Of a DNA stretch of 64,000 nucleotides, positions 1-64,000 are shown piece after piece (the stretch's first letter is position 1; each line of letters starts with the position of its first letter). The notes under the pieces are model-generated. The model was not told where the DNA came from. It saw nothing but the letters and a program-made list of their open reading frames with translations, and did no database searches. Made by a program: the position numbers and the translations under genes. The DNA lies in NCBI GenBank assembly GCA_021404565.1, contig JAAWWF010000030.1, forward strand, positions 62,001-126,000, read 5' to 3'. The stretch comes from Roseivirga sp. GTDB taxonomy: Bacteria; Bacteroidota; Bacteroidia; Cytophagales; Cyclobacteriaceae.

Positions 1-155
1 AGCCTAACATTACCAAAGCGAAGGAGATTCTTGCCTGGTCACCCAAAATCAGACGAGACGAAGGTCTGCGCATCACTTATCAGTACTTTCAGTCACTCCC
101 TGAAGAAAAGTTATTCCAAAAAGATCATAAAGATTTTAAGGCCTATAAGAGTTAG
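1..155 (+). CDS. UDP-glucuronate decarboxylase, C-terminal fragment (cut by window start)
   Basis: Only the last 50 residues are present, read in the frame that starts at base 3 and ending with TAG at 153-155. The segment has the layout typical of the C-terminus of SDR-family UDP-glucuronate decarboxylases (UXS): D/N-I-T-K-A-K-E-I-L followed by W-x-P-K, a short helix with EGL, then TYQYFQSL and a charged tail ending near HKDFKAY. This family converts UDP-glucuronate to UDP-xylose with bound NAD in the cytosol. It is followed after 40 bases by a Wzi-family gene on the same strand, so it probably supplies a sugar donor to the polysaccharide region. The catalytic core lies outside the window, so the assignment rests on the tail alone. 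Confidence 0.7.
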   Translation, partial: PNITKAKEILAWSPKIRRDEGLRITYQYFQSLPEEKLFQKDHKDFKAYKS

Positions 156-195
156 TGGTACAACTAGTTGTCTTTAATTCGGGTCTTAGTGTTAT

Positions 196-1614
196 ATGCG
201 GTCAAAACTCAAACTTCTTTTAGTACTTGGGCTGGTAAACCATGGTCTTTTGGCATATCAGCATCCTATAGCTACTGACTCCACCCATGAAGGTCATGTG
301 CTGTCAGTAGCTCAAAGTGCAGTCCTTTCCGGCAAGTCAATGCTTCCTTTCTGGTTTCTTGGAAACAACAGTGCCAGATTGAATGAAGATGATCATCTGG
401 GTCTGTGGACATCATTTGATCTCAGCAGGAAACCTTCAGCTACGACTCAAAAGCTCAACTACTTCTATGGGCTGGAAGCCAATGGTTTTGCAGGAAGCGA
501 GTTGCGCTTTTCTGTTATTCAGGCTTATGCCGGAATTCGTACCAAATTTGTTGATATTCATTTCGGTGCCAGAGAAGAGTTTTTTGGTCTTAATGACACC
601 ACTCTTAGCATCGGCAACCTGTTTTATGGAAACAACGCCCGTCCTATTCCAAAAGTGGTGGTGCAAACCCCGAATTGGAGGAAATCACCGATTTTTGGAA
701 GCTTCCTAAGCTTTAAGGCTTATTTAGCTCACGGCTGGCTGGAAAAAGACAGATATCAAAGCGGTGCCTATTTGCATCAAAAATACCTCTACTTTCGTGC
801 ACAACTGCTTGATAAAAGACTGCAAATTATTGGTGGTCTACATCACAGTGCGCAATGGTCAGGTCATAATGATGAAACAGGAACAGGCCAACCCAGTGGA
901 CTCTCTGATTTTTGGAGGATTCTCACCGCTTCGAGCGGTAATGAAAATGCAGATAGAATAGATCAGCTAAATGCCCTGGGAAATCACCTGGGTACCTATG
1001 ACCTCAATGCTAGCTTTAGGCTAAAAAAGTTTACCCTCACTAATTACTGGCAATTCATGTGGGAAGACAAATCTGGCCTTACCCCTTTCAATTGGAGAGA
1101 CGGACTTGTTGGCTTCAGCATAAAGAAAAATTCCAAGCAGGGCCTTATCTATGGCTTCAACCTGGAAATTATCAGAACCAACAGTCAGGATGCTATTAAA
1201 TATGATGAAGAAGGCAATGAATTTATCGAACCTGACAATTTCTTTAATAATTCAATTTATCAGTCGGGATGGACCTTTGACAAAAGAGTTATCGGGAATC
1301 CTATATTCCTCATTTTGAATCCAGGAGCAAGGACTAATGCTCTCGTTAAAAACATGGTCAATGGTGTCAATCTGGGCCTTGAAGGAAGGTTTAAACAAAT
1401 CTCTTACCGCTTCAACTATCGACACCTCAAAACACGGGGTACTTTTAGAGAGACCTTTAATCCGGCAATAAAGTTGAGTAGTATCAGCGGAGATCTGGAG
1501 CTACCATTGAAGAAATCTAACCTCAGACTCAGGGGTGTTATCGAATGGGGCAATTACCCTGGAAAGAATGCCGGATTAATCTTTACTTACTCGCGACAGT
1601 TCGGTCTTAAATAA
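196..1614 (+). CDS. Capsule assembly Wzi family outer-membrane protein (Wzi-1)
   Basis: A 472-residue protein with an N-terminal signal peptide (about residues 1-20, hydrophobic run LKLLLVLGLVNHGLLA) and no other hydrophobic helix, as expected for a beta-barrel. It shares several blocks with the second Wzi-like gene in this window: NNARP(I/V)P near residue 147, H-x-WLE-x-(D/N)RY near 180, QPSG(L/F)SD near 235 and LGNHLG near 265. The Wzi family forms an outer-membrane barrel that binds capsular polysaccharide at the cell surface (known for E. coli K30 Wzi). The gene follows the UDP-glucuronate decarboxylase fragment on the same strand and is convergent with the sugar transferase at 1702-3084. 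Which polysaccharide it serves cannot be told from sequence. Confidence 0.8.
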   Translation: MRSKLKLLLVLGLVNHGLLAYQHPIATDSTHEGHVLSVAQSAVLSGKSMLPFWFLGNNSARLNEDDHLGLWTSFDLSRKPSATTQKLNYFYGLEANGFAGSELRFSVIQAYAGIRTKFVDIHFGAREEFFGLNDTTLSIGNLFYGNNARPIPKVVVQTPNWRKSPIFGSFLSFKAYLAHGWLEKDRYQSGAYLHQKYLYFRAQLLDKRLQIIGGLHHSAQWSGHNDETGTGQPSGLSDFWRILTASSGNENADRIDQLNALGNHLGTYDLNASFRLKKFTLTNYWQFMWEDKSGLTPFNWRDGLVGFSIKKNSKQGLIYGFNLEIIRTNSQDAIKYDEEGNEFIEPDNFFNNSIYQSGWTFDKRVIGNPIFLILNPGARTNALVKNMVNGVNLGLEGRFKQISYRFNYRHLKTRGTFRETFNPAIKLSSISGDLELPLKKSNLRLRGVIEWGNYPGKNAGLIFTYSRQFGLK

Positions 1615-1616
1615 CC

Positions 1617-1647
1617 AGGACCGCTTTGAAAAAGTCCTTTAATTTTT
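1617..1647 (+). terminator. Weak hairpin plus T-rich tract after wzi-1
   Basis: Three bases after the Wzi-1 stop codon there is a short inverted repeat, AGGAC (1617-1621) and GTCCT (1634-1638), with a 12-base loop. It is followed by TTAATTTTT. The stem is only five pairs, so it is a marginal factor-independent terminator. Its position between two convergent genes is the main support. Confidence 0.3.
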
Positions 1648-1701
1648 GCTCTGGATTTTACACAGAAAGCCCCTGAAGCCAGCCGACTGTCCGGAAAGAA
1701 A

Positions 1702-3084
1702 CTAGTACGCCAGATCCTGGCCTCGTACCAAAGCATACACGGTAAGGAAGATGATTTTCACATCCAGCCAGAAAGACCAGTTTTGTAGGTAAAATCTATC
1801 TAACCGTACCCTCGAATTCATCTGATAATAGTCTACTATCTCACCTCTGTACCCCATGGCCTGAGCCAGGCCGGTAACACCAGGCTTGGAGGCATGCCTC
1901 CTCGAAAATTTCTCAATCCTGGATTCATAAGAATGATTAAGTGACAAGGGGTGCGGTCTTGGCCCCACAATGGACATATTGCCGATTAGGACATTAAAAA
2001 ACTGAGGAAACTCGTCAAGACTGGTTTTCCTTAAGAAAGCGCCAAACTTTGTAACTCTTGGATCATCTTTCCTTGCCCACAATACATCGGCCTCATTATT
2101 GATGACCATCGTCCTGAATTTATAGCAGTAAAAGGGCGCGTTTCCTTTACCATGCCTCAATTGCTTAAAGAGTATTGGCCCCTTTGACTCAAGCTTGATT
2201 ATAAGTCCAAAAATCGGATACATCCAGCTCATCACAAAAAAGATCATTAAAAAGGAAAACACGAGATCAAAAGCTCTCTTCACCACAGTATTCCATGTGC
2301 TGTCCAATGGGAGGTTATTGATATCAACAACCGGGACGGCTCCAAATCTTCGCAGGCTAAAAGTCTTCACGAAATCAGTCCTGAATTCCGGTAATAATTT
2401 CACCTTAACCAACGAATTGTCAGCTTTCTCAATGATTTTGTTGAGTGTCGCGCGATCTACCTTTTCACTTATATAAAGGAAATCGGTATGCGAAAGGTCA
2501 CCTTTCAACAGATCATTCACATTGCCAGCCACCGGATACTTTTCTTTGGCATCAACCTTAGTCTTAAGGGTATAGAAACCTTTACATCTGATGCCATAAT
2601 GGGGCTTTTTCTCCAAAACATCGAATAGATTGAAGGTAAGCTGGTCATAGCCAATAATGGATGCATACCTTATATTACCACCGAAGGCTCTGTATCGATC
2701 TAAGATCAAATGGACAAATACCCGATAAATGGTAATCCAGACGAAGAGGAGAAGTACCAATGACATAATGAAATGTCGGCTTATGGCATCTCCTGCGATG
2801 AACAACCAGCCCAGGGAAATCAGTGAAACAAAAATAAACGCACTTGAGAAGGCCTTTTTGAAAGTACTATAATAGCTGACCGCACGACCAATCTTAAAAT
2901 CTCTTTTGAAATAAGAGAGCACCGGCCACATGACCAGATATGTAATGAAAGCTTCCTTATAGGGGGACTCAAGATTAAACGACCCAAAGGCTATAAAAAA
3001 AGCTGAAAAAAACAGGATTGTAATGACAATCATCTCTCCTGTAATAAATAGCAAGGGGAAATATTTGTTAAATCGCTTTTTCAC
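1702..3084 (-). CDS. Undecaprenyl-phosphate sugar-1-phosphate transferase (WcaJ/PssY-type initiating enzyme)
   Basis: A 460-residue polyprenyl-phosphate hexose-1-phosphate transferase that would start repeat-unit synthesis on undecaprenyl phosphate at the inner membrane. The N-terminal third carries about four transmembrane helices (residues about 10-125). A nucleotide-binding-like middle domain follows, then the bacterial sugar transferase domain from about residue 268. Diagnostic motifs are KRAFDLVFSF, the membrane re-entrant segment, FKQLRHGKG, YKFRTM, DPRVTKFG, the catalytic Asp-Glu in TSLDEFPQF, SIVGPRPHP and KPGVTGLAQ. The start is GTG at 3084; no upstream ATG exists in frame. It lies between two Wzi genes and not inside a module. 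With the WecA homologue at 21995-23122 it is one of only two initiating enzymes for three export modules. The sugar (glucose or galactose phosphate) is not decidable. Confidence 0.92.
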   Translation of the reverse strand: MKKRFNKYFPLLFITGEMIVITILFFSAFFIAFGSFNLESPYKEAFITYLVMWPVLSYFKRDFKIGRAVSYYSTFKKAFSSAFIFVSLISLGWLFIAGDAISRHFIMSLVLLLFVWITIYRVFVHLILDRYRAFGGNIRYASIIGYDQLTFNLFDVLEKKPHYGIRCKGFYTLKTKVDAKEKYPVAGNVNDLLKGDLSHTDFLYISEKVDRATLNKIIEKADNSLVKVKLLPEFRTDFVKTFSLRRFGAVPVVDINNLPLDSTWNTVVKRAFDLVFSFLMIFFVMSWMYPIFGLIIKLESKGPILFKQLRHGKGNAPFYCYKFRTMVINNEADVLWARKDDPRVTKFGAFLRKTSLDEFPQFFNVLIGNMSIVGPRPHPLSLNHSYESRIEKFSRRHASKPGVTGLAQAMGYRGEIVDYYQMNSRVRLDRFYLQNWSFWLDVKIIFLTVYALVRGQDLAY

Positions 3085-3182
3085 TTTTTTTCAAGCTCAA
3101 ATCAATATTATTTGATCTGAGATTATTTATACATTGGACAAAGATAGGGAACTCATTAAAAGAATTTAAGAGACCCAAATAT

Positions 3183-4709
3183 TTAATATTGTTTAAGCTC
3201 ATAATGTACAGAAAAAGACAACCCTGAAGCTCTGTAAAGCATCCCAAAATCTTTGGCTAGCTGAAGTTTCAGATTCAATGGCACCCTTTTAAAGGGTCTT
3301 TCGTGGGTTAATTCCAACATCATATATTTTTGAACTTTCCCGAACTTAAAGGGATAATCAAAATCAGGGTCGGTGACAACCCCATTCCAACTGAATCGCC
3401 CATCGTAGATACCCGCATATGTACCGAAATTCTCTGTGTAAGTAAACAAACCTCTATACGACAATCCAGATTTAATGGCTCCCTTCACACCTATATGTAA
3501 AGACCTTATTCTATTATTTGCAATAGAAGTTTGGTGTGCGGGATAGGGACTCAAAAAGTTCAGGGTTCGGTCATGTGTCAAAAACAGGGGGTTACCCAAA
3601 ACCAATCCCTCATACGTCCAGCCGGACCTGTAAAGCCAGTTATTGTATGTATCATCACGCTGTCCGAAGTCATAGCCGAAGTTGGCCTCTCTTGTGGGAA
3701 TCTCGTCTGTCGGGTCTGGTAAACCAGGTCCTCCCTGCCATTTCGTTTGTATCCATTCCACATAAACTTTTTCCAGCCAAGAGTTCTTTTCAGGCAACTT
3801 CCACTCAATACCAAAAAGGTAATCCGTCAGACTGATGTACTGAATGCCTCCCTCATCGTCAAACGGTTTCTGATAATTAATGGTAACGTTATGCTTGCCC
3901 AGTCTCTTTTCTACCAGGGTTTCAATGATTCCAAGATGATTACCAAGGCCATTGCTCTCACCTTGAGTGGTACCATTTGGATTTGGGATTCCAGCCCCCC
4001 GGAAAACTCTGAGGTAATCGGAAAAGCCACTGGGTTGCTTATCTCCCTGAGGAGATATACCTCCATACTGGGCAAAATGAACCACTCCTGATGAAGCTTT
4101 GAAACCGATGAGTTTGTCCAGGTTTAACCTTAGATAAAAAGTCTTACCATGCAAAAGCGCATTTGATATGTATCTGTTTTCTTCCAACCACCTGTGACTT
4201 AAACTTCCTTTGACTTGAAAATAGCCAGCCGTATATGGTACGTTCAGATAGTCTTCCAACCCTACCGCAATCATTGGAACAGGTCGTGCATTTTTACTCA
4301 AGGCCATCGAACCTGATGAAATATCATTGTTTAACCCACCGATGGTCTCCTTTACTCTACCTGCCTTAAAATAGATCCCGTGGAGTGATAGCTTCAAAAA
4401 ATGCGATGATAGTAAGTCGTTTCTAAATGAGAATCCGGTGGAAATCGTAAAGTTATGGGACATCGCCTTCACATAACTGAGTTCACCCCCCAGAAAAAAA
4501 GCATCCTGCTCATCAACCTCTCCATAGTTATTACTTACCAGGTACAGTGGAGAAAAATCATCCTTCGAGTTCAACAATACTCCGGAATATAGTTCCGCAT
4601 TCAGAGTATCGGCCAAATCAGCGGCACTCTGATATGCTGAAACTCCTGTCGAGAATACTGACCCGAGTATTATTATTGCTGCTCTCAAGACTAATTTACC
4701 AGTCGGCAT
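3183..4709 (-). CDS. Capsule assembly Wzi family outer-membrane protein (Wzi-2)
   Basis: A 508-residue predicted outer-membrane barrel with a signal peptide (residues about 1-25, ending near VSAYQ). It shares with Wzi-1 the blocks KNARPVP, HRWLEENRY, QPSGFSDYLRV and GLGNHLG, so the two are paralogues. Alternating aromatic residues and the lack of internal hydrophobic helices fit a barrel that holds exported polysaccharide on the surface. It is upstream of, and co-directional with, the WcaJ-type transferase (98-base gap), and it is divergent from the lipoprotein gene at 4848. The 138-base divergent gap 4710-4847 should hold both promoters. Confidence 0.8.
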   Translation of the reverse strand: MPTGKLVLRAAIIILGSVFSTGVSAYQSAADLADTLNAELYSGVLLNSKDDFSPLYLVSNNYGEVDEQDAFFLGGELSYVKAMSHNFTISTGFSFRNDLLSSHFLKLSLHGIYFKAGRVKETIGGLNNDISSGSMALSKNARPVPMIAVGLEDYLNVPYTAGYFQVKGSLSHRWLEENRYISNALLHGKTFYLRLNLDKLIGFKASSGVVHFAQYGGISPQGDKQPSGFSDYLRVFRGAGIPNPNGTTQGESNGLGNHLGIIETLVEKRLGKHNVTINYQKPFDDEGGIQYISLTDYLFGIEWKLPEKNSWLEKVYVEWIQTKWQGGPGLPDPTDEIPTREANFGYDFGQRDDTYNNWLYRSGWTYEGLVLGNPLFLTHDRTLNFLSPYPAHQTSIANNRIRSLHIGVKGAIKSGLSYRGLFTYTENFGTYAGIYDGRFSWNGVVTDPDFDYPFKFGKVQKYMMLELTHERPFKRVPLNLKLQLAKDFGMLYRASGLSFSVHYELKQY

Positions 4710-4847
4710 CTGTTCTTTTTGTCTGCGAAAATACCTTCAATCAGCATCACTTTGTAACCAATTACTAAAAAAATCATCTTTTAATAAATGCCGCCAAGAA
4801 TTACGTAAATTTCGCATTTTGGTGTAGGCCTTTAAAGAAACTCATAT

Positions 4848-5543
4848 ATGTACATCAGGATGCTAAAAGATTCAACCTCCTATCTCTTCATGCTTGCAGT
4901 AATCATGTTAACCTTGACGGGCTGCGGTGGTGAGAACGAGCTCACAAGTGATGTGATAGTATATGACAATAACTTCGAAGAAAGTGATTTGTCGAATATC
5001 AATGGCGGCAAAATTGTTCGGAAATTTGGAACCAATATTATAGGCAATTACAACAACAGTGGTTTTTCACTTCATCTCAACGATTTGCCCAGACACAACT
5101 ACCTGTACATCTCTTTTACCCTATTTATTCACGACACCTGGGATGGCAATTCCAATGGTCTGGATCCAGACGCTCCTGACAAATGGATTATGGCTGTCAA
5201 TAGTGGCCTCTCAGCCAGTTCTCTGGATTCCTACACCGGTTTTGAGACAACTTTCTCAAACGGCCCTTGCGATAGTGCTCTCTGTCTTCTTCAATCTTAT
5301 CCACAGGAACATCCCTCTGCCAATCAGCCACGTACCGGTGCTACAAGGTTAAGAAGAGGGTTTTGTTCAGGAAGAGTCAGAGGAACTTCGGAATATCACA
5401 TCGAGCGTACATTCAGCCACGAAGATGCTGCGGTCTTTTTCAGTTTTTATGATGAGCTTTTTCAATCAAACGTATCAGACCAGAAGTGTGACGAAAGTTG
5501 GTCTATGGACAATATTGTTGTTAGAGCTATAACTATCAATTAA
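4848..5543 (+). CDS. Predicted surface lipoprotein, coupled to wzi-3
   Basis: A 231-residue protein that I do not recognise. A lipoprotein signal is clear: hydrophobic run followed by LTGC with the lipidated Cys at residue 26, then GGENE. Acidic or polar residues after the Cys fit surface exposure in Bacteroidota, but that is inference. The rest has no transmembrane helix and contains several Cys (GPCDS, ALCLL, GFCSG, QKCDES). Alternating beta-type stretches with WDGNSNG and SWSMDN suggest a jelly-roll or lectin-like fold. Its TAA shares its last base with the ATG of the Wzi-family gene that follows, so the two are translationally coupled. An in-frame ATG at 4860 is an equally good start. Function is unknown; a role in anchoring or organising polysaccharide with its Wzi partner is a guess from context. 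Confidence 0.6.
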   Translation: MYIRMLKDSTSYLFMLAVIMLTLTGCGGENELTSDVIVYDNNFEESDLSNINGGKIVRKFGTNIIGNYNNSGFSLHLNDLPRHNYLYISFTLFIHDTWDGNSNGLDPDAPDKWIMAVNSGLSASSLDSYTGFETTFSNGPCDSALCLLQSYPQEHPSANQPRTGATRLRRGFCSGRVRGTSEYHIERTFSHEDAAVFFSFYDELFQSNVSDQKCDESWSMDNIVVRAITIN

Positions 5544-7222
5544 TGAAACTTTCTCTTACTGCCCTTTTCTCCGTTCTGGTATATATTCAACTAAGTGCAC
5601 AAACGCTTCCCGTTGGAACACCGGTGATTGAAGATTACTTAAGAAGACAACAATTGTTGGGGAAAGTTGACTCTACTATCTCCTTTAGTTTTCGGCCCTT
5701 CCATTTTGGAGAAAATGGTTTAACACTGGATACGGATATATTCCAACCAACTGACTACTTTCAGGAGAAGCTATCTTTCTTTAAGGGAAAAGGCCTGATA
5801 AAGCTATTACCTGCTGAGCTACGCCTCAGCTATGACAGCAATCACCCTGACAGTAGAAATAATGGTGCCATGATTCGGTCAAGAGGTGCTCAAACCTTGC
5901 TCAGCGTTGGAGTGTTTGCAAAAATTGGCCCTTTGTCCCTTCAGTTAAAACCTGAATTTGTTTACGCTCAAAACAAAAATTATAAAGGCTTTTCAGAAGA
6001 TCATTTTGATGTGATATGGTCTAGAAGGTACATTTGGTTCAATAACATTGATACTCCTGAGCGCTACGGAAACAGGGCATACAAGAAGTTTCTACCAGGG
6101 CAATCAAGCCTACGGCTTAATAAATGGGGAATGTCACTCGGTATTTCTACTGAAAACCTTTGGTGGGGACCTGCGATCAGAAATAGCATCATGATGAGCA
6201 ATAATGCTCAAGGGTTTCCTCATGTCACTTTCAACACTTCAAGACCCCTAAAAACAAAGGTAGGAAGCTTCGAGTGGCAGTTCGTAACCGGAAGATTAGA
6301 ATCTTCGGGGCATCCACCACCGGATACAACCAGAACTTATACAGGTAGAACACTTTATGTCCCAAAAATTGAGGACTCAAGATATTTCCAGGGTTTTTCA
6401 CTTAGCTACTCTCCTAAATGGGTCCCGGGGTTTACTTTCGGCCTGACCCGATGGGTACAGGCTTACACTGAATTTATTAAGGAAACGGATGATTACTTTC
6501 CTGCATTCTCAAACTTATTCCGGAACAATGATAACAATACCGGTGGCCGGGATGAGCTTCAAAGAGACCAGGCTGCAGGTGCGTTTATCAGATGGGTTTG
6601 GCCAGACTCTAAAGCAGAAATTTATGCAGAGTTTCACCGTAACGATGCTTCCGCAAACTTCAGAGATTTAATTTTAAATTCGGAACATTCCAGTGCTACA
6701 ACAATTGGCATACATAAACTCTTTGATACAAAAGTAGCAGGACGCTTTATTCAGTTTAACTGGGAATGGACGGAAATGGCTCAAGGCGCAAGCACGGTGC
6801 TCAGGGGTACAGGCAGTTGGTATACACATTCAAGAGTACGCCAGGGCTACACACACAATGGAGAAGTGCTCGGCTCTGCCATAGGACCGGGAAGTAATGC
6901 TCATTATCTGAGCGTTGCAAGGGTTGAGGGTAAAAACAGAATAGGCGTAGCCCTGGAACGACTGGTACACAACAATGACTTTCTAAGAAGAGCTTTTGAA
7001 AATTCCCAGGATTTTAGACGGTATTGGGTCGACTATAACATTCACGCCTTCGCAGATCTGACATTTGATAAATTCATTGTCAGTGGTAACATCATGTATA
7101 CAAGAGCTCTTAACTATCAGTGGGAGTTATTTCATATACCCTTTACACTACCATACTATGTACCCGGAACGGACAGAGGGAATCTCCATCTTGAATTTAA
7201 GGTAGCCTACATCCTGAAATAG
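5543..7222 (+). CDS. Capsule assembly Wzi family outer-membrane protein (Wzi-3)
   Basis: A 559-residue protein with a signal peptide (residues about 1-19, ending LSAQ) and a barrel-like sequence. It differs from Wzi-1 and Wzi-2 and belongs to the branch of the family with the block ENLWWGPAIRNSIMMSNNA near residue 212, followed by GFPHV. That is the pattern seen in many Bacteroidota proteins annotated as Wzi. A central block (residues about 220-300) and the C-terminal aromatic beta strands complete the fold. The gene overlaps the lipoprotein gene by one base (TAATG). It abuts the convergent epimerase gene with no spacer, so each must terminate inside the other or by an unseen factor. Surface retention of one of the exported polysaccharides is the likely role. 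Confidence 0.75.
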   Translation: MKLSLTALFSVLVYIQLSAQTLPVGTPVIEDYLRRQQLLGKVDSTISFSFRPFHFGENGLTLDTDIFQPTDYFQEKLSFFKGKGLIKLLPAELRLSYDSNHPDSRNNGAMIRSRGAQTLLSVGVFAKIGPLSLQLKPEFVYAQNKNYKGFSEDHFDVIWSRRYIWFNNIDTPERYGNRAYKKFLPGQSSLRLNKWGMSLGISTENLWWGPAIRNSIMMSNNAQGFPHVTFNTSRPLKTKVGSFEWQFVTGRLESSGHPPPDTTRTYTGRTLYVPKIEDSRYFQGFSLSYSPKWVPGFTFGLTRWVQAYTEFIKETDDYFPAFSNLFRNNDNNTGGRDELQRDQAAGAFIRWVWPDSKAEIYAEFHRNDASANFRDLILNSEHSSATTIGIHKLFDTKVAGRFIQFNWEWTEMAQGASTVLRGTGSWYTHSRVRQGYTHNGEVLGSAIGPGSNAHYLSVARVEGKNRIGVALERLVHNNDFLRRAFENSQDFRRYWVDYNIHAFADLTFDKFIVSGNIMYTRALNYQWELFHIPFTLPYYVPGTDRGNLHLEFKVAYILK

Positions 7223-8272
7223 TTATTTGCGTTGCTCCCAGGAGAGGTAAATCTCTTCAAAGGTGGTCTTCAGGTTTTTGGTAATATCCCAGGCAGGAAA
7301 GTGTGACCTCATTTTCGAAAGATCCGAGATGTAGCACATATGATCGCCACTACGCGCCTGCTCTGAATAAACGTAGTTCATTGGTTTACCAGAAATAGAG
7401 GCTATCAGGTCAAAGGCTTCGAGTATTGAAACGGAGTTATCACGACCTCCTCCTAAATTATAAACCTCTGCAATTCGGGGAGCTTCCAGAAAAGCATCAA
7501 TAAACCGCGCCACGTCCAGTGAGTGGATATTGTCTCTCACCTGTTTTCCCTTGTAACCAAATATCGTGTACTGTTTTCCAATGACATTGCACTTAATCAA
7601 ATAGCTTAGAAACCCGTGTAACTCCACACCACTATGGTTAGGGCCAGTAAGACAGCCTCCCCGAAGACAGCATGTGGGCATATCGAAATAGCGACCGTAC
7701 TCCTGTACCATAACATCAGCGGCAACCTTGGAAGCACCGAAAACAGAGTGTTTGGATTGATCAATTGAGAATGATTCTTTGATACCATTTTGATACGCCA
7801 CATCTGCAAAATCCCAACGTGTTTCCTTTTCCACCAGATTGAGGAAATTTGGTGCATCGCCATAGACCTTGTTGGTTGACATATGTACAAAGGGCACTTC
7901 TGTTGAGTATTGTCTCAGGGCTTCGAGTAAATTAAGTGTTCCAACTGCATTTACGTCAAAATCATCGAATGGCCTGGATGCTGCCAAATCATGACTGGGC
8001 TGTGCTGCTGCATGAACAATCGCATCTGGCTTTTGGCTGGCAATGAAGCCGATAACGGTTTGTCGGTCGCGAATGTCCAGCGAATGATGCCTGTAGTTTT
8101 TGAACTTCTCTGATAACCTGGCTGCATTCCAGCGAGTGTCGCCTCCTTCCCCAAAAAAGTCAGCCCTCATATTATTGTCAATTCCTACAATTTCCCAATC
8201 CAGTCGGGCGAAATAACTGACTACTTCGCTGCCTATCAAACCAGCTGCTCCGGTTACTATGAGTTTCTTCAT
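7223..8272 (-). CDS. SDR-family sugar-nucleotide epimerase/dehydratase (CDP-tyvelose 2-epimerase-like)
   Basis: A 349-residue extended SDR enzyme with the NAD-binding motif GAAGLIG at residues 8-14 and an acidic ID pair at 31-32. The blocks [11 protein letters not shown] (near 88) and [12 protein letters not shown] (near 131) are typical of proteins annotated as CDP-paratose/tyvelose 2-epimerase. The usual catalytic YxxxK is read here as F-G-A-S-K with Phe178 and Lys182, so the general-base Tyr seems absent from its normal place. The substrate is uncertain and CDP-sugar activity is not implied by the context, since no CDP-sugar genes are nearby. It is the last gene of module 1, 42 bases after the WecG-type transferase. 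Confidence 0.75.
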
Positions 8273-8314
8273 GTTTTAACTTCTTGTCGGGGGTGCTTCT
8301 TTCGAGCGCTAAAA

Positions 8315-9076
8315 TTAATAAGCTCTGCGCAAGAGCAGCTTATTTTTCAGGAATTTTAGAATAAAACGACTGTTCGTTACAAAATACCGTTTCCATAATC
8401 TTTTGGGTTCCTTTATCAACCTGAAAAGCCACTCCAAACCATTATCCTGCATCCAGTTGGGTGCCTGTGCCAACGTACCAGCGTGAAAATCAAAGGCAGC
8501 TCCGACAGCCATCATGGCGGCATTGACCTTGCCTTTATGATTGGCTACCCATAACTCCTGTCTTGGGCAACCCCTGCCTACCAACACTATATGGGCACCT
8601 GACTGATTGATCCACTCAATGTCAGTGCGGTCTTCTTGCTCTGTTGCTTCCCTGAAACGATCTATGTGCTGGCCAGCAATAGGCGCGTTTGGGAATTCTC
8701 TTTCTATAAATGCTCTGAATAAGTCTGAGGTGACCTGATTGCTTCCATAGAGAAATATGCTCAGGCCATGTTGGTCGGCCTTTTCAAGAACATTCAGAGT
8801 GAGTTGAGGGCCATAGACCCTATCTTTCATGCCTAATTTGTAAAAGCTATTGAGCGCCCACCTTACGGGTTGCCCATCCGGCACGATCAGGTCTATCTTA
8901 TTAATCAGTTCCCCCAATGTGCTGTCCGACAAGCTGGTCATTAAACCATGTACCGCCAGAGCAGATACACCAAAACTCTTATTTTGGGTAGCATGCTCAA
9001 TGATAATATCAGAGGCACTTTCGTAATCCACATTGGCATACTCGGGTAAAAACAGTTTATACTTTTTAAACTCCAT
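8315..9076 (-). CDS. WecG/TagA/CpsF family glycosyltransferase (GT26)
   Basis: A 253-residue GT26 enzyme that would add the second sugar, often a ManNAc or ManNAcA-type residue, to a lipid-linked GlcNAc. Family marks are VPDGQPVRWALN, FLYGSNQVT, a GRGCPRQELW block (usual form GxGxPxQExW), AVGAAFDFHAG, APNWMQDNGLEWLFRL and KRLWKRY. The ATG at 9076 (protein begins MEFKKYK) is chosen over a GTG six codons upstream; it overlaps the preceding GT4 stop by 11 bases. Because GT26 enzymes commonly act on WecA products, it pairs logically with the WecA homologue at the head of this module. Confidence 0.9.
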   Translation of the reverse strand: MEFKKYKLFLPEYANVDYESASDIIIEHATQNKSFGVSALAVHGLMTSLSDSTLGELINKIDLIVPDGQPVRWALNSFYKLGMKDRVYGPQLTLNVLEKADQHGLSIFLYGSNQVTSDLFRAFIEREFPNAPIAGQHIDRFREATEQEDRTDIEWINQSGAHIVLVGRGCPRQELWVANHKGKVNAAMMAVGAAFDFHAGTLAQAPNWMQDNGLEWLFRLIKEPKRLWKRYFVTNSRFILKFLKNKLLLRRAY

Positions 9077-10223
9077 GGCTTTCTTCCAGAACACTGCGGT
9101 AAAGATCGATTAGGTTTTGATAACCCTGGCTTACTGAATACATTTTTTTATAATCGAGAAAAGCACCTTCTCCCAGGCCTTGGGCCAGACCCTCCTGCTC
9201 TTCTAATACCCTTACCCCCTCTATTAACCCCTCTGGCCCATCATAGCTAATCCCATTTCTTCCGTTCTGAATCATGGAAGACATAGCACCTACGTTGCGG
9301 GCGACTACTGTTTTTCTTAAACTAAATGCTTCCAGAATCACCATGGGCATACCCTCATAGTATTTGGAAGGGAAGATCACGGATCTACACCTACTCATAT
9401 AATTTTGAACCACCTCTCTGTTTTGCGCACCCAGATATGTAACATTTGAAAACCCGGAGTACAGCTTTGGGGAATCAGAGGCTCCTATGAGTACGAATTT
9501 GCTCTCACTTCTATTTTCAATCAATTTCAAAAGATCAACAAGTCCCTTCGATTCATCGAGTCGCCCTACGAAAAGAAAGAAGTCTTCATATGAAATATCT
9601 ATATCCGTTTTTCTTACAAAGTTGGGTTTGATCCTGATCTTACCTGCAGGTAGTCCCCCTTCAATCATTTTGTTTTTTTGAAACTCTGTCAGGCAGACGT
9701 AGGTATCTATCAGCTCATGCCAGGTTCCCTTTTTACGATGGTATTGAATGGTATCTGCCTGTACCGCTGTTGCCAGTAATGAACCTTTATAGCAGCTGTA
9801 CCTGATGGATTTCATTAGGTTTTTACCCAGACAGAGTTCACATACCTTCCCCTCACGGAAAAGCAAAGAGTTAGTACAGAGCATTTTATAGTTATGCAGT
9901 GTTTGTACCACAGGTACACCCTGCTCTTTGCACACCTCATAGACGGCAGGCGAAATAAGCGGATATACATTGTGCACGTGACAAACATCAGGTTTCTCAC
10001 GGGCAATAAGGCGTCTAAGTTCATCCCCGGAATGTCGGTTATTCCGCTGACTTAGCGACAGTCTAATCAGTCCAAGACGTGAATAATCGTTAGTTTCGGC
10101 ATTGTCTCTTAGATATTGAATCACCAAATGACCATTAGCCTCAAGCACGGATTTCTCTTCTTCAACGACCGTTTCCTCACCACCTCTCTTCTTATACTTG
10201 CTATGAACCTGTAAGATTTTCAT
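9066..10223 (-). CDS. Glycosyltransferase family 4
   Basis: A 385-residue GT-B fold transferase. The N-terminal domain opens with the nucleotide-free acceptor motif around HSKYKKRGGEE. It continues with CHVHNVYPLISP (near residue 95), a motif frequent in GT4 enzymes of capsule loci. The C-terminal donor domain starts near 205 with FLFVGRLDESKG and contains the conserved EX7E-type segment PSKYYEGMPMVILEAF (near 297). A Cys cluster (CEL-CLG) near residue 130 may bind metal. It lies in an uninterrupted run with the neighbouring GT genes (5-base gap upstream). Donor and linkage are not predictable. Confidence 0.9.
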   Translation of the reverse strand: MKILQVHSKYKKRGGEETVVEEEKSVLEANGHLVIQYLRDNAETNDYSRLGLIRLSLSQRNNRHSGDELRRLIAREKPDVCHVHNVYPLISPAVYEVCKEQGVPVVQTLHNYKMLCTNSLLFREGKVCELCLGKNLMKSIRYSCYKGSLLATAVQADTIQYHRKKGTWHELIDTYVCLTEFQKNKMIEGGLPAGKIRIKPNFVRKTDIDISYEDFFLFVGRLDESKGLVDLLKLIENRSESKFVLIGASDSPKLYSGFSNVTYLGAQNREVVQNYMSRCRSVIFPSKYYEGMPMVILEAFSLRKTVVARNVGAMSSMIQNGRNGISYDGPEGLIEGVRVLEEQEGLAQGLGEGAFLDYKKMYSVSQGYQNLIDLYRSVLEESHGV

Positions 10224-10228
10224 GATAT

Positions 10229-11374
10229 TCAGAGGTACATATGCTTTGAAATTACCTGGTCAAAATTACGGGCAAAAGCCTCTTTTGAAAACGACTTCAG
10301 CCGTTCAGCACCAAGGTTTATAAACCTTTGACGAACCACATCATCTTCCAGACTGATCATATGCTTGCATAAAGCTCCGGGGTCGTCTGCAGAAAAAACC
10401 AGCGCTGCTTCTCCAGCTACCTCTTCCAGCGCTCCACGGTCTGAAATAATGACCGGAATACCGGCATGAAAGGCTTCTAATACCGGAATGCCAAAACCTT
10501 CATCAAAGGATGGAAAAATGTAGGCGAAAGCATTACGGTACAAAGTTCCTAAAGCCTTGTTGGAAACAAATCCCGGCATTACCACATGCTGTTTTATCCG
10601 CAATTCTTCGATCGTCAGTAGAATTTGATCGTAGACATCCTGTGCTTTCCCTATACCTCTTTCTCCAGCCAGTACCAATTTCATTTCGGATTGAGGCCGT
10701 TTACTTATGTAGTCAGCAAAGGCCCTGATAAGTGTCAGTAAATTCTTCCTCTTATCTAACAAACCAACATGAAAGAAATAACGTCCTGTGACCAGACCAG
10801 ACTCCTGCAGAGTTGAATCATCTTCACCGAGGTTATTGAGCAACTTGGGGCTTTGGTAAACCACCTCTATGGGGTTTTGCTTCGGAATGAACTTCCTGAT
10901 CTTCTCCGAGGTATATTCAGATGTTGACAGTAATACTGTTTGTCTCCCGATTCCCTGATGAATCATACCGGTGAAATATTTTCTCCAGGCATTCGGATAG
11001 TTCTCTTTCATTTCCCAGAAAAAAACATCGTGAATCACTACGAAACTCTTCCTTCCCGGCTTGACCTTTGGCAAAACAAAATCCAGAGATATCACCGCAT
11101 CTGCACTTTTAATAAGGGCATAGGCCGGCAAAAAAAGCTGCTTATGTAAAAGAAAACTCCCATGATGAATCAGCTTTTTAACGAACCCAAGTTTCCCTTT
11201 AAGGAATTGTGATTCCGTTGCTTTTTTCCAGTCGGGGTAGATCACATAATCACAACTGAGTGATTCGTCATTGGCCAGGGCCTCAAACAAAAGGACAGAA
11301 TAAGTCTTAATACCCGTCAAAGCATTATACAGATGAAAAGCATCTATCAGTACTTTCGGCTTTTTCTTCTTCAC
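10229..11374 (-). CDS. Glycosyltransferase family 4
   Basis: A 381-residue GT4 enzyme of the mannosyl/rhamnosyltransferase type (WbaZ/MtfB-like). The N-terminal domain shows the GIKTYS loop and FVVIHDVFFWE. The donor domain begins near residue 200 with YFFHVGLLDKRKN, then VLAGERG, VVMPGFVSNKALG and the catalytic segment PSFDEGFGIPVLEAF near 287. The start is GTG at 11374, which forms a 4-base GTGA overlap with the stop of the polymerase gene upstream. No in-frame ATG is available near it, so the GTG is well supported. Confidence 0.9.
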   Translation of the reverse strand: MKKKKPKVLIDAFHLYNALTGIKTYSVLLFEALANDESLSCDYVIYPDWKKATESQFLKGKLGFVKKLIHHGSFLLHKQLFLPAYALIKSADAVISLDFVLPKVKPGRKSFVVIHDVFFWEMKENYPNAWRKYFTGMIHQGIGRQTVLLSTSEYTSEKIRKFIPKQNPIEVVYQSPKLLNNLGEDDSTLQESGLVTGRYFFHVGLLDKRKNLLTLIRAFADYISKRPQSEMKLVLAGERGIGKAQDVYDQILLTIEELRIKQHVVMPGFVSNKALGTLYRNAFAYIFPSFDEGFGIPVLEAFHAGIPVIISDRGALEEVAGEAALVFSADDPGALCKHMISLEDDVVRQRFINLGAERLKSFSKEAFARNFDQVISKHMYL

Positions 11375-12789
11375 TGGCTAAGCTTCATTTGGTACCTGAC
11401 TAGAGCTGTTCTTTTCTGAGCCTGATAGATAGTTTCTGTAGCTCCAATAAGCCACCAGGAAAATAAGGAAACATAGAGGTATGACTCCGCATTGGCTGTA
11501 AAAAGAGGTAGTAGCAGCCCAAACTTAACCGAAGCCGCTATAAAGGGGACAATTTTATCTGCCGGAGTATCTGCTGTCCTGTAGGCCCGCCAGCCATTTC
11601 GTATACCATAGTAAAGCATACCCAGGTAAATTATCAAGCCTAAAAAGCCGAGCTGGACACCAAAGATCAAATACTGATTCTCTCCCCCTACTTTCAGGTC
11701 ATCATCTACTCCTCCTGCATTACCACTGGTAGCCAGACCTATGCCCATAGGGTTTTGAATCATGCTATCCACCCCTTCAAGCCACTCTATTGCATGCGTT
11801 ATGCTTGATGAGTTTTGGAATAGCAGTGTGTCCTCCACAAAATACCGGGTATCGTCAGGAGCAAAAAAGAGGATATATATTACTAAAAGTGCTCCGGCAC
11901 AACCTGCTGCAATTATGATTTTATAGAACCGTAATAGCATAGCCATAAAAAGTACCATGATAAAGAATGCTACAAAAGTGGCTCTTGAATACGCCAACAT
12001 CACGCAGATACTCACAGCAAAAAGCAACCCTAAATATTTGAACTTGTTGGATTCAAACTTTACAAAGAGCAGGTAAATGAGTGCTATGGCAAAGCTAATA
12101 AGCATTGAGGCTGAAAATTCCAGTGGGTTTGAAAAAATGGCACCGTAGCGCGGCTGCCCACCCTGAGCCTGAAAGGTCCAGTTAAGACCGTAAACTCCGG
12201 CTGGTTCTATATCAAGCATGCCTGAAATGTAGCTGGCATAGCCGACATAAGAGTGAAAGTGGGTAGAAGTAAGGCGCTCTAATATTACCACAATAAATGC
12301 CACTGTGGTGATGGTAATGACTACCTTGAAAGTCTGCTGCCATTGTTCATAAGAGAACCTGATCTGTCTGCCAAACAAGTACGCAAAACAAAGTAGAACG
12401 ATATTTTTATAGTATGTAGCCTTGTTTACAAAATCTGCTTCCCCGATGGGTAAGATAAGGTAGAGGAAGCTTAATCCTGCAAAACTTATAAAAAGCCAGT
12501 CGAGTGTCGAGAAGTTCCAGTATGAGTTAAGTAAACTCTTTTCTCTGCCCAAAACCCATATTATCATGGTAAATAAGATTACCATTTCCTTAGAGTATTG
12601 TATGAACTTGGTGATGATCTCTACTTCAAGGTAGGCGTAAGTGAAAGAGAGAAAGACGATATAAATGGGTAAAAATGAGACAAGGTAAATAAGGAGATAG
12701 TGAAATTTCCCCTTTGCAATACCACTGAGTATAAATGCCAAATAAATGGCATAAGCTAATACTAGTACTATGGCTATCAGCACAAACAC
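11371..12789 (-). CDS. wzy: O-antigen ligase/polymerase family membrane protein (Wzy-1)
   Basis: A 472-residue integral membrane protein with about 11-12 hydrophobic helices and a large periplasmic loop (residues about 320-375) before the last helices. That is the topology of Wzy polymerases and WaaL ligases. The block LAYSRATFVAFF near residue 260 matches the polymerase/ligase domain with its conserved Arg. It would join repeat units on the periplasmic face. The position among the module-1 glycosyltransferases favours polymerase over ligase. The start codon is GTG at 12789; no ATG is near. The 131-base gap upstream holds only a doubtful 31-codon frame. Confidence 0.85.
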   Translation of the reverse strand: MFVLIAIVLVLAYAIYLAFILSGIAKGKFHYLLIYLVSFLPIYIVFLSFTYAYLEVEIITKFIQYSKEMVILFTMIIWVLGREKSLLNSYWNFSTLDWLFISFAGLSFLYLILPIGEADFVNKATYYKNIVLLCFAYLFGRQIRFSYEQWQQTFKVVITITTVAFIVVILERLTSTHFHSYVGYASYISGMLDIEPAGVYGLNWTFQAQGGQPRYGAIFSNPLEFSASMLISFAIALIYLLFVKFESNKFKYLGLLFAVSICVMLAYSRATFVAFFIMVLFMAMLLRFYKIIIAAGCAGALLVIYILFFAPDDTRYFVEDTLLFQNSSSITHAIEWLEGVDSMIQNPMGIGLATSGNAGGVDDDLKVGGENQYLIFGVQLGFLGLIIYLGMLYYGIRNGWRAYRTADTPADKIVPFIAASVKFGLLLPLFTANAESYLYVSLFSWWLIGATETIYQAQKRTALVRYQMKLSQ

Positions 12790-12920
12790 TCTGGAATTAT
12801 ATTTTTAACCCTAGGGCTATTTCAGTTAAAATATGGCCCCTGAAGTCATCTTTTGTTCTAAAATGTAAACCTAGCATTCCTGTCAGGCCCATCCAACTCT
12901 TTTAAAAAATGAGAGCTATT

Positions 12921-13853
12921 CTATTTAAACTCAATTTTTCTGAATTTCCCAAGGCCATGTTTTACTCCTCTCAAAGTGAATCTGAATTTCTGCCATCGGC
13001 CGCGAAGTACATAATACAATAGGTACTTAGTAATTTTTATGATTTGATAAAAATAGGCGGTAGGAAGATACCTGGCGGGCAAGCTTTTTCTGACAAAAAA
13101 CAGATGGTTCCTGATATTTATATACTGCCGAAAAGGGGACCTGAAACCTTCTTTTCCTTTTGTTCTGGCAATGGCGGTGGCACTTTCGAAATGATAGATT
13201 TTAGAAGTAGGTACATAATTCAGCTTATAACCTTTATGCCTGCAACGAAGTGACCAGTTGGCATCTTCAAAGAGTATAAAGAAGTCATCATCCAGGTACC
13301 CCACCTTTTCGATCATCTGTCTGCTGAATAATAAAGCACAGCCTGTGATCCAGTCTAGCTCACGGAAATCGTCATAGCTACCATGATCCAACAGACCTTC
13401 TCCTATGGTGGTAGGCAGGCCTATCCATGGATTCAGCTTGCCTCCGGCACTCCATATGATATCCGTCTCATGCATTGAACAAATTTTGGGTTGAACCGCT
13501 CCCACAGATTCGTCAAAAGCAGCGAGGAGAGGCTCCAGAAAATCTGGTTCGACAGTGGTGTCGTTGTTGAGCATCATAATAAAGTCGAACCCCTGATCGT
13601 AGGCATATTTAAGCCCGACATTATTTCCCCCGGTAAATCCCAAATTTCCGGGGTTTTCAATGAGTCTTATGTTAGAAACCTCTCTGAGTTTTTCTACTTC
13701 CTTCTGTTCACTACCATTATCTACCAGGATGATGGTCATATTGGCATAGCTGACCTCCCTTAGGGAACTTATGCATTTTAAGGTATGTTCCAGTCCATTC
13801 CAATTCACCAAAACAATACCCACGGATTTCATATTGGTGCTCTTTATTTCCAT
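12921..13853 (-). CDS. Glycosyltransferase family 2 (rhamnosyltransferase-like)
   Basis: A 310-residue GT-A enzyme. The N-terminus has VLVNWNGLEHTLKCI followed by the nucleotide-binding VDNGS, NPGNLGFTGGNN, and the DxD-equivalent LNNDTTVEP near residue 97. The acceptor part has WITGCALLFSR and FFILFEDANWSLRC, where the ED pair supplies the catalytic acid. This pattern is typical of WbbL/RfbF-type rhamnosyltransferases, which agrees with the dTDP-sugar genes at 23236-25697, but donor identity is inferred. The ATG at 13853 overlaps the upstream sulfotransferase stop by 10 bases; an in-frame ATG at 13832 is possible. Confidence 0.9.
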   Translation of the reverse strand: MEIKSTNMKSVGIVLVNWNGLEHTLKCISSLREVSYANMTIILVDNGSEQKEVEKLREVSNIRLIENPGNLGFTGGNNVGLKYAYDQGFDFIMMLNNDTTVEPDFLEPLLAAFDESVGAVQPKICSMHETDIIWSAGGKLNPWIGLPTTIGEGLLDHGSYDDFRELDWITGCALLFSRQMIEKVGYLDDDFFILFEDANWSLRCRHKGYKLNYVPTSKIYHFESATAIARTKGKEGFRSPFRQYINIRNHLFFVRKSLPARYLPTAYFYQIIKITKYLLYYVLRGRWQKFRFTLRGVKHGLGKFRKIEFK

Positions 13854-14755
13854 GCCTTCAGATCAAGTTGATAGTCAGTAGATAGCTTTTCGTTGAATGG
13901 CCGGTAATATGCTTTAAGCTTTGAAAGATCCTTGTCATAATTCACTTTGGCAGCCTCGGTATGTTGTAACCTACTGTAGATTCTTTTAAGTTGTTGCTTA
14001 AAAGGTACCTTAAAGCCGACTAACGAAAATGCCCTGTGCAAAAAGTAGTGGACAAATCTATTCTTGATTACCACAGATTGGTTTTTCTCATCAAAATCTA
14101 CTTCCAGTTCTTCTGTTTCAAGGCCCAAAAAATCACATACCTGCTTATAGCACAAATCAGGATCAGCTTTCAAATCTTCAAACAGGAATATTTTCATGTT
14201 CTCTACGCCCACAGCTTCCCTCCATTTATCCAGATAAATGGAATACTTAGAATAAGACAGCTCATTCTGTAATGAGAATGCCGCTGTCTTGCTCTTACAA
14301 GCCTTCTCAATTATATCTATCTCCGAGCTCATAAGACACTCTACATATTGTGAAAAAGATAAATTTTTAACGGCAGACAAGTTATTGGATGTGTATTGAA
14401 ACGAAGACAGTATTCTACGAGCAGGCTCCCTTAGAATGAACAGGATTTTAGGTTTGCGACCCAGAGTTTTCATTTTCCCCGCCAGCTCTGTTTGATAGAT
14501 TGTCCATACGGACCCATCCAAATGCACTAAACCATCTGCCAATGAGTCATAGTGATCGGGATAAGGGTTCTTTGCCAGTGTCCTATCCGATTTTTTGTTC
14601 GGGTTATTAGGGTCAAGAAAATAATCCGTTTCCTTCGGGTTTGAAGCGCAAATAACAGAGTGTGCTGCCAGCCGATTAAAAAGGAAAGTAGTACCTGATT
14701 TAGGAGCCCCAGCGAGGAATACATCGGGATAAAAGTCACCATTATGATGGATCAT
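13844..14755 (-). CDS. PAPS-dependent sulfotransferase (ST-1, module 1)
   Basis: A 303-residue cytosolic sulfotransferase of the Sulfotransfer_1/3 type. The 5'-phosphosulfate loop is LAGAPKSGTTFLFNRL (residues about 14-29). The 3'-phosphate-binding region is LFILREPARRILSSFQY (near 105-120), and KIFLFEDLKADPDLC near 187 matches the later conserved block. It would transfer sulfate from PAPS to a hydroxyl or amine of a repeat-unit sugar. It is at the upstream end of a run with GT2 and is divergent from the methyltransferase gene at 14873. The sugar acceptor cannot be read from sequence. Confidence 0.9.
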   Translation of the reverse strand: MIHHNGDFYPDVFLAGAPKSGTTFLFNRLAAHSVICASNPKETDYFLDPNNPNKKSDRTLAKNPYPDHYDSLADGLVHLDGSVWTIYQTELAGKMKTLGRKPKILFILREPARRILSSFQYTSNNLSAVKNLSFSQYVECLMSSEIDIIEKACKSKTAAFSLQNELSYSKYSIYLDKWREAVGVENMKIFLFEDLKADPDLCYKQVCDFLGLETEELEVDFDEKNQSVVIKNRFVHYFLHRAFSLVGFKVPFKQQLKRIYSRLQHTEAAKVNYDKDLSKLKAYYRPFNEKLSTDYQLDLKAWK

Positions 14756-14872
14756 TTGTTCAAATCAATTGTTAATCAAATAATATCGCTCGCCTAACAG
14801 AAAGACGTTTTGAACATACAATATTCTTAGTCATAAAGCCTATTTTTGGCTCGAAAAAACTTCAGCGCTGCC

Positions 14873-15769
14873 ATGAGTTCTCCTATTACCAACGTTGATT
14901 ACCCGGACTATCCTCAAATTAAAAACTATAGTCAATCGGAAGGTATTGCTGAAGATATACTTGCGCAGGCTTTTGAGGTAGAGCAGCACTACCACAACAA
15001 ATTACTGAAGGAGAAAGACTTCGACCAAAGGCAACTGTTATATACGGAGTTTTATTCCCGATTGCTTTCAATCTATGGCAGGCACGAAGAAGTAAGCCCC
15101 GTAGTCAATCCTAAAGACAAAACCGTTCAACTCTTTTCGCGGGAACTTAAGAACCAGTCCGTCATTGATTTTGGCTGTGGGCAGGGCTATATGCTTCAGA
15201 GCATCGCCAGGCAACTCAATACAAAATACCTGGCCGGAGTAGATGTGCTGATACCTCAAGAACTCAAATCTCACAAAAATATAATTTTTGAGGAGGGCAA
15301 CGTGATTACTTACAAGCCCACTCAAAAATTTGATGTCGCCATATCAGATAATGTGCTGGAACATCTGGTCCCGGAAGACGCCAGTCTTCATTTAAAATCA
15401 ATGTTTGAGACCTTGAATGACAATGGCAAACTGATCCTTATAATGCCCAATAAGCTCTTTGGACCAGCAGACATAACCCGAATTAAAGATTTCTCTCATT
15501 CCGGTAAGCTCCCCCCGGAGGGCGGCCATGTGAATGAATCTACTTATACCGATATGATTGAAACCCTGAAAGCCGCAGGTTTCAAGAAATTTTCTACCGT
15601 TCTTCCCGTACCGAAATTCAAATACACCTTCCTACGGAACATCCGTGTCGGAGTTTCATGGATCAAAACCATCGAAAACTCGCGTTTCTTTCTAAAGCTG
15701 TTCAGGTCCTTTAAGGTAAAAGGAGTTTGCCCTATCAGATTTACCGTAACTCTGATAGCTGAAAAATAA
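14873..15769 (+). CDS. Class I SAM-dependent methyltransferase
   Basis: A 298-residue methyltransferase. The SAM-binding motif I is VIDFGCGQGY (near residue 98), motif II follows at LAGVDV, and the AISDNVLEHL block (near 160) is the usual motif IV. The C-terminal part is specific and may bind the sugar or lipid acceptor. The ATG at 14873 is preferred to a TTG nine codons upstream. The gene is the only plus-strand gene inside module 1. It is divergent from a sulfotransferase (117-base gap) and convergent with the SDR gene at 15778 (8 bases), so it has its own promoter. O-methylation of a polysaccharide sugar is the plausible role. Confidence 0.8.
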   Translation: MSSPITNVDYPDYPQIKNYSQSEGIAEDILAQAFEVEQHYHNKLLKEKDFDQRQLLYTEFYSRLLSIYGRHEEVSPVVNPKDKTVQLFSRELKNQSVIDFGCGQGYMLQSIARQLNTKYLAGVDVLIPQELKSHKNIIFEEGNVITYKPTQKFDVAISDNVLEHLVPEDASLHLKSMFETLNDNGKLILIMPNKLFGPADITRIKDFSHSGKLPPEGGHVNESTYTDMIETLKAAGFKKFSTVLPVPKFKYTFLRNIRVGVSWIKTIENSRFFLKLFRSFKVKGVCPIRFTVTLIAEK

Positions 15770-15777
15770 GACGGTGA

Positions 15778-16794
15778 TTATTCCTTTACAGGTTCTTTTT
15801 TAGTCTTCCAGAAATCATAAATCCCCTTGTCCAACTCATACTCAGACCACATAAAGCGGTCACGATACGGTTGTTTTTGAGCCCATTCCCACATAATACT
15901 GAGGCCAGTAGTAAGGTCCGTTTTATCTTCAAACCCCAGCAGTTTTACAGACTTTTGCCAGGTAGGGTGGGCATATTTGACTTCGTGTCTTTGCTCATGA
16001 AAAAGAGTGTCCCCTCCTCCCATAACTTTCGTCAATACCTGACTTGCTTCGAGTATAGAGTATTCGACAGCAGAACCCAGATTTATTATTTCGCAAGAAG
16101 CCTGCGGAGCTGAAGCCGCTTTCCAAAGTGGCTCCAATACATCGTCTATGAAGCTAAATGCTCGTTTCTGACTGCCATCTCCAAAAATACTCAAGGGCTG
16201 ATTGTTTATATGCTGATACATCCAGATACCCAATACATTCCGGTATGTGTCCCAGATATTCTGTTTGATACCATAAACATTGTGAGGTCTTATAATACAC
16301 CAGTCCAACCCGTGTTGTTCCCCGGCAATCTGAATATCCATTTCACAACCATACTTCGCCACACCATAAGGGTCAATTGGTGCAGGTTGATGAGATTCAT
16401 TAAAAGGAGGTGTGCCCTTACCATATACGGCCATAGAACTGGTAAACACCAGGCGTTCCACATTGTATCGGATACATTCATTCACAATGTTCGCTGTGGC
16501 GAGCAGATTGTTTTGGTAATTGTATTTCCTGATAAATGGAGATAATCCTTCTGCAGCATAGGCAGCAAAGTGATATACATACGCAGGTCGGTGTTTCTCG
16601 AAGATCGATTTAACCTCAGCATCTGCACAATCAAGCTTATAAAAAATTATTCGCTCATCCAGATTTTCCTTAAATCCACCGCTCAAATTGTCTATTCCAA
16701 CAACTTCGTATTCAGGCCGATTCTCAAAAATCCAATCGGCCATTCTGGCACCGATAAGGCCGGCAACTCCTGTAATGACAATACTCTTACTCAT
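15778..16794 (-). CDS. NAD-dependent epimerase/dehydratase (UDP-glucose 4-epimerase-like SDR)
   Basis: A 338-residue extended SDR enzyme. It has GVAGLIGARM at the NAD site, IDNLSGG, FHFAAYAAEG as HFAAxA, SSMAVYGKG with the catalytic Ser, and DPYGVAKYGCE with the YxxxK pair. RPHNVYG and FGDGSQKRAF mark the substrate side. GalE-like proteins with this layout interconvert UDP-hexoses or UDP-hexuronates at C4. The ATG at 16794 is preferred to a TTG at 16827 because the Rossmann motif begins immediately after it and AGGTGAAG precedes it. It follows wzx1 in the module 1 run. Confidence 0.85.
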   Translation of the reverse strand: MSKSIVITGVAGLIGARMADWIFENRPEYEVVGIDNLSGGFKENLDERIIFYKLDCADAEVKSIFEKHRPAYVYHFAAYAAEGLSPFIRKYNYQNNLLATANIVNECIRYNVERLVFTSSMAVYGKGTPPFNESHQPAPIDPYGVAKYGCEMDIQIAGEQHGLDWCIIRPHNVYGIKQNIWDTYRNVLGIWMYQHINNQPLSIFGDGSQKRAFSFIDDVLEPLWKAASAPQASCEIINLGSAVEYSILEASQVLTKVMGGGDTLFHEQRHEVKYAHPTWQKSVKLLGFEDKTDLTTGLSIMWEWAQKQPYRDRFMWSEYELDKGIYDFWKTKKEPVKE

Positions 16795-16880
16795 AATTAA
16801 AACTTCACCTGCAAATATGTAATCCAATCCACTGACTACAAGTCAAAACAGTATTTTTTTAAAAAAACTCACAGGCCTTT

Positions 16881-18134
16881 TTATATATGCGTACGGTGCT
16901 TAAGCAAGTAGTAGTGAATTCCAAAACTCACTACCTCTGAAATGAGCAAGGCCACAGCCAATCCGTAGCCACCATAGAGCTTACTTCCTATAATACTCAT
17001 GATCAACATAATACCCGCAGTGGCCCAGGTAGCTCTTGATAAAATATCTTTTCGTTCTGCGACAAGTATTTTAATCATATTAGCAACATTCAACATTCCG
17101 AAAAAAGGAATAAAACAGAGAATCCGTAAGACCTCCGAGCTATAGTCTACTTCTTCCCCCCCAACGATCAAAATAACCCAGGGAGATGCTATCATAAATG
17201 CTACTCCCATGACAAAGGTTATCCCTAACCCCATTTTGTATGCTTTGCCAAGATAAGCATCAAACTGTGTTTGGTCTTGGGCAAAAAGCCTGGAAGCCTT
17301 CTGTAAAATAGATTGGGTAAGAAACACTGGAACCATCCTTAGCAGAAAGGCAACACGTTGGGCCAATGAGTACTGACCTAGTTCTTCTCCAGACACATAT
17401 GCTTTAAGAATAAGGAACCCACCATGGACTGATACATGGCCCGCAATGGTGGACACAAAAAACTCAAAATTATCTTTAAGCCTTGCTACAAAAGCACTCC
17501 ATTTAACTTTTTCAAAATGTAAAGACCAGCGCCTGTAAATGATCCCCAGTAATATCGTATTGGTGAGCAATGTAGTACCACCAAAAAAGAAATTCACCCA
17601 TTTGGCATCTTCTATATTATGCACAAAGAAGAAAACCAAAGCCAGATAGAAAAGCTTAGAAACAGCATTGGCTTTTGACAAAAGTGAGAGCTTCTCACGG
17701 CCCTGAAGCATAAAGAGTGGCATTAGAGCATCACCAAATAGCACAATCAGAGAAAAGCTTAAGATAAGGGCATAATCAGAGAAGAGATTCAATACCCCCA
17801 TGGCGAGTAACATTACTCCTGCTGTCACAAAGGCGAGTATACCTCTGGTGAAAAGTATTTCGTTGATAATACCGGACGTTTCTTTAGTATCGTTAATCGC
17901 CAAAGCGATACGTTTCGGGCCATTTAAATGAAACCCATAACGTACGACTATACTCAGGAACATCACAATGGAAAGGCTAAAGGTAACTGTGCCGAAGTGC
18001 TTCGCACCCAGGCGTTGATAGAGCATTGGGGTGATGAGTAATGCTACTCCTACATTGACTCCCTGGTTGAGTCCAAGATGAACAAAATTTGTAAAAGAGG
18101 CACTACTCAGTATGGGCCTGAATTTCTTTATCAC
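16881..18134 (-). CDS. wzx: Polysaccharide flippase (Wzx-1)
   Basis: A 417-residue protein with about 12 hydrophobic helices and few charged loops, of the oligosaccharide flippase (MOP) superfamily. The N-terminus has NQGVNVGVALLITPMLYQRLG, shortened here to its key residues NQG, LLITP and LYQRLG. The pattern YSLAQRVAFLLRMVPVFL in the middle is typical of Wzx. It would move lipid-linked repeat units to the periplasmic face for Wzy-1. It starts with GTG at 18134 and lies 78 bases after wzz1. The copies at 34660 and 59465 serve the other two modules. Confidence 0.9.
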   Translation of the reverse strand: MIKKFRPILSSASFTNFVHLGLNQGVNVGVALLITPMLYQRLGAKHFGTVTFSLSIVMFLSIVVRYGFHLNGPKRIALAINDTKETSGIINEILFTRGILAFVTAGVMLLAMGVLNLFSDYALILSFSLIVLFGDALMPLFMLQGREKLSLLSKANAVSKLFYLALVFFFVHNIEDAKWVNFFFGGTTLLTNTILLGIIYRRWSLHFEKVKWSAFVARLKDNFEFFVSTIAGHVSVHGGFLILKAYVSGEELGQYSLAQRVAFLLRMVPVFLTQSILQKASRLFAQDQTQFDAYLGKAYKMGLGITFVMGVAFMIASPWVILIVGGEEVDYSSEVLRILCFIPFFGMLNVANMIKILVAERKDILSRATWATAGIMLIMSIIGSKLYGGYGLAVALLISEVVSFGIHYYLLKHRTHI

Positions 18135-18212
18135 ACTTATCTTACTCGACTACTCTCTGCCTACCCTCATTCATCAATGAAATAAAACCGGATAGCCTTT
18201 ATTTAACAATAT

Positions 18213-19280
18213 CTATTCAACCTCTTCCAGTGCTGATCTGCATACATCTTTGACAGTGAGGAAGAATACCATCATAATTCCGCCTAGTACAAGTCCATAA
18301 ACCATGGCTTTATACCATTTCATCTTATCATCCTTAAGCGGAAAAACAGGTTCATCTATTACCTGAATCAATGGTTGATTGTTCCGGTGTGAGATTTTGG
18401 CTATTTCCAGATTTTTAACCATCTCCTGATAAACCGCTCCTGCAGCCTGTACATCAATTTGTAATTTTTGATAAGGCACCCTGATACGTGCTCGCAACGG
18501 ATTCAGGTTAGTGTTCTCCTCTTCAAATTTAGCCAGTTCCAAAAGAGTATCGTCCAGCACTTTCTTAACGCTATCGGTTTGAAAGGCCAGGATTCTGAGA
18601 TTTTCTCCTGTTTTTTTCGTCTTGGTCTCCAGGTAAAAGCTATTGACATGAGTCACTAGCACTTCGTTGAATGCCTTTGCAAAGGTCGCGTCATTTGACT
18701 TGTAGGAAACACTGAGGATAGTTAGTTTTCTGTTGGGCTTGTCAACGGCAAGATTCTTCTTTAGGATATCCTCCACTACTTCCTTCAGCACACTATCATG
18801 CTTTATCACCATTTGGGTTTCAGGAACTTCAAAATCAATTCCCAGGCCCTTCCACTTTCTATCTAGTTCGTTTTCTCTACCATAACGCGTGATCAACCGT
18901 TCTTCATTCCCTGATACTTCTACCTGCGTCAGCAGGGTTTTCTTCATCATGCGATAAGAGCGGTAGAGTTCAATAATATTGTCAATTTGGAATACTCCAC
19001 TACCCTCTCCTAAAGAACCCAGGTTCACTCCTGTCAGACTTGCCAGCGAAGAGAGCTGTCCTCCAACCCCTGCTGTGGCATCTGACTCCAAAACAAAAGT
19101 AGTCTGGGCAGTATAGTTTGTCTTTTTTAACGTTTGATAGGCAAAGAAAAGTCCGCCAATGACGAATGTCCCCAGGAAAATCACTTTCCAGGCTTTAAGC
19201 ATTCCTATTACCCAACCCTGTACCCTTTTTATTACCAGGCCCAGGCTCAAACGCTCTTCAAGGATGTTACTTTCTTCCAT
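18213..19280 (-). CDS. wzz: Polysaccharide co-polymerase / chain-length protein (Wzz-1), no kinase domain
   Basis: A 355-residue inner-membrane protein with an N-terminal helix (residues about 33-50), a long periplasmic part with coiled-coil character (residues about 215-290) and a C-terminal helix near 325-345 preceded by the Pro-containing stretch VFPLKDDK. This is the Wzz/PCP layout. It lacks the cytosolic Walker A and tyrosine-rich tail of Wzc/BY-kinases. It would set chain length and bridge Wzy-1 to Wza-1. The gene lies 4 bases downstream of wza1, as in the other modules. Confidence 0.9.
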   Translation of the reverse strand: MEESNILEERLSLGLVIKRVQGWVIGMLKAWKVIFLGTFVIGGLFFAYQTLKKTNYTAQTTFVLESDATAGVGGQLSSLASLTGVNLGSLGEGSGVFQIDNIIELYRSYRMMKKTLLTQVEVSGNEERLITRYGRENELDRKWKGLGIDFEVPETQMVIKHDSVLKEVVEDILKKNLAVDKPNRKLTILSVSYKSNDATFAKAFNEVLVTHVNSFYLETKTKKTGENLRILAFQTDSVKKVLDDTLLELAKFEEENTNLNPLRARIRVPYQKLQIDVQAAGAVYQEMVKNLEIAKISHRNNQPLIQVIDEPVFPLKDDKMKWYKAMVYGLVLGGIMMVFFLTVKDVCRSALEEVE

Positions 19281-19284
19281 ATCC

Positions 19285-21861
19285 TTAAAAATTAATTTGA
19301 CTCAGAAGTAAGGCCAGCGTTGCCAGACCACTCGTAATACCGATGAGTTCCTGAGGACCTATATTCGGCTTGATAGGTTTGGAAGGCACAATAATCTCGG
19401 CTCCCGGTGCTGCCTTCGGATAGGACCTGAAAAACAGGAATCGCTTCGTTTTGGCTACCCGACCATTGGCATATATTACATAAGTACGACTGCGTTTTGC
19501 CCTGTTATCAAAACCACCTGCATTGTCGATAAAGTACTTAAGCGACCTGCCCTCTTCAAATCTCACGGTCGTAGGGTACAAGAGTTTACCTCTTAACCTG
19601 ACCGTTTCAACCTTTTTCGGGATAATCAACACATCTCCTTCTTCAAGCAGGAGGTCATCAACAGAGCCGGGAGTCTCAATGATTTTGGCCAAATCAATGC
19701 CAATCGCTTCAGCCTGCTTTAACTGCACATCACCCAGAAGCGAGTTTCTCTGTAGAATTTCCTGAAGTCGCTCTCTTTTGGCAAAATCTGAAAGATTTTC
19801 ATTGGAAGTATCTTCACTTGAAAGTTGCTCCAGTTCCTTTTCTATACGACTCAGCAAGAATAATTCTGATTCAGAGAGAGATTCAGGATCTTCCAGAAGC
19901 TTTTCTCTCAGTTTTAAAAGATCATCTACCTGCCTCTGATCTTCGGATGGTTCCTCATAGAACTCCGTCTTTCGTACCAAAGTGGCACCCTGAACATAGG
20001 CGTAGGGATTTAAGCCTCCTGAGCGTTCAATGAGGTCAGAAATCCGTTCACCATAATTTCTTATGGCGTACTGCCCGGGGTAGTTTACCTGACCTTCGAT
20101 GGCTGCGAATCGCTGAAAATGGAAATTGGGATTCCTGCGAATGATTACATGATCGAAGGGGGAGAGTTTAGTGTTCTGGCTATCGTTTGCCAGACTCTTG
20201 TCCAGCTCTACAATGACAACACTTGACAAATCATAAGCTGTCTGTGCTTCATCGGTAATTCTCCGCGTAATCTCTGCCCTCATTCCAGTGGCAGACTGTT
20301 TGAAACCCTGCGACATCAGAACCAAATCTTCAACCGTCATACCTTCTGCAAAAGAAAAGATTCCGGGATTATTGACTTCACCTGATATTTCTACGTATCG
20401 TTCTCCTTTTAAATCATTCGAGGAAAGCACATTGAGTACATCTTCTCTTCGAAGCTCAACATCCGGGGCATTGCCATTTAAGACGTCTCTTAAGCTAAAA
20501 GAGATCGTTTCTGTATTAAGATCTTCGGTGGTCCTTACAATAAATGCCCTGTCTAAAAAAGCATCTGCCCGTACACCATCGGCTCTGTTGACCAGTTCTT
20601 TCACACTCAGGGTTGTAGTGATTGCATAGTCACCGGGACGATAAACGGCTCCCTTAATAATTACTCTGTTCGAAAACCTATCAAGAATTTTGTCTACAGA
20701 ATAAACATCTCCGGCCGAGGTAGTAAAAACTTCAAATTGCTCTTCAAAAACATTGGCCACCGTTTTTTCTCCTCCACGATTTCTCACGAGGTTAACCTTT
20801 TTCGTATAGGCATCCTCACTAAAGCCCCCAGCATAATTCAGCAGGTCTGACAGGGTTTCTCCATCATTCAATTCAAATTTTGCATTAGTCTTCACAGCTC
20901 CTTGCAGAGTTACTCTGTTGGTGTAAGGTCCTACAATGATCACATCACCTTCTTCCAACCCAATATTATTATCTGTAGCTCCGTTGATCAAAAAGGAGTA
21001 GAGATCGACAGTCTTCAATAGTTTATCATCTCTCACAACCCTGATAGCCCTGAGCGTACCTTCTTCTGTTATACCCCCGGATACATACAGGGCACTTAAA
21101 ACCGTGCTGAAGGCAGTAAGGTTATAGGTTCCGGGTAACTCTACCTGACCAACTATACTCACTTTAATTGACCTTGTCTGCCCCAGACTCAAATCCATAA
21201 AACTTGTGGGGTTCTCTCCTTTCAAGCCCGTATAAAAAACCGCCAGTCTCGACTGAATCTTGCGGCTAGCCTGATCTATGGTTAGCCCGGAGACTCTTAT
21301 AGGCCCCACATTTTCGATAATAATGTTGCCTTCAGGATTTAGACGGGCCTGATAGTATTGTTCCGAATTGCCATAGATATCAATGAATAACTCGTCACCA
21401 ACTCCAAGAACATAATTACGGGGAGTAGGTGCATTTGCAGAAGGCTGAAATGTAAGGAAAGGACTGTTTTTGCTAAAAAAGTCCAGTCCAAAAACATCTG
21501 ATTCTCTTTTCGACAAAGATTGCAGGGAGTCTGAATAAGATTGCCTGAGCCTTACGTCCTCCACCGGGCTGGCACTGCCCTGATTAACCCTGCTACTCTG
21601 AGCCTGGTTGAACCTGTCTCCAAGTTTTGTCAGTTCTTCGGTCGAAAGCCCCTGTTGCTTGGCAAGTGCAAAAATATCGGATTGGGAGTAGCCCATCGCA
21701 GTGGCCCTTCTAAATAAAGACTGAATCTGCTGATCGCTTAATTCGTCTATGTTAAGCGTAGAAAAGTCGGGAAGGGTCTGGGCATTACTTAGCTCAGGAC
21801 TGCTTATCAAAATAAAACCGAGAAGCATTGTATACCTGAAGAGCCTTAAAAACATGGCCAT
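19285..21861 (-). CDS. wza: Polysaccharide export outer-membrane protein with multiple SLBB domains (Wza-1)
   Basis: An 858-residue exporter. It has a signal peptide without a lipobox (about residues 1-28, ending LSNAQ). Next is a helical domain with LSDQQIQSLF and QGLSTEEL-type repeats. The polysaccharide export motif YVLGVGDELFIDIYG follows near residue 145, and then about six SLBB units, recognisable by repeats such as GEVNNPGIFSF and GAVYRPGDYAI. It ends in a hydrophobic helix (LATLALLLSQINF). It would form the outer-membrane and periplasmic channel for polymer 1. ATG at 21861 is chosen; a TTG 20 codons upstream would spoil the signal peptide. It is the most divergent of the three Wza copies. 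Confidence 0.93.
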   Translation of the reverse strand: MAMFLRLFRYTMLLGFILISSPELSNAQTLPDFSTLNIDELSDQQIQSLFRRATAMGYSQSDIFALAKQQGLSTEELTKLGDRFNQAQSSRVNQGSASPVEDVRLRQSYSDSLQSLSKRESDVFGLDFFSKNSPFLTFQPSANAPTPRNYVLGVGDELFIDIYGNSEQYYQARLNPEGNIIIENVGPIRVSGLTIDQASRKIQSRLAVFYTGLKGENPTSFMDLSLGQTRSIKVSIVGQVELPGTYNLTAFSTVLSALYVSGGITEEGTLRAIRVVRDDKLLKTVDLYSFLINGATDNNIGLEEGDVIIVGPYTNRVTLQGAVKTNAKFELNDGETLSDLLNYAGGFSEDAYTKKVNLVRNRGGEKTVANVFEEQFEVFTTSAGDVYSVDKILDRFSNRVIIKGAVYRPGDYAITTTLSVKELVNRADGVRADAFLDRAFIVRTTEDLNTETISFSLRDVLNGNAPDVELRREDVLNVLSSNDLKGERYVEISGEVNNPGIFSFAEGMTVEDLVLMSQGFKQSATGMRAEITRRITDEAQTAYDLSSVVIVELDKSLANDSQNTKLSPFDHVIIRRNPNFHFQRFAAIEGQVNYPGQYAIRNYGERISDLIERSGGLNPYAYVQGATLVRKTEFYEEPSEDQRQVDDLLKLREKLLEDPESLSESELFLLSRIEKELEQLSSEDTSNENLSDFAKRERLQEILQRNSLLGDVQLKQAEAIGIDLAKIIETPGSVDDLLLEEGDVLIIPKKVETVRLRGKLLYPTTVRFEEGRSLKYFIDNAGGFDNRAKRSRTYVIYANGRVAKTKRFLFFRSYPKAAPGAEIIVPSKPIKPNIGPQELIGITSGLATLALLLSQINF

Positions 21862-21994
21862 ATGGATGTTATGATAAGTGTGCAAGATAAAAAAAAGACC
21901 ATTAGCACAGGGAGAAATCAAACCAAGGTTAGAAATTAATGCTCATGGACCCGAATTCATAGTACTTAAAGGAATACCAGGGAATCTGGACCTG

Positions 21995-23122
21995 CTAGCC
22001 CGCAGACTTGGAGATAGGAACCACCTTTGCCTCCTGCCTGTGAGCCCTGTTTCTTTCTCTCAATTCTTCCTTTCTCTTTTCGATCATCGATCTGAAAATC
22101 ATTTCAGCCATAGTACCAAGCGCCAGCGCAGTCACCAGCAAAGTGGGCAAGACTATAGCATCGGAGAAGTCTTTCAACACCAAAGCAAGTAACACGAAAA
22201 TAACGTTAACAGTAGCCAGAATTGCTGTGGCCTGGGCATGAGTACAGCCCAAACGCAGTAATATATGATGCAAATGTGTTCTGTCAGGGTGCATAGGTGA
22301 CTTCCCTTTCATAATTCTTTTGATAAACACGCGTAGAGTATCGTATAATGGCACTATTAATACGGCTACTGCGGGTCCGATAAAGGCCACAAACTTAAAG
22401 GGCTCCGTAGCTGACATTATATAGTTGGCTTCGATAAACCTGATGGTGATGATTGACAGGAAAAAGCCAATTAACAAAGACCCTGTATCCCCCATAAACA
22501 CTTTGGAAGGCGCCCAGTTGAATTGTAAGAAAGCCAGGATAGTCCCCAGCAGAGCAAAGCAAATAAATGAATAAGCACTTAAGCCAGCCAGATAAAACCA
22601 TACACCAAAAAACATGCTGCTTACCAAGCCGACCGATCCGGCCAATCCATCAATACCATCTATAAGGTTAAAGGCATTAGTGATGACAATGATTGTGAAC
22701 AGTGAGATTACGTAGCTCAAAACTTCAGGAATTTCGTATATACCAAAAAGCCCATATAAGGAAGTAAACCTAATATCACAAACAGCAACTATGATCAGGG
22801 CTGCGGCCACTTGCCCTAGTAGTTTTTGTATAGCTCTAAGATTGATCAGGTCGTCTCTGAAGCCGATAATGAACATGATTCCTAGGGCGCCAAGTACATA
22901 TTTAATCTCTCTAAGAGTGTCCAGAGGTATCCATATAAAGATGGCAATGACAAAACCTGCGAAAATAGGTACGCCCCCCATGGAAGGGGTTTCCACAGTA
23001 TGAATCTTTCTGCCGCCCGGTGTATCCAGCATATTCCTTCTCTTGAACAACTTGATAAAAACGGGGAAAAGAAAAAAGGTCACCAAAAAGGCGGTGCCTG
23101 TCAACAGAAAAAAATGCTCCAT
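21995..23122 (-). CDS. wecA: WecA/TagO-type UDP-HexNAc:undecaprenyl-phosphate HexNAc-1-phosphate transferase
   Basis: A 375-residue polytopic membrane enzyme (about 10-11 helices). Family motifs are DTPGGRKIHTVETPSMGG after the first helix, the Mg-binding GFRDDLINL, NAFNLIDGIDGLAG, FMGDTGSLLIGF and the HPDRTHLHHILLRLG cytosolic loop. It starts chains by placing a HexNAc phosphate on undecaprenyl phosphate. As the first gene of module 1 it probably primes that polymer. It may also serve modules 2 and 3, which have no initiating enzyme of their own in the window. It is divergent from rfbB. The cytosolic C-terminal tail is basic. Confidence 0.93.
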   Translation of the reverse strand: MEHFFLLTGTAFLVTFFLFPVFIKLFKRRNMLDTPGGRKIHTVETPSMGGVPIFAGFVIAIFIWIPLDTLREIKYVLGALGIMFIIGFRDDLINLRAIQKLLGQVAAALIIVAVCDIRFTSLYGLFGIYEIPEVLSYVISLFTIIVITNAFNLIDGIDGLAGSVGLVSSMFFGVWFYLAGLSAYSFICFALLGTILAFLQFNWAPSKVFMGDTGSLLIGFFLSIITIRFIEANYIMSATEPFKFVAFIGPAVAVLIVPLYDTLRVFIKRIMKGKSPMHPDRTHLHHILLRLGCTHAQATAILATVNVIFVLLALVLKDFSDAIVLPTLLVTALALGTMAEMIFRSMIEKRKEELRERNRAHRQEAKVVPISKSAG

Positions 23123-23235
23123 ACATTCTACTTACAACTGCGAAGGTAGTTACTTATAAAGGGAATTGAAAGAGGCAATATTATTTCCTCTATAAGTGCA
23201 ATTGCCTTTTTGTAGCTATTCGCTACTTTCGCACT
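23123..23235 (-). promoter_or_regulatory. Divergent promoter region wecA / rfbB with an inverted repeat
   Basis: This 113-base gap separates the divergent wecA and rfbB genes and must drive both. It contains GCGAAGGTAG (23140-23149) and CTACTTTCGC (23223-23232), which are inverted copies matching at 9 of 10 positions, one near each start codon. Read outward, each gives TACyTTCG, close to the Bacteroidota -7 element TAnnTTTG. On the plus strand a TTG lies 19 bases upstream of it, a spacing typical of that sigma factor. Whether these are promoters or a repressor site is not known. Confidence 0.35.
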
Positions 23236-24285
23236 ATGAGAAAGATATTGGTTACAGGAGGAGCAGGGTTTATCGGGAGTCACCTAGTCAGGCTTTTTGT
23301 AAACAGCTATCCACAAGATCATATCTATAATCTCGACAAATTGACCTATGCCGGCAATCTTGAAAATGTCAAAGACATTGAGGGCAGGGAGAATTATCAC
23401 TTTATCAAGGGAGACATAACTGATACCGCGTTTCTGGATGAGATTTTTAGTACGTATCAGTTCGACAGCGTTATTCACCTGGCTGCGGAGTCACACGTAG
23501 ACCGTTCAATCAGCGAACCACTTGCCTTTGTCACTACTAATGTACTTGGGACGGTGTCACTGATGAATGCTGCTAAAAAATCGTGGGAAACTCAATTGGA
23601 AGGAAAGCTCTTCTATCACGTATCTACTGATGAAGTTTTTGGTTCCTTAGGCGATGAAGGATTCTTTTTAGAAACGACTCCTTATGATCCTCAATCTCCA
23701 TACTCTGCCTCTAAAGCAAGCTCAGACCATTTTGTAAGAGCATATGCCAACACATATAAGCTACCGGTGATTGTTTCCAACTGTTCAAATAACTACGGGC
23801 CTAATCAATTTCCTGAGAAACTATTACCCCTCTGCATCAATAATATTAAAGAGAACAAGGCCTTGCCAATTTACGGAAAAGGAGAAAATATAAGGGACTG
23901 GCTCTATGTAGTAGATCATGCCAGGGCCATAGATTGCATTTTTCACAATGGCATTCATGGAGAAACCTATAATATCGGAGGCTTCAATGAATGGACCAAC
24001 ATTGATGTAGTCAAGCTGCTTTGTAAAATAATGGACAAAAGACTAGGTAGAGAAACAGGCACTTCTGAAAAGCTAATCACCTATGTAACTGACAGAGCCG
24101 GACATGACCTCAGGTATGCTATTGATGCCAATAAAATAAAGGGGCAGCTTGGGTGGGAACCCTCCCTGCAATTTGAAGAGGGGATGGAGCTGACCGTAGA
24201 TTGGTATCTGAAAAACAGAGACTGGCTGGATAATGTGACCTCAGGTGAATATAAGAACTACTATGATAACCAGTATAGCCAATGA
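23236..24285 (+). CDS. rfbB: dTDP-glucose 4,6-dehydratase
   Basis: A 349-residue enzyme of full family length that forms dTDP-4-keto-6-deoxy-D-glucose from dTDP-glucose. It carries GGAGFIGSHLVR at the NAD site, HLAAESHVDRSI, the catalytic STDEVFGSLG block with the Thr-Asp-Glu triad, SPYSASKASSDH (YxxxK), SNNYGPNQFPEKLLP and NIRDWLYVVDHARA. ATG at 23236 directly precedes the Rossmann motif. The stop overlaps rfbC by four bases (ATGA), so the genes are translationally coupled. The block sits on the opposite strand from the three modules. Confidence 0.96.
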   Translation: MRKILVTGGAGFIGSHLVRLFVNSYPQDHIYNLDKLTYAGNLENVKDIEGRENYHFIKGDITDTAFLDEIFSTYQFDSVIHLAAESHVDRSISEPLAFVTTNVLGTVSLMNAAKKSWETQLEGKLFYHVSTDEVFGSLGDEGFFLETTPYDPQSPYSASKASSDHFVRAYANTYKLPVIVSNCSNNYGPNQFPEKLLPLCINNIKENKALPIYGKGENIRDWLYVVDHARAIDCIFHNGIHGETYNIGGFNEWTNIDVVKLLCKIMDKRLGRETGTSEKLITYVTDRAGHDLRYAIDANKIKGQLGWEPSLQFEEGMELTVDWYLKNRDWLDNVTSGEYKNYYDNQYSQ

Positions 24286-24830
24286 CCATTGAGCATACCC
24301 CACTGAAAGACTGCTATATCATCAAACCAAGGGTTATTGAGGATAGCAGAGGGTATTTTTTTGAAGCTTATAATAAAAAAAGTGTCCAGGGAACGGTTCT
24401 GGAAAACTACGATTGGGTACAGGAAAACGAATCCCGATCTGATCAGGGAGTACTAAGAGGACTGCATTTTCAGAAAGGTGAATATTCTCAAGCCAAATTG
24501 GTCAGAGTGCTTGTAGGAGAAGTATTTGACGTAGCCGTTGACCTTAGAAAAGATTCACCCAGCTTCGGAAAGTGGCATGGCGTAAGGCTCAACGATCGAA
24601 CTAAAACTCAATTTCTCGTACCATCAGGATTTGCCCACGGCTTTCTGGTGCTTTCTGATTTTGCCATTTTCTCTTACCGCTGTGATAACTACTATGCCCC
24701 CGAAGCAGATTCAGGTATCATTTTCAATGACGCCAACCTTGCCATTGACTGGCCGGTGTTGAAAACACCGTATAGGCTATCAGACAAGGATAAGGGATTA
24801 CCAACGTTTGAAAAGTGCTATAAATTTTAA
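24282..24830 (+). CDS. rfbC: dTDP-4-dehydrorhamnose 3,5-epimerase
   Basis: A 182-residue cupin-fold epimerase of normal length. It contains DSRGYFFEAYN, the QENESRSDQGVLRGLHFQ region with the catalytic His, VAVDLRKDSPSFGKW, VPSGFAHGFLVLSD and the NDANLAIDWP terminal block. It converts dTDP-4-keto-6-deoxy-glucose to dTDP-4-keto-rhamnose. It overlaps rfbB by 4 bases and lies 3 bases before rfbA. The final reductase RfbD is not found in the window. Confidence 0.96.
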   Translation: MTIEHTPLKDCYIIKPRVIEDSRGYFFEAYNKKSVQGTVLENYDWVQENESRSDQGVLRGLHFQKGEYSQAKLVRVLVGEVFDVAVDLRKDSPSFGKWHGVRLNDRTKTQFLVPSGFAHGFLVLSDFAIFSYRCDNYYAPEADSGIIFNDANLAIDWPVLKTPYRLSDKDKGLPTFEKCYKF

Positions 24831-24833
24831 GCT

Positions 24834-25697
24834 ATGAAAGGAATAATATTGGCAGGAGGTTCCGGCACCAGACTACACCCCCTCACCATTGCGGTGAGTA
24901 AGCAGTTAATGCCTGTTTATGACAAACCGATGATTTATTATCCCTTATCGGTATTGATGCTGGCTGGTATAAGAGAAATTCTTATCATTTCTACTCCTCA
25001 TGATTTACCTCATTTTGAAAAACTTCTGGGTGATGGAAGTCGGGTAGGGTGTCAGTTTTCTTATGCTGTACAACCTAAACCTGAAGGGCTTGCACAAGCC
25101 TTTATTATAGGAGAAGAATTTATAGGAAAGGATAGTGTTGCTCTCATACTGGGAGACAACATATTTTATGGATCCGGACTTCCGAAACTCCTAAGGACCA
25201 ATTCGGATCCTGTAGGCGGCATTGTTTATGCCTATAGGGTTAATGACCCTGAAAGGTATGGCGTGGTAGAATTTGATGATGAAATGCAGGCAATTTCCAT
25301 TGAAGAAAAACCTGAAGTTCCTAAATCAAACTACGCTGTTCCGGGATTGTATTTTTATGATCACCAGGTAGTTGAGTTTGCCAAAAATCTCAAACCCAGT
25401 GCTCGCGGTGAATTGGAGATAACGGATATTAATAAAATATACCTGGAGAAGAACCAGCTCAAGGTGAGTATCCTGGACAGGGGGACCGCATGGCTGGACA
25501 CCGGTACCTTCGAGTCATTAATCCAGGCAGGACAATTTGTTCAAATATTGGAGGAAAGACAGGGCATCAAGATTTCATGCATTGAAGAGATCGCCTATCA
25601 AATGGGATATATCAGCAGGGATAAACTGCTGCAAATTGCCAAAGAGCTTGAAAAATCAGGTTACGGAAAATACCTTAGAGGCCTGACTAATAACTGA
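24834..25697 (+). CDS. rfbA: Glucose-1-phosphate thymidylyltransferase
   Basis: A 287-residue nucleotidyltransferase that makes dTDP-glucose from dTTP and glucose-1-phosphate. Signature segments are [13 protein letters not shown] with the catalytic Arg, [23 protein letters not shown] with a metal-binding Asp, [17 protein letters not shown] and RGTAWLDTG. The length fits the RmlA short form. It completes the plus-strand rfbBCA block and is convergent with the SDR gene ending at 25714. dTDP-sugars from this block could supply the rhamnosyltransferase-like GT2 of module 1. Confidence 0.96.
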
Positions 25698-25713
25698 GTC
25701 AGCATCGGACATG

Positions 25714-26670
25714 CTAAAACTCGTGTTTTAAGGTCTGGTCCAGGCCCTCTTGCAATGAAAAAGGCGGTTTAAAGCCTGCAGAATGTGCTTTCGTAGCGTC
25801 AAACTGTGTTGTAGCGCAAAATTTCTGGATTCTTACTGAACTCACAGGCAAAGATTTTCCAGTGATTTTAGAGAGAAAGTCAAATCCGTAGCCTACAACC
25901 ATTCCCAACCCATATGGAATCGAAATACCTGGCACTTTCCTGGCAAGCGAGTTCTCACACACGGATATCAGTTCCTTAACCGTTAAGTCTGGCTTATCTA
26001 CGTAGTTATAAATATGAATTCCTTTGTCCTTATTCTTAATGCAGTGATTAATAAAGGAAACAACATTACCCACATAGGCCATCGACTTTATATTAGCTCC
26101 ATTGCCAATTCTCAGAAACTTGCCGGAGGCTATTTGCTTGAGTAGGTTATAAACGTTTCCCCTGTTTTTTTCACCAAAAACCACAGTTGGGCGAATGATT
26201 GTCAGGCTTCTTTTTTCCGGATCACGTTTCTGCCATTCGATAAAAACTTTCTCCGCTTCCAATTTACTCTTTCCATAATCGTTGAAGGGATCTGTCTCGA
26301 AGTTTTCATCCGGATTAGGCTTATTCAAGCCATAAACAGCTACTGTACTGGTGAAAATGATCTTATCTATATTGTTGGCTTCAGCTGCTTCGCAAATATT
26401 GCGAGCACCATCTACATTAACATCATAGTATAAACTTACCGGGGACACATCATCTTTATGCTCTGCTGCCAGGTTGACAATCGCAGATTTTCCCTCGTGA
26501 AGAAGCTTCAGTCTATCAAGGTCAAGTACATTGACGTCTACGTACTCACTACTATGTGACATAGAAGACTTCTTGTCCAAAACAGAAAAATCAATTTCAT
26601 TTTCAGCCTTTAAAAGGTCGCACAATCTTGAACCAATAAAACCCGATCCTCCAATAATTGAAAGTCTCAC
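25714..26670 (-). CDS. NAD-dependent SDR, possible 4-keto-sugar reductase (UDP-QuiNAc type) or epimerase
   Basis: A 318-residue extended SDR enzyme: GGSGFIGSRL at the NAD site, VNLAAEHKDDV, FTSTVAVYGLN with the catalytic Ser/Thr, DYGKSKLEAEK with YxxxK, and IRPTVVFGEKNRGNV. The GNVYNLL stretch and overall layout resemble the reductases that finish UDP-N-acetylquinovosamine synthesis in O-antigen loci (WbpV/WreQ). That would fit the 4,6-dehydratase at 39632-40654, but it is inference. The GTG at 26670, which gives a protein starting just before the Rossmann strand, is preferred to a TTG at 26679. It is separated from the upstream GT2 gene by 282 bases and so may have its own promoter. Confidence 0.75.
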   Translation of the reverse strand: MRLSIIGGSGFIGSRLCDLLKAENEIDFSVLDKKSSMSHSSEYVDVNVLDLDRLKLLHEGKSAIVNLAAEHKDDVSPVSLYYDVNVDGARNICEAAEANNIDKIIFTSTVAVYGLNKPNPDENFETDPFNDYGKSKLEAEKVFIEWQKRDPEKRSLTIIRPTVVFGEKNRGNVYNLLKQIASGKFLRIGNGANIKSMAYVGNVVSFINHCIKNKDKGIHIYNYVDKPDLTVKELISVCENSLARKVPGISIPYGLGMVVGYGFDFLSKITGKSLPVSSVRIQKFCATTQFDATKAHSAGFKPPFSLQEGLDQTLKHEF

Positions 26671-26952
26671 TTTTGACAACTTATAAATTCTTTAGTTTTT
26701 GGCAAATAACGATACACTGGGGAAATAGCTACCATATTATTTTATCAATTTCATATGTTCCTTCAAAGTTACCATCGGACTCTATTATATGTCTAGCAGA
26801 TTCAACACCACAACGGTTATTAGTCCAATTTATATCATTTCAATCTTTGAAACCGCACTCCTTTCGATTCCATGCTCTCTATCTATGTGGACAAAGAAAT
26901 TGCTGGACTTGTAACGCCTTATTCCTACCACAAGTCTGTCGCATCAAAAAAA
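26671..26952 (-). other. 282-base intergenic stretch, possible gene remnant
   Basis: The longest gene-free stretch in the window, AT-rich, between the GT2 gene and the SDR gene of module 2. On the minus strand it holds two successive open segments in different frames. The second, 26729-26839, encodes 36 codons whose translation (with NNRCGVESARHIIESDG) looks protein-like but has no start. A TAACTTTG resembling a -7 element lies at 26764-26771 (minus strand) without a matching -33. It could be a decayed gene fragment or just leader DNA. Confidence 0.3.
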
Positions 26953-27711
26953 CTAAAACAAAGTGGTTCCGACAAACTGCTTCAGCTTTCTAAGAGGCTT
27001 AAGGAACCTGGTGAAAAAAAAGGGCTTTATGTCATTGATCTTCCATGCAATAAAGTCCTCGCTATTCCCTCTCAGTCGATTCGATATTGAGGAGTTGCTA
27101 AGCCCCCCCTCACGCATAATAGTGAGTGTCTCATTCAAGTAATAAGATGATATCTCATGCTTATAGAGAACTCTTAGCATAAATTCATAATCAGCGGCAG
27201 ATTTTAACTCAATGTTGAAATTTCCAAACTGATCGTAAACCTCTCTTTTTACAAAAAACGTGGGGTATGGTGGCATCCAACCAAACAAGAACTTGGACCT
27301 TTTATAGATCCCACCCTTCCAATACCTTTTTACCTTGTTGATGGCCGTCTGGTCTACGTAAATTAAATCCCCGTAGATTGATTGAGTGTTTTTTTCCTTG
27401 AAACATTCGACCACTCTTGAAATAACTCCTGAATCTTTATAGAAATCATCTGCATTGAGAATCCCAACAATCTCTCCTGTACAATGGCTTAATCCTTTGT
27501 TCATTGCATCGTAGAGACCTTTGTCAGGTTCTGAAACGATGGTTGATATTTTGTCCTTATACCTATTGATGATTTCCATTGTGCCATCGGAAGAATCACC
27601 ATCTATTACAATATGTTCAATGTCACCATAATTCTGGTTGAGAACAGACTCAATAGCAGATTTTATAAATCTTTCCCCATTATATACTACAGTGATTATA
27701 CTGACGCGCAT
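26953..27711 (-). CDS. Glycosyltransferase family 2 (WcaA/WcaE-like)
   Basis: A 252-residue GT-A enzyme, about the usual length for this small group. It has SIITVVYNGERFIKSAI, IVIDGDSSDGT, SEPDKGLYDAMNKG, and the DxD segment GILNADDFY (near residue 85). GWMPPYPTFFVKREVY and SAADYEFMLRVLY form the acceptor side. These blocks are characteristic of the colanic-acid WcaE-type GT2 group. It is near the downstream end of module 2, 148 bases after the GT4 gene. Donor unknown. Confidence 0.9.
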   Translation of the reverse strand: MRVSIITVVYNGERFIKSAIESVLNQNYGDIEHIVIDGDSSDGTMEIINRYKDKISTIVSEPDKGLYDAMNKGLSHCTGEIVGILNADDFYKDSGVISRVVECFKEKNTQSIYGDLIYVDQTAINKVKRYWKGGIYKRSKFLFGWMPPYPTFFVKREVYDQFGNFNIELKSAADYEFMLRVLYKHEISSYYLNETLTIMREGGLSNSSISNRLRGNSEDFIAWKINDIKPFFFTRFLKPLRKLKQFVGTTLF

Positions 27712-27859
27712 CTACTTCTACTACCTTGAAAAATTATACTTAAAAAAGAGATTGGATCTATAGCAACCTTCACTTCCTATCATATGTATATCCTGTTGAA
27801 AAAATCTCTATTTACAGTAAGCCAGGTTTTGGTGATGGCAGTTGAGGTATAAGTAAAGC

Positions 27860-29008
27860 TTAAGATTTCGAATTTACAATTTCTTTATAAATACTCTCGT
27901 GTTGTCGTGCCACCTTTTTTAAACTGAATTCTGATTCAGCCATTTTCTTTGCCATAAGGGCGCTTTCTTCCAATACAGATTCATCTTTGAGAACCCCCAA
28001 TATTGCATTTGCCAACTGACTCGCCTCAAAACCTGGCAAAACCTTACCAAAGCCGTATTTTTCAAACATATTTTTCACATCCCCTACATCGGTTGAAATG
28101 ACATATAACCCATTAATCATAGATTCCCAAATGGATATAGGACTTGCCTCAAACCTGGAAGTACAGACATAAACCTGGCAATCCTTCAGCAGCGAATGAA
28201 CATCTTTCTGATGCCCCAGTAGGTGGACATTGCTCACATCAAGTTCTGAAATAAGGGATTTTAGCTGATCAGCATATACCTTCTGCGAAGCAAGTGCGCC
28301 CCCGACAATATAAAGGTTAATTTGTTTATCCGTTTGCCCTTTAAGAAGGGCTGCAGCTTTGATCAATAATTCAAAGTTCTTGTTAGGGTTCAGGTATCCT
28401 ACTGAGATCAGGTTAAAGCTTTCGCTTTTATCTTTTATAAGATTGAGGGTTTTTGTGCTTTTTTCCTTCTGTTGTACTACTGGAGCCTGAATTACCTTTG
28501 ACGGGAGTTTGCTTATCCGCTTACTCACTCCTTCGTAATAATCTTTAGTTCTTTGGGAAGCAAAAATATAGCCATCCGCCCATCCGGAGATACGCTTGAA
28601 AAGCGATCTGACCAGCGCAGGCTGACTGGAATCATTGAGATGCCACACCACCTTGGTTGAACGTGATAATTTTGCCGCAAAAAGTCCCTTAAATTGCCAG
28701 GCACCATTCAAATGGATAATATCGATCTTATGTTCTTTGAGAATGTTCTTTATGGCCCATATTTCAGAGATAAAGCTTACCACGTAAGCCATTAAATGGC
28801 TTTTTTCTTTGGTAAGTCTGTGTAGGGAAATCATTTTATATCCGACTCCCAAAGATTTCAGAGAATTTTCAAACTCATCGGCACCTTTGTTCGGAAACAC
28901 CACCAGGGTTTCCACCTCCGAGTGTTGTAATTCTTTGCCAACAAGGGAAATTCTCTTTAAGGGACCACCCCCTCTACCCTCTTCAGTCAGATTCAAAACC
29001 TTAATCAC
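27860..29008 (-). CDS. Glycosyltransferase family 4
   Basis: A 382-residue GT-B enzyme. It has the glycine-rich acceptor loop EEGRGGGPLKRI at the N-terminus and IDIIHLNGAWQFKG near residue 95. The donor domain runs from about 200 with LISVGYLNPNKN, LYIVGGA, VHLLGHQKDV and the catalytic-site segment VCTSRFEASPISIWESM. The start used is GTG at 29008, which makes a 4-base GTGA overlap with the sulfotransferase stop; a TTG three codons earlier is the alternative. It belongs to the tight run 27860-34577. Confidence 0.9.
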   Translation of the reverse strand: MIKVLNLTEEGRGGGPLKRISLVGKELQHSEVETLVVFPNKGADEFENSLKSLGVGYKMISLHRLTKEKSHLMAYVVSFISEIWAIKNILKEHKIDIIHLNGAWQFKGLFAAKLSRSTKVVWHLNDSSQPALVRSLFKRISGWADGYIFASQRTKDYYEGVSKRISKLPSKVIQAPVVQQKEKSTKTLNLIKDKSESFNLISVGYLNPNKNFELLIKAAALLKGQTDKQINLYIVGGALASQKVYADQLKSLISELDVSNVHLLGHQKDVHSLLKDCQVYVCTSRFEASPISIWESMINGLYVISTDVGDVKNMFEKYGFGKVLPGFEASQLANAILGVLKDESVLEESALMAKKMAESEFSLKKVARQHESIYKEIVNSKS

Positions 29009-29808
29009 TCTACCCAATTTTTGATCCAGCTATCATCACTTTCATAGCCTGCCATAATCAATTCCTTTCCACCGAACTTATTAAACACCTGACATGACTC
29101 TATCGAAAAGTGATTTTTCCAATCCCCCGCAATGCCCTTTCTCAAAAAACTCGCAGAATTCTCATCCCCCGGTTTTCTCTTCGATTTACTGGCAAAGCTG
29201 TGATTGTTAATCACTTCATCAATTATCGCTAGATCTGGTTTCTCGTTGAGAAACTCACAAGCCTTGATAAGCTCTTTCGAAGGTTTAGCCAACAAGTCCT
29301 CATATTTCACCACACATACTGAGGTGCTGCCTAAGCACGACCTTACATGATCGGACCAGGAAGAATGGGTCACACCCTGGCTGTATACTTCAAACAGGTA
29401 ATGAATGAATTCAGGAAGATTTGTTCTGATGTCATCATAATCACTGAAGGGAAGGGCTTTTCTATGCATTGCCACCATGGCCTTAGGGTTCCGGTCATTC
29501 TCATGGAGGAAATGATAATATGCTGAAACGGCTATATCTCTGCCATCACGTAAAATGCCGATAGCTCTTCCGAACCTGGGATGAAACAGGTAATGATTGT
29601 GCATAATGGACTTTTGAAGTTTCGGTGCAACGTTTCTCGGAAAAGGCACTCCAAGTACCTCCGACAACATTTCACAAAACCATGTCCCACCAGATTTGGG
29701 ATATTCAAGGACATTGATCAACCCAAGCTTCTTGCTCAGAAAATAAAGCATAAACAGCCGTTTCGCAGCAGCCATTTTTATTTCGAGTCTACTTCTTTGA
29801 TCCTTCAT
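29005..29808 (-). CDS. PAPS-dependent sulfotransferase (ST-2, module 2)
   Basis: A 267-residue sulfotransferase. The 5'-phosphosulfate loop is LEYPKSGGTWFCEML (residues about 38-52), the classic YPKSGTTW form. The 3'-phosphate site is AIGILRDGRDIAVSAYYHF, and VVKYEDLLAKPSKEL follows near 165. The C-terminus has RKGIAGDWKNHFS, the RKGxxGDWKxxF motif of cytosolic sulfotransferases that closes over PAPS. All key motifs are intact. Its ATG overlaps the stop of the deacetylase gene upstream (ATGA), so deacetylase and sulfotransferase are co-translated. Confidence 0.93.
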   Translation of the reverse strand: MKDQRSRLEIKMAAAKRLFMLYFLSKKLGLINVLEYPKSGGTWFCEMLSEVLGVPFPRNVAPKLQKSIMHNHYLFHPRFGRAIGILRDGRDIAVSAYYHFLHENDRNPKAMVAMHRKALPFSDYDDIRTNLPEFIHYLFEVYSQGVTHSSWSDHVRSCLGSTSVCVVKYEDLLAKPSKELIKACEFLNEKPDLAIIDEVINNHSFASKSKRKPGDENSASFLRKGIAGDWKNHFSIESCQVFNKFGGKELIMAGYESDDSWIKNWVE

Positions 29809-30713
29809 GCGATCTTAACTCTATTGACTGTAAGTATCTCCAGTTCCCCGGATTTCCTCAGCTCATCTGCCTTTTGTAGAACTTTCTCAAACTCCTTAAA
29901 ATGGTTTTCAGAATCGTAGGCAAAGTTGAACGGATGAAACCATAAGTGGAAAATTTCTCTTTTTCGTACTGCTTTTTTGAGCCCCAGGAGTGCTTTTCGC
30001 TTCAATGCTGAAACCGGTACTATCTTCCTAAGTCCCAGGTTGCTCTTGCGAAACAACAGACCTCCGGGAACTCCGATCAAACCAGTTTGATGCAGACTGG
30101 CCTTTCCTACTTCCGGAGCTATTGGCAACAAAATGTCTAACAGGGAGGAGACCTGCCTGAGCTTACCGGGGATACGGTCCAGCCAGGATTGTCCCTTTCT
30201 TCGATAATGACTAAAACCGGCTGCCTTTACAGCTTCGAGATGATCAATGGAATTTCTGGGAAAGATAAACGTTGCGGGCGAAAGCTGATGCTGTTTTAAA
30301 ACTTCTCCGGCCTCAGACAAATCAGTCTCTGCTAGTGTAGCATCGGCATCACCGTATACTATGTGACTATATGAATGAGAGGTAACTTCCGGTTTGCTTG
30401 TGCTGCCAGCGAGCAAATCCATTAAATCCGGGAAAGAATAAAAATCTCCCTCGTATTCATTGGGCTCAATGCCTGGGTAAAATTCCGCCATCATACCTCT
30501 GATTGCCTGATCATTGGCATTACGCTTGTCTACCAACCTTCCTACAACAGCCCAGGTAACAGGGATATCGTATTTATCAAATAGCTCGATAAGCCTTCTG
30601 ATCACTTCTTTTGTCTTCTGGTAAAGGGCCCCAAGTTGAGATTGGTCGCTATGACCCACTCTTCCCCAGGCTATTTCAGTATCGAGCGAGATCAGTAATT
30701 TACCCTCAGTCAT
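29805..30713 (-). CDS. Polysaccharide deacetylase (NodB/CE4-like), cytosolic (PDA-1)
   Basis: A 302-residue NodB-homology protein without a signal peptide. Motif 1 is LLISLDTEIAWG, with the metal-binding and catalytic Asp, and motif 2 is EVTSHSYSH, giving the HxxxH metal pair near residue 120. FIFPRNSID and the late WFHPFNFAYD supply the other conserved residues. It would remove N-acetyl (or O-acetyl) groups from a lipid-linked oligosaccharide or its precursor. It overlaps sulfotransferase genes at both ends (4 bases with ST-2, 8 bases with ST-3), so the three form one translational unit. Confidence 0.82.
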   Translation of the reverse strand: MTEGKLLISLDTEIAWGRVGHSDQSQLGALYQKTKEVIRRLIELFDKYDIPVTWAVVGRLVDKRNANDQAIRGMMAEFYPGIEPNEYEGDFYSFPDLMDLLAGSTSKPEVTSHSYSHIVYGDADATLAETDLSEAGEVLKQHQLSPATFIFPRNSIDHLEAVKAAGFSHYRRKGQSWLDRIPGKLRQVSSLLDILLPIAPEVGKASLHQTGLIGVPGGLLFRKSNLGLRKIVPVSALKRKALLGLKKAVRKREIFHLWFHPFNFAYDSENHFKEFEKVLQKADELRKSGELEILTVNRVKIA

Positions 30714-31599
30714 AAATTTCGTAATTGAGCCTGGTCAGAAGAGGTTTGGCTACTGCATTAATCTCTTGTCTTTGCGAAGAATTCAGCCTTGCGAGGCTCT
30801 TGTGGTTCATGTTCTGAATTTTCACCTTTTTCTGACCAATTGTAACTTCATTCCCGGCTATTTCAAAGCTGTTTTCTAAACCCAGAAAAGTGCAAATTTC
30901 GTCAAGCAATTCCACAGGTTTTTCGGCAAACTGTTCATATCTCAAAAGCTTGAAATTAGAAACCTTCTCGGCATATTCAAGCATGTTGGTATTGGCCATT
31001 ACCCATTGCTCAGCCGTGGTTGTGTATGAATATTCAGAACTTCCGTATTCATCTATAGCGGGAGCTTTGGGCTTAGCCTTTCGCTTGATTCCTTCCGAAA
31101 CAGCATAACCACTCCTTAAGATTCCAAGGAAGTAGACATTATCAAAGTTCTTATCAATCCATTCCATCCTTTCAATATTCGAGATAGATTTTTCGAGAAA
31201 GAAAGACTTTTTTGAGTCCCAAAAAGGACTCCAGTCTTTGATTATTCTTGATTTTGCCTTATCCTCCGTTTCCGAAGGCAGGCGAATGTAATCCTTACAA
31301 TACACCCAGTTTCTTACCCAACCTATATCATCAGGTCGTTTGAATATATTGGTATAACGCACTCCCTCTTTTGGTAAACACGAGATCTCTCCATGTTCTC
31401 CCAGTATATCTCTCAGAATAGTAGTACCGGAGTTATAACAACCCACCAGAAATATCCATTTCTCAGGCGTCTTTTTTTTGAAGAAAATTGAAAGACCTGC
31501 TCTGAAAAACGGACGAATGTACAGAGAACTAAACAGTTCAGTCCTGATATTTTTTTCTTTTGAAAGAATCTGCCTTAATCTTTTTGCCAGTTTGTTCAT
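30706..31599 (-). CDS. Sulfotransferase family protein (ST-3, module 2)
   Basis: A 297-residue sulfotransferase-fold protein. The PAPS loop reads FLVGCYNSGTTILRDIL (near residue 50), where the usual Lys of PKSGTT is replaced by Asn. The second PAPS region reads FLGILRSGYAVSEGI, and FKLLRYEQFAEKPVELL follows. The Asn for Lys change occurs in other members of the broad family but may alter activity. It overlaps the deacetylase start by 8 bases. Sulfation of a sugar amine exposed by the neighbouring deacetylase, or of a hydroxyl, is inferred. Confidence 0.8.
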   Translation of the reverse strand: MNKLAKRLRQILSKEKNIRTELFSSLYIRPFFRAGLSIFFKKKTPEKWIFLVGCYNSGTTILRDILGEHGEISCLPKEGVRYTNIFKRPDDIGWVRNWVYCKDYIRLPSETEDKAKSRIIKDWSPFWDSKKSFFLEKSISNIERMEWIDKNFDNVYFLGILRSGYAVSEGIKRKAKPKAPAIDEYGSSEYSYTTTAEQWVMANTNMLEYAEKVSNFKLLRYEQFAEKPVELLDEICTFLGLENSFEIAGNEVTIGQKKVKIQNMNHKSLARLNSSQRQEINAVAKPLLTRLNYEIYD

Positions 31600-31623
31600 T
31601 GTTCCACTCGTTGGGCTGTCATG

Positions 31624-32703
31624 TTAAAGATTAGAGAATATTGACAAATACGAATTCTTTTGGTTTTCCCAATTGAACCAGGAATGGGCTTCGTCAGCCG
31701 TATAATTCTGTTTGAGGATGTACTCGGTAATTTGAGCCGGTGATTCAAAATAATTTTTGGTGAGATACGGAATTTCCCCAATAGGAGTAGAAACAACAGG
31801 TAAACCAGCGGCAATGGCTTCAATTACCACATTGGGCAGCCCGTCAGTTCTGGTTGGATAAACGAATAGATCAGCGGCCTGATAATAAACAGGAATCTCT
31901 TTTCTATCCAGCCTACCAGTTAAGATAATGTCTTCATGACCTAATTCTTCCAGTACTTGTAAAAAAGGTCCGTCACCCACAAAACAAAACTGAAAATCAA
32001 AATGCTCCTGCCGCAGTTTATCCATCATTTCAATGATCCGGTCAATGCCCTTTCCCCAGGTCAGTCTTCCTACAAACAGTAGCGTTTTCTTGTCAGTGGC
32101 AAGTCCAAGACTCTTCTTCAGCTCATTTTTTTCAAGTCCATCTTTATTCTCAAATAAATTCAACCTGAATGGTTGAGCTATCCGCACTAATTTCTCAGCC
32201 GGAAAACCTCTTGAGAGAAACCCTTTTTCTATGCCACGGCCAATCGGCAGGACCCTGTCAGCCTTTCTCAATATCCTGAGCATTATACGTTCGTAAAACA
32301 GAATTTTCCATAACCTGTGCCAAGGATTCTTCGCCAGGAATCTCTCATTGAAAATGTCACCTGTGATTCTGATTACAGATTTTATGCCATGCTTACTTGC
32401 CAACACTGCGACTGCTAAGCCTATTGGATAGGGGTGAGCTACATTGATTATTATATCAGCCGAATTTTCTTTAAGGTACTCTTTAAGCGAATGATAAGGG
32501 AACCTCAGTTGTGAAAGTCTCTTTTTTTCGTTGAACGTATGGGTAGTATAGCATGTATCAATTTGAGTCGTGCTGTACTTATTTGATACACCGGTGATCA
32601 AGGCAAGCTCGAAGTGACCGACAAGCATATCTCCGAAATTGCTCAAAACTGTGAGCATATTGGGCTTCAACTGGCTACTACAAACGAAGAGGATTTTTTT
32701 CAC
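31624..32703 (-). CDS. Glycosyltransferase family 4
   Basis: A 359-residue GT-B enzyme. It has the N-terminal IINVAHPYPIGLAVA acceptor region and the LPIGRGIEKGFL linker. The donor domain has TLLFVGRLTWGKGID, FCFVGDGPFL, ILTGRLDRKEIP and the EX7E-type block YPTRTDGLPNVVIEAIA. The start is GTG at 32703, six bases after the stop of the second deacetylase gene. It is part of the module 2 run. Donor and acceptor are not predictable. Confidence 0.9.
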   Translation of the reverse strand: MKKILFVCSSQLKPNMLTVLSNFGDMLVGHFELALITGVSNKYSTTQIDTCYTTHTFNEKKRLSQLRFPYHSLKEYLKENSADIIINVAHPYPIGLAVAVLASKHGIKSVIRITGDIFNERFLAKNPWHRLWKILFYERIMLRILRKADRVLPIGRGIEKGFLSRGFPAEKLVRIAQPFRLNLFENKDGLEKNELKKSLGLATDKKTLLFVGRLTWGKGIDRIIEMMDKLRQEHFDFQFCFVGDGPFLQVLEELGHEDIILTGRLDRKEIPVYYQAADLFVYPTRTDGLPNVVIEAIAAGLPVVSTPIGEIPYLTKNYFESPAQITEYILKQNYTADEAHSWFNWENQKNSYLSIFSNL

Positions 32704-32709
32704 ACTAAA

Positions 32710-33666
32710 TCAGTTCAGAGCCCTTTTAACTTTCATCAGGAAATTTACCTGATTCAGGTTTTTCACAAAGTACCTCATCTTTTTTATACTCCAGTTGGGC
32801 TGCATCGTAAGCCTGGGGATAAAGTAATCATCCCCATTTTTTTTCATATAGCTCCTTTCAGTTGTAAAGGCATGAGAGATGGAGGCTCTTCTTAAAGCTT
32901 CTCTGGTCTCCTGTTCTACTCTATAACTATCTTTACGGCCATAGGGAAAAGCAAAAAAGGGACTCTTTTTGCCGTAAACACTTTCTATGAATGCCTGATT
33001 GGTTATTAATTCTTCTTCGATAAACTCTTTGGGTTCAATACCACAATTGACATGTTGATGCGTATGACAGCCAGGAACAATTAAATCCGTTTCTTTGAAA
33101 AGGTGTATAAGTTCATCCTCTCGAATAAATGAGTTTTGAGGAATGTCAACCCATTGTCGTATCGCTTGTTCCAGCTGCTCCTGTAGTTTATTTCTTCGAG
33201 GGGCGGGTAACTTTAAAAAAAGAGACCTCATCTCTGAGAAAAAGGAGTCTTTGCTCACGGGGTCATGTACTATGGATTTTCCTTCAAATGCGAACTCAAA
33301 TCTGTGGCTGACCTTTTCTCTCACAAAGTCGAGTAAAAACCACCATGGATGCAGTTCAGAATTTTGAACATAGGCAGAAGCTATAAACCAGGTGGCAGGT
33401 ACCTGTAGCTCTTTAAGAACGGGATAAGCATGGTCAACCATGCTTCTGAAGCCATCATCAACCGTAATCGCCAATCTTCTCGAAGATCGATCTTCCTGAA
33501 CCATTTCATCAAGCCCCACGACATCAAACTCCTGCTTCAACCACGACAGTTGTTGTGATAGATTTTCACGGGTAATACTTCTGGATTGACCGTAGAGTTT
33601 TGCATAAGGACCATTTTTGTCCTCTTCATCATCAACGAAGTTGTGGTAGCATAAAATGAGTTTCAT
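32710..33666 (-). CDS. Polysaccharide deacetylase (NodB/CE4), cytosolic (PDA-2)
   Basis: A 318-residue NodB-homology enzyme with no signal peptide (starts MKLILCYHNF). Motif 1 is LAITVDDGFRSM, with the catalytic and metal Asp pair, and motif 2 is PGCHTHQHVNCG, the HxxxH metal pair near residue 203. FFAFPYGRKD supplies the arginine/proline motif 3. All standard CE4 residues seem present. It would deacetylate a sugar before export. Its ATG overlaps the stop of sulfotransferase ST-4 by 4 bases (ATGA), repeating the deacetylase-sulfotransferase pairing seen at 29005-30713. Confidence 0.9.
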   Translation of the reverse strand: MKLILCYHNFVDDEEDKNGPYAKLYGQSRSITRENLSQQLSWLKQEFDVVGLDEMVQEDRSSRRLAITVDDGFRSMVDHAYPVLKELQVPATWFIASAYVQNSELHPWWFLLDFVREKVSHRFEFAFEGKSIVHDPVSKDSFFSEMRSLFLKLPAPRRNKLQEQLEQAIRQWVDIPQNSFIREDELIHLFKETDLIVPGCHTHQHVNCGIEPKEFIEEELITNQAFIESVYGKKSPFFAFPYGRKDSYRVEQETREALRRASISHAFTTERSYMKKNGDDYFIPRLTMQPNWSIKKMRYFVKNLNQVNFLMKVKRALN

Positions 33667-34577
33667 TCGTATCCCATTTTCTTAGCAACATCATTAGACT
33701 TTTCGTAAAAGTAAGCCAGGATTTCTTCGTCAAAATACTGTCTCCAACTGTCCTTTCCACCGCCTCTTAAGTGAGAGTTCTCATTCGCTACACCAATTTC
33801 TCTTCCCGTAATTTTCTCAAAACTATAGTCATATATTAGCTGTTTGAGTTTCTCATCTGATATTCTGATATCGAGAAATTTAAAAAGGCGCGAAAACTCA
33901 TTGACGGAATCAGATATGAGATTCTCATATCTCAGAATCAGGATATTTTTGTCATCCTTGTGGTTCATCCAACTCTCAAGCAACCCAAACTTATCTTTAT
34001 TGTAAAACTGATCGATCGCATATTTAATCCCTTCTTTTTGATCCAGTTCATTCAACTTATCTCTGTGAACTCCCATATTGGAATGATTGCCCAGTATGTG
34101 GTTTTTCTTGGTTGAGAAATACCATGAAATTACCAGCTCACGAGGGTCTCTCATAACGAAAAACACCTTTGAACTACCCGGGTTCTTTAAGATATCATTC
34201 GTGTAGTTTTCATGGCTGATTTTCATCGCACTCACAATGGACTTTTTCGGAAAAGGTTCCTTAAGATGTATCAAGGGATCGGTCTGTTTCTGCCGAATCG
34301 CTCCCTGGTAGTTATATAATGTCAAACCGGAATACTGATACACCAACGGGTCATTAAGAATACTGCTTATCCAAACACTGCCGGTCTTTTGGATACAGCA
34401 GTGATAAACATTAATATCTTCTGAACGATATTTATTGGCTATGAAGGTATTCCTCAACTTATTTCTTGTATAGGAAGAGTTAAGCAGAATTTGCCTGAGT
34501 GAATAAGGGACTTTATGCCTTAGCTTAGTATTCCTTTTTCTTAGCGTGTTTAGTGAGCGCTGAATTTTCGTTATCAT
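33663..34577 (-). CDS. Sulfotransferase family protein (ST-4, module 2)
   Basis: A 304-residue sulfotransferase. The PAPS loop is VYHCCIQKTGSVWISSIL, of the QKTGS/T kind, and the second PAPS site is VFFVMRDPRELVISWYF. ILILRYENLISDSVNEF follows at the usual distance, and HLRGGGKDSWRQYF near the end matches the RKGxxGxW-type PAPS-closing block. ATG at 34577 is preferred to a TTG ten codons upstream. The gene follows wzx2 after 82 bases and leads a run of genes with short overlaps. Acceptor unknown. Confidence 0.87.
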   Translation of the reverse strand: MITKIQRSLNTLRKRNTKLRHKVPYSLRQILLNSSYTRNKLRNTFIANKYRSEDINVYHCCIQKTGSVWISSILNDPLVYQYSGLTLYNYQGAIRQKQTDPLIHLKEPFPKKSIVSAMKISHENYTNDILKNPGSSKVFFVMRDPRELVISWYFSTKKNHILGNHSNMGVHRDKLNELDQKEGIKYAIDQFYNKDKFGLLESWMNHKDDKNILILRYENLISDSVNEFSRLFKFLDIRISDEKLKQLIYDYSFEKITGREIGVANENSHLRGGGKDSWRQYFDEEILAYFYEKSNDVAKKMGYE

Positions 34578-34659
34578 AGCGGTTGTTATCTTTATTTCGA
34601 AAACCAAATTTGACGATCGTCTTTATCAACATTGACAAATCGGAACACCAGTTTGAAGG

Positions 34660-35985
34660 TTACCTGAGGCTAATGATCTGTTTAAGATTAAATAAACCAA
34701 CGTTAATTTTAAACCTGTTTATGCAAAACAGATAGTCTGTGAGTCTTCTCAAAAATAAAGCGATACTCGTAGCTATTGCTGCACCAACGACTCCGTAAAT
34801 CGGAATAAGCAAATAGTTTAGGAGAATATTCAGCAGTAGGAAGACTAATTCCAATCGGGATATCAACTTCTGATAATCCGACATCGCCAATATCACAGTC
34901 GAAATGCCAAAAAGAGCGCTCAAGGTTCTTCCTAGAGCAAATATCATAACTACTTCATACCCTGCTTCAAATTCAGGACCGAAGATAGATAATATAGGTT
35001 TACCCAGAAAGACCAATACCAGTGATGCTACCAAGGTGAAAGCGAAGTTAAGCAAAGCCATTTTCACAGAATAGGCTTCCACTTTCCCAAGGTCGTTTCT
35101 AGCAAAGAATTCCACAATTTTGGGTTTGGCAATCTGATTCACAATGTTAATTCCGAGGGCCAAAAAGGATATCAGCTGAAAAGACACATTATACACTGCC
35201 ACGTCAACAGACAAAGCTATAGCACCAAGCATCAGAATATCCGCTCTTCGGTTTAGGAAACTTGCGCCACCGTATATGGTGTATGGTAAAGACTTCCTCA
35301 ACCACTCACGCGGCACCATGTTGATTTTCTTAAGTTTCGAAAGGAATTTCATCTCTCTGGAAATCCACCAAAAGGACATGGCAAAAGCAAGGAAAATGGC
35401 GATGGCATTGATCAACATTGCGGTTTGAACATCAACTGTGCCTGTAAATTGATAAACCAGAAACACCCCAATGGTTAGAATCAAATGGCGCAATATTAAA
35501 ATGGGAATATTGGCAATCACTGTTTTTTTGAGTGCTACCAGCAAGCTTTGGTTCAAGTAAGCCAAAACTATCAATGGTAACACTACTAACATGGCGATAG
35601 TATTTGCCGTCCACAGCCACATTTCAGTTTCAACAAGGTAAAAGGCACTTAACAAGTAAATTCCACCAATCACCAGGCTTAATACAAGGGCAAACAACCG
35701 GGTAAACCTAATTAGGCCCTTTATCAGCTCCTGTTTCTGATCGATTAAATACTTTGGCAATAAATGGATCGTCAGGTTGTCAAAGCCCAGTCTTGCAATT
35801 AAAGACAGTGTCATTACCCAGGAAAATATATAGACGAAATCACCATATTCACTGGCACCCAAAATATTGGTTAAAGCCACCTGGCTAAGAAAGGCTATGG
35901 CGGTTCCCAGAAGTTTAACCAGCAAGGTTCCTGAAAACTTCATAAGGGTTTGACCCCCAAACAGCTTTTTAATAAGCGATTTCAT
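34660..35985 (-). CDS. wzx: Polysaccharide flippase (Wzx-2)
   Basis: A 441-residue membrane protein with about 12-14 helices, of the MOP superfamily. The N-terminus has GTAIAFLSQVALTNILGA and EYGDFVYIFSW, typical for Wzx, and the repeat unit near residue 245 (NRRADILMLGAIAL) marks the second half. It would flip the module 2 lipid-linked unit. It is 73 bases downstream of wzy2. The three Wzx proteins in the window are clearly different from each other, as expected if their repeat units differ. Confidence 0.9.
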   Translation of the reverse strand: MKSLIKKLFGGQTLMKFSGTLLVKLLGTAIAFLSQVALTNILGASEYGDFVYIFSWVMTLSLIARLGFDNLTIHLLPKYLIDQKQELIKGLIRFTRLFALVLSLVIGGIYLLSAFYLVETEMWLWTANTIAMLVVLPLIVLAYLNQSLLVALKKTVIANIPILILRHLILTIGVFLVYQFTGTVDVQTAMLINAIAIFLAFAMSFWWISREMKFLSKLKKINMVPREWLRKSLPYTIYGGASFLNRRADILMLGAIALSVDVAVYNVSFQLISFLALGINIVNQIAKPKIVEFFARNDLGKVEAYSVKMALLNFAFTLVASLVLVFLGKPILSIFGPEFEAGYEVVMIFALGRTLSALFGISTVILAMSDYQKLISRLELVFLLLNILLNYLLIPIYGVVGAAIATSIALFLRRLTDYLFCINRFKINVGLFNLKQIISLR

Positions 35986-36058
35986 TCACTTGTTAGATTG
36001 ACTATTGACAAACAGGTGCCTCCCGTTTGAAAGAAAGAGTTTCGGTAAAGCAAAAAAT

Positions 36059-37456
36059 TCAGGCCAACTTTCTCCTTTTTGAAAACCGTACTATTGAGAA
36101 GAAGAGGTAAATGGCGAGGAATGGAAAAATTAGTTTGATACCTCTCACAAAGTCGAGTAAAAAATTATCCAATCCACCCAGCAAGGTCAGACCCCAGCTT
36201 ATAGAAGAAAGGAAGATTGCCTTGGAAAAAATATCATTAGAATTAAAGACCATAGAAATAAAAATCTTCCAGAGTCCTCCTACGAGGAATCCACCAATAA
36301 TAACGCCCCACCAGGAAAACTGCCAGTATAAAATGCCGCCTCCTGAATCCCACCAGATATTAGTCAGGCCTGCTTCCCTCGAGGCTAATGCACGGGCCGT
36401 TCCTTCGTAGGTACCATCTATCGAAATGGGAATGGGTTTGCTGTTCAGGATCATTCTGGGTGTAAACTCAAACAAAATAGAAGGGTAAGTCCTGAAATGC
36501 ACGGGTCCGTAGGTATCTGCATACTCAGCTAAAGAGGCAGAAGTACTGGCCACTGCAGATTTACGGGCTATCTCATAAGTGTAATAGGTCAGAGCAAAAT
36601 TCAGGACACCACTGGATTCGTCCATTGAAAATTGCTCGTTGGACTCAACGACACTCTGAGCCAAGGCCAGGCTGTCAGTTCCTGTTTCATCCACCCGGAG
36701 AACATCCAGAATTGGGCTCACTAAAAACAGTATCAGTACAACACCTACTCCATATCCGATTATCCTTTTCTTGTTAAAACCATTGATCAACACGATGACG
36801 ATTATCATTAGCAGTGGTTTAACAGCATCTCCTCTTTGGTTGTCTATCACCAGACCTATAAAGATTGCAGAAATAAGTACTCCCCAAAACACATAGAAAA
36901 GCCATTTTTTGCTATAAAATCCAGTCAGTTCATCGGCTTTCTTTCTTCGGTAGTAAGTGAGTAATAAGCTGGTAGTGAGCGCTAAAAAGAGAATTTTCAG
37001 CCCTCCGATCAAACCAAAACTCCCTGCTTCTGCCGGGTTGTTCGTGTACAGTTGGGTGGCATGGCCATAGGCATATCCCTGTTTATAATGCCAAAAGAAG
37101 GCCCCCATACACACGAGCCATGAGAATAAGGCCACCTGATCCTCAACAAAAGATTTCTCTTTAAGTATACGAATCTTGATAGGCGAGCATAGCTCATATC
37201 CCAACACCCACACAATGATGAATACCAGGTTTATGGTAATACCTTTGATCAGGTATTCTGGTTCTATGTAAGAGAATAACTCCTTACCACCAAGACCAAA
37301 CTGATAGACTAATATGAAGCAATTGGAAAAGAACATAATTGATGATGCCAGAAGCAAAAAGAAGGTCATGATCCTGTCATCAGTAAAGAAACGCCAAAAG
37401 GCGTACACCTGAATAATGATAAAACCAACCAGAATTAGGATTAGATCAACACCCAC
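36059..37456 (-). CDS. wzy: Oligosaccharide repeat-unit polymerase (Wzy-2)
   Basis: A 465-residue integral membrane protein with about 12 helices and a long hydrophilic loop at residues about 255-375 containing FEFTPRMILN and WDSGGGILYWQF. Topology and context (next to wzx2 and between SDR genes) indicate the module 2 polymerase. The LVIDNQRGDAVKP block near residue 205 resembles the oligosaccharide repeat-unit polymerase family, which differs from the ligase-like Wzy-1 and Wzy-3. The start is GTG at 37456. Wzy sequences are very variable, so the call rests largely on topology and neighbours. Confidence 0.8.
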   Translation of the reverse strand: MGVDLILILVGFIIIQVYAFWRFFTDDRIMTFFLLLASSIMFFSNCFILVYQFGLGGKELFSYIEPEYLIKGITINLVFIIVWVLGYELCSPIKIRILKEKSFVEDQVALFSWLVCMGAFFWHYKQGYAYGHATQLYTNNPAEAGSFGLIGGLKILFLALTTSLLLTYYRRKKADELTGFYSKKWLFYVFWGVLISAIFIGLVIDNQRGDAVKPLLMIIVIVLINGFNKKRIIGYGVGVVLILFLVSPILDVLRVDETGTDSLALAQSVVESNEQFSMDESSGVLNFALTYYTYEIARKSAVASTSASLAEYADTYGPVHFRTYPSILFEFTPRMILNSKPIPISIDGTYEGTARALASREAGLTNIWWDSGGGILYWQFSWWGVIIGGFLVGGLWKIFISMVFNSNDIFSKAIFLSSISWGLTLLGGLDNFLLDFVRGIKLIFPFLAIYLFFSIVRFSKRRKLA

Positions 37457-37486
37457 CTCTTCATCAATTATGGTTCTGTTTGAAGG

Positions 37487-38467
37487 TCATTTTTTCATGA
37501 ACCACTCCACCGTGCTCAAGAGTCCTTCTTTCAACTCCACGCCAGGCTCCCACTTAAGTAGCTCTTTTGCTTTTGAGGTGTCTGAAAAATTACGCATAAC
37601 ATCCCCCAGGCGTTTTTCTCCATGGATAACATCAAAGCTGTCAACGCCTTTTTCACGCAGGCACTTCACCAATAGATCTGTAACTTCCAGAACAGTTGTT
37701 TCACGATTGGTAGCAATTTGAAAAACCTCTCCTCCTACTCCTTCAGTCGTTGCTCCTGCCAGGATTGCCAGAATCAAGTCTTCGGTAAAGATAAAATCAC
37801 GCGTTTGACTTCCGTCTCCGTAAATTTCCAAAGTTTCTCCATTTAGCGCCTGCCTTATGAATTTGGCTACCACGCTACTTTTATGTGTAGAGCCAGGTCC
37901 ATATACGTTACCAAACCTTAAGGCAACCGTGCCAACTCCAAAAGTTCGGGCGTAAGACGAGCAATACCCCTCTCCTGCCATCTTGCTGGCCCCATAAGGG
38001 GAGACGGGATGACAAGCCAATTCTTCATGTATAGGTGGATTACACTCTCCTATAGGAGCTCCACTGGAGGCAAAAACAAATCGCTTGATTTTGTTTCTAC
38101 GAGCAGCCTCAAGGTAGTTGAAAGTACCTATTACATTGGTAACACAATCCATTCGCGGGTTTTCCACCGAAGGCCCAACACCTGTATTAGCCGCCAGGTG
38201 GACGATTACATCTGCTCCGGAAGATACTTCAATCGCCAGGTTCTCATCCAGTATATCTCCCTGAATAACCTGTATCTCCTTTGCAGACCAGTCTGCCTGC
38301 TTTATGGTTTCTTCTCTATAGTTATCAGTAGCATAGTCCAGGTCATCAGGAGTGCCAACACTAAAATTATCAATCACACGAATGGAATCTTCGGGATTCC
38401 GATTGATCAGCATTTTGATGAGGTTTCGGCCAATAAAGCCACAGCCTCCGGTAATTAACCAATTCAT
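37487..38467 (-). CDS. NAD-dependent epimerase/dehydratase (GalE/WbpP-like SDR)
   Basis: A 326-residue extended SDR enzyme: GGCGFIGRNL at the NAD site, IDNFSVG, VHLAANTGVGPS, FASSGAPIGEC with the catalytic Ser, SPYGASKMAGE with YxxxK, LRFGNVYGPGS and YGDGSQTRDFIF. It is most like UDP-glucose/UDP-HexNAc 4-epimerases. The serine-alanine-proline block in place of SSxxVYG is a variant seen in part of the family. It is two bases downstream of the UDP-sulfoquinovose synthase gene, so the two probably act in the same donor-sugar supply, but the substrate is not decidable. Confidence 0.85.
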   Translation of the reverse strand: MNWLITGGCGFIGRNLIKMLINRNPEDSIRVIDNFSVGTPDDLDYATDNYREETIKQADWSAKEIQVIQGDILDENLAIEVSSGADVIVHLAANTGVGPSVENPRMDCVTNVIGTFNYLEAARRNKIKRFVFASSGAPIGECNPPIHEELACHPVSPYGASKMAGEGYCSSYARTFGVGTVALRFGNVYGPGSTHKSSVVAKFIRQALNGETLEIYGDGSQTRDFIFTEDLILAILAGATTEGVGGEVFQIATNRETTVLEVTDLLVKCLREKGVDSFDVIHGEKRLGDVMRNFSDTSKAKELLKWEPGVELKEGLLSTVEWFMKK

Positions 38468-38469
38468 AT

Positions 38470-39621
38470 CTACTTGTTCCAGATTACACGAGGCATTATT
38501 TTCGATTCGTCTATCAAGTCTTTGAACTGAATGACTTTCTCCAACATCGATGCAGTTAAATCATCAGTCAGATAATGCGGCTTTAAACCCAAATCAAGCA
38601 ATCCCGTATTCTTAGGGTTATAATAGTGATCTTCAGGTTCCTTTCTAGGGTTAGGAATAGGCTTGATCTCAACGTTTAAACCTATTGAGTCACCCACCCG
38701 CTTAATAATAGCCGCTAGTTCGTTTACTGAAAAGGTTTCGGTTAACTGATTGTAAATCTTCAATTCACCAGCGCCTGCGGGGTTCATACAAGCTAATTCC
38801 ACACATTGAAGGGTGTCATTAAGGTTAAGGTAACCTCTGATCTGTCCACCCTTTCCATATACGGTCAGTGGTACACCTGCAACTGCCTGTACCAAAAACC
38901 TATTAACAAGAGTTCCAAAAATATCGTCATAGTGAAAATTAGGCAGAAGACGATCATCCAGATCTGTTTCAGGTGTGGAAACTCCATAAACAGGTCCTTG
39001 CATGAGATCTGTCACCTTAAGTTTAAAGGTTCTTGTATAGAACCACAACAGGTCTGTATCCAATACCTTGGTAGTATGATAGAGGCTTCCTGCCTGTCTC
39101 GGGTATAAAAATTTCTGCTTTCTACCCTTGTGCTCAATGTCCAACCAACCTTCTTCAATGTCAATATTCGGAGTACCATATTCTCCCATGGTGCCCAACT
39201 TCACAATATGACAATCCGGAGCATGGTTCATAATCGCCCACACCAAATTATGTGTTACCTCCAAATTGTTGGTAAGCGTATAGTGAGCTTCATCATAACC
39301 CCGAAGTGAATATGGAGCAGATGGTTGTTCGGCATAGTGAATTACCACATCAGGGGTAAACTCAGAGAATAATGATTCAAAAAACCTGAAGTCTTTGAGG
39401 TCACCAATTCTACATTCCAGGTTATGACCTGTAATTTCCTTAAAAACCTTTATACGCTCTTCCAAATTAGGGTTTGGCATGAGCGCCTCAGAAGAACTCT
39501 GCATGGCAATCAAACGCCTGCTGTAATCATCTACGCCTAAAACTTCATGCCCCTTGCTGGCAAAATGCATCATAGTAGGCCAGCCCAGATAGCCATCCGC
39601 GCCTAAAATCAGTATTCTCAT
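38470..39621 (-). CDS. sqd1: UDP-sulfoquinovose synthase homologue (SQD1/Agl3 family)
   Basis: A 383-residue SDR enzyme with strong resemblance to plant SQD1, which makes UDP-6-sulfoquinovose from UDP-glucose and sulfite. The NAD site is GADGYLGWP. The family-specific catalytic stretch KLGTMGEYGTPNIDIEEG runs from residue 141 and contains Thr144. SLYHTTK carries Tyr181, His182 and Lys185, matching the Thr-Tyr-Lys set of Arabidopsis SQD1 with nearly the same spacing. Further family blocks are EQPSAPYS, MQGPVYGV, FGTLVNRF, VYGKGGQIRGYLNL, QLTETFSVNELA and PNPRKEPEDHYYNPK. Length is as for SQD1 without a transit peptide. It sits four genes after an APS reductase that can supply sulfite. No sulfolipid synthase is nearby, so the product probably goes to polysaccharide. 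Confidence 0.9.
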   Translation of the reverse strand: MRILILGADGYLGWPTMMHFASKGHEVLGVDDYSRRLIAMQSSSEALMPNPNLEERIKVFKEITGHNLECRIGDLKDFRFFESLFSEFTPDVVIHYAEQPSAPYSLRGYDEAHYTLTNNLEVTHNLVWAIMNHAPDCHIVKLGTMGEYGTPNIDIEEGWLDIEHKGRKQKFLYPRQAGSLYHTTKVLDTDLLWFYTRTFKLKVTDLMQGPVYGVSTPETDLDDRLLPNFHYDDIFGTLVNRFLVQAVAGVPLTVYGKGGQIRGYLNLNDTLQCVELACMNPAGAGELKIYNQLTETFSVNELAAIIKRVGDSIGLNVEIKPIPNPRKEPEDHYYNPKNTGLLDLGLKPHYLTDDLTASMLEKVIQFKDLIDESKIMPRVIWNK

Positions 39622-39631
39622 AATCGCTGTA

Positions 39632-40654
39632 TTAAATAATTTTGTTTGTTACTAAATAGTCGAGTAGCTCAGCCTCCTTCATAAATTCCTCCTTATCAGA
39701 TCGATATACTTTATCTATCGTATCAGATACAAATCCGGGATAAGAGCTTAGTGTATCCAACATTAAACCGCCTACTTTAAAGGCAGGCTTTACCACAAAG
39801 TATCTTTCCAGTTCAGAGGTTCTCCTTACCTCCTCTTCGTTCATAAGCTCTTCGTAGAGTTTTTCTCCTGGTTTAGCTCCGATAATTTTTATTTCTATTG
39901 ACTTTTCCTGTGCCAGATGACGAATCATAGAAATGGCAAGGTCTTCGATTCTGATAGTTGGCATTTTGGTCACAAAGACCTCACCCCCTTTTGCCAGGAA
40001 CACACTCTCCATCACCAGGCTAACCGCCTCTTCAAGAGTCATAATAAAACGAGACATATCGGGGTCAGTCAATGTTACAGGTCCTCCTTGCTCGATTTGT
40101 CTTTTGAATAGTGGTATCACACTCCCATTCGAACCCAAAACGTTCCCAAATCTTGTAGACGCAAAAACTGTTTTGCCGCCTTTCACTGAAGTGTTCGCAG
40201 CGGTGATAAGACGCTCTCCCATAAGTTTGGATGTACCCATTACATTGGTAGGGTTCACTGCTTTGTCACTGGATGTGTAAATAACACGTCCGACACCCGT
40301 TGCTTTAGCTGCCTCTATTACATTTTGAGTACCAATAATATTAGTCAGAATCGCCTCTCCGGGGTTTTTTTCGTTGATGATCACATGCTTCAAAGCTGCC
40401 ACATGCAGTACAATATCTACGGAATCAAAAAAATTCAGCAGGTGGGATTTTTCCCTGATATCGCAAATGCTGAGAGATATAATTGGATTGGTCTTATACT
40501 CCTCCATAAGGAAGAATAATTCGCTTTCATTATTATCCAGTCCAATTACTGATTCAGGCTCGAGCTTGCTGATCTGCCTTAGCAATTCCTTGCCGACAGT
40601 TCCACAAACACCCGTTATTAATACATTCGTTCCTTTCCAGGGATTATCGTTCAT
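39632..40654 (-). CDS. UDP-GlcNAc 4,6-dehydratase (short CapD/FlaA1-like SDR)
   Basis: A 340-residue cytosolic polysaccharide-biosynthesis SDR without the membrane domain of long WbpM/CapD proteins. It has GVCGTVGKEL, HVAALKHV, TSSDKAVNPTNVMG, STRFGNVLGSNGSV and TDPDMSRFIMTLEEA. The catalytic Tyr of YxxxK is Met (NVMGTSK), the S-M-K form known from WbpM, in which Asp and Lys of SDKAV still support C6 dehydration. Expected product: UDP-4-keto-6-deoxy-HexNAc. It is 10 bases before the UDP-sulfoquinovose synthase gene in the module 2 run. Confidence 0.88.
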   Translation of the reverse strand: MNDNPWKGTNVLITGVCGTVGKELLRQISKLEPESVIGLDNNESELFFLMEEYKTNPIISLSICDIREKSHLLNFFDSVDIVLHVAALKHVIINEKNPGEAILTNIIGTQNVIEAAKATGVGRVIYTSSDKAVNPTNVMGTSKLMGERLITAANTSVKGGKTVFASTRFGNVLGSNGSVIPLFKRQIEQGGPVTLTDPDMSRFIMTLEEAVSLVMESVFLAKGGEVFVTKMPTIRIEDLAISMIRHLAQEKSIEIKIIGAKPGEKLYEELMNEEEVRRTSELERYFVVKPAFKVGGLMLDTLSSYPGFVSDTIDKVYRSDKEEFMKEAELLDYLVTNKII

Positions 40655-40737
40655 TTTTGTAATACTTTAAAGTTTGGGATTGAATTAGTTGGAGTCGAGG
40701 CACATCAAAAAAAGAAAGGTACAAGATATATTCGTCT

Positions 40738-41643
40738 TTAGGAATTAAGGAATAATGTATAATCCCGGAAGAGTTCTGTAACTCTTTCCTCCAATACGTT
40801 AAGCTGTTCAATTCTTTCATCTCCTTGTGGAAGAATATCATATCTCACCCTTACGTCCTGATCTGTATAGCTCACTTCAAGCATCTGATCGAGTTTTCGT
40901 AAAATCTCCACGATGTTCAGTGGGGATACCACTGCATCAAAAACGTCATAAATACCCGGGCTTATTTTGTGGTTTAAACAGTCTTTGATAGTAGAAGCTG
41001 CTTGCGTAATATTGGTAACGCCCCTCCGCTGTTGACCCGAACCAAAAACTGTTACTCTTCTTCTTAACGCGGCTTGAAGTACCATACCGTTAACAAAAGA
41101 ATCAAAATGCCCCACAGGTGCCTTTCCATAAAGAATTCCACACCTGAGTATCCAGGAGTTCATGCCTGAGTTGTTGGCTATATCTAAAATGATTTTTTCG
41201 GCAGCAAGCTTGGACTTAGGGTAGGGTGATAAACCAAAATGAACTTTACCTTCCTGATCGACAGGCCCGTAGACAGATAATGAACTCGCAAAAATCACAT
41301 CGCTGACTCCGGCTGCCTTTGCCTTCTCCATTAAAGCCTCTGTCCCGTTAATATTATTGGTGTACAAGGCGGAGCCATCGTATACACCGAGAGGCGTGTT
41401 AACCAGGGCCGCCAAATGAATCAAACAATCGACTCCTTCCAGAGCAAAGTCGAGGTCGTAAACATCAGAGATATCTCCATCGATATACCTGAAACGAGGA
41501 TCATTCAGTCCATAAAAGGCCTCTATCCTTCCAGATCTCTGGTTATCCAGAACCACAATTTCCTCAACCTTACTAGTTTCTTTCAGTATTCTAATAAGTC
41601 CAGAGCCTAAATACCCTAAACCGCCTGTGACTAATACTCTCAT
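40738..41643 (-). CDS. NAD-dependent epimerase/reductase SDR
   Basis: A 301-residue extended SDR: GGLGYLGSGL at the NAD site, LDNQRSG, IHLAALVNTP, FASSLSVYGPV with the catalytic Ser, SPYPKSKLAAEK with YxxxK, and LRCGILYGKAP. YGSG is replaced by VFGSGQQRRG near residue 197. It is shorter than GalE-type enzymes. Its ATG overlaps the stop of the APS reductase gene by four bases, a strong sign of coupled translation. A role in making or modifying a module 2 donor sugar is likely; the reaction is not known. Confidence 0.8.
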   Translation of the reverse strand: MRVLVTGGLGYLGSGLIRILKETSKVEEIVVLDNQRSGRIEAFYGLNDPRFRYIDGDISDVYDLDFALEGVDCLIHLAALVNTPLGVYDGSALYTNNINGTEALMEKAKAAGVSDVIFASSLSVYGPVDQEGKVHFGLSPYPKSKLAAEKIILDIANNSGMNSWILRCGILYGKAPVGHFDSFVNGMVLQAALRRRVTVFGSGQQRRGVTNITQAASTIKDCLNHKISPGIYDVFDAVVSPLNIVEILRKLDQMLEVSYTDQDVRVRYDILPQGDERIEQLNVLEERVTELFRDYTLFLNS

Positions 41644-42326
41644 TCTTCTTTATGAATACCGCACTCTGTTTTACTCTCGCCTTGCCACCTTCCAGACCGG
41701 GATTCGCTATCGCCATACACAGGTGAGGTGCAAGGTTTGCAGCCTACACTCATATAGCCTTTACTCAAAAGCGGATGTTCCGGCAGTTTGTGTTCTGCCA
41801 TGTATTTAAACACATCTCTTTCTGTCCAGTTGATCATAGGGCACACTTTGACCTTACCATCCTTTTGTAGATTGAACAATCTTAGTTTCTGGCGTAAAGA
41901 GGTCTGGTCGGATCTGACTCCGGAAATCCAGGCGCTATAGTGTTCAACAACACTTCTCAGAGGTATGGTCTTATTTATGTGGCAGCATTTGTCAACGTTC
42001 TTCTTATATAACGGCCCGTAAATCCTCAAAAACTCGGAGTGGCCCAGTGTTTTCGAAACGTTCAATACATTTAGTCCCCATCTTTCCAGCAGGTCATCTC
42101 TGAACGCCAGTGTCTCCTTAAAATGAAATCCAGTATCCAAAAAAAGAATTGGTACTTCAAAATCTAATCTGGAAATCATGTGAAGTAGCGGGATACTCTG
42201 AGTTTGAAAGGAAGAGGTCATCACCAATCGTCCGTCAAAGAGCTCGTTGACTGACTGCATTACCTCTTCGAAGTCTGCTTGTTGCAGTTCCGAATTATAA
42301 GCGTCTATCTGGTCGTGGGTAATCAT
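41640..42326 (-). CDS. cysH: Assimilatory adenylyl-sulfate (APS) reductase, [4Fe-4S] type
   Basis: A 228-residue sulfonucleotide reductase of the PAPS/APS reductase family. SSFQTQS near residue 38 is the P-loop-like site and LDTGFHFKET (63-72) matches the family. The four cluster cysteines of APS-type enzymes are present: Cys114-Cys115 (KCCHIN) and Cys196/Cys199 (GCKPCTSP). SRSGRWQGES precedes the catalytic Cys222 in ECGIH. Such enzymes reduce APS to sulfite and AMP with thioredoxin. It lies inside the module 2 gene run between wzz2 and SDR genes, away from cysN/D or sulfite reductase genes, which none of the window carries. A dedicated sulfite source for the sulfoquinovose synthase is the natural reading. 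Confidence 0.93.
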   Translation of the reverse strand: MITHDQIDAYNSELQQADFEEVMQSVNELFDGRLVMTSSFQTQSIPLLHMISRLDFEVPILFLDTGFHFKETLAFRDDLLERWGLNVLNVSKTLGHSEFLRIYGPLYKKNVDKCCHINKTIPLRSVVEHYSAWISGVRSDQTSLRQKLRLFNLQKDGKVKVCPMINWTERDVFKYMAEHKLPEHPLLSKGYMSVGCKPCTSPVYGDSESRSGRWQGESKTECGIHKEE

Positions 42327-42375
42327 AACGTCCTAAATCAGAAGTTTTTAGATTTCCTAAAAGGAGTTCTTGGCC

Positions 42376-43473
42376 TCACTGGCTGTTTTCAACAATTGCA
42401 GGTTCACGATCTCTATTTTTTACCAGGTATATTATTGAGGCAATAATTCCTCCTAAAAGCGTCCAGGTGATCAGGATATTAAGCTTTTGCGGTTCTGAAG
42501 GCACCACCGGAACTCTGGTTGGTCCTACTTTAGCTAAAAACGAACTCGAGCTCTGTGCAGCCAAAACTGCCTCCTGATAAGAATTACTCAAAGTCAGATA
42601 GACACTATAAATCAGGTCTTTCCTGTTTCTTAACACCTCAACTTCTGACTCTGCTGCCCTGGTACTTAAGGCCTGATTAGAATCAAGAAAATCGGCCAAA
42701 GCCTTTTGCGCGCTCAAAAACTCCTTCCTCTTCGCCTCAAGTTGTGTTTCTACAAACTCCAGATTCTTTAAGTTCTTTTCTTTGGTATATTTATCCAGAA
42801 AGGCCTTAAGCTTGTCATAGCACCTCAAACTTACCTGTGCAGAGCCTTGAGGGTCTTGCAGTTTGATGCTTATAGACAACATAAAAGTTTCCACGTCAAC
42901 AGACACTTTCAAGCTTTCCTTAAAACGATCTATTAAACCCTCATCTTCCAGAGAGATGTTCAAGAAACTGCCTCCCATGCTTTTTGACGATCCGCCCTCA
43001 TCGGAAGGCTTTTTCTTGAAAAGCTTAAGAATATACTTATAGCTACCCAAAACAGAGGAAACAGGGCTTTTCCTGGTCTCTTCCAGATAAAAATCCCTAA
43101 GTGTTAAACTGTCTCCTACCGTTGAAAAGTAGAATTTATCATCCAGAATATCCAAGATCAACTCGTTGTCCTTCAAAACTTCTTCATAAGCCATTGGAGT
43201 CAGACTTCCCCCCGATTGGAGTTGAGGCAACCTTACTCCTGCCAAACCGACCAGGCTACTGAGTGCTCCGAGATTAGGACCACCAGATTTATAGTCCATA
43301 AACAGTTTTGTGGAGGTCTGCCATTCTTTTGGCGTAGTCAGGGCTATTGCTAGTCCTAAAACAACGAATATGGAGGAAACTTTGATTACCCAAAGTTTCC
43401 CTTTCCATAGCAACTTGGCCATTTCAATAATGGAAACTTCATACCGAACTTCAGATTTCTTATTCACTGGCAT
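42376..43473 (-). CDS. wzz: Polysaccharide co-polymerase / chain-length protein (Wzz-2), no kinase domain
   Basis: A 365-residue inner-membrane protein with helix one at residues about 32-50 and a C-terminal helix near 330-352. The periplasmic coiled-coil part (about residues 220-300) is rich in charged repeats around ETQLEAKRKEF. Blocks SSLVGLAGV, DSLTLRDFY and KVGPTRVPVVPSEPQKLN link it to Wzz-3. Like the other copies it lacks a kinase domain. It is 27 bases downstream of wza2 and 49 bases upstream of the APS reductase gene. Confidence 0.9.
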   Translation of the reverse strand: MPVNKKSEVRYEVSIIEMAKLLWKGKLWVIKVSSIFVVLGLAIALTTPKEWQTSTKLFMDYKSGGPNLGALSSLVGLAGVRLPQLQSGGSLTPMAYEEVLKDNELILDILDDKFYFSTVGDSLTLRDFYLEETRKSPVSSVLGSYKYILKLFKKKPSDEGGSSKSMGGSFLNISLEDEGLIDRFKESLKVSVDVETFMLSISIKLQDPQGSAQVSLRCYDKLKAFLDKYTKEKNLKNLEFVETQLEAKRKEFLSAQKALADFLDSNQALSTRAAESEVEVLRNRKDLIYSVYLTLSNSYQEAVLAAQSSSSFLAKVGPTRVPVVPSEPQKLNILITWTLLGGIIASIIYLVKNRDREPAIVENSQ

Positions 43474-43500
43474 ACAACATTAATTCACGGTCAAAAAACC

Positions 43501-46113
43501 CTAGCGTGACAATCGCTCAACAATAAATGCTAATGTGGTCAACGAACTAGCCATTGCCACAATAGATTGAAAATTGACAGGTGGCCTTTCTGGCTTTTTA
43601 GTAATGACAATAGTTGCCCCAGGCTCAATTTTCGGATACTTCTTAAAGAAAAGGAACCTTTTCACACCCCTGCGTTCTCCATTGGGGTACTGGACAAAAC
43701 TACGTCCTCTTTTGGCTGTCATCAAAAAGCCACCAGATATACGGATGTAATCTTTAAAACTTAAGGACTCATCGTACCTAAAGTTAAGGGGCGAGGTAAC
43801 CTCCCCGGCTACTCTTACTGTCTCGAGTTTTGATGGTATTGAGATTATATCTCCTGGTTTTACTATGATATCATCCTTTGACCCAGGGTTCATCATTATC
43901 TTTCCCATTTCTAAAGCCACCGGCTCCAACTTTCTGAAATCCGAATAGTCCACCAGCGAATCGCGTTTGGCAAAATCCCGCATGATATCACGCCTGATCT
44001 CCACTCCTCCAATGTCTTCATGATTGGCGTTCTGAGTCATCGATTTAAGTTGATTCACTCTCTTTATTAAGGCTTCAGCATCTTCGTTTTTAAGTTGATT
44101 TTGACCCTCAAGAATTTTCGACCTCAGTTGGTCAAGATCTTGAGTAGAAATAGGACTCTTATTTTTGTTGGTTAACGACAATTCACTTTGCCTAATGAGG
44201 ATGGCCCCTTCGAGATATGCAAATCCAGTAGTTCCCTGAGCTCGTTTAATAATATCGGAAATGCGCTCATCCTTTCGACTTATTGTATATAAGCCAGGAG
44301 CATTCACCTCTCCCTCTATCCGCAGATCTCCCTGAACTTCATATCCCGGAGACATTCTGACATATACCTGATCAAACGGTTGTAACAACAGAGAGCGATC
44401 ATCACTGGATAGGGAAAGGTCTTTGTTTATAGAGATAGTAATTATTTCTGCCAACCCCATGTCTCCTGATTCCTGATTTCTCCTGGAAATCTCAATATTG
44501 GCCCCGGAAGATGAGCTCATAAAACCTCCGGCCAATACGATCAGATCTTGTACGCTCATTTGTCTGAAAAAAGGAAAGATGCCAGCATTCGGAACTTCCC
44601 CTGCTATTCTTACAAAGTATTCTTCTTGCAAATCATATATAGAAGGCACCTTGATGACATCCTCTTTCAAAAGTGAAATATCAGCCATTGAACCGTTCAA
44701 CACAGCATTAATATCTACGGCCAAAATCTCCTGAGACAAATCTTCTCTAAGCCTGTAGATTGTACCCCTGGCACCAAAGGCATCCCCTCGCAGGCCGCCA
44801 GCATTTTCAATGGCAGTTTTTAAGGTAAGTCCATCTTTAAGTTGGTAGTCTCCAATTTGGGCGACAGCTCCCTGAATGGTGATTCGATTTGCAAAACGAT
44901 CGAAGATTCTTCCTACTTTAATCTTATCGCCATTGGCTACAGTAAAATTTTCAAACTCGTCTGACTTTACGTCAATGATTTCTTTTTCACTGGCTCCGTT
45001 TCGATGAATTGTGATCAGGGATCTATTAGCCCTATCGGCAAATCCATAGGCAAAACCCAATACATCATCAACCGTTTCGCCTTCCTTCATTTCATAAAGC
45101 CCCGGCACTTTCACCTGTCCAGTCAAATCCACTCTCAGGTCGTAAGGGGGTACAATGATCACATCTCCACTTTTCAGCCTTAAATCTCCGGTTTTGGCAC
45201 CGGTTGTAAGAAATGCATAGATGTCTACTGTGGTGAGTAATTTATTGTTCCGCACAACTCTTATGTTCCTGAATGAACCTAGAGTACTGGGCCCACCTGC
45301 GGCATGAAGAGCTGTGTATACCGTTGCCAGGGACGGAAGTGCGTACATTCCGGATTGACTTACTGCACCGAAAACTTCAACATTAATTGTTTTGATGGCA
45401 CCAAGGCTCACCTGGTAAAAAATTGAAGGCGGCTTATCCCCTTGTCCTTTAAGCCCTCCGTAAACCTGGCTCAATCTATTAATTATTTTCCTGGTTGCCT
45501 GTTCAATCGAAAGCCCGTTGACCTGAATGGGACCAAGATTTTGAGGTCGTATCGTCCCTTCCTGAGAAACAGGAAATCTAAAAAATTGCTGAGTAGCTCC
45601 CCAGAGATCAAGGGTCAGTTCATCTCCCGGGCCCAATATGTAATCAACAGGCGTGGGTAGATCAAGGTTCGGGGCAAAGGAAAGTCTCGATTTTCTAAAA
45701 AGTTCGAATCCAAAGATTTTCTTTTCTTCACTCGTTAAAGACGGTAAGGCGTCCCCTGAGAGTATCCCAAAAACGTCCGAGGCGCTTGCCATATCTTCTG
45801 ACCGGGTTCTGTTATCGTCAACCCCATTACCGTTGACCATGGTGCCTCCAGATAAGCTCATGATTCTGGCTCTTAACTTAGCTATTTGACTCTCCGAGAC
45901 GCCCCTTTCTCTCGCCAATGCTTCCATTTGGGATTGAGAAAGCCCCCTCTCTTTTGCCTGATTTACATAGTTGAGAATTTGACTATCACTCAAATCATCT
46001 ACATTGACAGATTGCAGGTTCGAAAGTCCACCTGATTGTGAGTACACATTGGTATGACATAAGACAAGCAACACAAGCATTGCTAAAACGGGAATACGGA
46101 TATTTTTTAACAT
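43501..46113 (-). CDS. wza: Polysaccharide export outer-membrane protein with multiple SLBB domains (Wza-2)
   Basis: An 870-residue exporter: signal peptide (about residues 1-26, ending NVYSQ), a helical LSDSQILNYV segment, the polysaccharide export motif YILGPGDELTLDLWG, then about six SLBB repeats (examples: GAVSQSGMYAL, GEVPNAGIFPF, GEVNAPGLYTI) and a C-terminal hydrophobic tail. It shares long blocks with Wza-3, such as KIINRLSQ(V/I)YGGLK and (S/N)LRYD-type C-terminal sequence, and is less like Wza-1. ATG at 46113 gives a clean signal peptide; a TTG 16 codons upstream does not. It is the first gene of module 2. Confidence 0.93.
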   Translation of the reverse strand: MLKNIRIPVLAMLVLLVLCHTNVYSQSGGLSNLQSVNVDDLSDSQILNYVNQAKERGLSQSQMEALARERGVSESQIAKLRARIMSLSGGTMVNGNGVDDNRTRSEDMASASDVFGILSGDALPSLTSEEKKIFGFELFRKSRLSFAPNLDLPTPVDYILGPGDELTLDLWGATQQFFRFPVSQEGTIRPQNLGPIQVNGLSIEQATRKIINRLSQVYGGLKGQGDKPPSIFYQVSLGAIKTINVEVFGAVSQSGMYALPSLATVYTALHAAGGPSTLGSFRNIRVVRNNKLLTTVDIYAFLTTGAKTGDLRLKSGDVIIVPPYDLRVDLTGQVKVPGLYEMKEGETVDDVLGFAYGFADRANRSLITIHRNGASEKEIIDVKSDEFENFTVANGDKIKVGRIFDRFANRITIQGAVAQIGDYQLKDGLTLKTAIENAGGLRGDAFGARGTIYRLREDLSQEILAVDINAVLNGSMADISLLKEDVIKVPSIYDLQEEYFVRIAGEVPNAGIFPFFRQMSVQDLIVLAGGFMSSSSGANIEISRRNQESGDMGLAEIITISINKDLSLSSDDRSLLLQPFDQVYVRMSPGYEVQGDLRIEGEVNAPGLYTISRKDERISDIIKRAQGTTGFAYLEGAILIRQSELSLTNKNKSPISTQDLDQLRSKILEGQNQLKNEDAEALIKRVNQLKSMTQNANHEDIGGVEIRRDIMRDFAKRDSLVDYSDFRKLEPVALEMGKIMMNPGSKDDIIVKPGDIISIPSKLETVRVAGEVTSPLNFRYDESLSFKDYIRISGGFLMTAKRGRSFVQYPNGERRGVKRFLFFKKYPKIEPGATIVITKKPERPPVNFQSIVAMASSLTTLAFIVERLSR

Positions 46114-46310
46114 ATAGATAAATTTGTCGGCAAATGCATTCTTATATGAAACATCAGGCAATTTGGCCTGTCCAACTGCAGGCCTTGTTTAGAAAAATCT
46201 GGTACAGAGGTGTATATTTTATTATCCACATCAAGGGGATGTGTAAAAGTAGTTCTAGTATTCGAACTCAGCAAAATGACTCCAAATAAAAGTCGGTAAA
46301 AACATTTTTA
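46114..46310 (-). promoter_or_regulatory. Leader/promoter region of module 2 with a GC-rich hairpin
   Basis: A 197-base gap between the fcl stop and the wza2 start. It should end the module 3 transcript and start module 2. It contains a hairpin, GGCCTG (46165-46170), an 8-base loop, CAGGCC (46179-46184), located 51 to 71 bases upstream of the wza2 ATG, so it could be in the mRNA leader. No T-tract follows on either strand, so it is not a typical terminator. I could not find a convincing Bacteroidota promoter. Confidence 0.35.
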
Positions 46311-47357
46311 TCAATATATGGCATTTTCGGTTGTCTTGAGATAATTTTCAAAAACGCCCTGAATACCTTCATCAAGCTCAATCTCCGGTTTCCAACCAAG
46401 GTCAAACATTTTACTGCTATCCATCAACTTTCTGGGTGTCCCATCAGGTTTAGTATCATCCCAGGCAATAGCTCCTTCAAAGCCAACAATGTACTTTACC
46501 TTTTCAGCAAGTTCTTTTATGCTTAAATCTTCTCCTTTTCCAATATTCAAAAATGACGCTTTGAGGCTCGCTTTCATCAGAAACACACAGCCTTTCGCCA
46601 GATCGTCTACATGAAGAAACTCTCTTAGAGGGCTTCCAGATCCCCAAAGGCGAACTTCAACTCCTCCTTCTTTGATTGAAATGCCCTGCTGATTCAAAAA
46701 CTCATAAACATCGCCCTCAAACCCACTTTGAGATTTAAGGTCATTCTTAATTTTCTCAATTTCATTTTTCTCCAGCAGACTGGCCAGAAAGAGTTTTCGT
46801 ATTAAAGCAGGTAACACATGAGACTTCTGGAGGTCATAGTTATCATTTGGTCCATAGAGATTGGTAGGCATTACAGAATGAAAATCATCTCCATACTGAT
46901 CTCTATATGTTTCACAAAGTTTGATACCAGCAATTTTTGCTATCGCGTAGGGCTCATTCGTAGGTTCCAGCAACCCAGTGAGCAAATAATCTTCCTTAAT
47001 AGGTTGGGGAGCCAGTTTTGGGTAAATACAGGAAGAACCCAGAAATTGGAGACGCTTTGTTTTGAAAGTATGCGCAGCATGGATTACGTTATTCTGAATC
47101 ATCAGATTCTCATATAAGAAATCTGCACGATAGGTGTTGTTCGCCACAATACCGCCTACTTTGGCAGCCGCCAGAAATACAAAATCGGGTTTCTCCTTTT
47201 TAAAGAACTCCATCACTGATGTCGTATTCCTGAGGTCCAATTCTTTTGAGGTTCGTGTAACAATGTTCTCAAAATCCTCCTGTAAGAGATGCCTTACCAG
47301 GGCAGAACCTACCATTCCATTGTGCCCGGCTACATATATCTTATCATTCTTATTCAT
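46311..47357 (-). CDS. fcl: GDP-L-fucose synthase
   Basis: A 348-residue SDR enzyme that makes GDP-L-fucose from GDP-4-keto-6-deoxy-mannose. Motifs: [39 protein letters not shown] with the catalytic Ser and Cys, [10 protein letters not shown] with YxxxK, and [15 protein letters not shown]. Compared with E. coli Fcl it carries an extra segment of about 30 residues before WGSGSP, a feature common in Bacteroidota copies. ATG at 47357 is chosen because the family starts there; a much longer upstream reading is only a frame extension. It overlaps gmd by 8 bases. Confidence 0.95.
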
Positions 47358-48456
47358 GGTAGTCAAAAATGTCGTGTCCCCCTTTTTTGAGATAGAGGTC
47401 CTTTTTAAAAAGTTTGAGGTCAGCATTCACCATTTCATTTACCAAAGCATCCAGATCGTACTTCGGTTGCCAGCCTAACAGTTCTCTTGCCTTTGTGCTA
47501 TCTCCGAGCAAGATATCTACTTCTGTTGGCCTGAAATACCGGGGATCAATTTTAACAATCACCTGCCCGGGTTTCAAAGAGTCAATCTCCGTTTGTTTTA
47601 CCTTACCAATTTCATGAACGCCTTCTCCCTCAAATTCCAGTTCTACACCTGCAGTGAGGAAGGCTTTATAAACAAAATCACGGACCTTCGTAGTTACTCC
47701 TGTTGAAATGACGAAATCTTCAGGTTTGTCTAGTTGCAACATCAAATACATTGCCTCAACATAGTCTTTTGCATGCCCCCAATCCCTCTTTGAATCGAGA
47801 TTGCCCAGGTATATACAGTCCTTTAAGCCCAGAACAATTTGGGCGACTGATCGGGTGATTTTTCTTGTAACAAAAGTCTCGCCCCTAAGAGGTGACTCGT
47901 GATTAAATAGAATACCATTGCATGCGTACATGCCATAGGCTTCTCTATAATTTACGGTAATCCAATAACCATAAAGCTTGGCGATTGCGTATGGGGATCT
48001 AGGGTAAAATGGGGTCGATTCCTTTTGAGGAGTTTCCTGAACCATGCCATAAAGCTCGGAGGTAGAGGCCTGATATATACGTGTTTTACTTTCCAGCCCC
48101 AACAATCTCACTGCTTCAAGAATTCGCAACGTTCCCAGTCCGTCCACATTCGCAACATATTCGGGTGTATCAAAGCTGACCCTGACATGTGACATAGCCC
48201 CAAGGTTATAAATCTCGTCAGGTTCCACCTCTTTAATGATTCTTGTCAAATTCAGAGAATCAGTCAAATCTCCATAGTGTAGCTGGAAGTTGACATTAGT
48301 TTCGTGCGGGTCTTGGTATAAATGATCTATTCTATCAGTATTAAAGAGGGAGGCTCGTCTCTTAATCCCGTGAACTTCATAACCTTTTTTTAAAAGGAGT
48401 TCCGCCAAATACGCCCCATCCTGACCTGTAATACCTGTTATGAGTGCTTTTTTCAT
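47350..48456 (-). CDS. gmd: GDP-mannose 4,6-dehydratase
   Basis: A 368-residue enzyme of normal length. It carries [16 protein letters not shown] at the NADP site, [25 protein letters not shown], the [14 protein letters not shown] block with the catalytic Thr-Glu, [14 protein letters not shown] with Yxxx[18 protein letters not shown] and [17 protein letters not shown]. It converts GDP-mannose to the precursor of GDP-fucose. ATG at 48456 is preferred to a TTG seven codons upstream. With fcl it closes module 3, after a 206-base gap, so the pair may be expressed separately. Confidence 0.96.
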
Positions 48457-48662
48457 TAAAACTTTCGTTGTGCCCAAATAGGATTGGGGGTTAATTCTAT
48501 CATCTGCTGAAATACATCTTCAATTCAATGTTAAACCCCGTCATTAACAAAGATCGACTAGCCATTTTGTTTGCAAACATACGGTTGTCTATGTAATTAT
48601 TATAGTCCTGACTTCGTGAAGATCAGATCAACTCTAACATTGAAGCCTGCAATCAAGAACAT
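48457..48662 (-). promoter_or_regulatory. 206-base region upstream of gmd with a 12-base palindrome
   Basis: Non-coding stretch between the GT4 gene and gmd. It contains the perfect palindrome TGTTTGCAAACA at 48568-48579. Read on the minus strand, the palindrome overlaps TATGTTTG, an exact match to the Bacteroidota -7 consensus TAnnTTTG, but there is no TTG at the usual distance upstream. It may be an operator overlapping a promoter for gmd-fcl. This is suggestive only. Confidence 0.3.
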
Positions 48663-49874
48663 CTAAGATTGCGTTTCGCGATCCATCTCTATGAATTCTA
48701 CAAAGTTCTTGAATTGCTCTTCGTAGTTAAATGTGAGCTTACTTGACTCATCGAGTCGTTTCCTTATCGAAATATGTTCAGCTTCTTCCAGGTTTTTGAA
48801 ATTCAACAACATGCTCTCAATTGCCTTTACATCTCCCGGATCACAGGTGAGACCAAGTCCCATTTTATTCACAATGTCTGCTCCTTCCCCTCCGCCTGCA
48901 AAAAGAATGGGGACTCCAAGGTTGGCGAGTTCAAAGACCTTTGAAGGCACAGCTCCGTGAATCCTGACTACCAAAGGAACTAATGCGGCATCGTACTTTT
49001 GCAATATCTGACCAGCCTCTTTTTGCTCAAAAGTCCCGTGATAATGCAGGCCTCTTTCAGGGTTTTGATCAATAAATTCCTGGATTTGCTCCTTTTCCAT
49101 ACCATTGCCATAAATATGAAATTCCAAACCGAGAGAATGAAAATTGATCTCTGTACAAATTTTGTAAACTCCCTGCGCGAAGCCCAGCAGGCCAGCATAC
49201 ACTACCTTCCTGTTTTCGTTCAAGGAGTCATGTGAGGTGCCCGAAGAGTTTGTTCTGGGCAGGTTTCTATACACAAATTTCGGAGAACTCGTAAATCCTT
49301 CTATATGATCTACAATTTCTTGCGATTGACCTGAGATCAAGTCGCTTTTCCTGTATATATAGGACTCCATTTTACATAAAAGCTTGTAGAGCTTCCCCTT
49401 TTTCAAGACACCCAATTCAACCGCTGACCCGGGCCATAAATCAGAAACGTTTAGACAAACTTTTTTGCCCATAAAACGCTTTATCGCAAAAACCGAAAAG
49501 AAAGAAACAAACAGCGGGGGGCTCTGTACTATAAACCAATTGGTTGTTTTGCTTTTAATAAAGGGTAAGAAGATCAGGATGCTCATGGCAAAAGAGATCA
49601 TACTCAGCATTCTCAAAAAGCCGTTTTTACTCTTTGATGGGTAAATCCATAATCTGTCAACTTTTACACCTCTGATAATTTCAGAAGCCTTGAGTTTACC
49701 CCTGTAAGTCTTGTGGATTCTGCCATCTGGGTAATTCGGAAGAGGGCAGATTACTCTTACCTTGTACCCTATTTCCTGAAAGGCCTCAGCCAAAGAGGTA
49801 ATTCTACCCGGAGCAGCCCCCATCTCGGGATAGTAGTAGTTTGAAATGATAACTACTTCCTTAGATTTCGTCAC
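48663..49874 (-). CDS. Glycosyltransferase family 4 (WbuB/WcaI-like)
   Basis: A 403-residue GT-B enzyme of the WbuB-like group. The N-terminus has SNYYYPEMGAAPGRITSL and CPLPNYPDGRI, and VSDLWPGSAVELG near residue 140 is the group signature. The donor domain shows VVYAGLLGFAQG, FHIYGNGMEKEQI and a late PSKVFELANLGVPILFAG catalytic block. WbuB homologues add FucNAc-type or similar 6-deoxy-HexNAc sugars, which would agree with nearby nucleotide-sugar genes, but the donor is not certain. It starts with GTG at 49874, overlapping wecB by 14 bases. Confidence 0.9.
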   Translation of the reverse strand: MTKSKEVVIISNYYYPEMGAAPGRITSLAEAFQEIGYKVRVICPLPNYPDGRIHKTYRGKLKASEIIRGVKVDRLWIYPSKSKNGFLRMLSMISFAMSILIFLPFIKSKTTNWFIVQSPPLFVSFFSVFAIKRFMGKKVCLNVSDLWPGSAVELGVLKKGKLYKLLCKMESYIYRKSDLISGQSQEIVDHIEGFTSSPKFVYRNLPRTNSSGTSHDSLNENRKVVYAGLLGFAQGVYKICTEINFHSLGLEFHIYGNGMEKEQIQEFIDQNPERGLHYHGTFEQKEAGQILQKYDAALVPLVVRIHGAVPSKVFELANLGVPILFAGGGEGADIVNKMGLGLTCDPGDVKAIESMLLNFKNLEEAEHISIRKRLDESSKLTFNYEEQFKNFVEFIEMDRETQS

Positions 49875-50952
49875 TAATCTTTACCAATTGTTCCACAATT
49901 CTTGAAGCACATTTTCCATCCCAAAGAGGAGGTATCCCTCCTTTTTTCCACTTACCATCGAGTAATTTTCTTATTGCAGGAGCCACCGCCCGGGGATTTG
50001 TTCCCAGCAGTTCGTTTGTACCCACTGTGCAGGTTTCCGGTCGTTCTGTATTATCCCTGAGAGTCATACATGGAACCCCCATCACTGTAGTTTCTTCCGT
50101 AATTCCACCTGAATCGGTAATAACGCCCATTGAGTTTTCAACCAAAAAATTGAATTCCAGATAAGGTAGCGGATCTACCAATTTAAGTCTTGGGTGCTCC
50201 CAACCTGCCGTTTCAAATACTTGTGCGGTGCGCGGGTGAATAGGAAAGATGATAGGAACATCTTCACCACTCTCAATGATAGTCGAAATCAATTCGATCA
50301 GACTCGATTCCTCATCCACATTGGCCGGACGGTGCAAGGTCATTACAATGTAACCTCCCTTCTGAAGTCCCAGGTCATCCCAACACGATGGTTTGGTAAA
50401 TCGCTTACGATTGGCAAGGAGCGTATCGATCATGGTATTACCAACAAAAAATATCTTCTCACCGGGGACTCCTTCTTTAATAAGGTTTTTATTGGCTGTA
50501 TCGGAGGTAATGAAGAAATAGTCAGCGATACTATCAGTCACCATACGGTTGATTTCTTCAGGCATACTCAGATCAAAAGACCGGATACCTCCCTCAACAT
50601 GTGCCACCCGTTGATTTAATTTCTTCGCCACTATTGAACAGGCCATTGTTGAGTTAACATCACCAACTACCAACGTCAGATCAGAAGGTTCTTTCAAAAG
50701 AAGACTTTCATAGCGGACCATTATTTTTGCCGTCTGCTCAGCTTGAGTACCCGATCCTGATTCAAGATTCACATCCGGCTTGGGGATGTTGAGTTGGTCA
50801 AAAAAGTCCTCCGACATTCTTTTATCATAATGCTGCCCGGTATGAACCAATCTATAACTCAGCTTTGGGTGTTTCACTCTTTCTATCTCATGAATAATCG
50901 GTGCGATTTTCATGAAATTGGGCCTGGCCCCTGCAATTATATCAACTAACAT
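49861..50952 (-). CDS. wecB: UDP-N-acetylglucosamine 2-epimerase (non-hydrolysing)
   Basis: A 363-residue enzyme that interconverts UDP-GlcNAc and UDP-ManNAc. Conserved segments: AGARPNFMKIAPI, LVHTGQHYD, VVGDVNSTMA, VAHVEGGIRSFD, MPEEINRMVTD, VMTLHRPANVD, SGGITEETTVMGVPC, LRDNTERPET and GTNELLG. All the key acidic and His residues of the non-hydrolysing type are visible. No UDP-ManNAc dehydrogenase (wecC) is present in the window. ManNAc itself may be incorporated, or the dehydrogenase may be elsewhere. It overlaps the heparinase-like gene by 11 bases. Confidence 0.96.
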   Translation of the reverse strand: MLVDIIAGARPNFMKIAPIIHEIERVKHPKLSYRLVHTGQHYDKRMSEDFFDQLNIPKPDVNLESGSGTQAEQTAKIMVRYESLLLKEPSDLTLVVGDVNSTMACSIVAKKLNQRVAHVEGGIRSFDLSMPEEINRMVTDSIADYFFITSDTANKNLIKEGVPGEKIFFVGNTMIDTLLANRKRFTKPSCWDDLGLQKGGYIVMTLHRPANVDEESSLIELISTIIESGEDVPIIFPIHPRTAQVFETAGWEHPRLKLVDPLPYLEFNFLVENSMGVITDSGGITEETTVMGVPCMTLRDNTERPETCTVGTNELLGTNPRAVAPAIRKLLDGKWKKGGIPPLWDGKCASRIVEQLVKISDEI

Positions 50953-52534
50953 TTTTGAAAACGATCTTACTCTTTGCGGTAGGTACCAGCTTTACCAACG
51001 GTGCATCAACGAGCCTGTTATACCCATCGGCAAACTTATACTTTTCCGAGGTAATATCAATATAACCTGAAAGTTGAATGGACACTTTGTTTGTCAGAAT
51101 TTGATTGTCACTAATTGTGAGTTTCTGCCCGGGATGAAAATGAAGATTCAGCTCAACCCGAACGTCATCTTTGCATCGTAACTCATCTTCGATGATTATT
51201 TTATCATCGACTGTGCTGAAACTGCGCAAAACTGTGACACCTTGCCGCGAATAACCATTATGTGACGCTTTTGTACAGACTTCTGAATCTTCAATTATGT
51301 AGACTTTTGACCTCCGGCCCACTCTGAAGGCACTCCATACTTCCGAAGAATTGGCCCCTTCTATGGTCACACAGTTATGAGCCTCTGTGGACCTCTCCCT
51401 AAACCTATCCATAGTTGCCTCATAGGTAGAGACTCCCGGGTCGACAATTACGGGGTTCCCATCGGCATATAATACAAAGTTGAGCTCATCTGCATGCGCG
51501 TGTCCTGGTTGATAGGCTGGTGCTACACCTCCTACGTCACAAAAGCATTCCAAACCTCCTGTATCAAACTTTCGATACCCTGATTCTCCCAAGGTGATTA
51601 CCGGCAGCTTTTTAACCCCCAGCAAGGCACCATACTCAGCTAACGTTCTCGAAGAAGGGGCTATATCAAATGCCGCATCCTTAACCATAGGAACATCCCC
51701 GTTAGAAAAGGTTATCTCAGACAGCCAGGCCAGCATGCTTTCTGCTTTTTGTTCCAAAAGGGCTTCCAGACCACCTGACTTCCAGGGGTTATTTCTGATT
51801 AAGTTTAAAGAGTCAAGTAAACGATACAATATGATTTGATGATACATGGGAGACCTTTCAAAGTGGCCTCCATCTGCGCACAACTGCTCTTCCAACTGCT
51901 CGTTCAAGAGCCTTTCGGCTTTTTTGTAAAAGGTATCATTCCGGAAATAGTAAGCTCCAAACAGAAGAGAAAATGCGTTCTCCAGCAAGTGATTTCCCAA
52001 TAGATGGAACTCAAGGCTCTTGCTGAGGATGTGATACTGCCTTAGCAAACTAGCTTTGAGGTTCTGATCTGCACAACCATGCCGGGTCATAAATTTGATC
52101 CAGTTAATACCCCTGAGACTAATGGGGTAAGGCTCCAATCCGTCAACCAGTTTATCAAAAGATGAAGCGAAATGGTTCATCAATGTCAAACCTTCATTTT
52201 CAGATAGCTCAGACTGACTGAGGAAGTCAAAATAATTAAGGTTATAAGTCCAGAGTTTTCCAAATTCCCCAAAATTCCAATCGATATCTTCTTTGGCAAA
52301 AGTCTTCTCCAGATTTAAGAAGCAAAACTGCCTGTTATCCGCTTTATAAAGAGAACCACCCATTACAGGGGAAGGCTGCAATATTAGTGCGGCAGTATCT
52401 GCCGATTTCATCTGCCCTACCAGCTGCTGAGGCTTCAATATTTTTCCTCTTAGCCGATAGAAGAGTTGAAAGCGCACCTGCTTCAATTTCAGGTGCCTGA
52501 TCGTACGAAGTATTCGTTTAACTGAATTTATCAT
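50942..52534 (-). CDS. Heparinase II/III-family protein without signal peptide
   Basis: A 530-residue protein with an N-terminal alpha-helical toroid (residues about 90-300) and a C-terminal beta domain (about 325-530), the heparinase II/III layout. Visible active-site type residues are Asn181-His182 (GNHLLEN), Tyr231-His232 (ERSPMYHQ), the HAHADE cluster at 345-350 and His386-Asn387. There is no signal peptide, so the protein is predicted to be cytosolic, unlike secreted degradative lyases. In this setting it may act on a biosynthetic intermediate, for example as a lyase or a uronyl epimerase. Dermatan sulfate epimerase shares the heparinase II fold. It overlaps the beta-propeller-like gene by 17 bases and wecB by 11. 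Confidence 0.85.
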   Translation of the reverse strand: MINSVKRILRTIRHLKLKQVRFQLFYRLRGKILKPQQLVGQMKSADTAALILQPSPVMGGSLYKADNRQFCFLNLEKTFAKEDIDWNFGEFGKLWTYNLNYFDFLSQSELSENEGLTLMNHFASSFDKLVDGLEPYPISLRGINWIKFMTRHGCADQNLKASLLRQYHILSKSLEFHLLGNHLLENAFSLLFGAYYFRNDTFYKKAERLLNEQLEEQLCADGGHFERSPMYHQIILYRLLDSLNLIRNNPWKSGGLEALLEQKAESMLAWLSEITFSNGDVPMVKDAAFDIAPSSRTLAEYGALLGVKKLPVITLGESGYRKFDTGGLECFCDVGGVAPAYQPGHAHADELNFVLYADGNPVIVDPGVSTYEATMDRFRERSTEAHNCVTIEGANSSEVWSAFRVGRRSKVYIIEDSEVCTKASHNGYSRQGVTVLRSFSTVDDKIIIEDELRCKDDVRVELNLHFHPGQKLTISDNQILTNKVSIQLSGYIDITSEKYKFADGYNRLVDAPLVKLVPTAKSKIVFKNVS

Positions 52535-53585
52535 TCAGCATCTGCTTTACTTCTGATACTTTCCATCGGAGGGTTCTCCCATCATGCCCTCTAATTGCCC
52601 TTGCATGTGCATATATATACTCCGTATCACTTGGAGTCTGGGCAAAGGAAATTTCGGCATATCCAAAATATTTCTGGTGCCTGACCGGAACAAAATCTTT
52701 TTCTATTGATAGTAGTTTTGCCCAATTACGACCATCCAGACTAACATAGAGGTACACTTTCTTCGTTTTGTTCACCTCACTTGGTTCAGTCACTGTAGAC
52801 AGACAATACAAGCCAGAGGTTTCAATAATATGAAAGACACTTCCTTCCACCTCTAATACTGAACTAAAGGAACCGGTCTCCACGTCAAACCAGTTTACCT
52901 GATTTTGAGTCAAGGGAGTATCCATGGGTACCAGAAGTTTATCCTCTGAAATGGGAACAATCTCTACTGCCCTCGATTTTTGGGAATTGTCCGAGTACTT
53001 TCTTAGTGTCTTAAAGTCATCATCTGTGAACCAAAGACCAGATTCCTGATTTGAATCTCCCGTTAACACCCAGATCCCCTGCTTATAGGCATCCCAAACC
53101 ATTCCATGTATGTGCCTGACAGCACCGGGTTCAAAGGTATAGGCCTTAATCCAGTCGTTACCGTTAACAGATTTATAAATATGAACTTCAGCGCGTTCAG
53201 CATTGCCAAAATACTCACCGAAGTAGATTTCATTACCTGGTGTAATGAGCAGGGACAAAGGACGACTACCACGGAAATCACTAAAAACAGAGACGAACTT
53301 TCCGGAGGCTTTATCCAGCAACACGATATGTCCTTTCTGAATGCCTACAAAAGTACTTCGATAGGCATAGAGGCCATGAAAACCTAATCGCGCAAGACGG
53401 CTCGTCCAACGAAATTTAGCCAAACTATTCCAGAACCAGCCACAATCGAAGCTTCCTGATAGCTCTCTTGCCCTAAACTTATGGTCAGTTTTGTAGACCG
53501 TATTGCCCCGTACCAAAAATACCGCATCGGAGGTTGTGAGCAGAACTTTGCCCTTGGGCAGGACTTCAAACCGAGGCTTTTTCAT
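52518..53585 (-). CDS. Predicted beta-propeller (sialidase/BNR-like) protein of unknown function
   Basis: A 355-residue protein with no signal peptide and no transmembrane helix. Repeated short beta stretches (GNTVYKTDHKF, IVLLDKASGKFVS, VHIYKSVNGNDWIKAY, LWFTDDDFKTLRKY, VYLYVSLDGRNWAKLL) include SxDGxxW-type Asp-box-like turns, which suggests a six-bladed propeller. I do not recognise a catalytic set. Such proteins accompany heparinase-like genes in polysaccharide loci, and the 17-base overlap with the heparinase gene and 4-base overlap with the sulfotransferase gene suggest a joint role. Function unknown. Confidence 0.65.
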   Translation of the reverse strand: MKKPRFEVLPKGKVLLTTSDAVFLVRGNTVYKTDHKFRARELSGSFDCGWFWNSLAKFRWTSRLARLGFHGLYAYRSTFVGIQKGHIVLLDKASGKFVSVFSDFRGSRPLSLLITPGNEIYFGEYFGNAERAEVHIYKSVNGNDWIKAYTFEPGAVRHIHGMVWDAYKQGIWVLTGDSNQESGLWFTDDDFKTLRKYSDNSQKSRAVEIVPISEDKLLVPMDTPLTQNQVNWFDVETGSFSSVLEVEGSVFHIIETSGLYCLSTVTEPSEVNKTKKVYLYVSLDGRNWAKLLSIEKDFVPVRHQKYFGYAEISFAQTPSDTEYIYAHARAIRGHDGRTLRWKVSEVKQMLNDKFS

Positions 53586-54496
53586 TTCTTTAAGACACCG
53601 CGTAATGGGTAAAGCATAGCAAAAGTCCAGGCAGCGGGTCTTAACAACAAAGACTTTATTAGTGTACCAAAACCTACTTTATGTTTTGGGGTTCTTACGA
53701 AAATATGATCCTTGAAGATGGTGTTGCAAACTGACTCTATAAGATAAACCTGCTTCTTACTCAATGATTTTCTCCATTTATCTGCATTAGCTGAGAGCAG
53801 TGGTCCGGTTGTCTCTTTTTTCCATTGGTACTCCTTCTTATCTATAAGCTCCCTGGCCGAATTTTGAAAATTGAGCATTTCGGGTTCGCAGGGAACTTTC
53901 AGAAAGTCACAAATCTGATCCAGTTGTTCTCGTGGACTGGCTATCAACTCTTCATAATAAAGCTCATGATAATTTTGTCCAAAAAGTGCATTGCCCTGAC
54001 TTCTACCCCGCTCAAATTGCGCCCTGTACAAGAAGATATGCATAAAAAACGGCCATTTCTTCGACCAGTCAGCTTTCATTCTTGAGGCTACCACGGCTCT
54101 GGGGTCGCGCATGATATGGATTACTTTTAACGCTCCCTTAAGGTTCACCAGGCCCGAAATAAAGTCGATTATCCGCGGGTCCTTATCTCCTACCAGTTCC
54201 TTTTCTTTCCTCTCACGGTACGTATTCAGAAACTTGTCATATATATCAGCATAAGTATCGCCAATCTCAACTAAGAGCTTCGCATCAATTTCTGATCTCT
54301 GAAAGCTATCGTCATTATTCAATGCACTTATCAACAGCTCTTTTTCTGATGGATTCTCGATTTTTTTGGAAGGTCTGTTGATCACATAGTTTCTCAAAAA
54401 TTGAGTTTCTGGAAGAAAACAGATATCAGAGTGGGCATTGAGCATGCTTTGAAGCAGACTCGTTCCAGATCGGCCAACACCAACAATTAACAGCAT
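53582..54496 (-). CDS. PAPS-dependent sulfotransferase (ST-5, module 3)
   Basis: A 304-residue sulfotransferase. The PAPS loop is LIVGVGRSGTSLLQSML at residues about 3-19, with Arg-Ser-Gly-Thr in place of Lys-Ser-Gly-Thr, as in many Sulfotransfer_3 proteins. The second site is VIHIMRDPRAVVASRMKADW, and YELYYEELIASP-like sequence (LYYEELIASPREQL) follows. C-terminal KWRKSLSKKQVYLIE is a usual end block. It would place sulfate on the module 3 polymer. The stop overlaps the beta-propeller gene start (ATGA). Confidence 0.9.
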   Translation of the reverse strand: MLLIVGVGRSGTSLLQSMLNAHSDICFLPETQFLRNYVINRPSKKIENPSEKELLISALNNDDSFQRSEIDAKLLVEIGDTYADIYDKFLNTYRERKEKELVGDKDPRIIDFISGLVNLKGALKVIHIMRDPRAVVASRMKADWSKKWPFFMHIFLYRAQFERGRSQGNALFGQNYHELYYEELIASPREQLDQICDFLKVPCEPEMLNFQNSARELIDKKEYQWKKETTGPLLSANADKWRKSLSKKQVYLIESVCNTIFKDHIFVRTPKHKVGFGTLIKSLLLRPAAWTFAMLYPLRGVLKK

Positions 54497-54626
54497 GACG
54501 TTTCCTTTGGTCTTGACAGTTTGATAAAACGAATAACGAAAAGGCTCCTGGATTTAACTGTCATTCAGATATTGGTGAGCTGAGTTGTCACGAAAGCCCA
54601 TTTCAAATTTTCTATAAAACTCCGAG

Positions 54627-55424
54627 TCATTTCCAGTACATACTGTACATTAACCTTGCAGCTTCGCCTTTGTAGCCCATCACTTTTTTGCTGTGCACAA
54701 GTTTGGTTGTGGCATGTTCTTTATGAATAACCTGAAGGTCCGGCAAATAACGAACCCTGAAACCAGTAGATATTGCCTGTTCCGCCACTACTATCGTCTC
54801 TCCGAAAAGCAGACAGGGGTGCTTCAGGCCAAATTTCTGAAGATAAGAGGGCGGGAAAATTGCCAGAGAACCGTGAGGTGCATAAATATCACTTTCTTCC
54901 CTTTGGTAGTTTTTGTTCTTAACCTTAAACAGTTTGTTGGCAAAGTGGATCGCTGAAATGTAGATATTACCAACGAGCCAGCTGCTAAAAACCCGCGCCA
55001 GGAACTTCATCTTTCTTCTGGATGGCCTGTTGGCAATCTGAGGGTTTAAATCAACTCCCGTTCTGCCACTGAGTATACTGGGTGCAATGATCGTCTTTTG
55101 ATATTCAGTTGCATCAAGTTGACCTAAGCTTTCAAAGAAAACATCATTGTATATCACATCCGGATTACTGGCCAAAAACCAATCGAAAGCTATCTTATTT
55201 TCCCCGAGGTATGAAATGCAATGGTTCATTCCATTATAGTAGCCAAGGTTTTTACCGGGATTTAAAACCTTTGTTTCAAAACCATAATTCTTGTCAAAAG
55301 AAAAATCAGAGGTATTGTCAACCACAAACACGGAGATCTTCTCCATGGTTTTGGGCAGAGTTTCTAACGATTCGTTAATGCTCTCTGAACAGTGAAAATT
55401 GACAAAACAGACTACTGTTTTCAT
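54627..55424 (-). CDS. Glycosyltransferase family 2
   Basis: A 265-residue GT-A-type enzyme. VVCFVNFHCSESINESL and VFVVDNTSDFSF open the nucleotide fold, and LNPGKNLGYYNGMN and FLASNPDVIYND carry the DxD-equivalent (NPD). The end of the catalytic part has the LLFGETIVVAEQA acidic pair. The annotated stop is TGA at 54627, but the next frame stays open for about 24 codons with sensible sequence to 54554, so the last codons may be frameshifted. The gene sits between two gaps of 130 and 137 bases, which is loose for this module. Confidence 0.85.
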   Translation of the reverse strand: MKTVVCFVNFHCSESINESLETLPKTMEKISVFVVDNTSDFSFDKNYGFETKVLNPGKNLGYYNGMNHCISYLGENKIAFDWFLASNPDVIYNDVFFESLGQLDATEYQKTIIAPSILSGRTGVDLNPQIANRPSRRKMKFLARVFSSWLVGNIYISAIHFANKLFKVKNKNYQREESDIYAPHGSLAIFPPSYLQKFGLKHPCLLFGETIVVAEQAISTGFRVRYLPDLQVIHKEHATTKLVHSKKVMGYKGEAARLMYSMYWK

Positions 55425-55561
55425 GCTGTTGCTTTTTTAAACTTAGGCGAAAGAACAGGATAGATTCTGAGCATTTTTTTATTAATATCTCTCCTGAAGA
55501 TTGTTTTAATATGGACCTTGAAAAGAGAATGTCAATGGGCTTAATTGACGTAATTCCTTCT

Positions 55562-56287
55562 TCATTTTGACTTTATTTTTCGGACAAAGACAAATAGCCT
55601 CTGGAGTAAATCTCCTTTGAGATCATAAACTACCTTATCATGAGCGCGTAACGTAATCCCTTCCGATGAATGTAGCACCTGGTTTACAACTTTTATTTGT
55701 TGCTTAAGGGGATAAACTGCCATGGCAAGCGATATCTGATCCCGGTCAGTAGTCAGCCTGAGGTAATTATCATACCAACTTGAGTTTAGCTTTTCAACAA
55801 TTGCGTTGTTGGATTTTCTTATCAGTAAGCCTCCCTGGTAGAGCCCCTTTCTGAATTTAAGGGATTGTGACTGCCAAATAGTTTTTAGCATAATCACAAA
55901 AGACATTTTTCCAGTGTAATAGCAATAACAGATCTCACTCAATAAGAAATTCCTTCTGTTATGCTTGAATAAAACCACAGGTTTGCTACGATCCAGATAG
56001 GAAAGAACATCAGGTGCTACCTGAATATTACTATCTGCATAAATGGAATAATGGTAAGAAGAGAGGTCAAGAAACTTTTGTGGATTCATTTTAGCCACCC
56101 TACTCAATTGCCTTAAATTCAATCCATCGCGCTCTTCAATGTGAATTACTTCCAATCGCTCAGGTTTTACATGGAGTGGTACTGAAGTAAAAAGAGCATA
56201 GTCAAATTGAGATACCGGGGCAAAATCGCTTATGAATTCTTCAAGATGAGATTCAGTGGTGACAACGTAGTAAATCAGTACTTTCAA
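55562..56287 (-). CDS. Glycosyltransferase-like protein (DUF616/TOD1-MUCI70 type)
   Basis: A 241-residue protein. It has YYVVTTESHLEEF at the start and SIYADSNIQVAPDV near residue 85, which would be a DxD-like site. VVLFKHNRRN and YQGGLLIRKSN follow. The block TTDRDQISLAMAVYPL is the RDQxSF-type end motif of the DUF616 family, known in plants as TOD1/MUCI70 glycosyltransferases. The start is TTG at 56287; no ATG or GTG is available, so this codon is used with some doubt. It would act in the cytosol on the module 3 repeat unit. Linkage is unknown. Confidence 0.7.
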   Translation of the reverse strand: MKVLIYYVVTTESHLEEFISDFAPVSQFDYALFTSVPLHVKPERLEVIHIEERDGLNLRQLSRVAKMNPQKFLDLSSYHYSIYADSNIQVAPDVLSYLDRSKPVVLFKHNRRNFLLSEICYCYYTGKMSFVIMLKTIWQSQSLKFRKGLYQGGLLIRKSNNAIVEKLNSSWYDNYLRLTTDRDQISLAMAVYPLKQQIKVVNQVLHSSEGITLRAHDKVVYDLKGDLLQRLFVFVRKIKSK

Positions 56288-56298
56288 ATCTTTTCGCT

Positions 56299-57588
56299 TT
56301 ACTCCGGCATTCTGTCGGCAATCAGTCCCTGCTTATCTGATTTAGATGACTCATGTCCACTCAGCAAATGAGCGGTCAACAATAAACAAAGTATCTGCGT
56401 ATAGCCAGCCGTACCGAAATAGAATACTTCCTTGAGATTGAGAATAAGGGACATCACTACAATAAAGAGGAGTAGGGACTGAAACTGGCCTTTCTTACTC
56501 AACACCAGGGCCGCCAGCACGAGAAACGGGATTAAAAATACCAGGAGTCCTAAAAACCCCAGACCATAAATAACCCGAACATAAAATACATCTGAGTTTA
56601 CGTAAGTCAATCCTTCTGTCCTTCCAAAATTGCCATCACCAAGGAACAGATGATTGGTTCCTTCCGGCAAAATAAACATGGTCATAAGACTATCCGATGA
56701 ATCCGTTCTCAAAGCTCCTTCGTCCCGGAGCCGTAAGACAATCTCAAAGCTCCTTTTCAAGGCCAGAAGATAGGTATTGGAGTTTTCGGAATATCGATCC
56801 AATACATACAATCCACTGATCACGACAATCAGTACAATTGAAAGGGTTTTTATAAGAAAAGCGAGACTGAAATTAGAAAGAAAATAAAATGAAAAGTAAA
56901 GTGCCAACACGATCATGCCTGAACGGCCCGAAAGAAGAATACCTACCAAGTTCATAGCGATGACCACCATGACCAGCCACCGTTTAGGGCCAGGTTTTTC
57001 AGCCACCTTCTTTCTGAAATGCAGGAGAATAAGTGAAAAGGCAAAGATTACTGACAGCACAGCCCCTCCTGACGAGGTTAACCCATTAATTCTTTCCACC
57101 ATGGCTGTTCTGCCATTGAGCAAAACAGTTATTTCAAAGAACATGCTCACGGCATTAAGAAAGGGTGGATATAATATTTGCAAGCACATCACCACTGCAT
57201 TGATAGTGGTAGACATGATGATGGCATCGATCAGTTTGACCCGAAAAGCACTACCGTAGGCCCTTTTAAAAAGGCTCACTATGAGCAGAGCCCCTATCAA
57301 CATTAAAATACCCACACCCACCCGCAATAGAAAGGTGTTGTCTTTGTAAGCTGCGATCGTATAATGTATCAGGGAAAAGCTCAGCACCAGAATAAGGGCA
57401 AACAATAGGACCAAAAATTTCCTTGGCAACTGTTTGAGATAAGCAAAAGCGAAGACTGAAAGTAATGGAGGGAACACCTTGAGGGCAAACACCTTCATGC
57501 CTCCCAATTTGAAAACAGGCGTTATTACAAAAATGAATAAGAGGAGCCAAAGCAGAAACAATCCCACCTTGTTCAGGAACCTCTGCAT
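56299..57588 (-). CDS. wzy: O-antigen ligase/polymerase family membrane protein (Wzy-3)
   Basis: A 429-residue polytopic membrane protein with about 11 helices and a large periplasmic loop near residues 280-345. The block VGILLSGRSGMIVLALY is the ligase/polymerase core, with the conserved Arg. It is the module 3 polymerase by position between a GT4 gene and the DUF616-type gene. ATG at 57588 gives the natural start before the first helix; a GTG nine codons upstream at 57615, two bases after the previous stop, is also possible. The copies at 11371 and 36059 differ strongly. Confidence 0.85.
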   Translation of the reverse strand: MQRFLNKVGLFLLWLLLFIFVITPVFKLGGMKVFALKVFPPLLSVFAFAYLKQLPRKFLVLLFALILVLSFSLIHYTIAAYKDNTFLLRVGVGILMLIGALLIVSLFKRAYGSAFRVKLIDAIIMSTTINAVVMCLQILYPPFLNAVSMFFEITVLLNGRTAMVERINGLTSSGGAVLSVIFAFSLILLHFRKKVAEKPGPKRWLVMVVIAMNLVGILLSGRSGMIVLALYFSFYFLSNFSLAFLIKTLSIVLIVVISGLYVLDRYSENSNTYLLALKRSFEIVLRLRDEGALRTDSSDSLMTMFILPEGTNHLFLGDGNFGRTEGLTYVNSDVFYVRVIYGLGFLGLLVFLIPFLVLAALVLSKKGQFQSLLLFIVVMSLILNLKEVFYFGTAGYTQILCLLLTAHLLSGHESSKSDKQGLIADRMPE

Positions 57589-57616
57589 TATGTGGTTTTC
57601 GCGAGCTAATTCCACT

Positions 57617-58729
57617 TTAAAACTTGTATAAATTCAGCACATGTAGTGCTCTCTGTTCCCAGGTGTATTGACCACAGAAATGCTGATGTGCCTTTTGCAG
57701 TTTGCCCAGTGCGAGTTTAGGCGCTGCCATGATTTCTTTAACCGCATTGATCCATGCAGTCGGGTCGTTCCATGGTAGTAAGTATCCTGTTTCATCATCA
57801 AGCACTTCTCTCAAAACCGGAAAGTCAGAACATAAGATTAGCTTCTTATGCGACATATACTCAAAAAGCTTCAACGGAGAAGTGTATGACGATATATTGA
57901 GCCTGGAACCACTGTGTGTATGTACAACAGATTGATTGGGAAGCAAACCAATATGAAAGGCCTCATAGGCCTCTTCAATGTCTGATTGAGAAACATACCC
58001 CTTAAATGTGACATTTTCTGACTCTGTTTTTTGCTGCCAGGAGCTAATCTGTTCTTCAGACCCTCCGAAGATCACAAAGTTCATATTCGGTAGCCCTGCA
58101 GCCATTTTTAATATGACGCTGACCCCCTTCCCCTCATAAAGGCCACCCACATAACCAATAACAGGTTTTTCCAAATCTGTCAGCTGAGGAAACTCACTCT
58201 GCTCCGAGGGAATGGCCGCATCGTGTAAAACCTCTATTTTATCACTTTCCAACCATGGTAAATACAGCTTCTTCAGCTCACCTGAAATGACCACAAGTTT
58301 TAAAAAGTGCCTGGACCTGAGTAATCGACTGAAGACCCTGGTCTGAAACTTACCCATATCCCATACGGGGGCATGCGACTCCCACACAGTTTTGAATCCC
58401 AGTAAAGCAGCTAAATGACAACCAAAGATCGAACGCCCGTAAATGTGATGGTCTCTCTTTTTTAAAAGAAAGAAGAACAAACCACACAAAAAGAAGGGCA
58501 ACGTTCCTTTTGATACAGGGCTTGATATCCTTTTAATTTTGAAAGTGGATGAAGTAATGCCATAATAATCGAGAATTTCTTCGACTGTCTTTTTTCTCCC
58601 GGCCACATCTGGTACTACCAGTGTTACATCCGCCCCAGACTGTACCAGCGCCTGGCACATTTTTGTTACATGCACACAGTTGGCTGCCTTAGAAGGTAGG
58701 CGTCCTGAGTGTATATAGATTATTTTCAC
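57617..58729 (-). CDS. Glycosyltransferase family 4
   Basis: A 370-residue GT-B enzyme. N-terminal IYIHSGRLPSKAANCVHV matches the acceptor domain of capsule GT4 enzymes, and FKTVWESHAPVWDMG is a common mid block. The donor domain carries VIGYVGGLYEGKGV, FVIFGGSEEQI, VTFKGYVSQSDIE and YTSPLKLFEYMSHKK with the catalytic Glu. It starts with GTG at 58729, in a 4-base GTGA overlap with the methyltransferase stop. Donor unknown. Confidence 0.9.
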   Translation of the reverse strand: MKIIYIHSGRLPSKAANCVHVTKMCQALVQSGADVTLVVPDVAGRKKTVEEILDYYGITSSTFKIKRISSPVSKGTLPFFLCGLFFFLLKKRDHHIYGRSIFGCHLAALLGFKTVWESHAPVWDMGKFQTRVFSRLLRSRHFLKLVVISGELKKLYLPWLESDKIEVLHDAAIPSEQSEFPQLTDLEKPVIGYVGGLYEGKGVSVILKMAAGLPNMNFVIFGGSEEQISSWQQKTESENVTFKGYVSQSDIEEAYEAFHIGLLPNQSVVHTHSGSRLNISSYTSPLKLFEYMSHKKLILCSDFPVLREVLDDETGYLLPWNDPTAWINAVKEIMAAPKLALGKLQKAHQHFCGQYTWEQRALHVLNLYKF

Positions 58730-59472
58730 GCTTTTCCCAGCAGAACCACCAGTCTGTGTCCTTTATTGGGTTTAGAGAACCTCAGCTTGTTCCAAACCCT
58801 GTTCCAAACGTACTTGCGCATGAATGCAAATTCAATTGACCATTTGTTGTTATGGGAAAAACGAATGAAGTTTTTCATAAACCAATCACTGTGATAAATG
58901 TATTCAACAGTTTCAATTTTACAGTCGATTCCAGAGTCTTTCATCTGTTTGGTAAACAGCTCAATATCGTAGTGGCGATAGTGTTTCTCATGCAGTTTCA
59001 TATTGGTAGTGGGTACCGATATGAGAATTTTTCCTCCGGGCTTACATTTCTGATCCAGCAACCTGAAGAAATCTGAAACACCTTCATCAGGTATATGCTC
59101 TAATACTTCAGGGGAAACCACAACGTCAAATTCACCATCAACATTTGAAGCATCATCACAAATGAATTCAACATTTGAGTTGTTGAAGGCATTGGCCATG
59201 AGAATTGAGCGCTCTGATAAATCAACTCCCACCTTGCGTGAAATTTTGTCGTCAAGACTCATGATCAAATGACCATCGCCACAGCCTACTTCGACAACTG
59301 AATCAGGGTTCAGCTCTTCAATTTTCAGTTTCATATGAGTCTGATAGCAAACGTACTCATGCCCCCAGGCCAACCTTCTTATAATGGAGAGCTGTCCGTT
59401 TTTAGTATCCACATTAGGTATGTGATGATAAGGGAAGAGATACTGCTCATCCTGCATTTGAAATTTATCCAT
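58726..59472 (-). CDS. Class I SAM-dependent methyltransferase
   Basis: A 248-residue methyltransferase. Motif I is VVEVGCGDGHLIMSL (near residue 59), motif II GVDLSERSI, and VVVSPEVLEHIPDEG is motif IV. The PGGKILISVPTTN strand is the usual end of the fold. Such proteins methylate sugars or lipid-linked units in polysaccharide loci. It overlaps wzx3 by 8 bases and the GT4 gene by 4, so it is firmly in the module 3 operon. The methylation site is not known. Confidence 0.85.
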   Translation of the reverse strand: MDKFQMQDEQYLFPYHHIPNVDTKNGQLSIIRRLAWGHEYVCYQTHMKLKIEELNPDSVVEVGCGDGHLIMSLDDKISRKVGVDLSERSILMANAFNNSNVEFICDDASNVDGEFDVVVSPEVLEHIPDEGVSDFFRLLDQKCKPGGKILISVPTTNMKLHEKHYRHYDIELFTKQMKDSGIDCKIETVEYIYHSDWFMKNFIRFSHNNKWSIEFAFMRKYVWNRVWNKLRFSKPNKGHRLVVLLGKA

Positions 59473-60769
59473 TGCTCAATAATTTTTTAATCGAATAGTA
59501 CATAATTATGCTCCAGGCTATATAGAAAATGAGATAGCTGATGGAGACGCCCATGACTCCTAAAGACGGAGCCAGGCCTAAAATAGCCCCGAAATACGCC
59601 ACACTGGTCAGAGACAATATTTTTAAAGAAAGCCCGGGCTTGTTATATGATAGCAGTGTGGGGTGAAATGAAATTGTGATTACTTCTATAGACGCGGCCA
59701 GAAGGAAAACAACCGTTGGCCAAAACACTACAAGATACTCCTCTCCAAAAAACAGATCGATAGTGAACTGCCCCAGAATGACAAAAAGACCGGTAAAAAC
59801 TGCGCAAAAAAGGCCCAAATATTTCATAGGCTTAACCATAATACCAATTACCTTCTTTCGGTCATCGGTAGAACTGGCAATGAAAGGAAATAAGACCTGA
59901 AACAAGGGGTCAATCAACTGCTTGAAAACAATACCAAAGTTTTTAACAATTTTCAATAACCCCGCACCTGCATCTCCCAACACATACGAAATCACGATGA
60001 TATCTAAATGCTTAATGATCACTTTGACAGAAACGTGGAGGTTGGTAATAAAAAGATACTTAACAAATGGCTTGTCTCTGAATATGCTTGCAGGGGATAT
60101 GAATTTAAAGGAGAGAGGAACAGTCAGACTCTTCAGAACGGTCCTGCTGAATATGAAGAGCAGAAATTGTTCAACAAAGCCCACAAAAGTGAGGGCAAGA
60201 ATAAAGTTAAAAAGAGAACTGCTATAGGCTGCAATCCAGAGGTAAAGTATGAGTTTTAGAGCTGAGGAAGCAAGTTTTGTGTAGCTTAGAAATTTGAATT
60301 CATTAAAAATTCTAAAGACTGCTATGGAAGGACCGTTTATTTTAAACAGGAGTAGTATGCCATAAATTATACCTTCTTCAGCAAAACGCAGGTTAAAGAA
60401 CCTGGACAAGAATAAGACATAGAAAAGGAAAAAAAGGAACGAAATAATTGAGGTGAGCCCCTCTACGGAGTAGCTCTTGTCAAGGAGTGCCCTAATGTCC
60501 TTCTTCTCAGCCTGATTGTAAAAATAAATAATGGGTTGCCATGTCGGGAACTTAAAGAGAGATTCCAGAATGAGTACCGTTGTCTGGATAATAACAAATT
60601 TACCAAACAGGTCAATGCCCAGACTGGCACTGGCCACAGCCACACACATGAAGTTCAGAACAGCAGCCCCTACATTGCCACCTCCTAAGATGATGGCGGG
60701 CCGGATAAGTCGTTCTAAATACTCTCGACTTATCTTAGATGATAAGCGTTTTAAGGTGCGTTTCAGCAT
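59465..60769 (-). CDS. wzx: Polysaccharide flippase (Wzx-3)
   Basis: A 434-residue membrane protein with 12-14 helices and the MOP-family pattern: GGGNVGAAVLNF near the N-terminus, ASLGIDLFGKFVIIQTT, then the second-half block HLDIIVISYVLGDAGAGLLK near residue 245. It would flip the module 3 repeat unit. The gene lies 67 bases downstream of wzz3 and overlaps the methyltransferase gene, so module 3 begins wza-wzz-wzx as module 1 does. Confidence 0.9.
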   Translation of the reverse strand: MLKRTLKRLSSKISREYLERLIRPAIILGGGNVGAAVLNFMCVAVASASLGIDLFGKFVIIQTTVLILESLFKFPTWQPIIYFYNQAEKKDIRALLDKSYSVEGLTSIISFLFFLFYVLFLSRFFNLRFAEEGIIYGILLLFKINGPSIAVFRIFNEFKFLSYTKLASSALKLILYLWIAAYSSSLFNFILALTFVGFVEQFLLFIFSRTVLKSLTVPLSFKFISPASIFRDKPFVKYLFITNLHVSVKVIIKHLDIIVISYVLGDAGAGLLKIVKNFGIVFKQLIDPLFQVLFPFIASSTDDRKKVIGIMVKPMKYLGLFCAVFTGLFVILGQFTIDLFFGEEYLVVFWPTVVFLLAASIEVITISFHPTLLSYNKPGLSLKILSLTSVAYFGAILGLAPSLGVMGVSISYLIFYIAWSIIMYYSIKKLLSNG

Positions 60770-60836
60770 CTTAACCGATGAGGCGGGATTTCAGGATAAA
60801 CACAAACGGCCGTATTCATGCCATTGTCATCAATAC

Positions 60837-61922
60837 TTACCACTGCTTCCTGAGGTATGCCATAAAGTACTTAACGAACACAAAAAAGAGCCCGAGTAAA
60901 ACACCAGCAAAGCCACTCATTATTACAATCATGGCACGCTTGGGTGAAGACCTTCTGCCAGGAACAACTACCGGATCGAGCACTGCAAACGAAGGCGTTT
61001 CTTCCCTTACTTTTAATTTGGCCGTCTCTAATTGAGTGGCAAGCTCATTAAAAATGTTCAGGGCCAATGAGTACTCTGCTTCAAGCCGTTCTTCCTGGTT
61101 TCTTGTGATAGATAGTGTAATATTTTTGTTCCTGTCTCTGAAATTGGCAAGGTCCTCTTGCTTCTTCTCAAATTCCAACCTCTTTTCCTCGTACAGGGCT
61201 TTCGTAAAAGTTAGCTCTTCTTTTGCTTTTTTGATCTTGAAATCTGTGATGGCCTCTTTTAAAAGTTGCTGTGCCCTTACCGCTAATTGTGCGGAAGCAA
61301 CGGGCTCGGGCATTCTCGAAGTAATAGAAATTGTACCGTCTTTCGCGTCTACAAATATTGTAAGGTTCTCACTAAGACCGGCAATCATTTCCTGCTCTTC
61401 CTGAGATATGGTCAAAAAAAGGCTATCGACAAAAACCTGACCCGCTTCCGCACTTTCATTCTTCGTCCATGACCTGATTGTAGATGGCAACCCGATCGTG
61501 TACATATAAATGCCACCCAAAATACCATTATTGGCAAATTGGGTTTTGTATTCCCTTAAGGTCAGCGAATCCGATGTTTTTGATGAATTGATAGGCGTAT
61601 TCAAAATCTCCCGCCTGAATGGTACGGAGTTTACAATTCGCGGATAGAGTATTGCACCGATCTCGGAAGATTGTGCAGCGGCTCCAAGATTAATTCCGGC
61701 AAGTGATGCCAGTCCATTGATTCTACTTGGCACCTCAACTCCCTCGTTGGTCTGAGGCAATATAGTTGTTGTGGCTTCATACACTTTGGCCGCGAGAAGC
61801 GAATATATCACGCCCAATATCACAGTAACAATGGTCACCTTGATGATCAACCTTCGGGAGACCCAAATAGATTTGAGAACTTCTACCACGTCAATATTTT
61901 CATTACTGTTTTTTGCTCCCAT
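60837..61922 (-). CDS. wzz: Polysaccharide co-polymerase / chain-length protein (Wzz-3), no kinase domain
   Basis: A 361-residue inner-membrane protein with helix one at residues about 28-48 and a C-terminal helix about 325-350. The periplasmic coiled-coil is at about 215-290. Blocks NGLASLAGINLGAA and DSLTLREYKTQF correspond to those of Wzz-2, and LDPVVVPGRRSSPKRA precedes the last helix. No kinase domain. It follows wza3 by 62 bases. Confidence 0.9.
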   Translation of the reverse strand: MGAKNSNENIDVVEVLKSIWVSRRLIIKVTIVTVILGVIYSLLAAKVYEATTTILPQTNEGVEVPSRINGLASLAGINLGAAAQSSEIGAILYPRIVNSVPFRREILNTPINSSKTSDSLTLREYKTQFANNGILGGIYMYTIGLPSTIRSWTKNESAEAGQVFVDSLFLTISQEEQEMIAGLSENLTIFVDAKDGTISITSRMPEPVASAQLAVRAQQLLKEAITDFKIKKAKEELTFTKALYEEKRLEFEKKQEDLANFRDRNKNITLSITRNQEERLEAEYSLALNIFNELATQLETAKLKVREETPSFAVLDPVVVPGRRSSPKRAMIVIMSGFAGVLLGLFFVFVKYFMAYLRKQW

Positions 61923-61984
61923 AACTGTAGCAAGTTTGGCTTTTTAGGTAAGTGCGAACAGAAATACTATCAGGTAAAGGCTTC

Positions 61985-64000
61985 TTAATTACTAAGTCTG
62001 TCAATGACCAGTGCCAGCGTTGCGATAGAACCAACCGCTGCAATTGCACTTTGAAGATTCACAGGAGCCCTGTCTGGCTTTCTACTCACGAAGATTGTTG
62101 ACCCAGGTTCTACTTTGGGATAGAACTTGAAAAATAAGAACCGTCTTGTCTGTTTTCTACGGCCGTCAGCCATCTGAACATAGGTCCTTCCCTTCTTTGC
62201 GTTTGAGGTAAAACCACCGGCATCGTTTACATAATCTTTAAAAGAAAACGAATCATCATATCTCAGGTTTAGCGGAGAGATTACTTCCCCTGCAATACGC
62301 ACCGTTTCGAGCTTACCCGGTATCGAAATCACATCACCTTCCCGAATTATATAATCGTATTTGGATCCGGGGTTTTCTAAAATTTTATTGAGATCGAGCA
62401 CCGTTGGCTCTCTGTCACTTAGTTCTACAGGAGATGCCATTGAATCAACAACACTGATATTTTCAGTAAGTCTTTTCTTAAATGTACTCCCTATGCTTTC
62501 TTCCTGATCAAACTCCTCTCCAAGAGATTCAATTCTACTCTCCAGACGAAGAATCAATTCATTTCTCGCCTGATTTACCGCAAGACTCGTATCGGCCAGG
62601 ATTTTATCTCTAAGCTCCTTTAGTTTAGCAAAGTTTAATTCCTTAGGGCTTTTCTTCTGGGTAAACTCTGTTCTTCTGATGAGAATGGCTCCTTCAGGAT
62701 AGGCATATGGAGTAAGGCCTCCGGCACGTTTCATAATATCAGAAACTCTTTCATCCTTTCTACTTATAGCATAGGCACCAGGACTGGTAATTTCTCCTTC
62801 AACTGTAATCTGCTGCTGTAAATTGTAATTGGGTGTCCTCCTGATAAAAATCTGGTCGAAAGGATTAAGCGCAATTTCCTGAGCTGCACCTCTTACACTA
62901 AGGTTTTTATCAATATTAAGGGTAATTATTTCCGATAGTGAATTGGTCACTCCACCAGTATTTCTCCTCGATATCTCCACTTTTGCACCCGATGCACCCG
63001 CTGTCAATCCCCCTGCAAGAAGTATGACATCTTCAACCGTCATACCGTGAATGAACGGGTATGTACCAGTAAGTGCTACCTCACCACTAATTTCGACATA
63101 GTATTCTTCCGTCAATTCGTATATCGAAGACACTCTTACAATATCTTCTCTCATAAGTGGAATATCAGCATCAGCCCCTGATAGTACTCCCTGCAGATTA
63201 AATGGTATGGTTTGTTGTGAAAGGTCGGCATTCATGCGATAGATTGTCGCCCTTTCCATATAGGCATCTCCTCTGGGACCGCTGGCTTTTTCAATTAAGG
63301 CTTTCACTGTCAGGTTATCAGTCAACTCATAGGCTCCGTCAATCTGAACCGCTCCTTCCAACTGCACCCTGTTACTGAAAGTTTCCAGGTTGGGCCTTAC
63401 GGATACAATATCTCCGTCTGCGGGATAGTTTTTATCAAGCTCATCTGCCGCTAAATTGAGGACTACTTTTCCATTATCTGCATTCCTTTCTACGGTGATA
63501 AAAGCCTTGAAGGCATTGCTTGAAAAATTGCCTGCATTCTGTAGTAAATCTTTAAAAGAGTCTCCTTCCTTTATTTCATAGAGCCCTGGTCTTCTTACTT
63601 CTCCTGCCAGTTCAACCTGACCCTCGTAGAGCTTCACCACAATAACATCACCGGCCCTGAGTAACTCGTCATTCGGTTTTATACCATCTACCAGAAAATC
63701 ATAAAGGTCAATTTCAGTCTTCAGCTTGTTGTCTCTCATAAGTCTGATAGACCTGAAAGTACCCCTGTCAGTAGGACCACCAGCAGCATGCAATCCAGTA
63801 AAAACCGTTGACAGAGAATTGAGAGCATAATTTCCCGGGCTTTGAACCTCTCCGACAATGGTGACATTAATTGTTCTGATGTTGCCAAGACTCACCTGAT
63901 AAAAAATTGTCGGATCAGAATTGTCGATAGGCTTCAATCCTCCGTAAATCTGGCTCAGTCTGTTTATAATCTTGACCTGCGCTTCTTTCATTGTGAGGCC
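61985..64000 (-). CDS. wza: Polysaccharide export outer-membrane protein with SLBB domains (Wza-3), N-terminus cut by window end
   Basis: The C-terminal 671 residues of a Wza-type exporter; the frame runs open to the window edge. The Met at 63991 is internal: the preceding codons give Gly-Leu-Thr, matching the NGLSIEQA and SGLTIDQA stretches of the paralogues. Multiple SLBB units are visible (GEVQSPGNYAL, GEVRRPGLYEI, GEVALTGTYPF, GEITSPGAYAI), as is the terminal hydrophobic helix ending RLSN. Signal peptide and export motif lie outside. It is closest to Wza-2. It heads module 3, whose promoter is beyond the window. Confidence 0.93.
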   Translation of the reverse strand, partial: GLTMKEAQVKIINRLSQIYGGLKPIDNSDPTIFYQVSLGNIRTINVTIVGEVQSPGNYALNSLSTVFTGLHAAGGPTDRGTFRSIRLMRDNKLKTEIDLYDFLVDGIKPNDELLRAGDVIVVKLYEGQVELAGEVRRPGLYEIKEGDSFKDLLQNAGNFSSNAFKAFITVERNADNGKVVLNLAADELDKNYPADGDIVSVRPNLETFSNRVQLEGAVQIDGAYELTDNLTVKALIEKASGPRGDAYMERATIYRMNADLSQQTIPFNLQGVLSGADADIPLMREDIVRVSSIYELTEEYYVEISGEVALTGTYPFIHGMTVEDVILLAGGLTAGASGAKVEISRRNTGGVTNSLSEIITLNIDKNLSVRGAAQEIALNPFDQIFIRRTPNYNLQQQITVEGEITSPGAYAISRKDERVSDIMKRAGGLTPYAYPEGAILIRRTEFTQKKSPKELNFAKLKELRDKILADTSLAVNQARNELILRLESRIESLGEEFDQEESIGSTFKKRLTENISVVDSMASPVELSDREPTVLDLNKILENPGSKYDYIIREGDVISIPGKLETVRIAGEVISPLNLRYDDSFSFKDYVNDAGGFTSNAKKGRTYVQMADGRRKQTRRFLFFKFYPKVEPGSTIFVSRKPDRAPVNLQSAIAAVGSIATLALVIDRLSN

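Follow-up and report, generated by a model that had tools for sequence, protein, structure and literature searches.

The locus raises the question of why a cysH gene, coding for a sulfite-making type of enzyme, adjoins a gene for an SQD1-type enzyme, which adds sulfite to a sugar, within an exopolysaccharide gene run of Roseivirga sp. An earlier note, made from the sequence alone, had read the arrangement as a dedicated route to a sulfonated polysaccharide. The stretch of 64,000 nucleotides analyzed here is referred to as the window. Because the two genes adjoin, a sugar bearing a carbon-bound sulfonate is probably part of the polymer. On balance, we favor the reading that the run makes a C6-sulfonate nucleotide sugar for a Wzx/Wzy exopolysaccharide, with its own sulfur supply.

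Four tightly spaced genes occupy positions 42326 to 38470 of the minus strand within the exopolysaccharide run, in the order cysH, extended SDR, PF02719 dehydratase, SQD1 homologue. Strand and order are as described in the earlier note, which had counted two SDR genes between the outer two; one is an extended SDR, but the other is the PF02719 dehydratase (39632-40654, 1.9e-97). The run had also been placed between wzz2 and wzy2. Wzz does adjoin cysH, but a further SDR gene (37487-38467) separates SQD1 from the putative wzy. Wza, Wzz, and Wzx all have family matches in the window; Wzy is only a candidate, its 465-aa product having no match in Pfam or NCBIfam. No RNA families or tRNA genes were found within the window. 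The features are as follows.

41640..42326, minus strand: cysH, 228 aa; (P)APS reductase carrying the CC, CxxC, and ECGIH cysteine motifs; putative local supplier of sulfite
40738..41643, minus strand: extended SDR "SDR301," GalE-like; 4-bp overlap with cysH
39632..40654, minus strand: PF02719 nucleotide-sugar dehydratase, usual partner of the window's SQD1 clade; SDK...Mx3K
38470..39621, minus strand: SQD1-family enzyme of the Pro100 type; putative synthase of a sulfonated nucleotide sugar
37487..38467, minus strand: extended SDR "SDR326"; nearest solved relatives are UDP-sugar 4-epimerases
36059..37456, minus strand: putative Wzy polymerase, 465 aa; label of the earlier note, no family match
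34660..35985, minus strand: Wzx flippase (PF01943)
33663..34607, minus strand: sulfotransferase (PF00685)
31624..32703, minus strand: GT4 glycosyltransferase, one candidate for sulfonated-sugar transfer
30706..31599, minus strand: sulfotransferase (PF13469)
29005..29808, minus strand: sulfotransferase (PF00685)
27860..29017, minus strand: GT4 glycosyltransferase
26953..27711, minus strand: GT2 glycosyltransferase
42376..43473, minus strand: Wzz chain-length protein (PF02706)
43501..46161, minus strand: Wza-type polysaccharide export protein (PF02563, SLBB)
53582..54496, minus strand: sulfotransferase of a neighbouring polysaccharide run (PF13469)
13844..14755, minus strand: sulfotransferase of the other neighbouring polysaccharide run (PF00685)

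The catalytic residues named in the earlier note were all found in the translations. CysH has cysteines 114, 115, 196, 199, and 222 as listed there, plus Cys162, and thus the CC, CxxC, and ECGxH cysteines of APS/PAPS reductases. Its scores exceed the NCBIfam cut-offs for phosphoadenylyl-sulfate reductase NF002537 (235 versus 154 bits) and cysH TIGR00434 (196 versus 165 bits) and fall below that of the narrower APS_reductase model TIGR02055 (168 versus 235 bits). Among the matches listed, its nearest relative is the SQD1-linked copy of genome G185, with 59% identity, the other CysH rows of the family being 34-48% identical. The SQD1 homologue has T144, Y181, and K185, and the block KLGTMGEYGTPNID starts at residue 141. 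Its residues 2-383 align with Arabidopsis SQD1 (E 1e-129). An AlphaFold model, for which the window sequence and 22 of the 68 eligible SQD1 sequences were used, gave SQD1 entries as the top three PDB matches (TM 0.94, E 9e-46; 1qrr), with the next fold at E 4e-19. The likeness to SQD1 is far beyond chance. The [ST]MG signature of SQD1-type enzymes (PMC8987622 Table 1) is present together with the triad (T144, M145, Y181, K185). H95, M145, Y181, and K185 are retained in 79/79 clade rows, and alanine mutants of their counterparts in Agl3 are inactive (PMC4388408). Position 100 is Pro in all 79 clade members and Arg in 10/10 rows that we grouped as plant/rhizobial type. The protein scores 444.9 bits against the 575 required for the UDP-sulfoquinovose synthase model NF041015, a cut-off that is useless as a discriminator because 0/10 scanned proteins reach it, the one from S. 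meliloti (332) included.

The neighbourhoods of 80 SQD1 relatives, the best 80 of at least 580, were examined; the SQD1 tree was a quick tree without the SQD1 pieces of L074 (271 aa) and L099 (151 aa). A cysH-like gene lies within 12 kb of SQD1 in eight of them, seven times within 3 kb; one of the eight (L044) is a 159-aa remnant and another (L043) is divergent and below family cut-offs. No cysH was present in the DNA stretch covered for the other 72. SQD1 occurs in 5/245 genomes of the family; cysH adjoins it in G185, and in G060 as an 80-aa match that was not recovered at E 1e-15. G185 has a single row, cysC-D-N-Q-wza-wzz-cysH-SDR-PF02719-SQD1-SDR. Of 22 plasmid matches, 12 loci were read, and cysH adjoins SQD1 in two. 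The two genes are thus neighbours in several phyla and in differing arrangements, and in a quick cysH tree, from which three duplicate rows had been dropped, the SQD1-linked copies are spread over three or more positions. In the drafts G957, G959, and G963, whose completeness is not stated, no NIR_SIR protein was detected and the SQD1-linked cysH was the sole cysH found; NIR_SIR proteins are present in the window's own genome, G185, G060, G956, G958, G960, G961, and G962. As a control, 40 regions anchored on gmd in genomes of the family (38 of 20 kb and two of 12-13 kb) were hand-picked from gmd matches. None contained cysH (8/80 versus 0/40, Fisher test, p = 0.05); the control is imperfect, since other export or assembly markers were found in only 11/40 regions at the thresholds used. 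A binomial calculation for 7/80 within 3 kb at an assumed rate of 0.003 gave 6e-9, on which we do not lean because the loci are related. The recurrence of the pair, including the three drafts in which no sulfite reductase was detected, supports local sulfite feeding a sulfonation.

The local sulfite route of the earlier note is strengthened by this recurrence and by a second cysH in the genome, but its dedicated character is not. Of 20 cysH regions of the family that were read, nine have a related cysH-SDR pair but no SQD1, and the pair is therefore not exclusive to sulfo-sugars. Another consumer of sulfite is cysteate synthase. CysH and the overlapping SDR could form a unit for another sulfonate, for instance at the sulfite-using stage of sulfonolipid (capnine) synthesis, and not feed SQD1; Bacteroidota are known to have sulfonolipids (PMC9304779, PMC11211663), and the pairs of L021 and L041 cluster with the stand-alone pairs despite their proximity to SQD1. 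However, the pairs of the window, G185, L022, L026, and L027 lie outside the supported group (99) containing the stand-alone pairs, in the SDR tree as well as in that of cysH, and cysH without an SDR301-type SDR adjoins SQD1 in L043, L064, Pelagovum, and M382. In eight proteins of three stand-alone loci (L241, L239, L234), nothing was recognisable as a sulfonolipid enzyme in NCBIfam, where the presence of sulfonolipid models is not confirmed. We regard this explanation as improbable. Much the same holds for a role of the window cysH in general sulfate assimilation, with SQD1 drawing on a common sulfite pool. The only CysD detected in the genome is encoded here, among the polysaccharide genes, which may therefore also serve as an assimilation locus, and a NirA/sulfite-reductase-like protein is encoded on contig C13. 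Against this, the second cysH, on contig C21, scores above the APS_reductase cut-off (253 versus 235 bits), which the window copy does not reach, and in the three drafts the SQD1-linked cysH has no detected sulfite reductase to feed. The window cysH is therefore not the only copy in the genome, and a purely housekeeping cysH, the case that the earlier note had named as refuting its proposal, is ruled out as the sole reading. The C21 CysH is 29% identical to the SQD1-linked CysH of G185; at least two cysH-like genes were counted from the match table in 70/240 family genomes. The tetranucleotide profile of the window correlated at 0.96 with that of C21 and at 0.93-0.95 with those of the flanking parts of its contig, C16, a weak test for a foreign contig because stretches of other family genomes also reach 0.92-0.93.

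The identity of the sugar depends on the SQD1 homologue and its PF02719 partner. In 68 of the best 80 loci, from many phyla, a PF02719 gene is found no more than 1.5 kb from SQD1, and the adjacent proteins are nearly all of one type in a FastTree that was built without those of G185, G060, and G058; for L055 the "adjacent" protein is of the other type and a farther copy falls in the partner group. The closest solved relative of the window protein is Pen (6BWC), the UDP-GlcNAc 5,6-dehydratase of Bacillus thuringiensis, which scores 254 bits and shares 46% identity across 308 aligned residues; the runner-up scores 193 bits. Pen is also the top Foldseek match of the AlphaFold model, for which the window sequence and 29 of the 62 eligible PF02719 sequences were used. 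In place of the [ST]DK with Yx3K of Pen, the partner has SDK but Mx3K (D and K in 72/72, M in 71/72), the active-site Tyr being replaced by Met as in WbpM/PglF, for whose 4,6-dehydratases SDK...Mx3K is the signature given (PMC8987622 Table 1). In 33 of the best 80 loci, an SDR326 homologue is found no more than 3 kb from SQD1. In a mirror-tree test, SQD1 identities correlated with those of PF02719 (r = 0.29) no better than with those of SDR326 (r = 0.31), which gives no support for a private SQD1-PF02719 partnership. The closest solved relatives of SDR301 are a mix of epimerases, dehydratases, and unnamed SDRs.

UDP-sulfoquinovose, the product named in the earlier note, agrees with the intact SQD1 fold and triad; the Pro at the position of the essential Arg of Agl3 and the Pen-like partner make a plain UDP-sulfoquinovose synthase less secure. 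The sugar may be sulfoquinovose or an N-acetyl analogue. A narrower form of our preferred reading, which we hold to be a serious candidate at somewhat less than an even chance, is that the SQD1 homologue alone makes UDP-sulfoquinovose from UDP-glucose, while PF02719 and the SDRs make other repeat-unit sugars, such as QuiNAc. Full-length similarity, the retention of nearly all catalytic residues, and the 4,6-dehydratase signature of the partner favor it. It leaves unexplained both the frequent proximity of a PF02719 gene of nearly one type and the absence of such a gene from the 12 plasmid loci read of 22 matches, and it does not account for the change at position 100; the mirror-tree result, on the other hand, adds nothing in favor of a private partnership. 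Alternatively, and unlikely in our view, PF02719 and SQD1 form a two-enzyme route, a general bacterial system into which CysH was recruited several times. The Pen-like enzyme would form UDP-GlcNAc-5,6-ene. With Pro in place of Arg opening up its sugar pocket, the Pro100 SQD1 homologue would add sulfite to this ene to yield UDP-6-sulfo-N-acetylquinovosamine (N-acetyl-sulfoquinovosamine); C4 epimerisation of the product by the SDRs may follow. The Pro100 clade might also use no sulfite, acting as a 5,6-dehydratase or epimerase for an unusual non-sulfonated sugar: Agl3 R101A is inactive, and Agl3 without sulfite yields the 5,6-ene (PMC4388408). This we consider very doubtful, as the cysH genes found beside the clade vary in arrangement and belong to more than one lineage, and among the best 80 loci cysC is near SQD1 in six and cysD or cysN in four.

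The genes cysC-cysD-cysN-cysQ, which provide for APS and PAPS, lie 7-11 kb past the right edge of the window, each above at least one NCBIfam cut-off. The cysDN genes are ~30 kb upstream of the cysH-SQD1 genes in the same same-strand run. These four genes and the five sulfotransferase genes of the window had been overlooked in the earlier note. PAPS synthesis genes together with sulfotransferases mark a sulfated-polysaccharide locus, and because of them the polymer is probably O-sulfated as well.

From the genes, their order, the catalytic motifs, the folds, and the recurrence of the pair, we infer the following reactions for the preferred C6-sulfonate route, as well as which sugar it makes and that the polymer contains it. 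CysDN would convert sulfate to APS. CysC would turn part of it into PAPS for the sulfotransferases, with CysQ clearing PAP, and from a further share of the APS the window CysH would generate sulfite. Acting on a UDP-hexose, the SQD1-family enzyme would oxidise C4, remove the C6 hydroxyl, and attach the sulfite to C6, so that UDP-sulfoquinovose or a similar sugar nucleotide results, and the PF02719 partner and SDRs would supply or modify the sugar. A glycosyltransferase would add it to the repeat unit, which Wzx would move and Wzy polymerise; no sulfoquinovosyl transferase could be named.

C-sulfonates withstand acid and the sulfatases that strip sulfate esters, and a pool of organic sulfur in this form is therefore easily overlooked. 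If the SQD1 clade is indeed tied to surface polysaccharides across phyla, many non-photosynthetic bacteria would make sulfonated polymers and add to such a pool. If the two-enzyme route is true, the pair, found in many phyla, would serve bacteria generally in making sulfonated surface polysaccharides. "UDP-sulfoquinovose synthase" may be wrong in detail as a name for the Pro100 clade. Carbon-bound sulfonate sugars are known from sulfolipids and Sulfolobus N-glycans (PMC4388408), and sulfofucose occurs in the glycolipids of algae and the N-glycans of Thermoplasma (PMC12421959). In agreement with the earlier note, searches of the open PMC literature, which does not include subscription papers, turned up no description of a bacterial exopolysaccharide locus with the cysH-SQD1 pairing. 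"Sulfoquinovosamine" gave no paper there, and the available sections of PMC9549778 and PMC7356697 mention no sulfonated bacterial polymer.

Compared with known systems, the window CysH resembles assimilatory APS/PAPS reductases in cysteine pattern and family scores and differs in sitting inside a polysaccharide run. The sulfated capsular polysaccharide locus of Vibrio sp. KMM 8419 likewise includes cysC, cysN, cysD, and sulfotransferases; the modification reported there is a sulfate ester, and cysH and SQD1 are not mentioned in the available sections (PMC11641403). With SQD1/SqdB of the plant and rhizobial sulfolipid pathway, the window enzyme has the full-length fold, the Thr-Tyr-Lys triad, the TMG signature, His95, and Met145 in common, whereas its clade has Pro instead of Arg at position 100 and a PF02719 partner. 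In S. meliloti and Loktanella the SQD1-type gene directly precedes a single glycosyltransferase gene, whereas the window clade lies in polysaccharide loci. Agl3 of Sulfolobus acidocaldarius requires Arg101 where the window enzyme has Pro100, and cysH coupling, Wzx/Wzy, and sulfotransferases are features of the window that are absent from the account of Agl3 in the available sections of PMC4388408. Like the enzyme proposed here, however, Agl3 is an SQD1-family enzyme for a surface glycan and not a lipid, serving the sulfoquinovose of the S-layer N-glycans (PMC4388408).

The gene run lies on the minus strand of the window (contig C16, 62001-126000), in a genome of 8.57 Mb and 81 contigs, and two of its genes stand ahead of cysH:

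43501-46161, minus strand, wza, before wzz
42376-43473, minus strand, wzz, between wza and cysH

Next in order is cysH, overlapped by the start of an extended SDR gene, then the genes for a PF02719 dehydratase and for the SQD1 homologue, a second SDR, a putative wzy and wzx. Beyond wzx the run encodes sulfotransferases, a deacetylase, a DUF2334 protein and glycosyltransferases. Three of the five sulfotransferases within the window belong to this run. Arabidopsis SQD1 was by far the closest solved protein to the homologue, by sequence and by fold. Re-reading of the residues confirmed the CysH cysteine set and the SQD1 catalytic triad described in the earlier note. In the best-supported reading, local sulfite probably feeds C6 sulfonation in the Wzx/Wzy polymer. 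Three SLBB/wza-type genes (19285, 43501 and 61985) suggest three adjoining polysaccharide runs in the window, one of which holds a heparinase II/III homologue (50942-52534).

On the DNA to the right of the window (L007), a UpxY antiterminator on the same strand is followed by sugar genes, labelled by our own reading, and by a cys block about 30 kb upstream of the window cysH. The antiterminator and all four cys genes each pass at least one NCBIfam cut-off:

L007 6906-7679, same strand as the run, cysQ
L007 7676-8938, same strand as the run, cysN
L007 8938-9843, same strand as the run, cysD
L007 9830-10684, same strand as the run, cysC (APS kinase)

At its N-terminus the kinase is longer by about 80 residues, a segment that resembles DUF2061. 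A PF01747 sulfurylase was looked for and none was found. Because cysCDNQ and five sulfotransferases are present, APS has two possible fates: it could pass through PAPS to sulfate esters, or be converted by CysH to sulfite. Since this CysD is the only one found in the genome, sulfate activation would be common to assimilation and sulfonation. A housekeeping role for the window cysH, which the earlier note had named as counting against its proposal, was not borne out, because contig C21 carries another cysH (2251-2967) and contig C13 encodes a 726-aa NirA/sulfite-reductase-like protein (below every curated cut-off). The C21 copy passes the APS reductase cut-off, the window copy does not.

SQD1 is rare in the family (5/245 genomes), and surveys of the order (390 genomes) and phylum (395 genomes), which scored at most four candidates per genome, recovered only that of the window. 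It was found in none of eight genus-mates searched, of 4.1-4.7 Mb versus 8.57 Mb here. In the family member G185, cysC-D-N-Q-wza-wzz-cysH-SDR-PF02719-SQD1-SDR-wzx form a single row. G060 keeps this order, although its match to cysH covers only 80 aa, G058 has PF02719-SQD1 with cysH absent from 20 kb, and in G157 SQD1 sits on a 3-kb contig. Among the best 80 of at least 580 public relatives, where counts are lower bounds because many contigs are short, 68 have a PF02719 protein no more than 1.5 kb from SQD1, in 67 of them on its strand, 33 have a relative of the second SDR within 3 kb and 8 a cysH-like gene within 12 kb; a sulfotransferase was nearby in 10, cysC in 6 and cysD or cysN in 4. One locus (L050) holds two SQD1 homologues, at 6.3 and 10.0 kb.

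The cysH-SQD1 coupling recurs in differing arrangements. cysH lies upstream with the extended SDR in the window, G185 and loci L021, L022, L026, L027 and, 8.7 kb away, L041; upstream without this SDR in L043, where its sequence is divergent; and downstream in L064, with a remnant in L044. In Pelagovum and Rhodobacteraceae M382 it is plasmid-borne and next to an Arg-type SQD1, in M382 with an annotated sulfotransferase between them. In a quick cysH tree with many long branches, SQD1-linked copies from alphaproteobacteria grouped with a cysH of that class, that of L043 was far off and the remainder fell together. Whole-genome searches of nine genomes (G956-G964, completeness not given) found no NIR_SIR (sulfite-reductase family) match in G957, G959 and G963, each with a single cysH beside SQD1, or in G964, whose cysH is away from SQD1; such proteins are present in G956, G958, G960, G961, G962, G185, G060 and the present genome.

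A result against a private cysH-SQD1 link came from the family, where a cysH-like gene was found in 223/240 genomes and, by our count from the table, at least two such genes in 70. In 9 of 20 cysH regions read (L234, L236-L243), cysH stands directly beside a relative of the extended SDR and SQD1 is absent; of the remaining 11, five have a sulfite-reductase relative nearby and six do not. In trees, the L021 and L041 pairs fell inside the supported stand-alone group, and those of the window, G185, L022, L026 and L027 outside it. A cysH-SDR pair therefore also has a second role, perhaps in a different sulfonation, and the SDR is not specific to the sulfo-sugar. As a control, 40 gmd-anchored regions from the family were examined: cysH occurred in none and cysDNC in two.

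Exactly sulfoquinovose as the sugar is a tentative assignment, somewhat short of an even chance. The PF02719-linked SQD1 proteins formed one clade of 79 rows in a quick tree (SH-aLRT 100), nine of which lack an adjacent PF02719, with plant, rhizobial and roseobacter proteins outside. Position 100, in the numbering of the protein from the window, is Pro in 79/79 clade rows and Arg in 10/10 plant/rhizobial-type rows, a grouping of our own in which function is known only for Arabidopsis SQD1. According to PMC4388408, the R101A mutant of Agl3, the Sulfolobus acidocaldarius family member, is inactive. Outgroup rows without the partner have Pro in three bacterial and two archaeal cases and Arg in two Agrobacterium/Rhizobium rows; Pro is thus not confined to the PF02719 partnership. 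The partner occurred in 0/12 plasmid SQD1 loci read. On Haladaptatus (L104) and Natrinema (L107) plasmids, an archaeal SQD1 homologue is followed by two SDR genes, a similar layout but lacking the partner; on a Rhodococcus plasmid (L138) the homologue is flanked by genes for a SulP sulfate transporter and an alkyl sulfatase, and a glycosyltransferase is also present.

The SQD1-adjacent PF02719 proteins, L055 excepted, formed one group (FastTree, support 91), away from the majority of further PF02719 proteins encoded in these loci. A route to an N-acetyl sulfo-sugar by a dehydratase like Pen, the Bacillus thuringiensis UDP-GlcNAc 5,6-dehydratase, together with the SQD1-like enzyme seems unlikely. 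The acid/base pair of the partner is conserved in 72/72 proteins and Met replaces the catalytic Tyr in 71/72, which Table 1 of PMC8987622 gives as the mark of WbpM/PglF; Pen is nevertheless the closest solved relative of the partner. Both features of the partner, its Met and its kinship with Pen, point to some form of UDP-GlcNAc chemistry beside the sulfonating enzyme.
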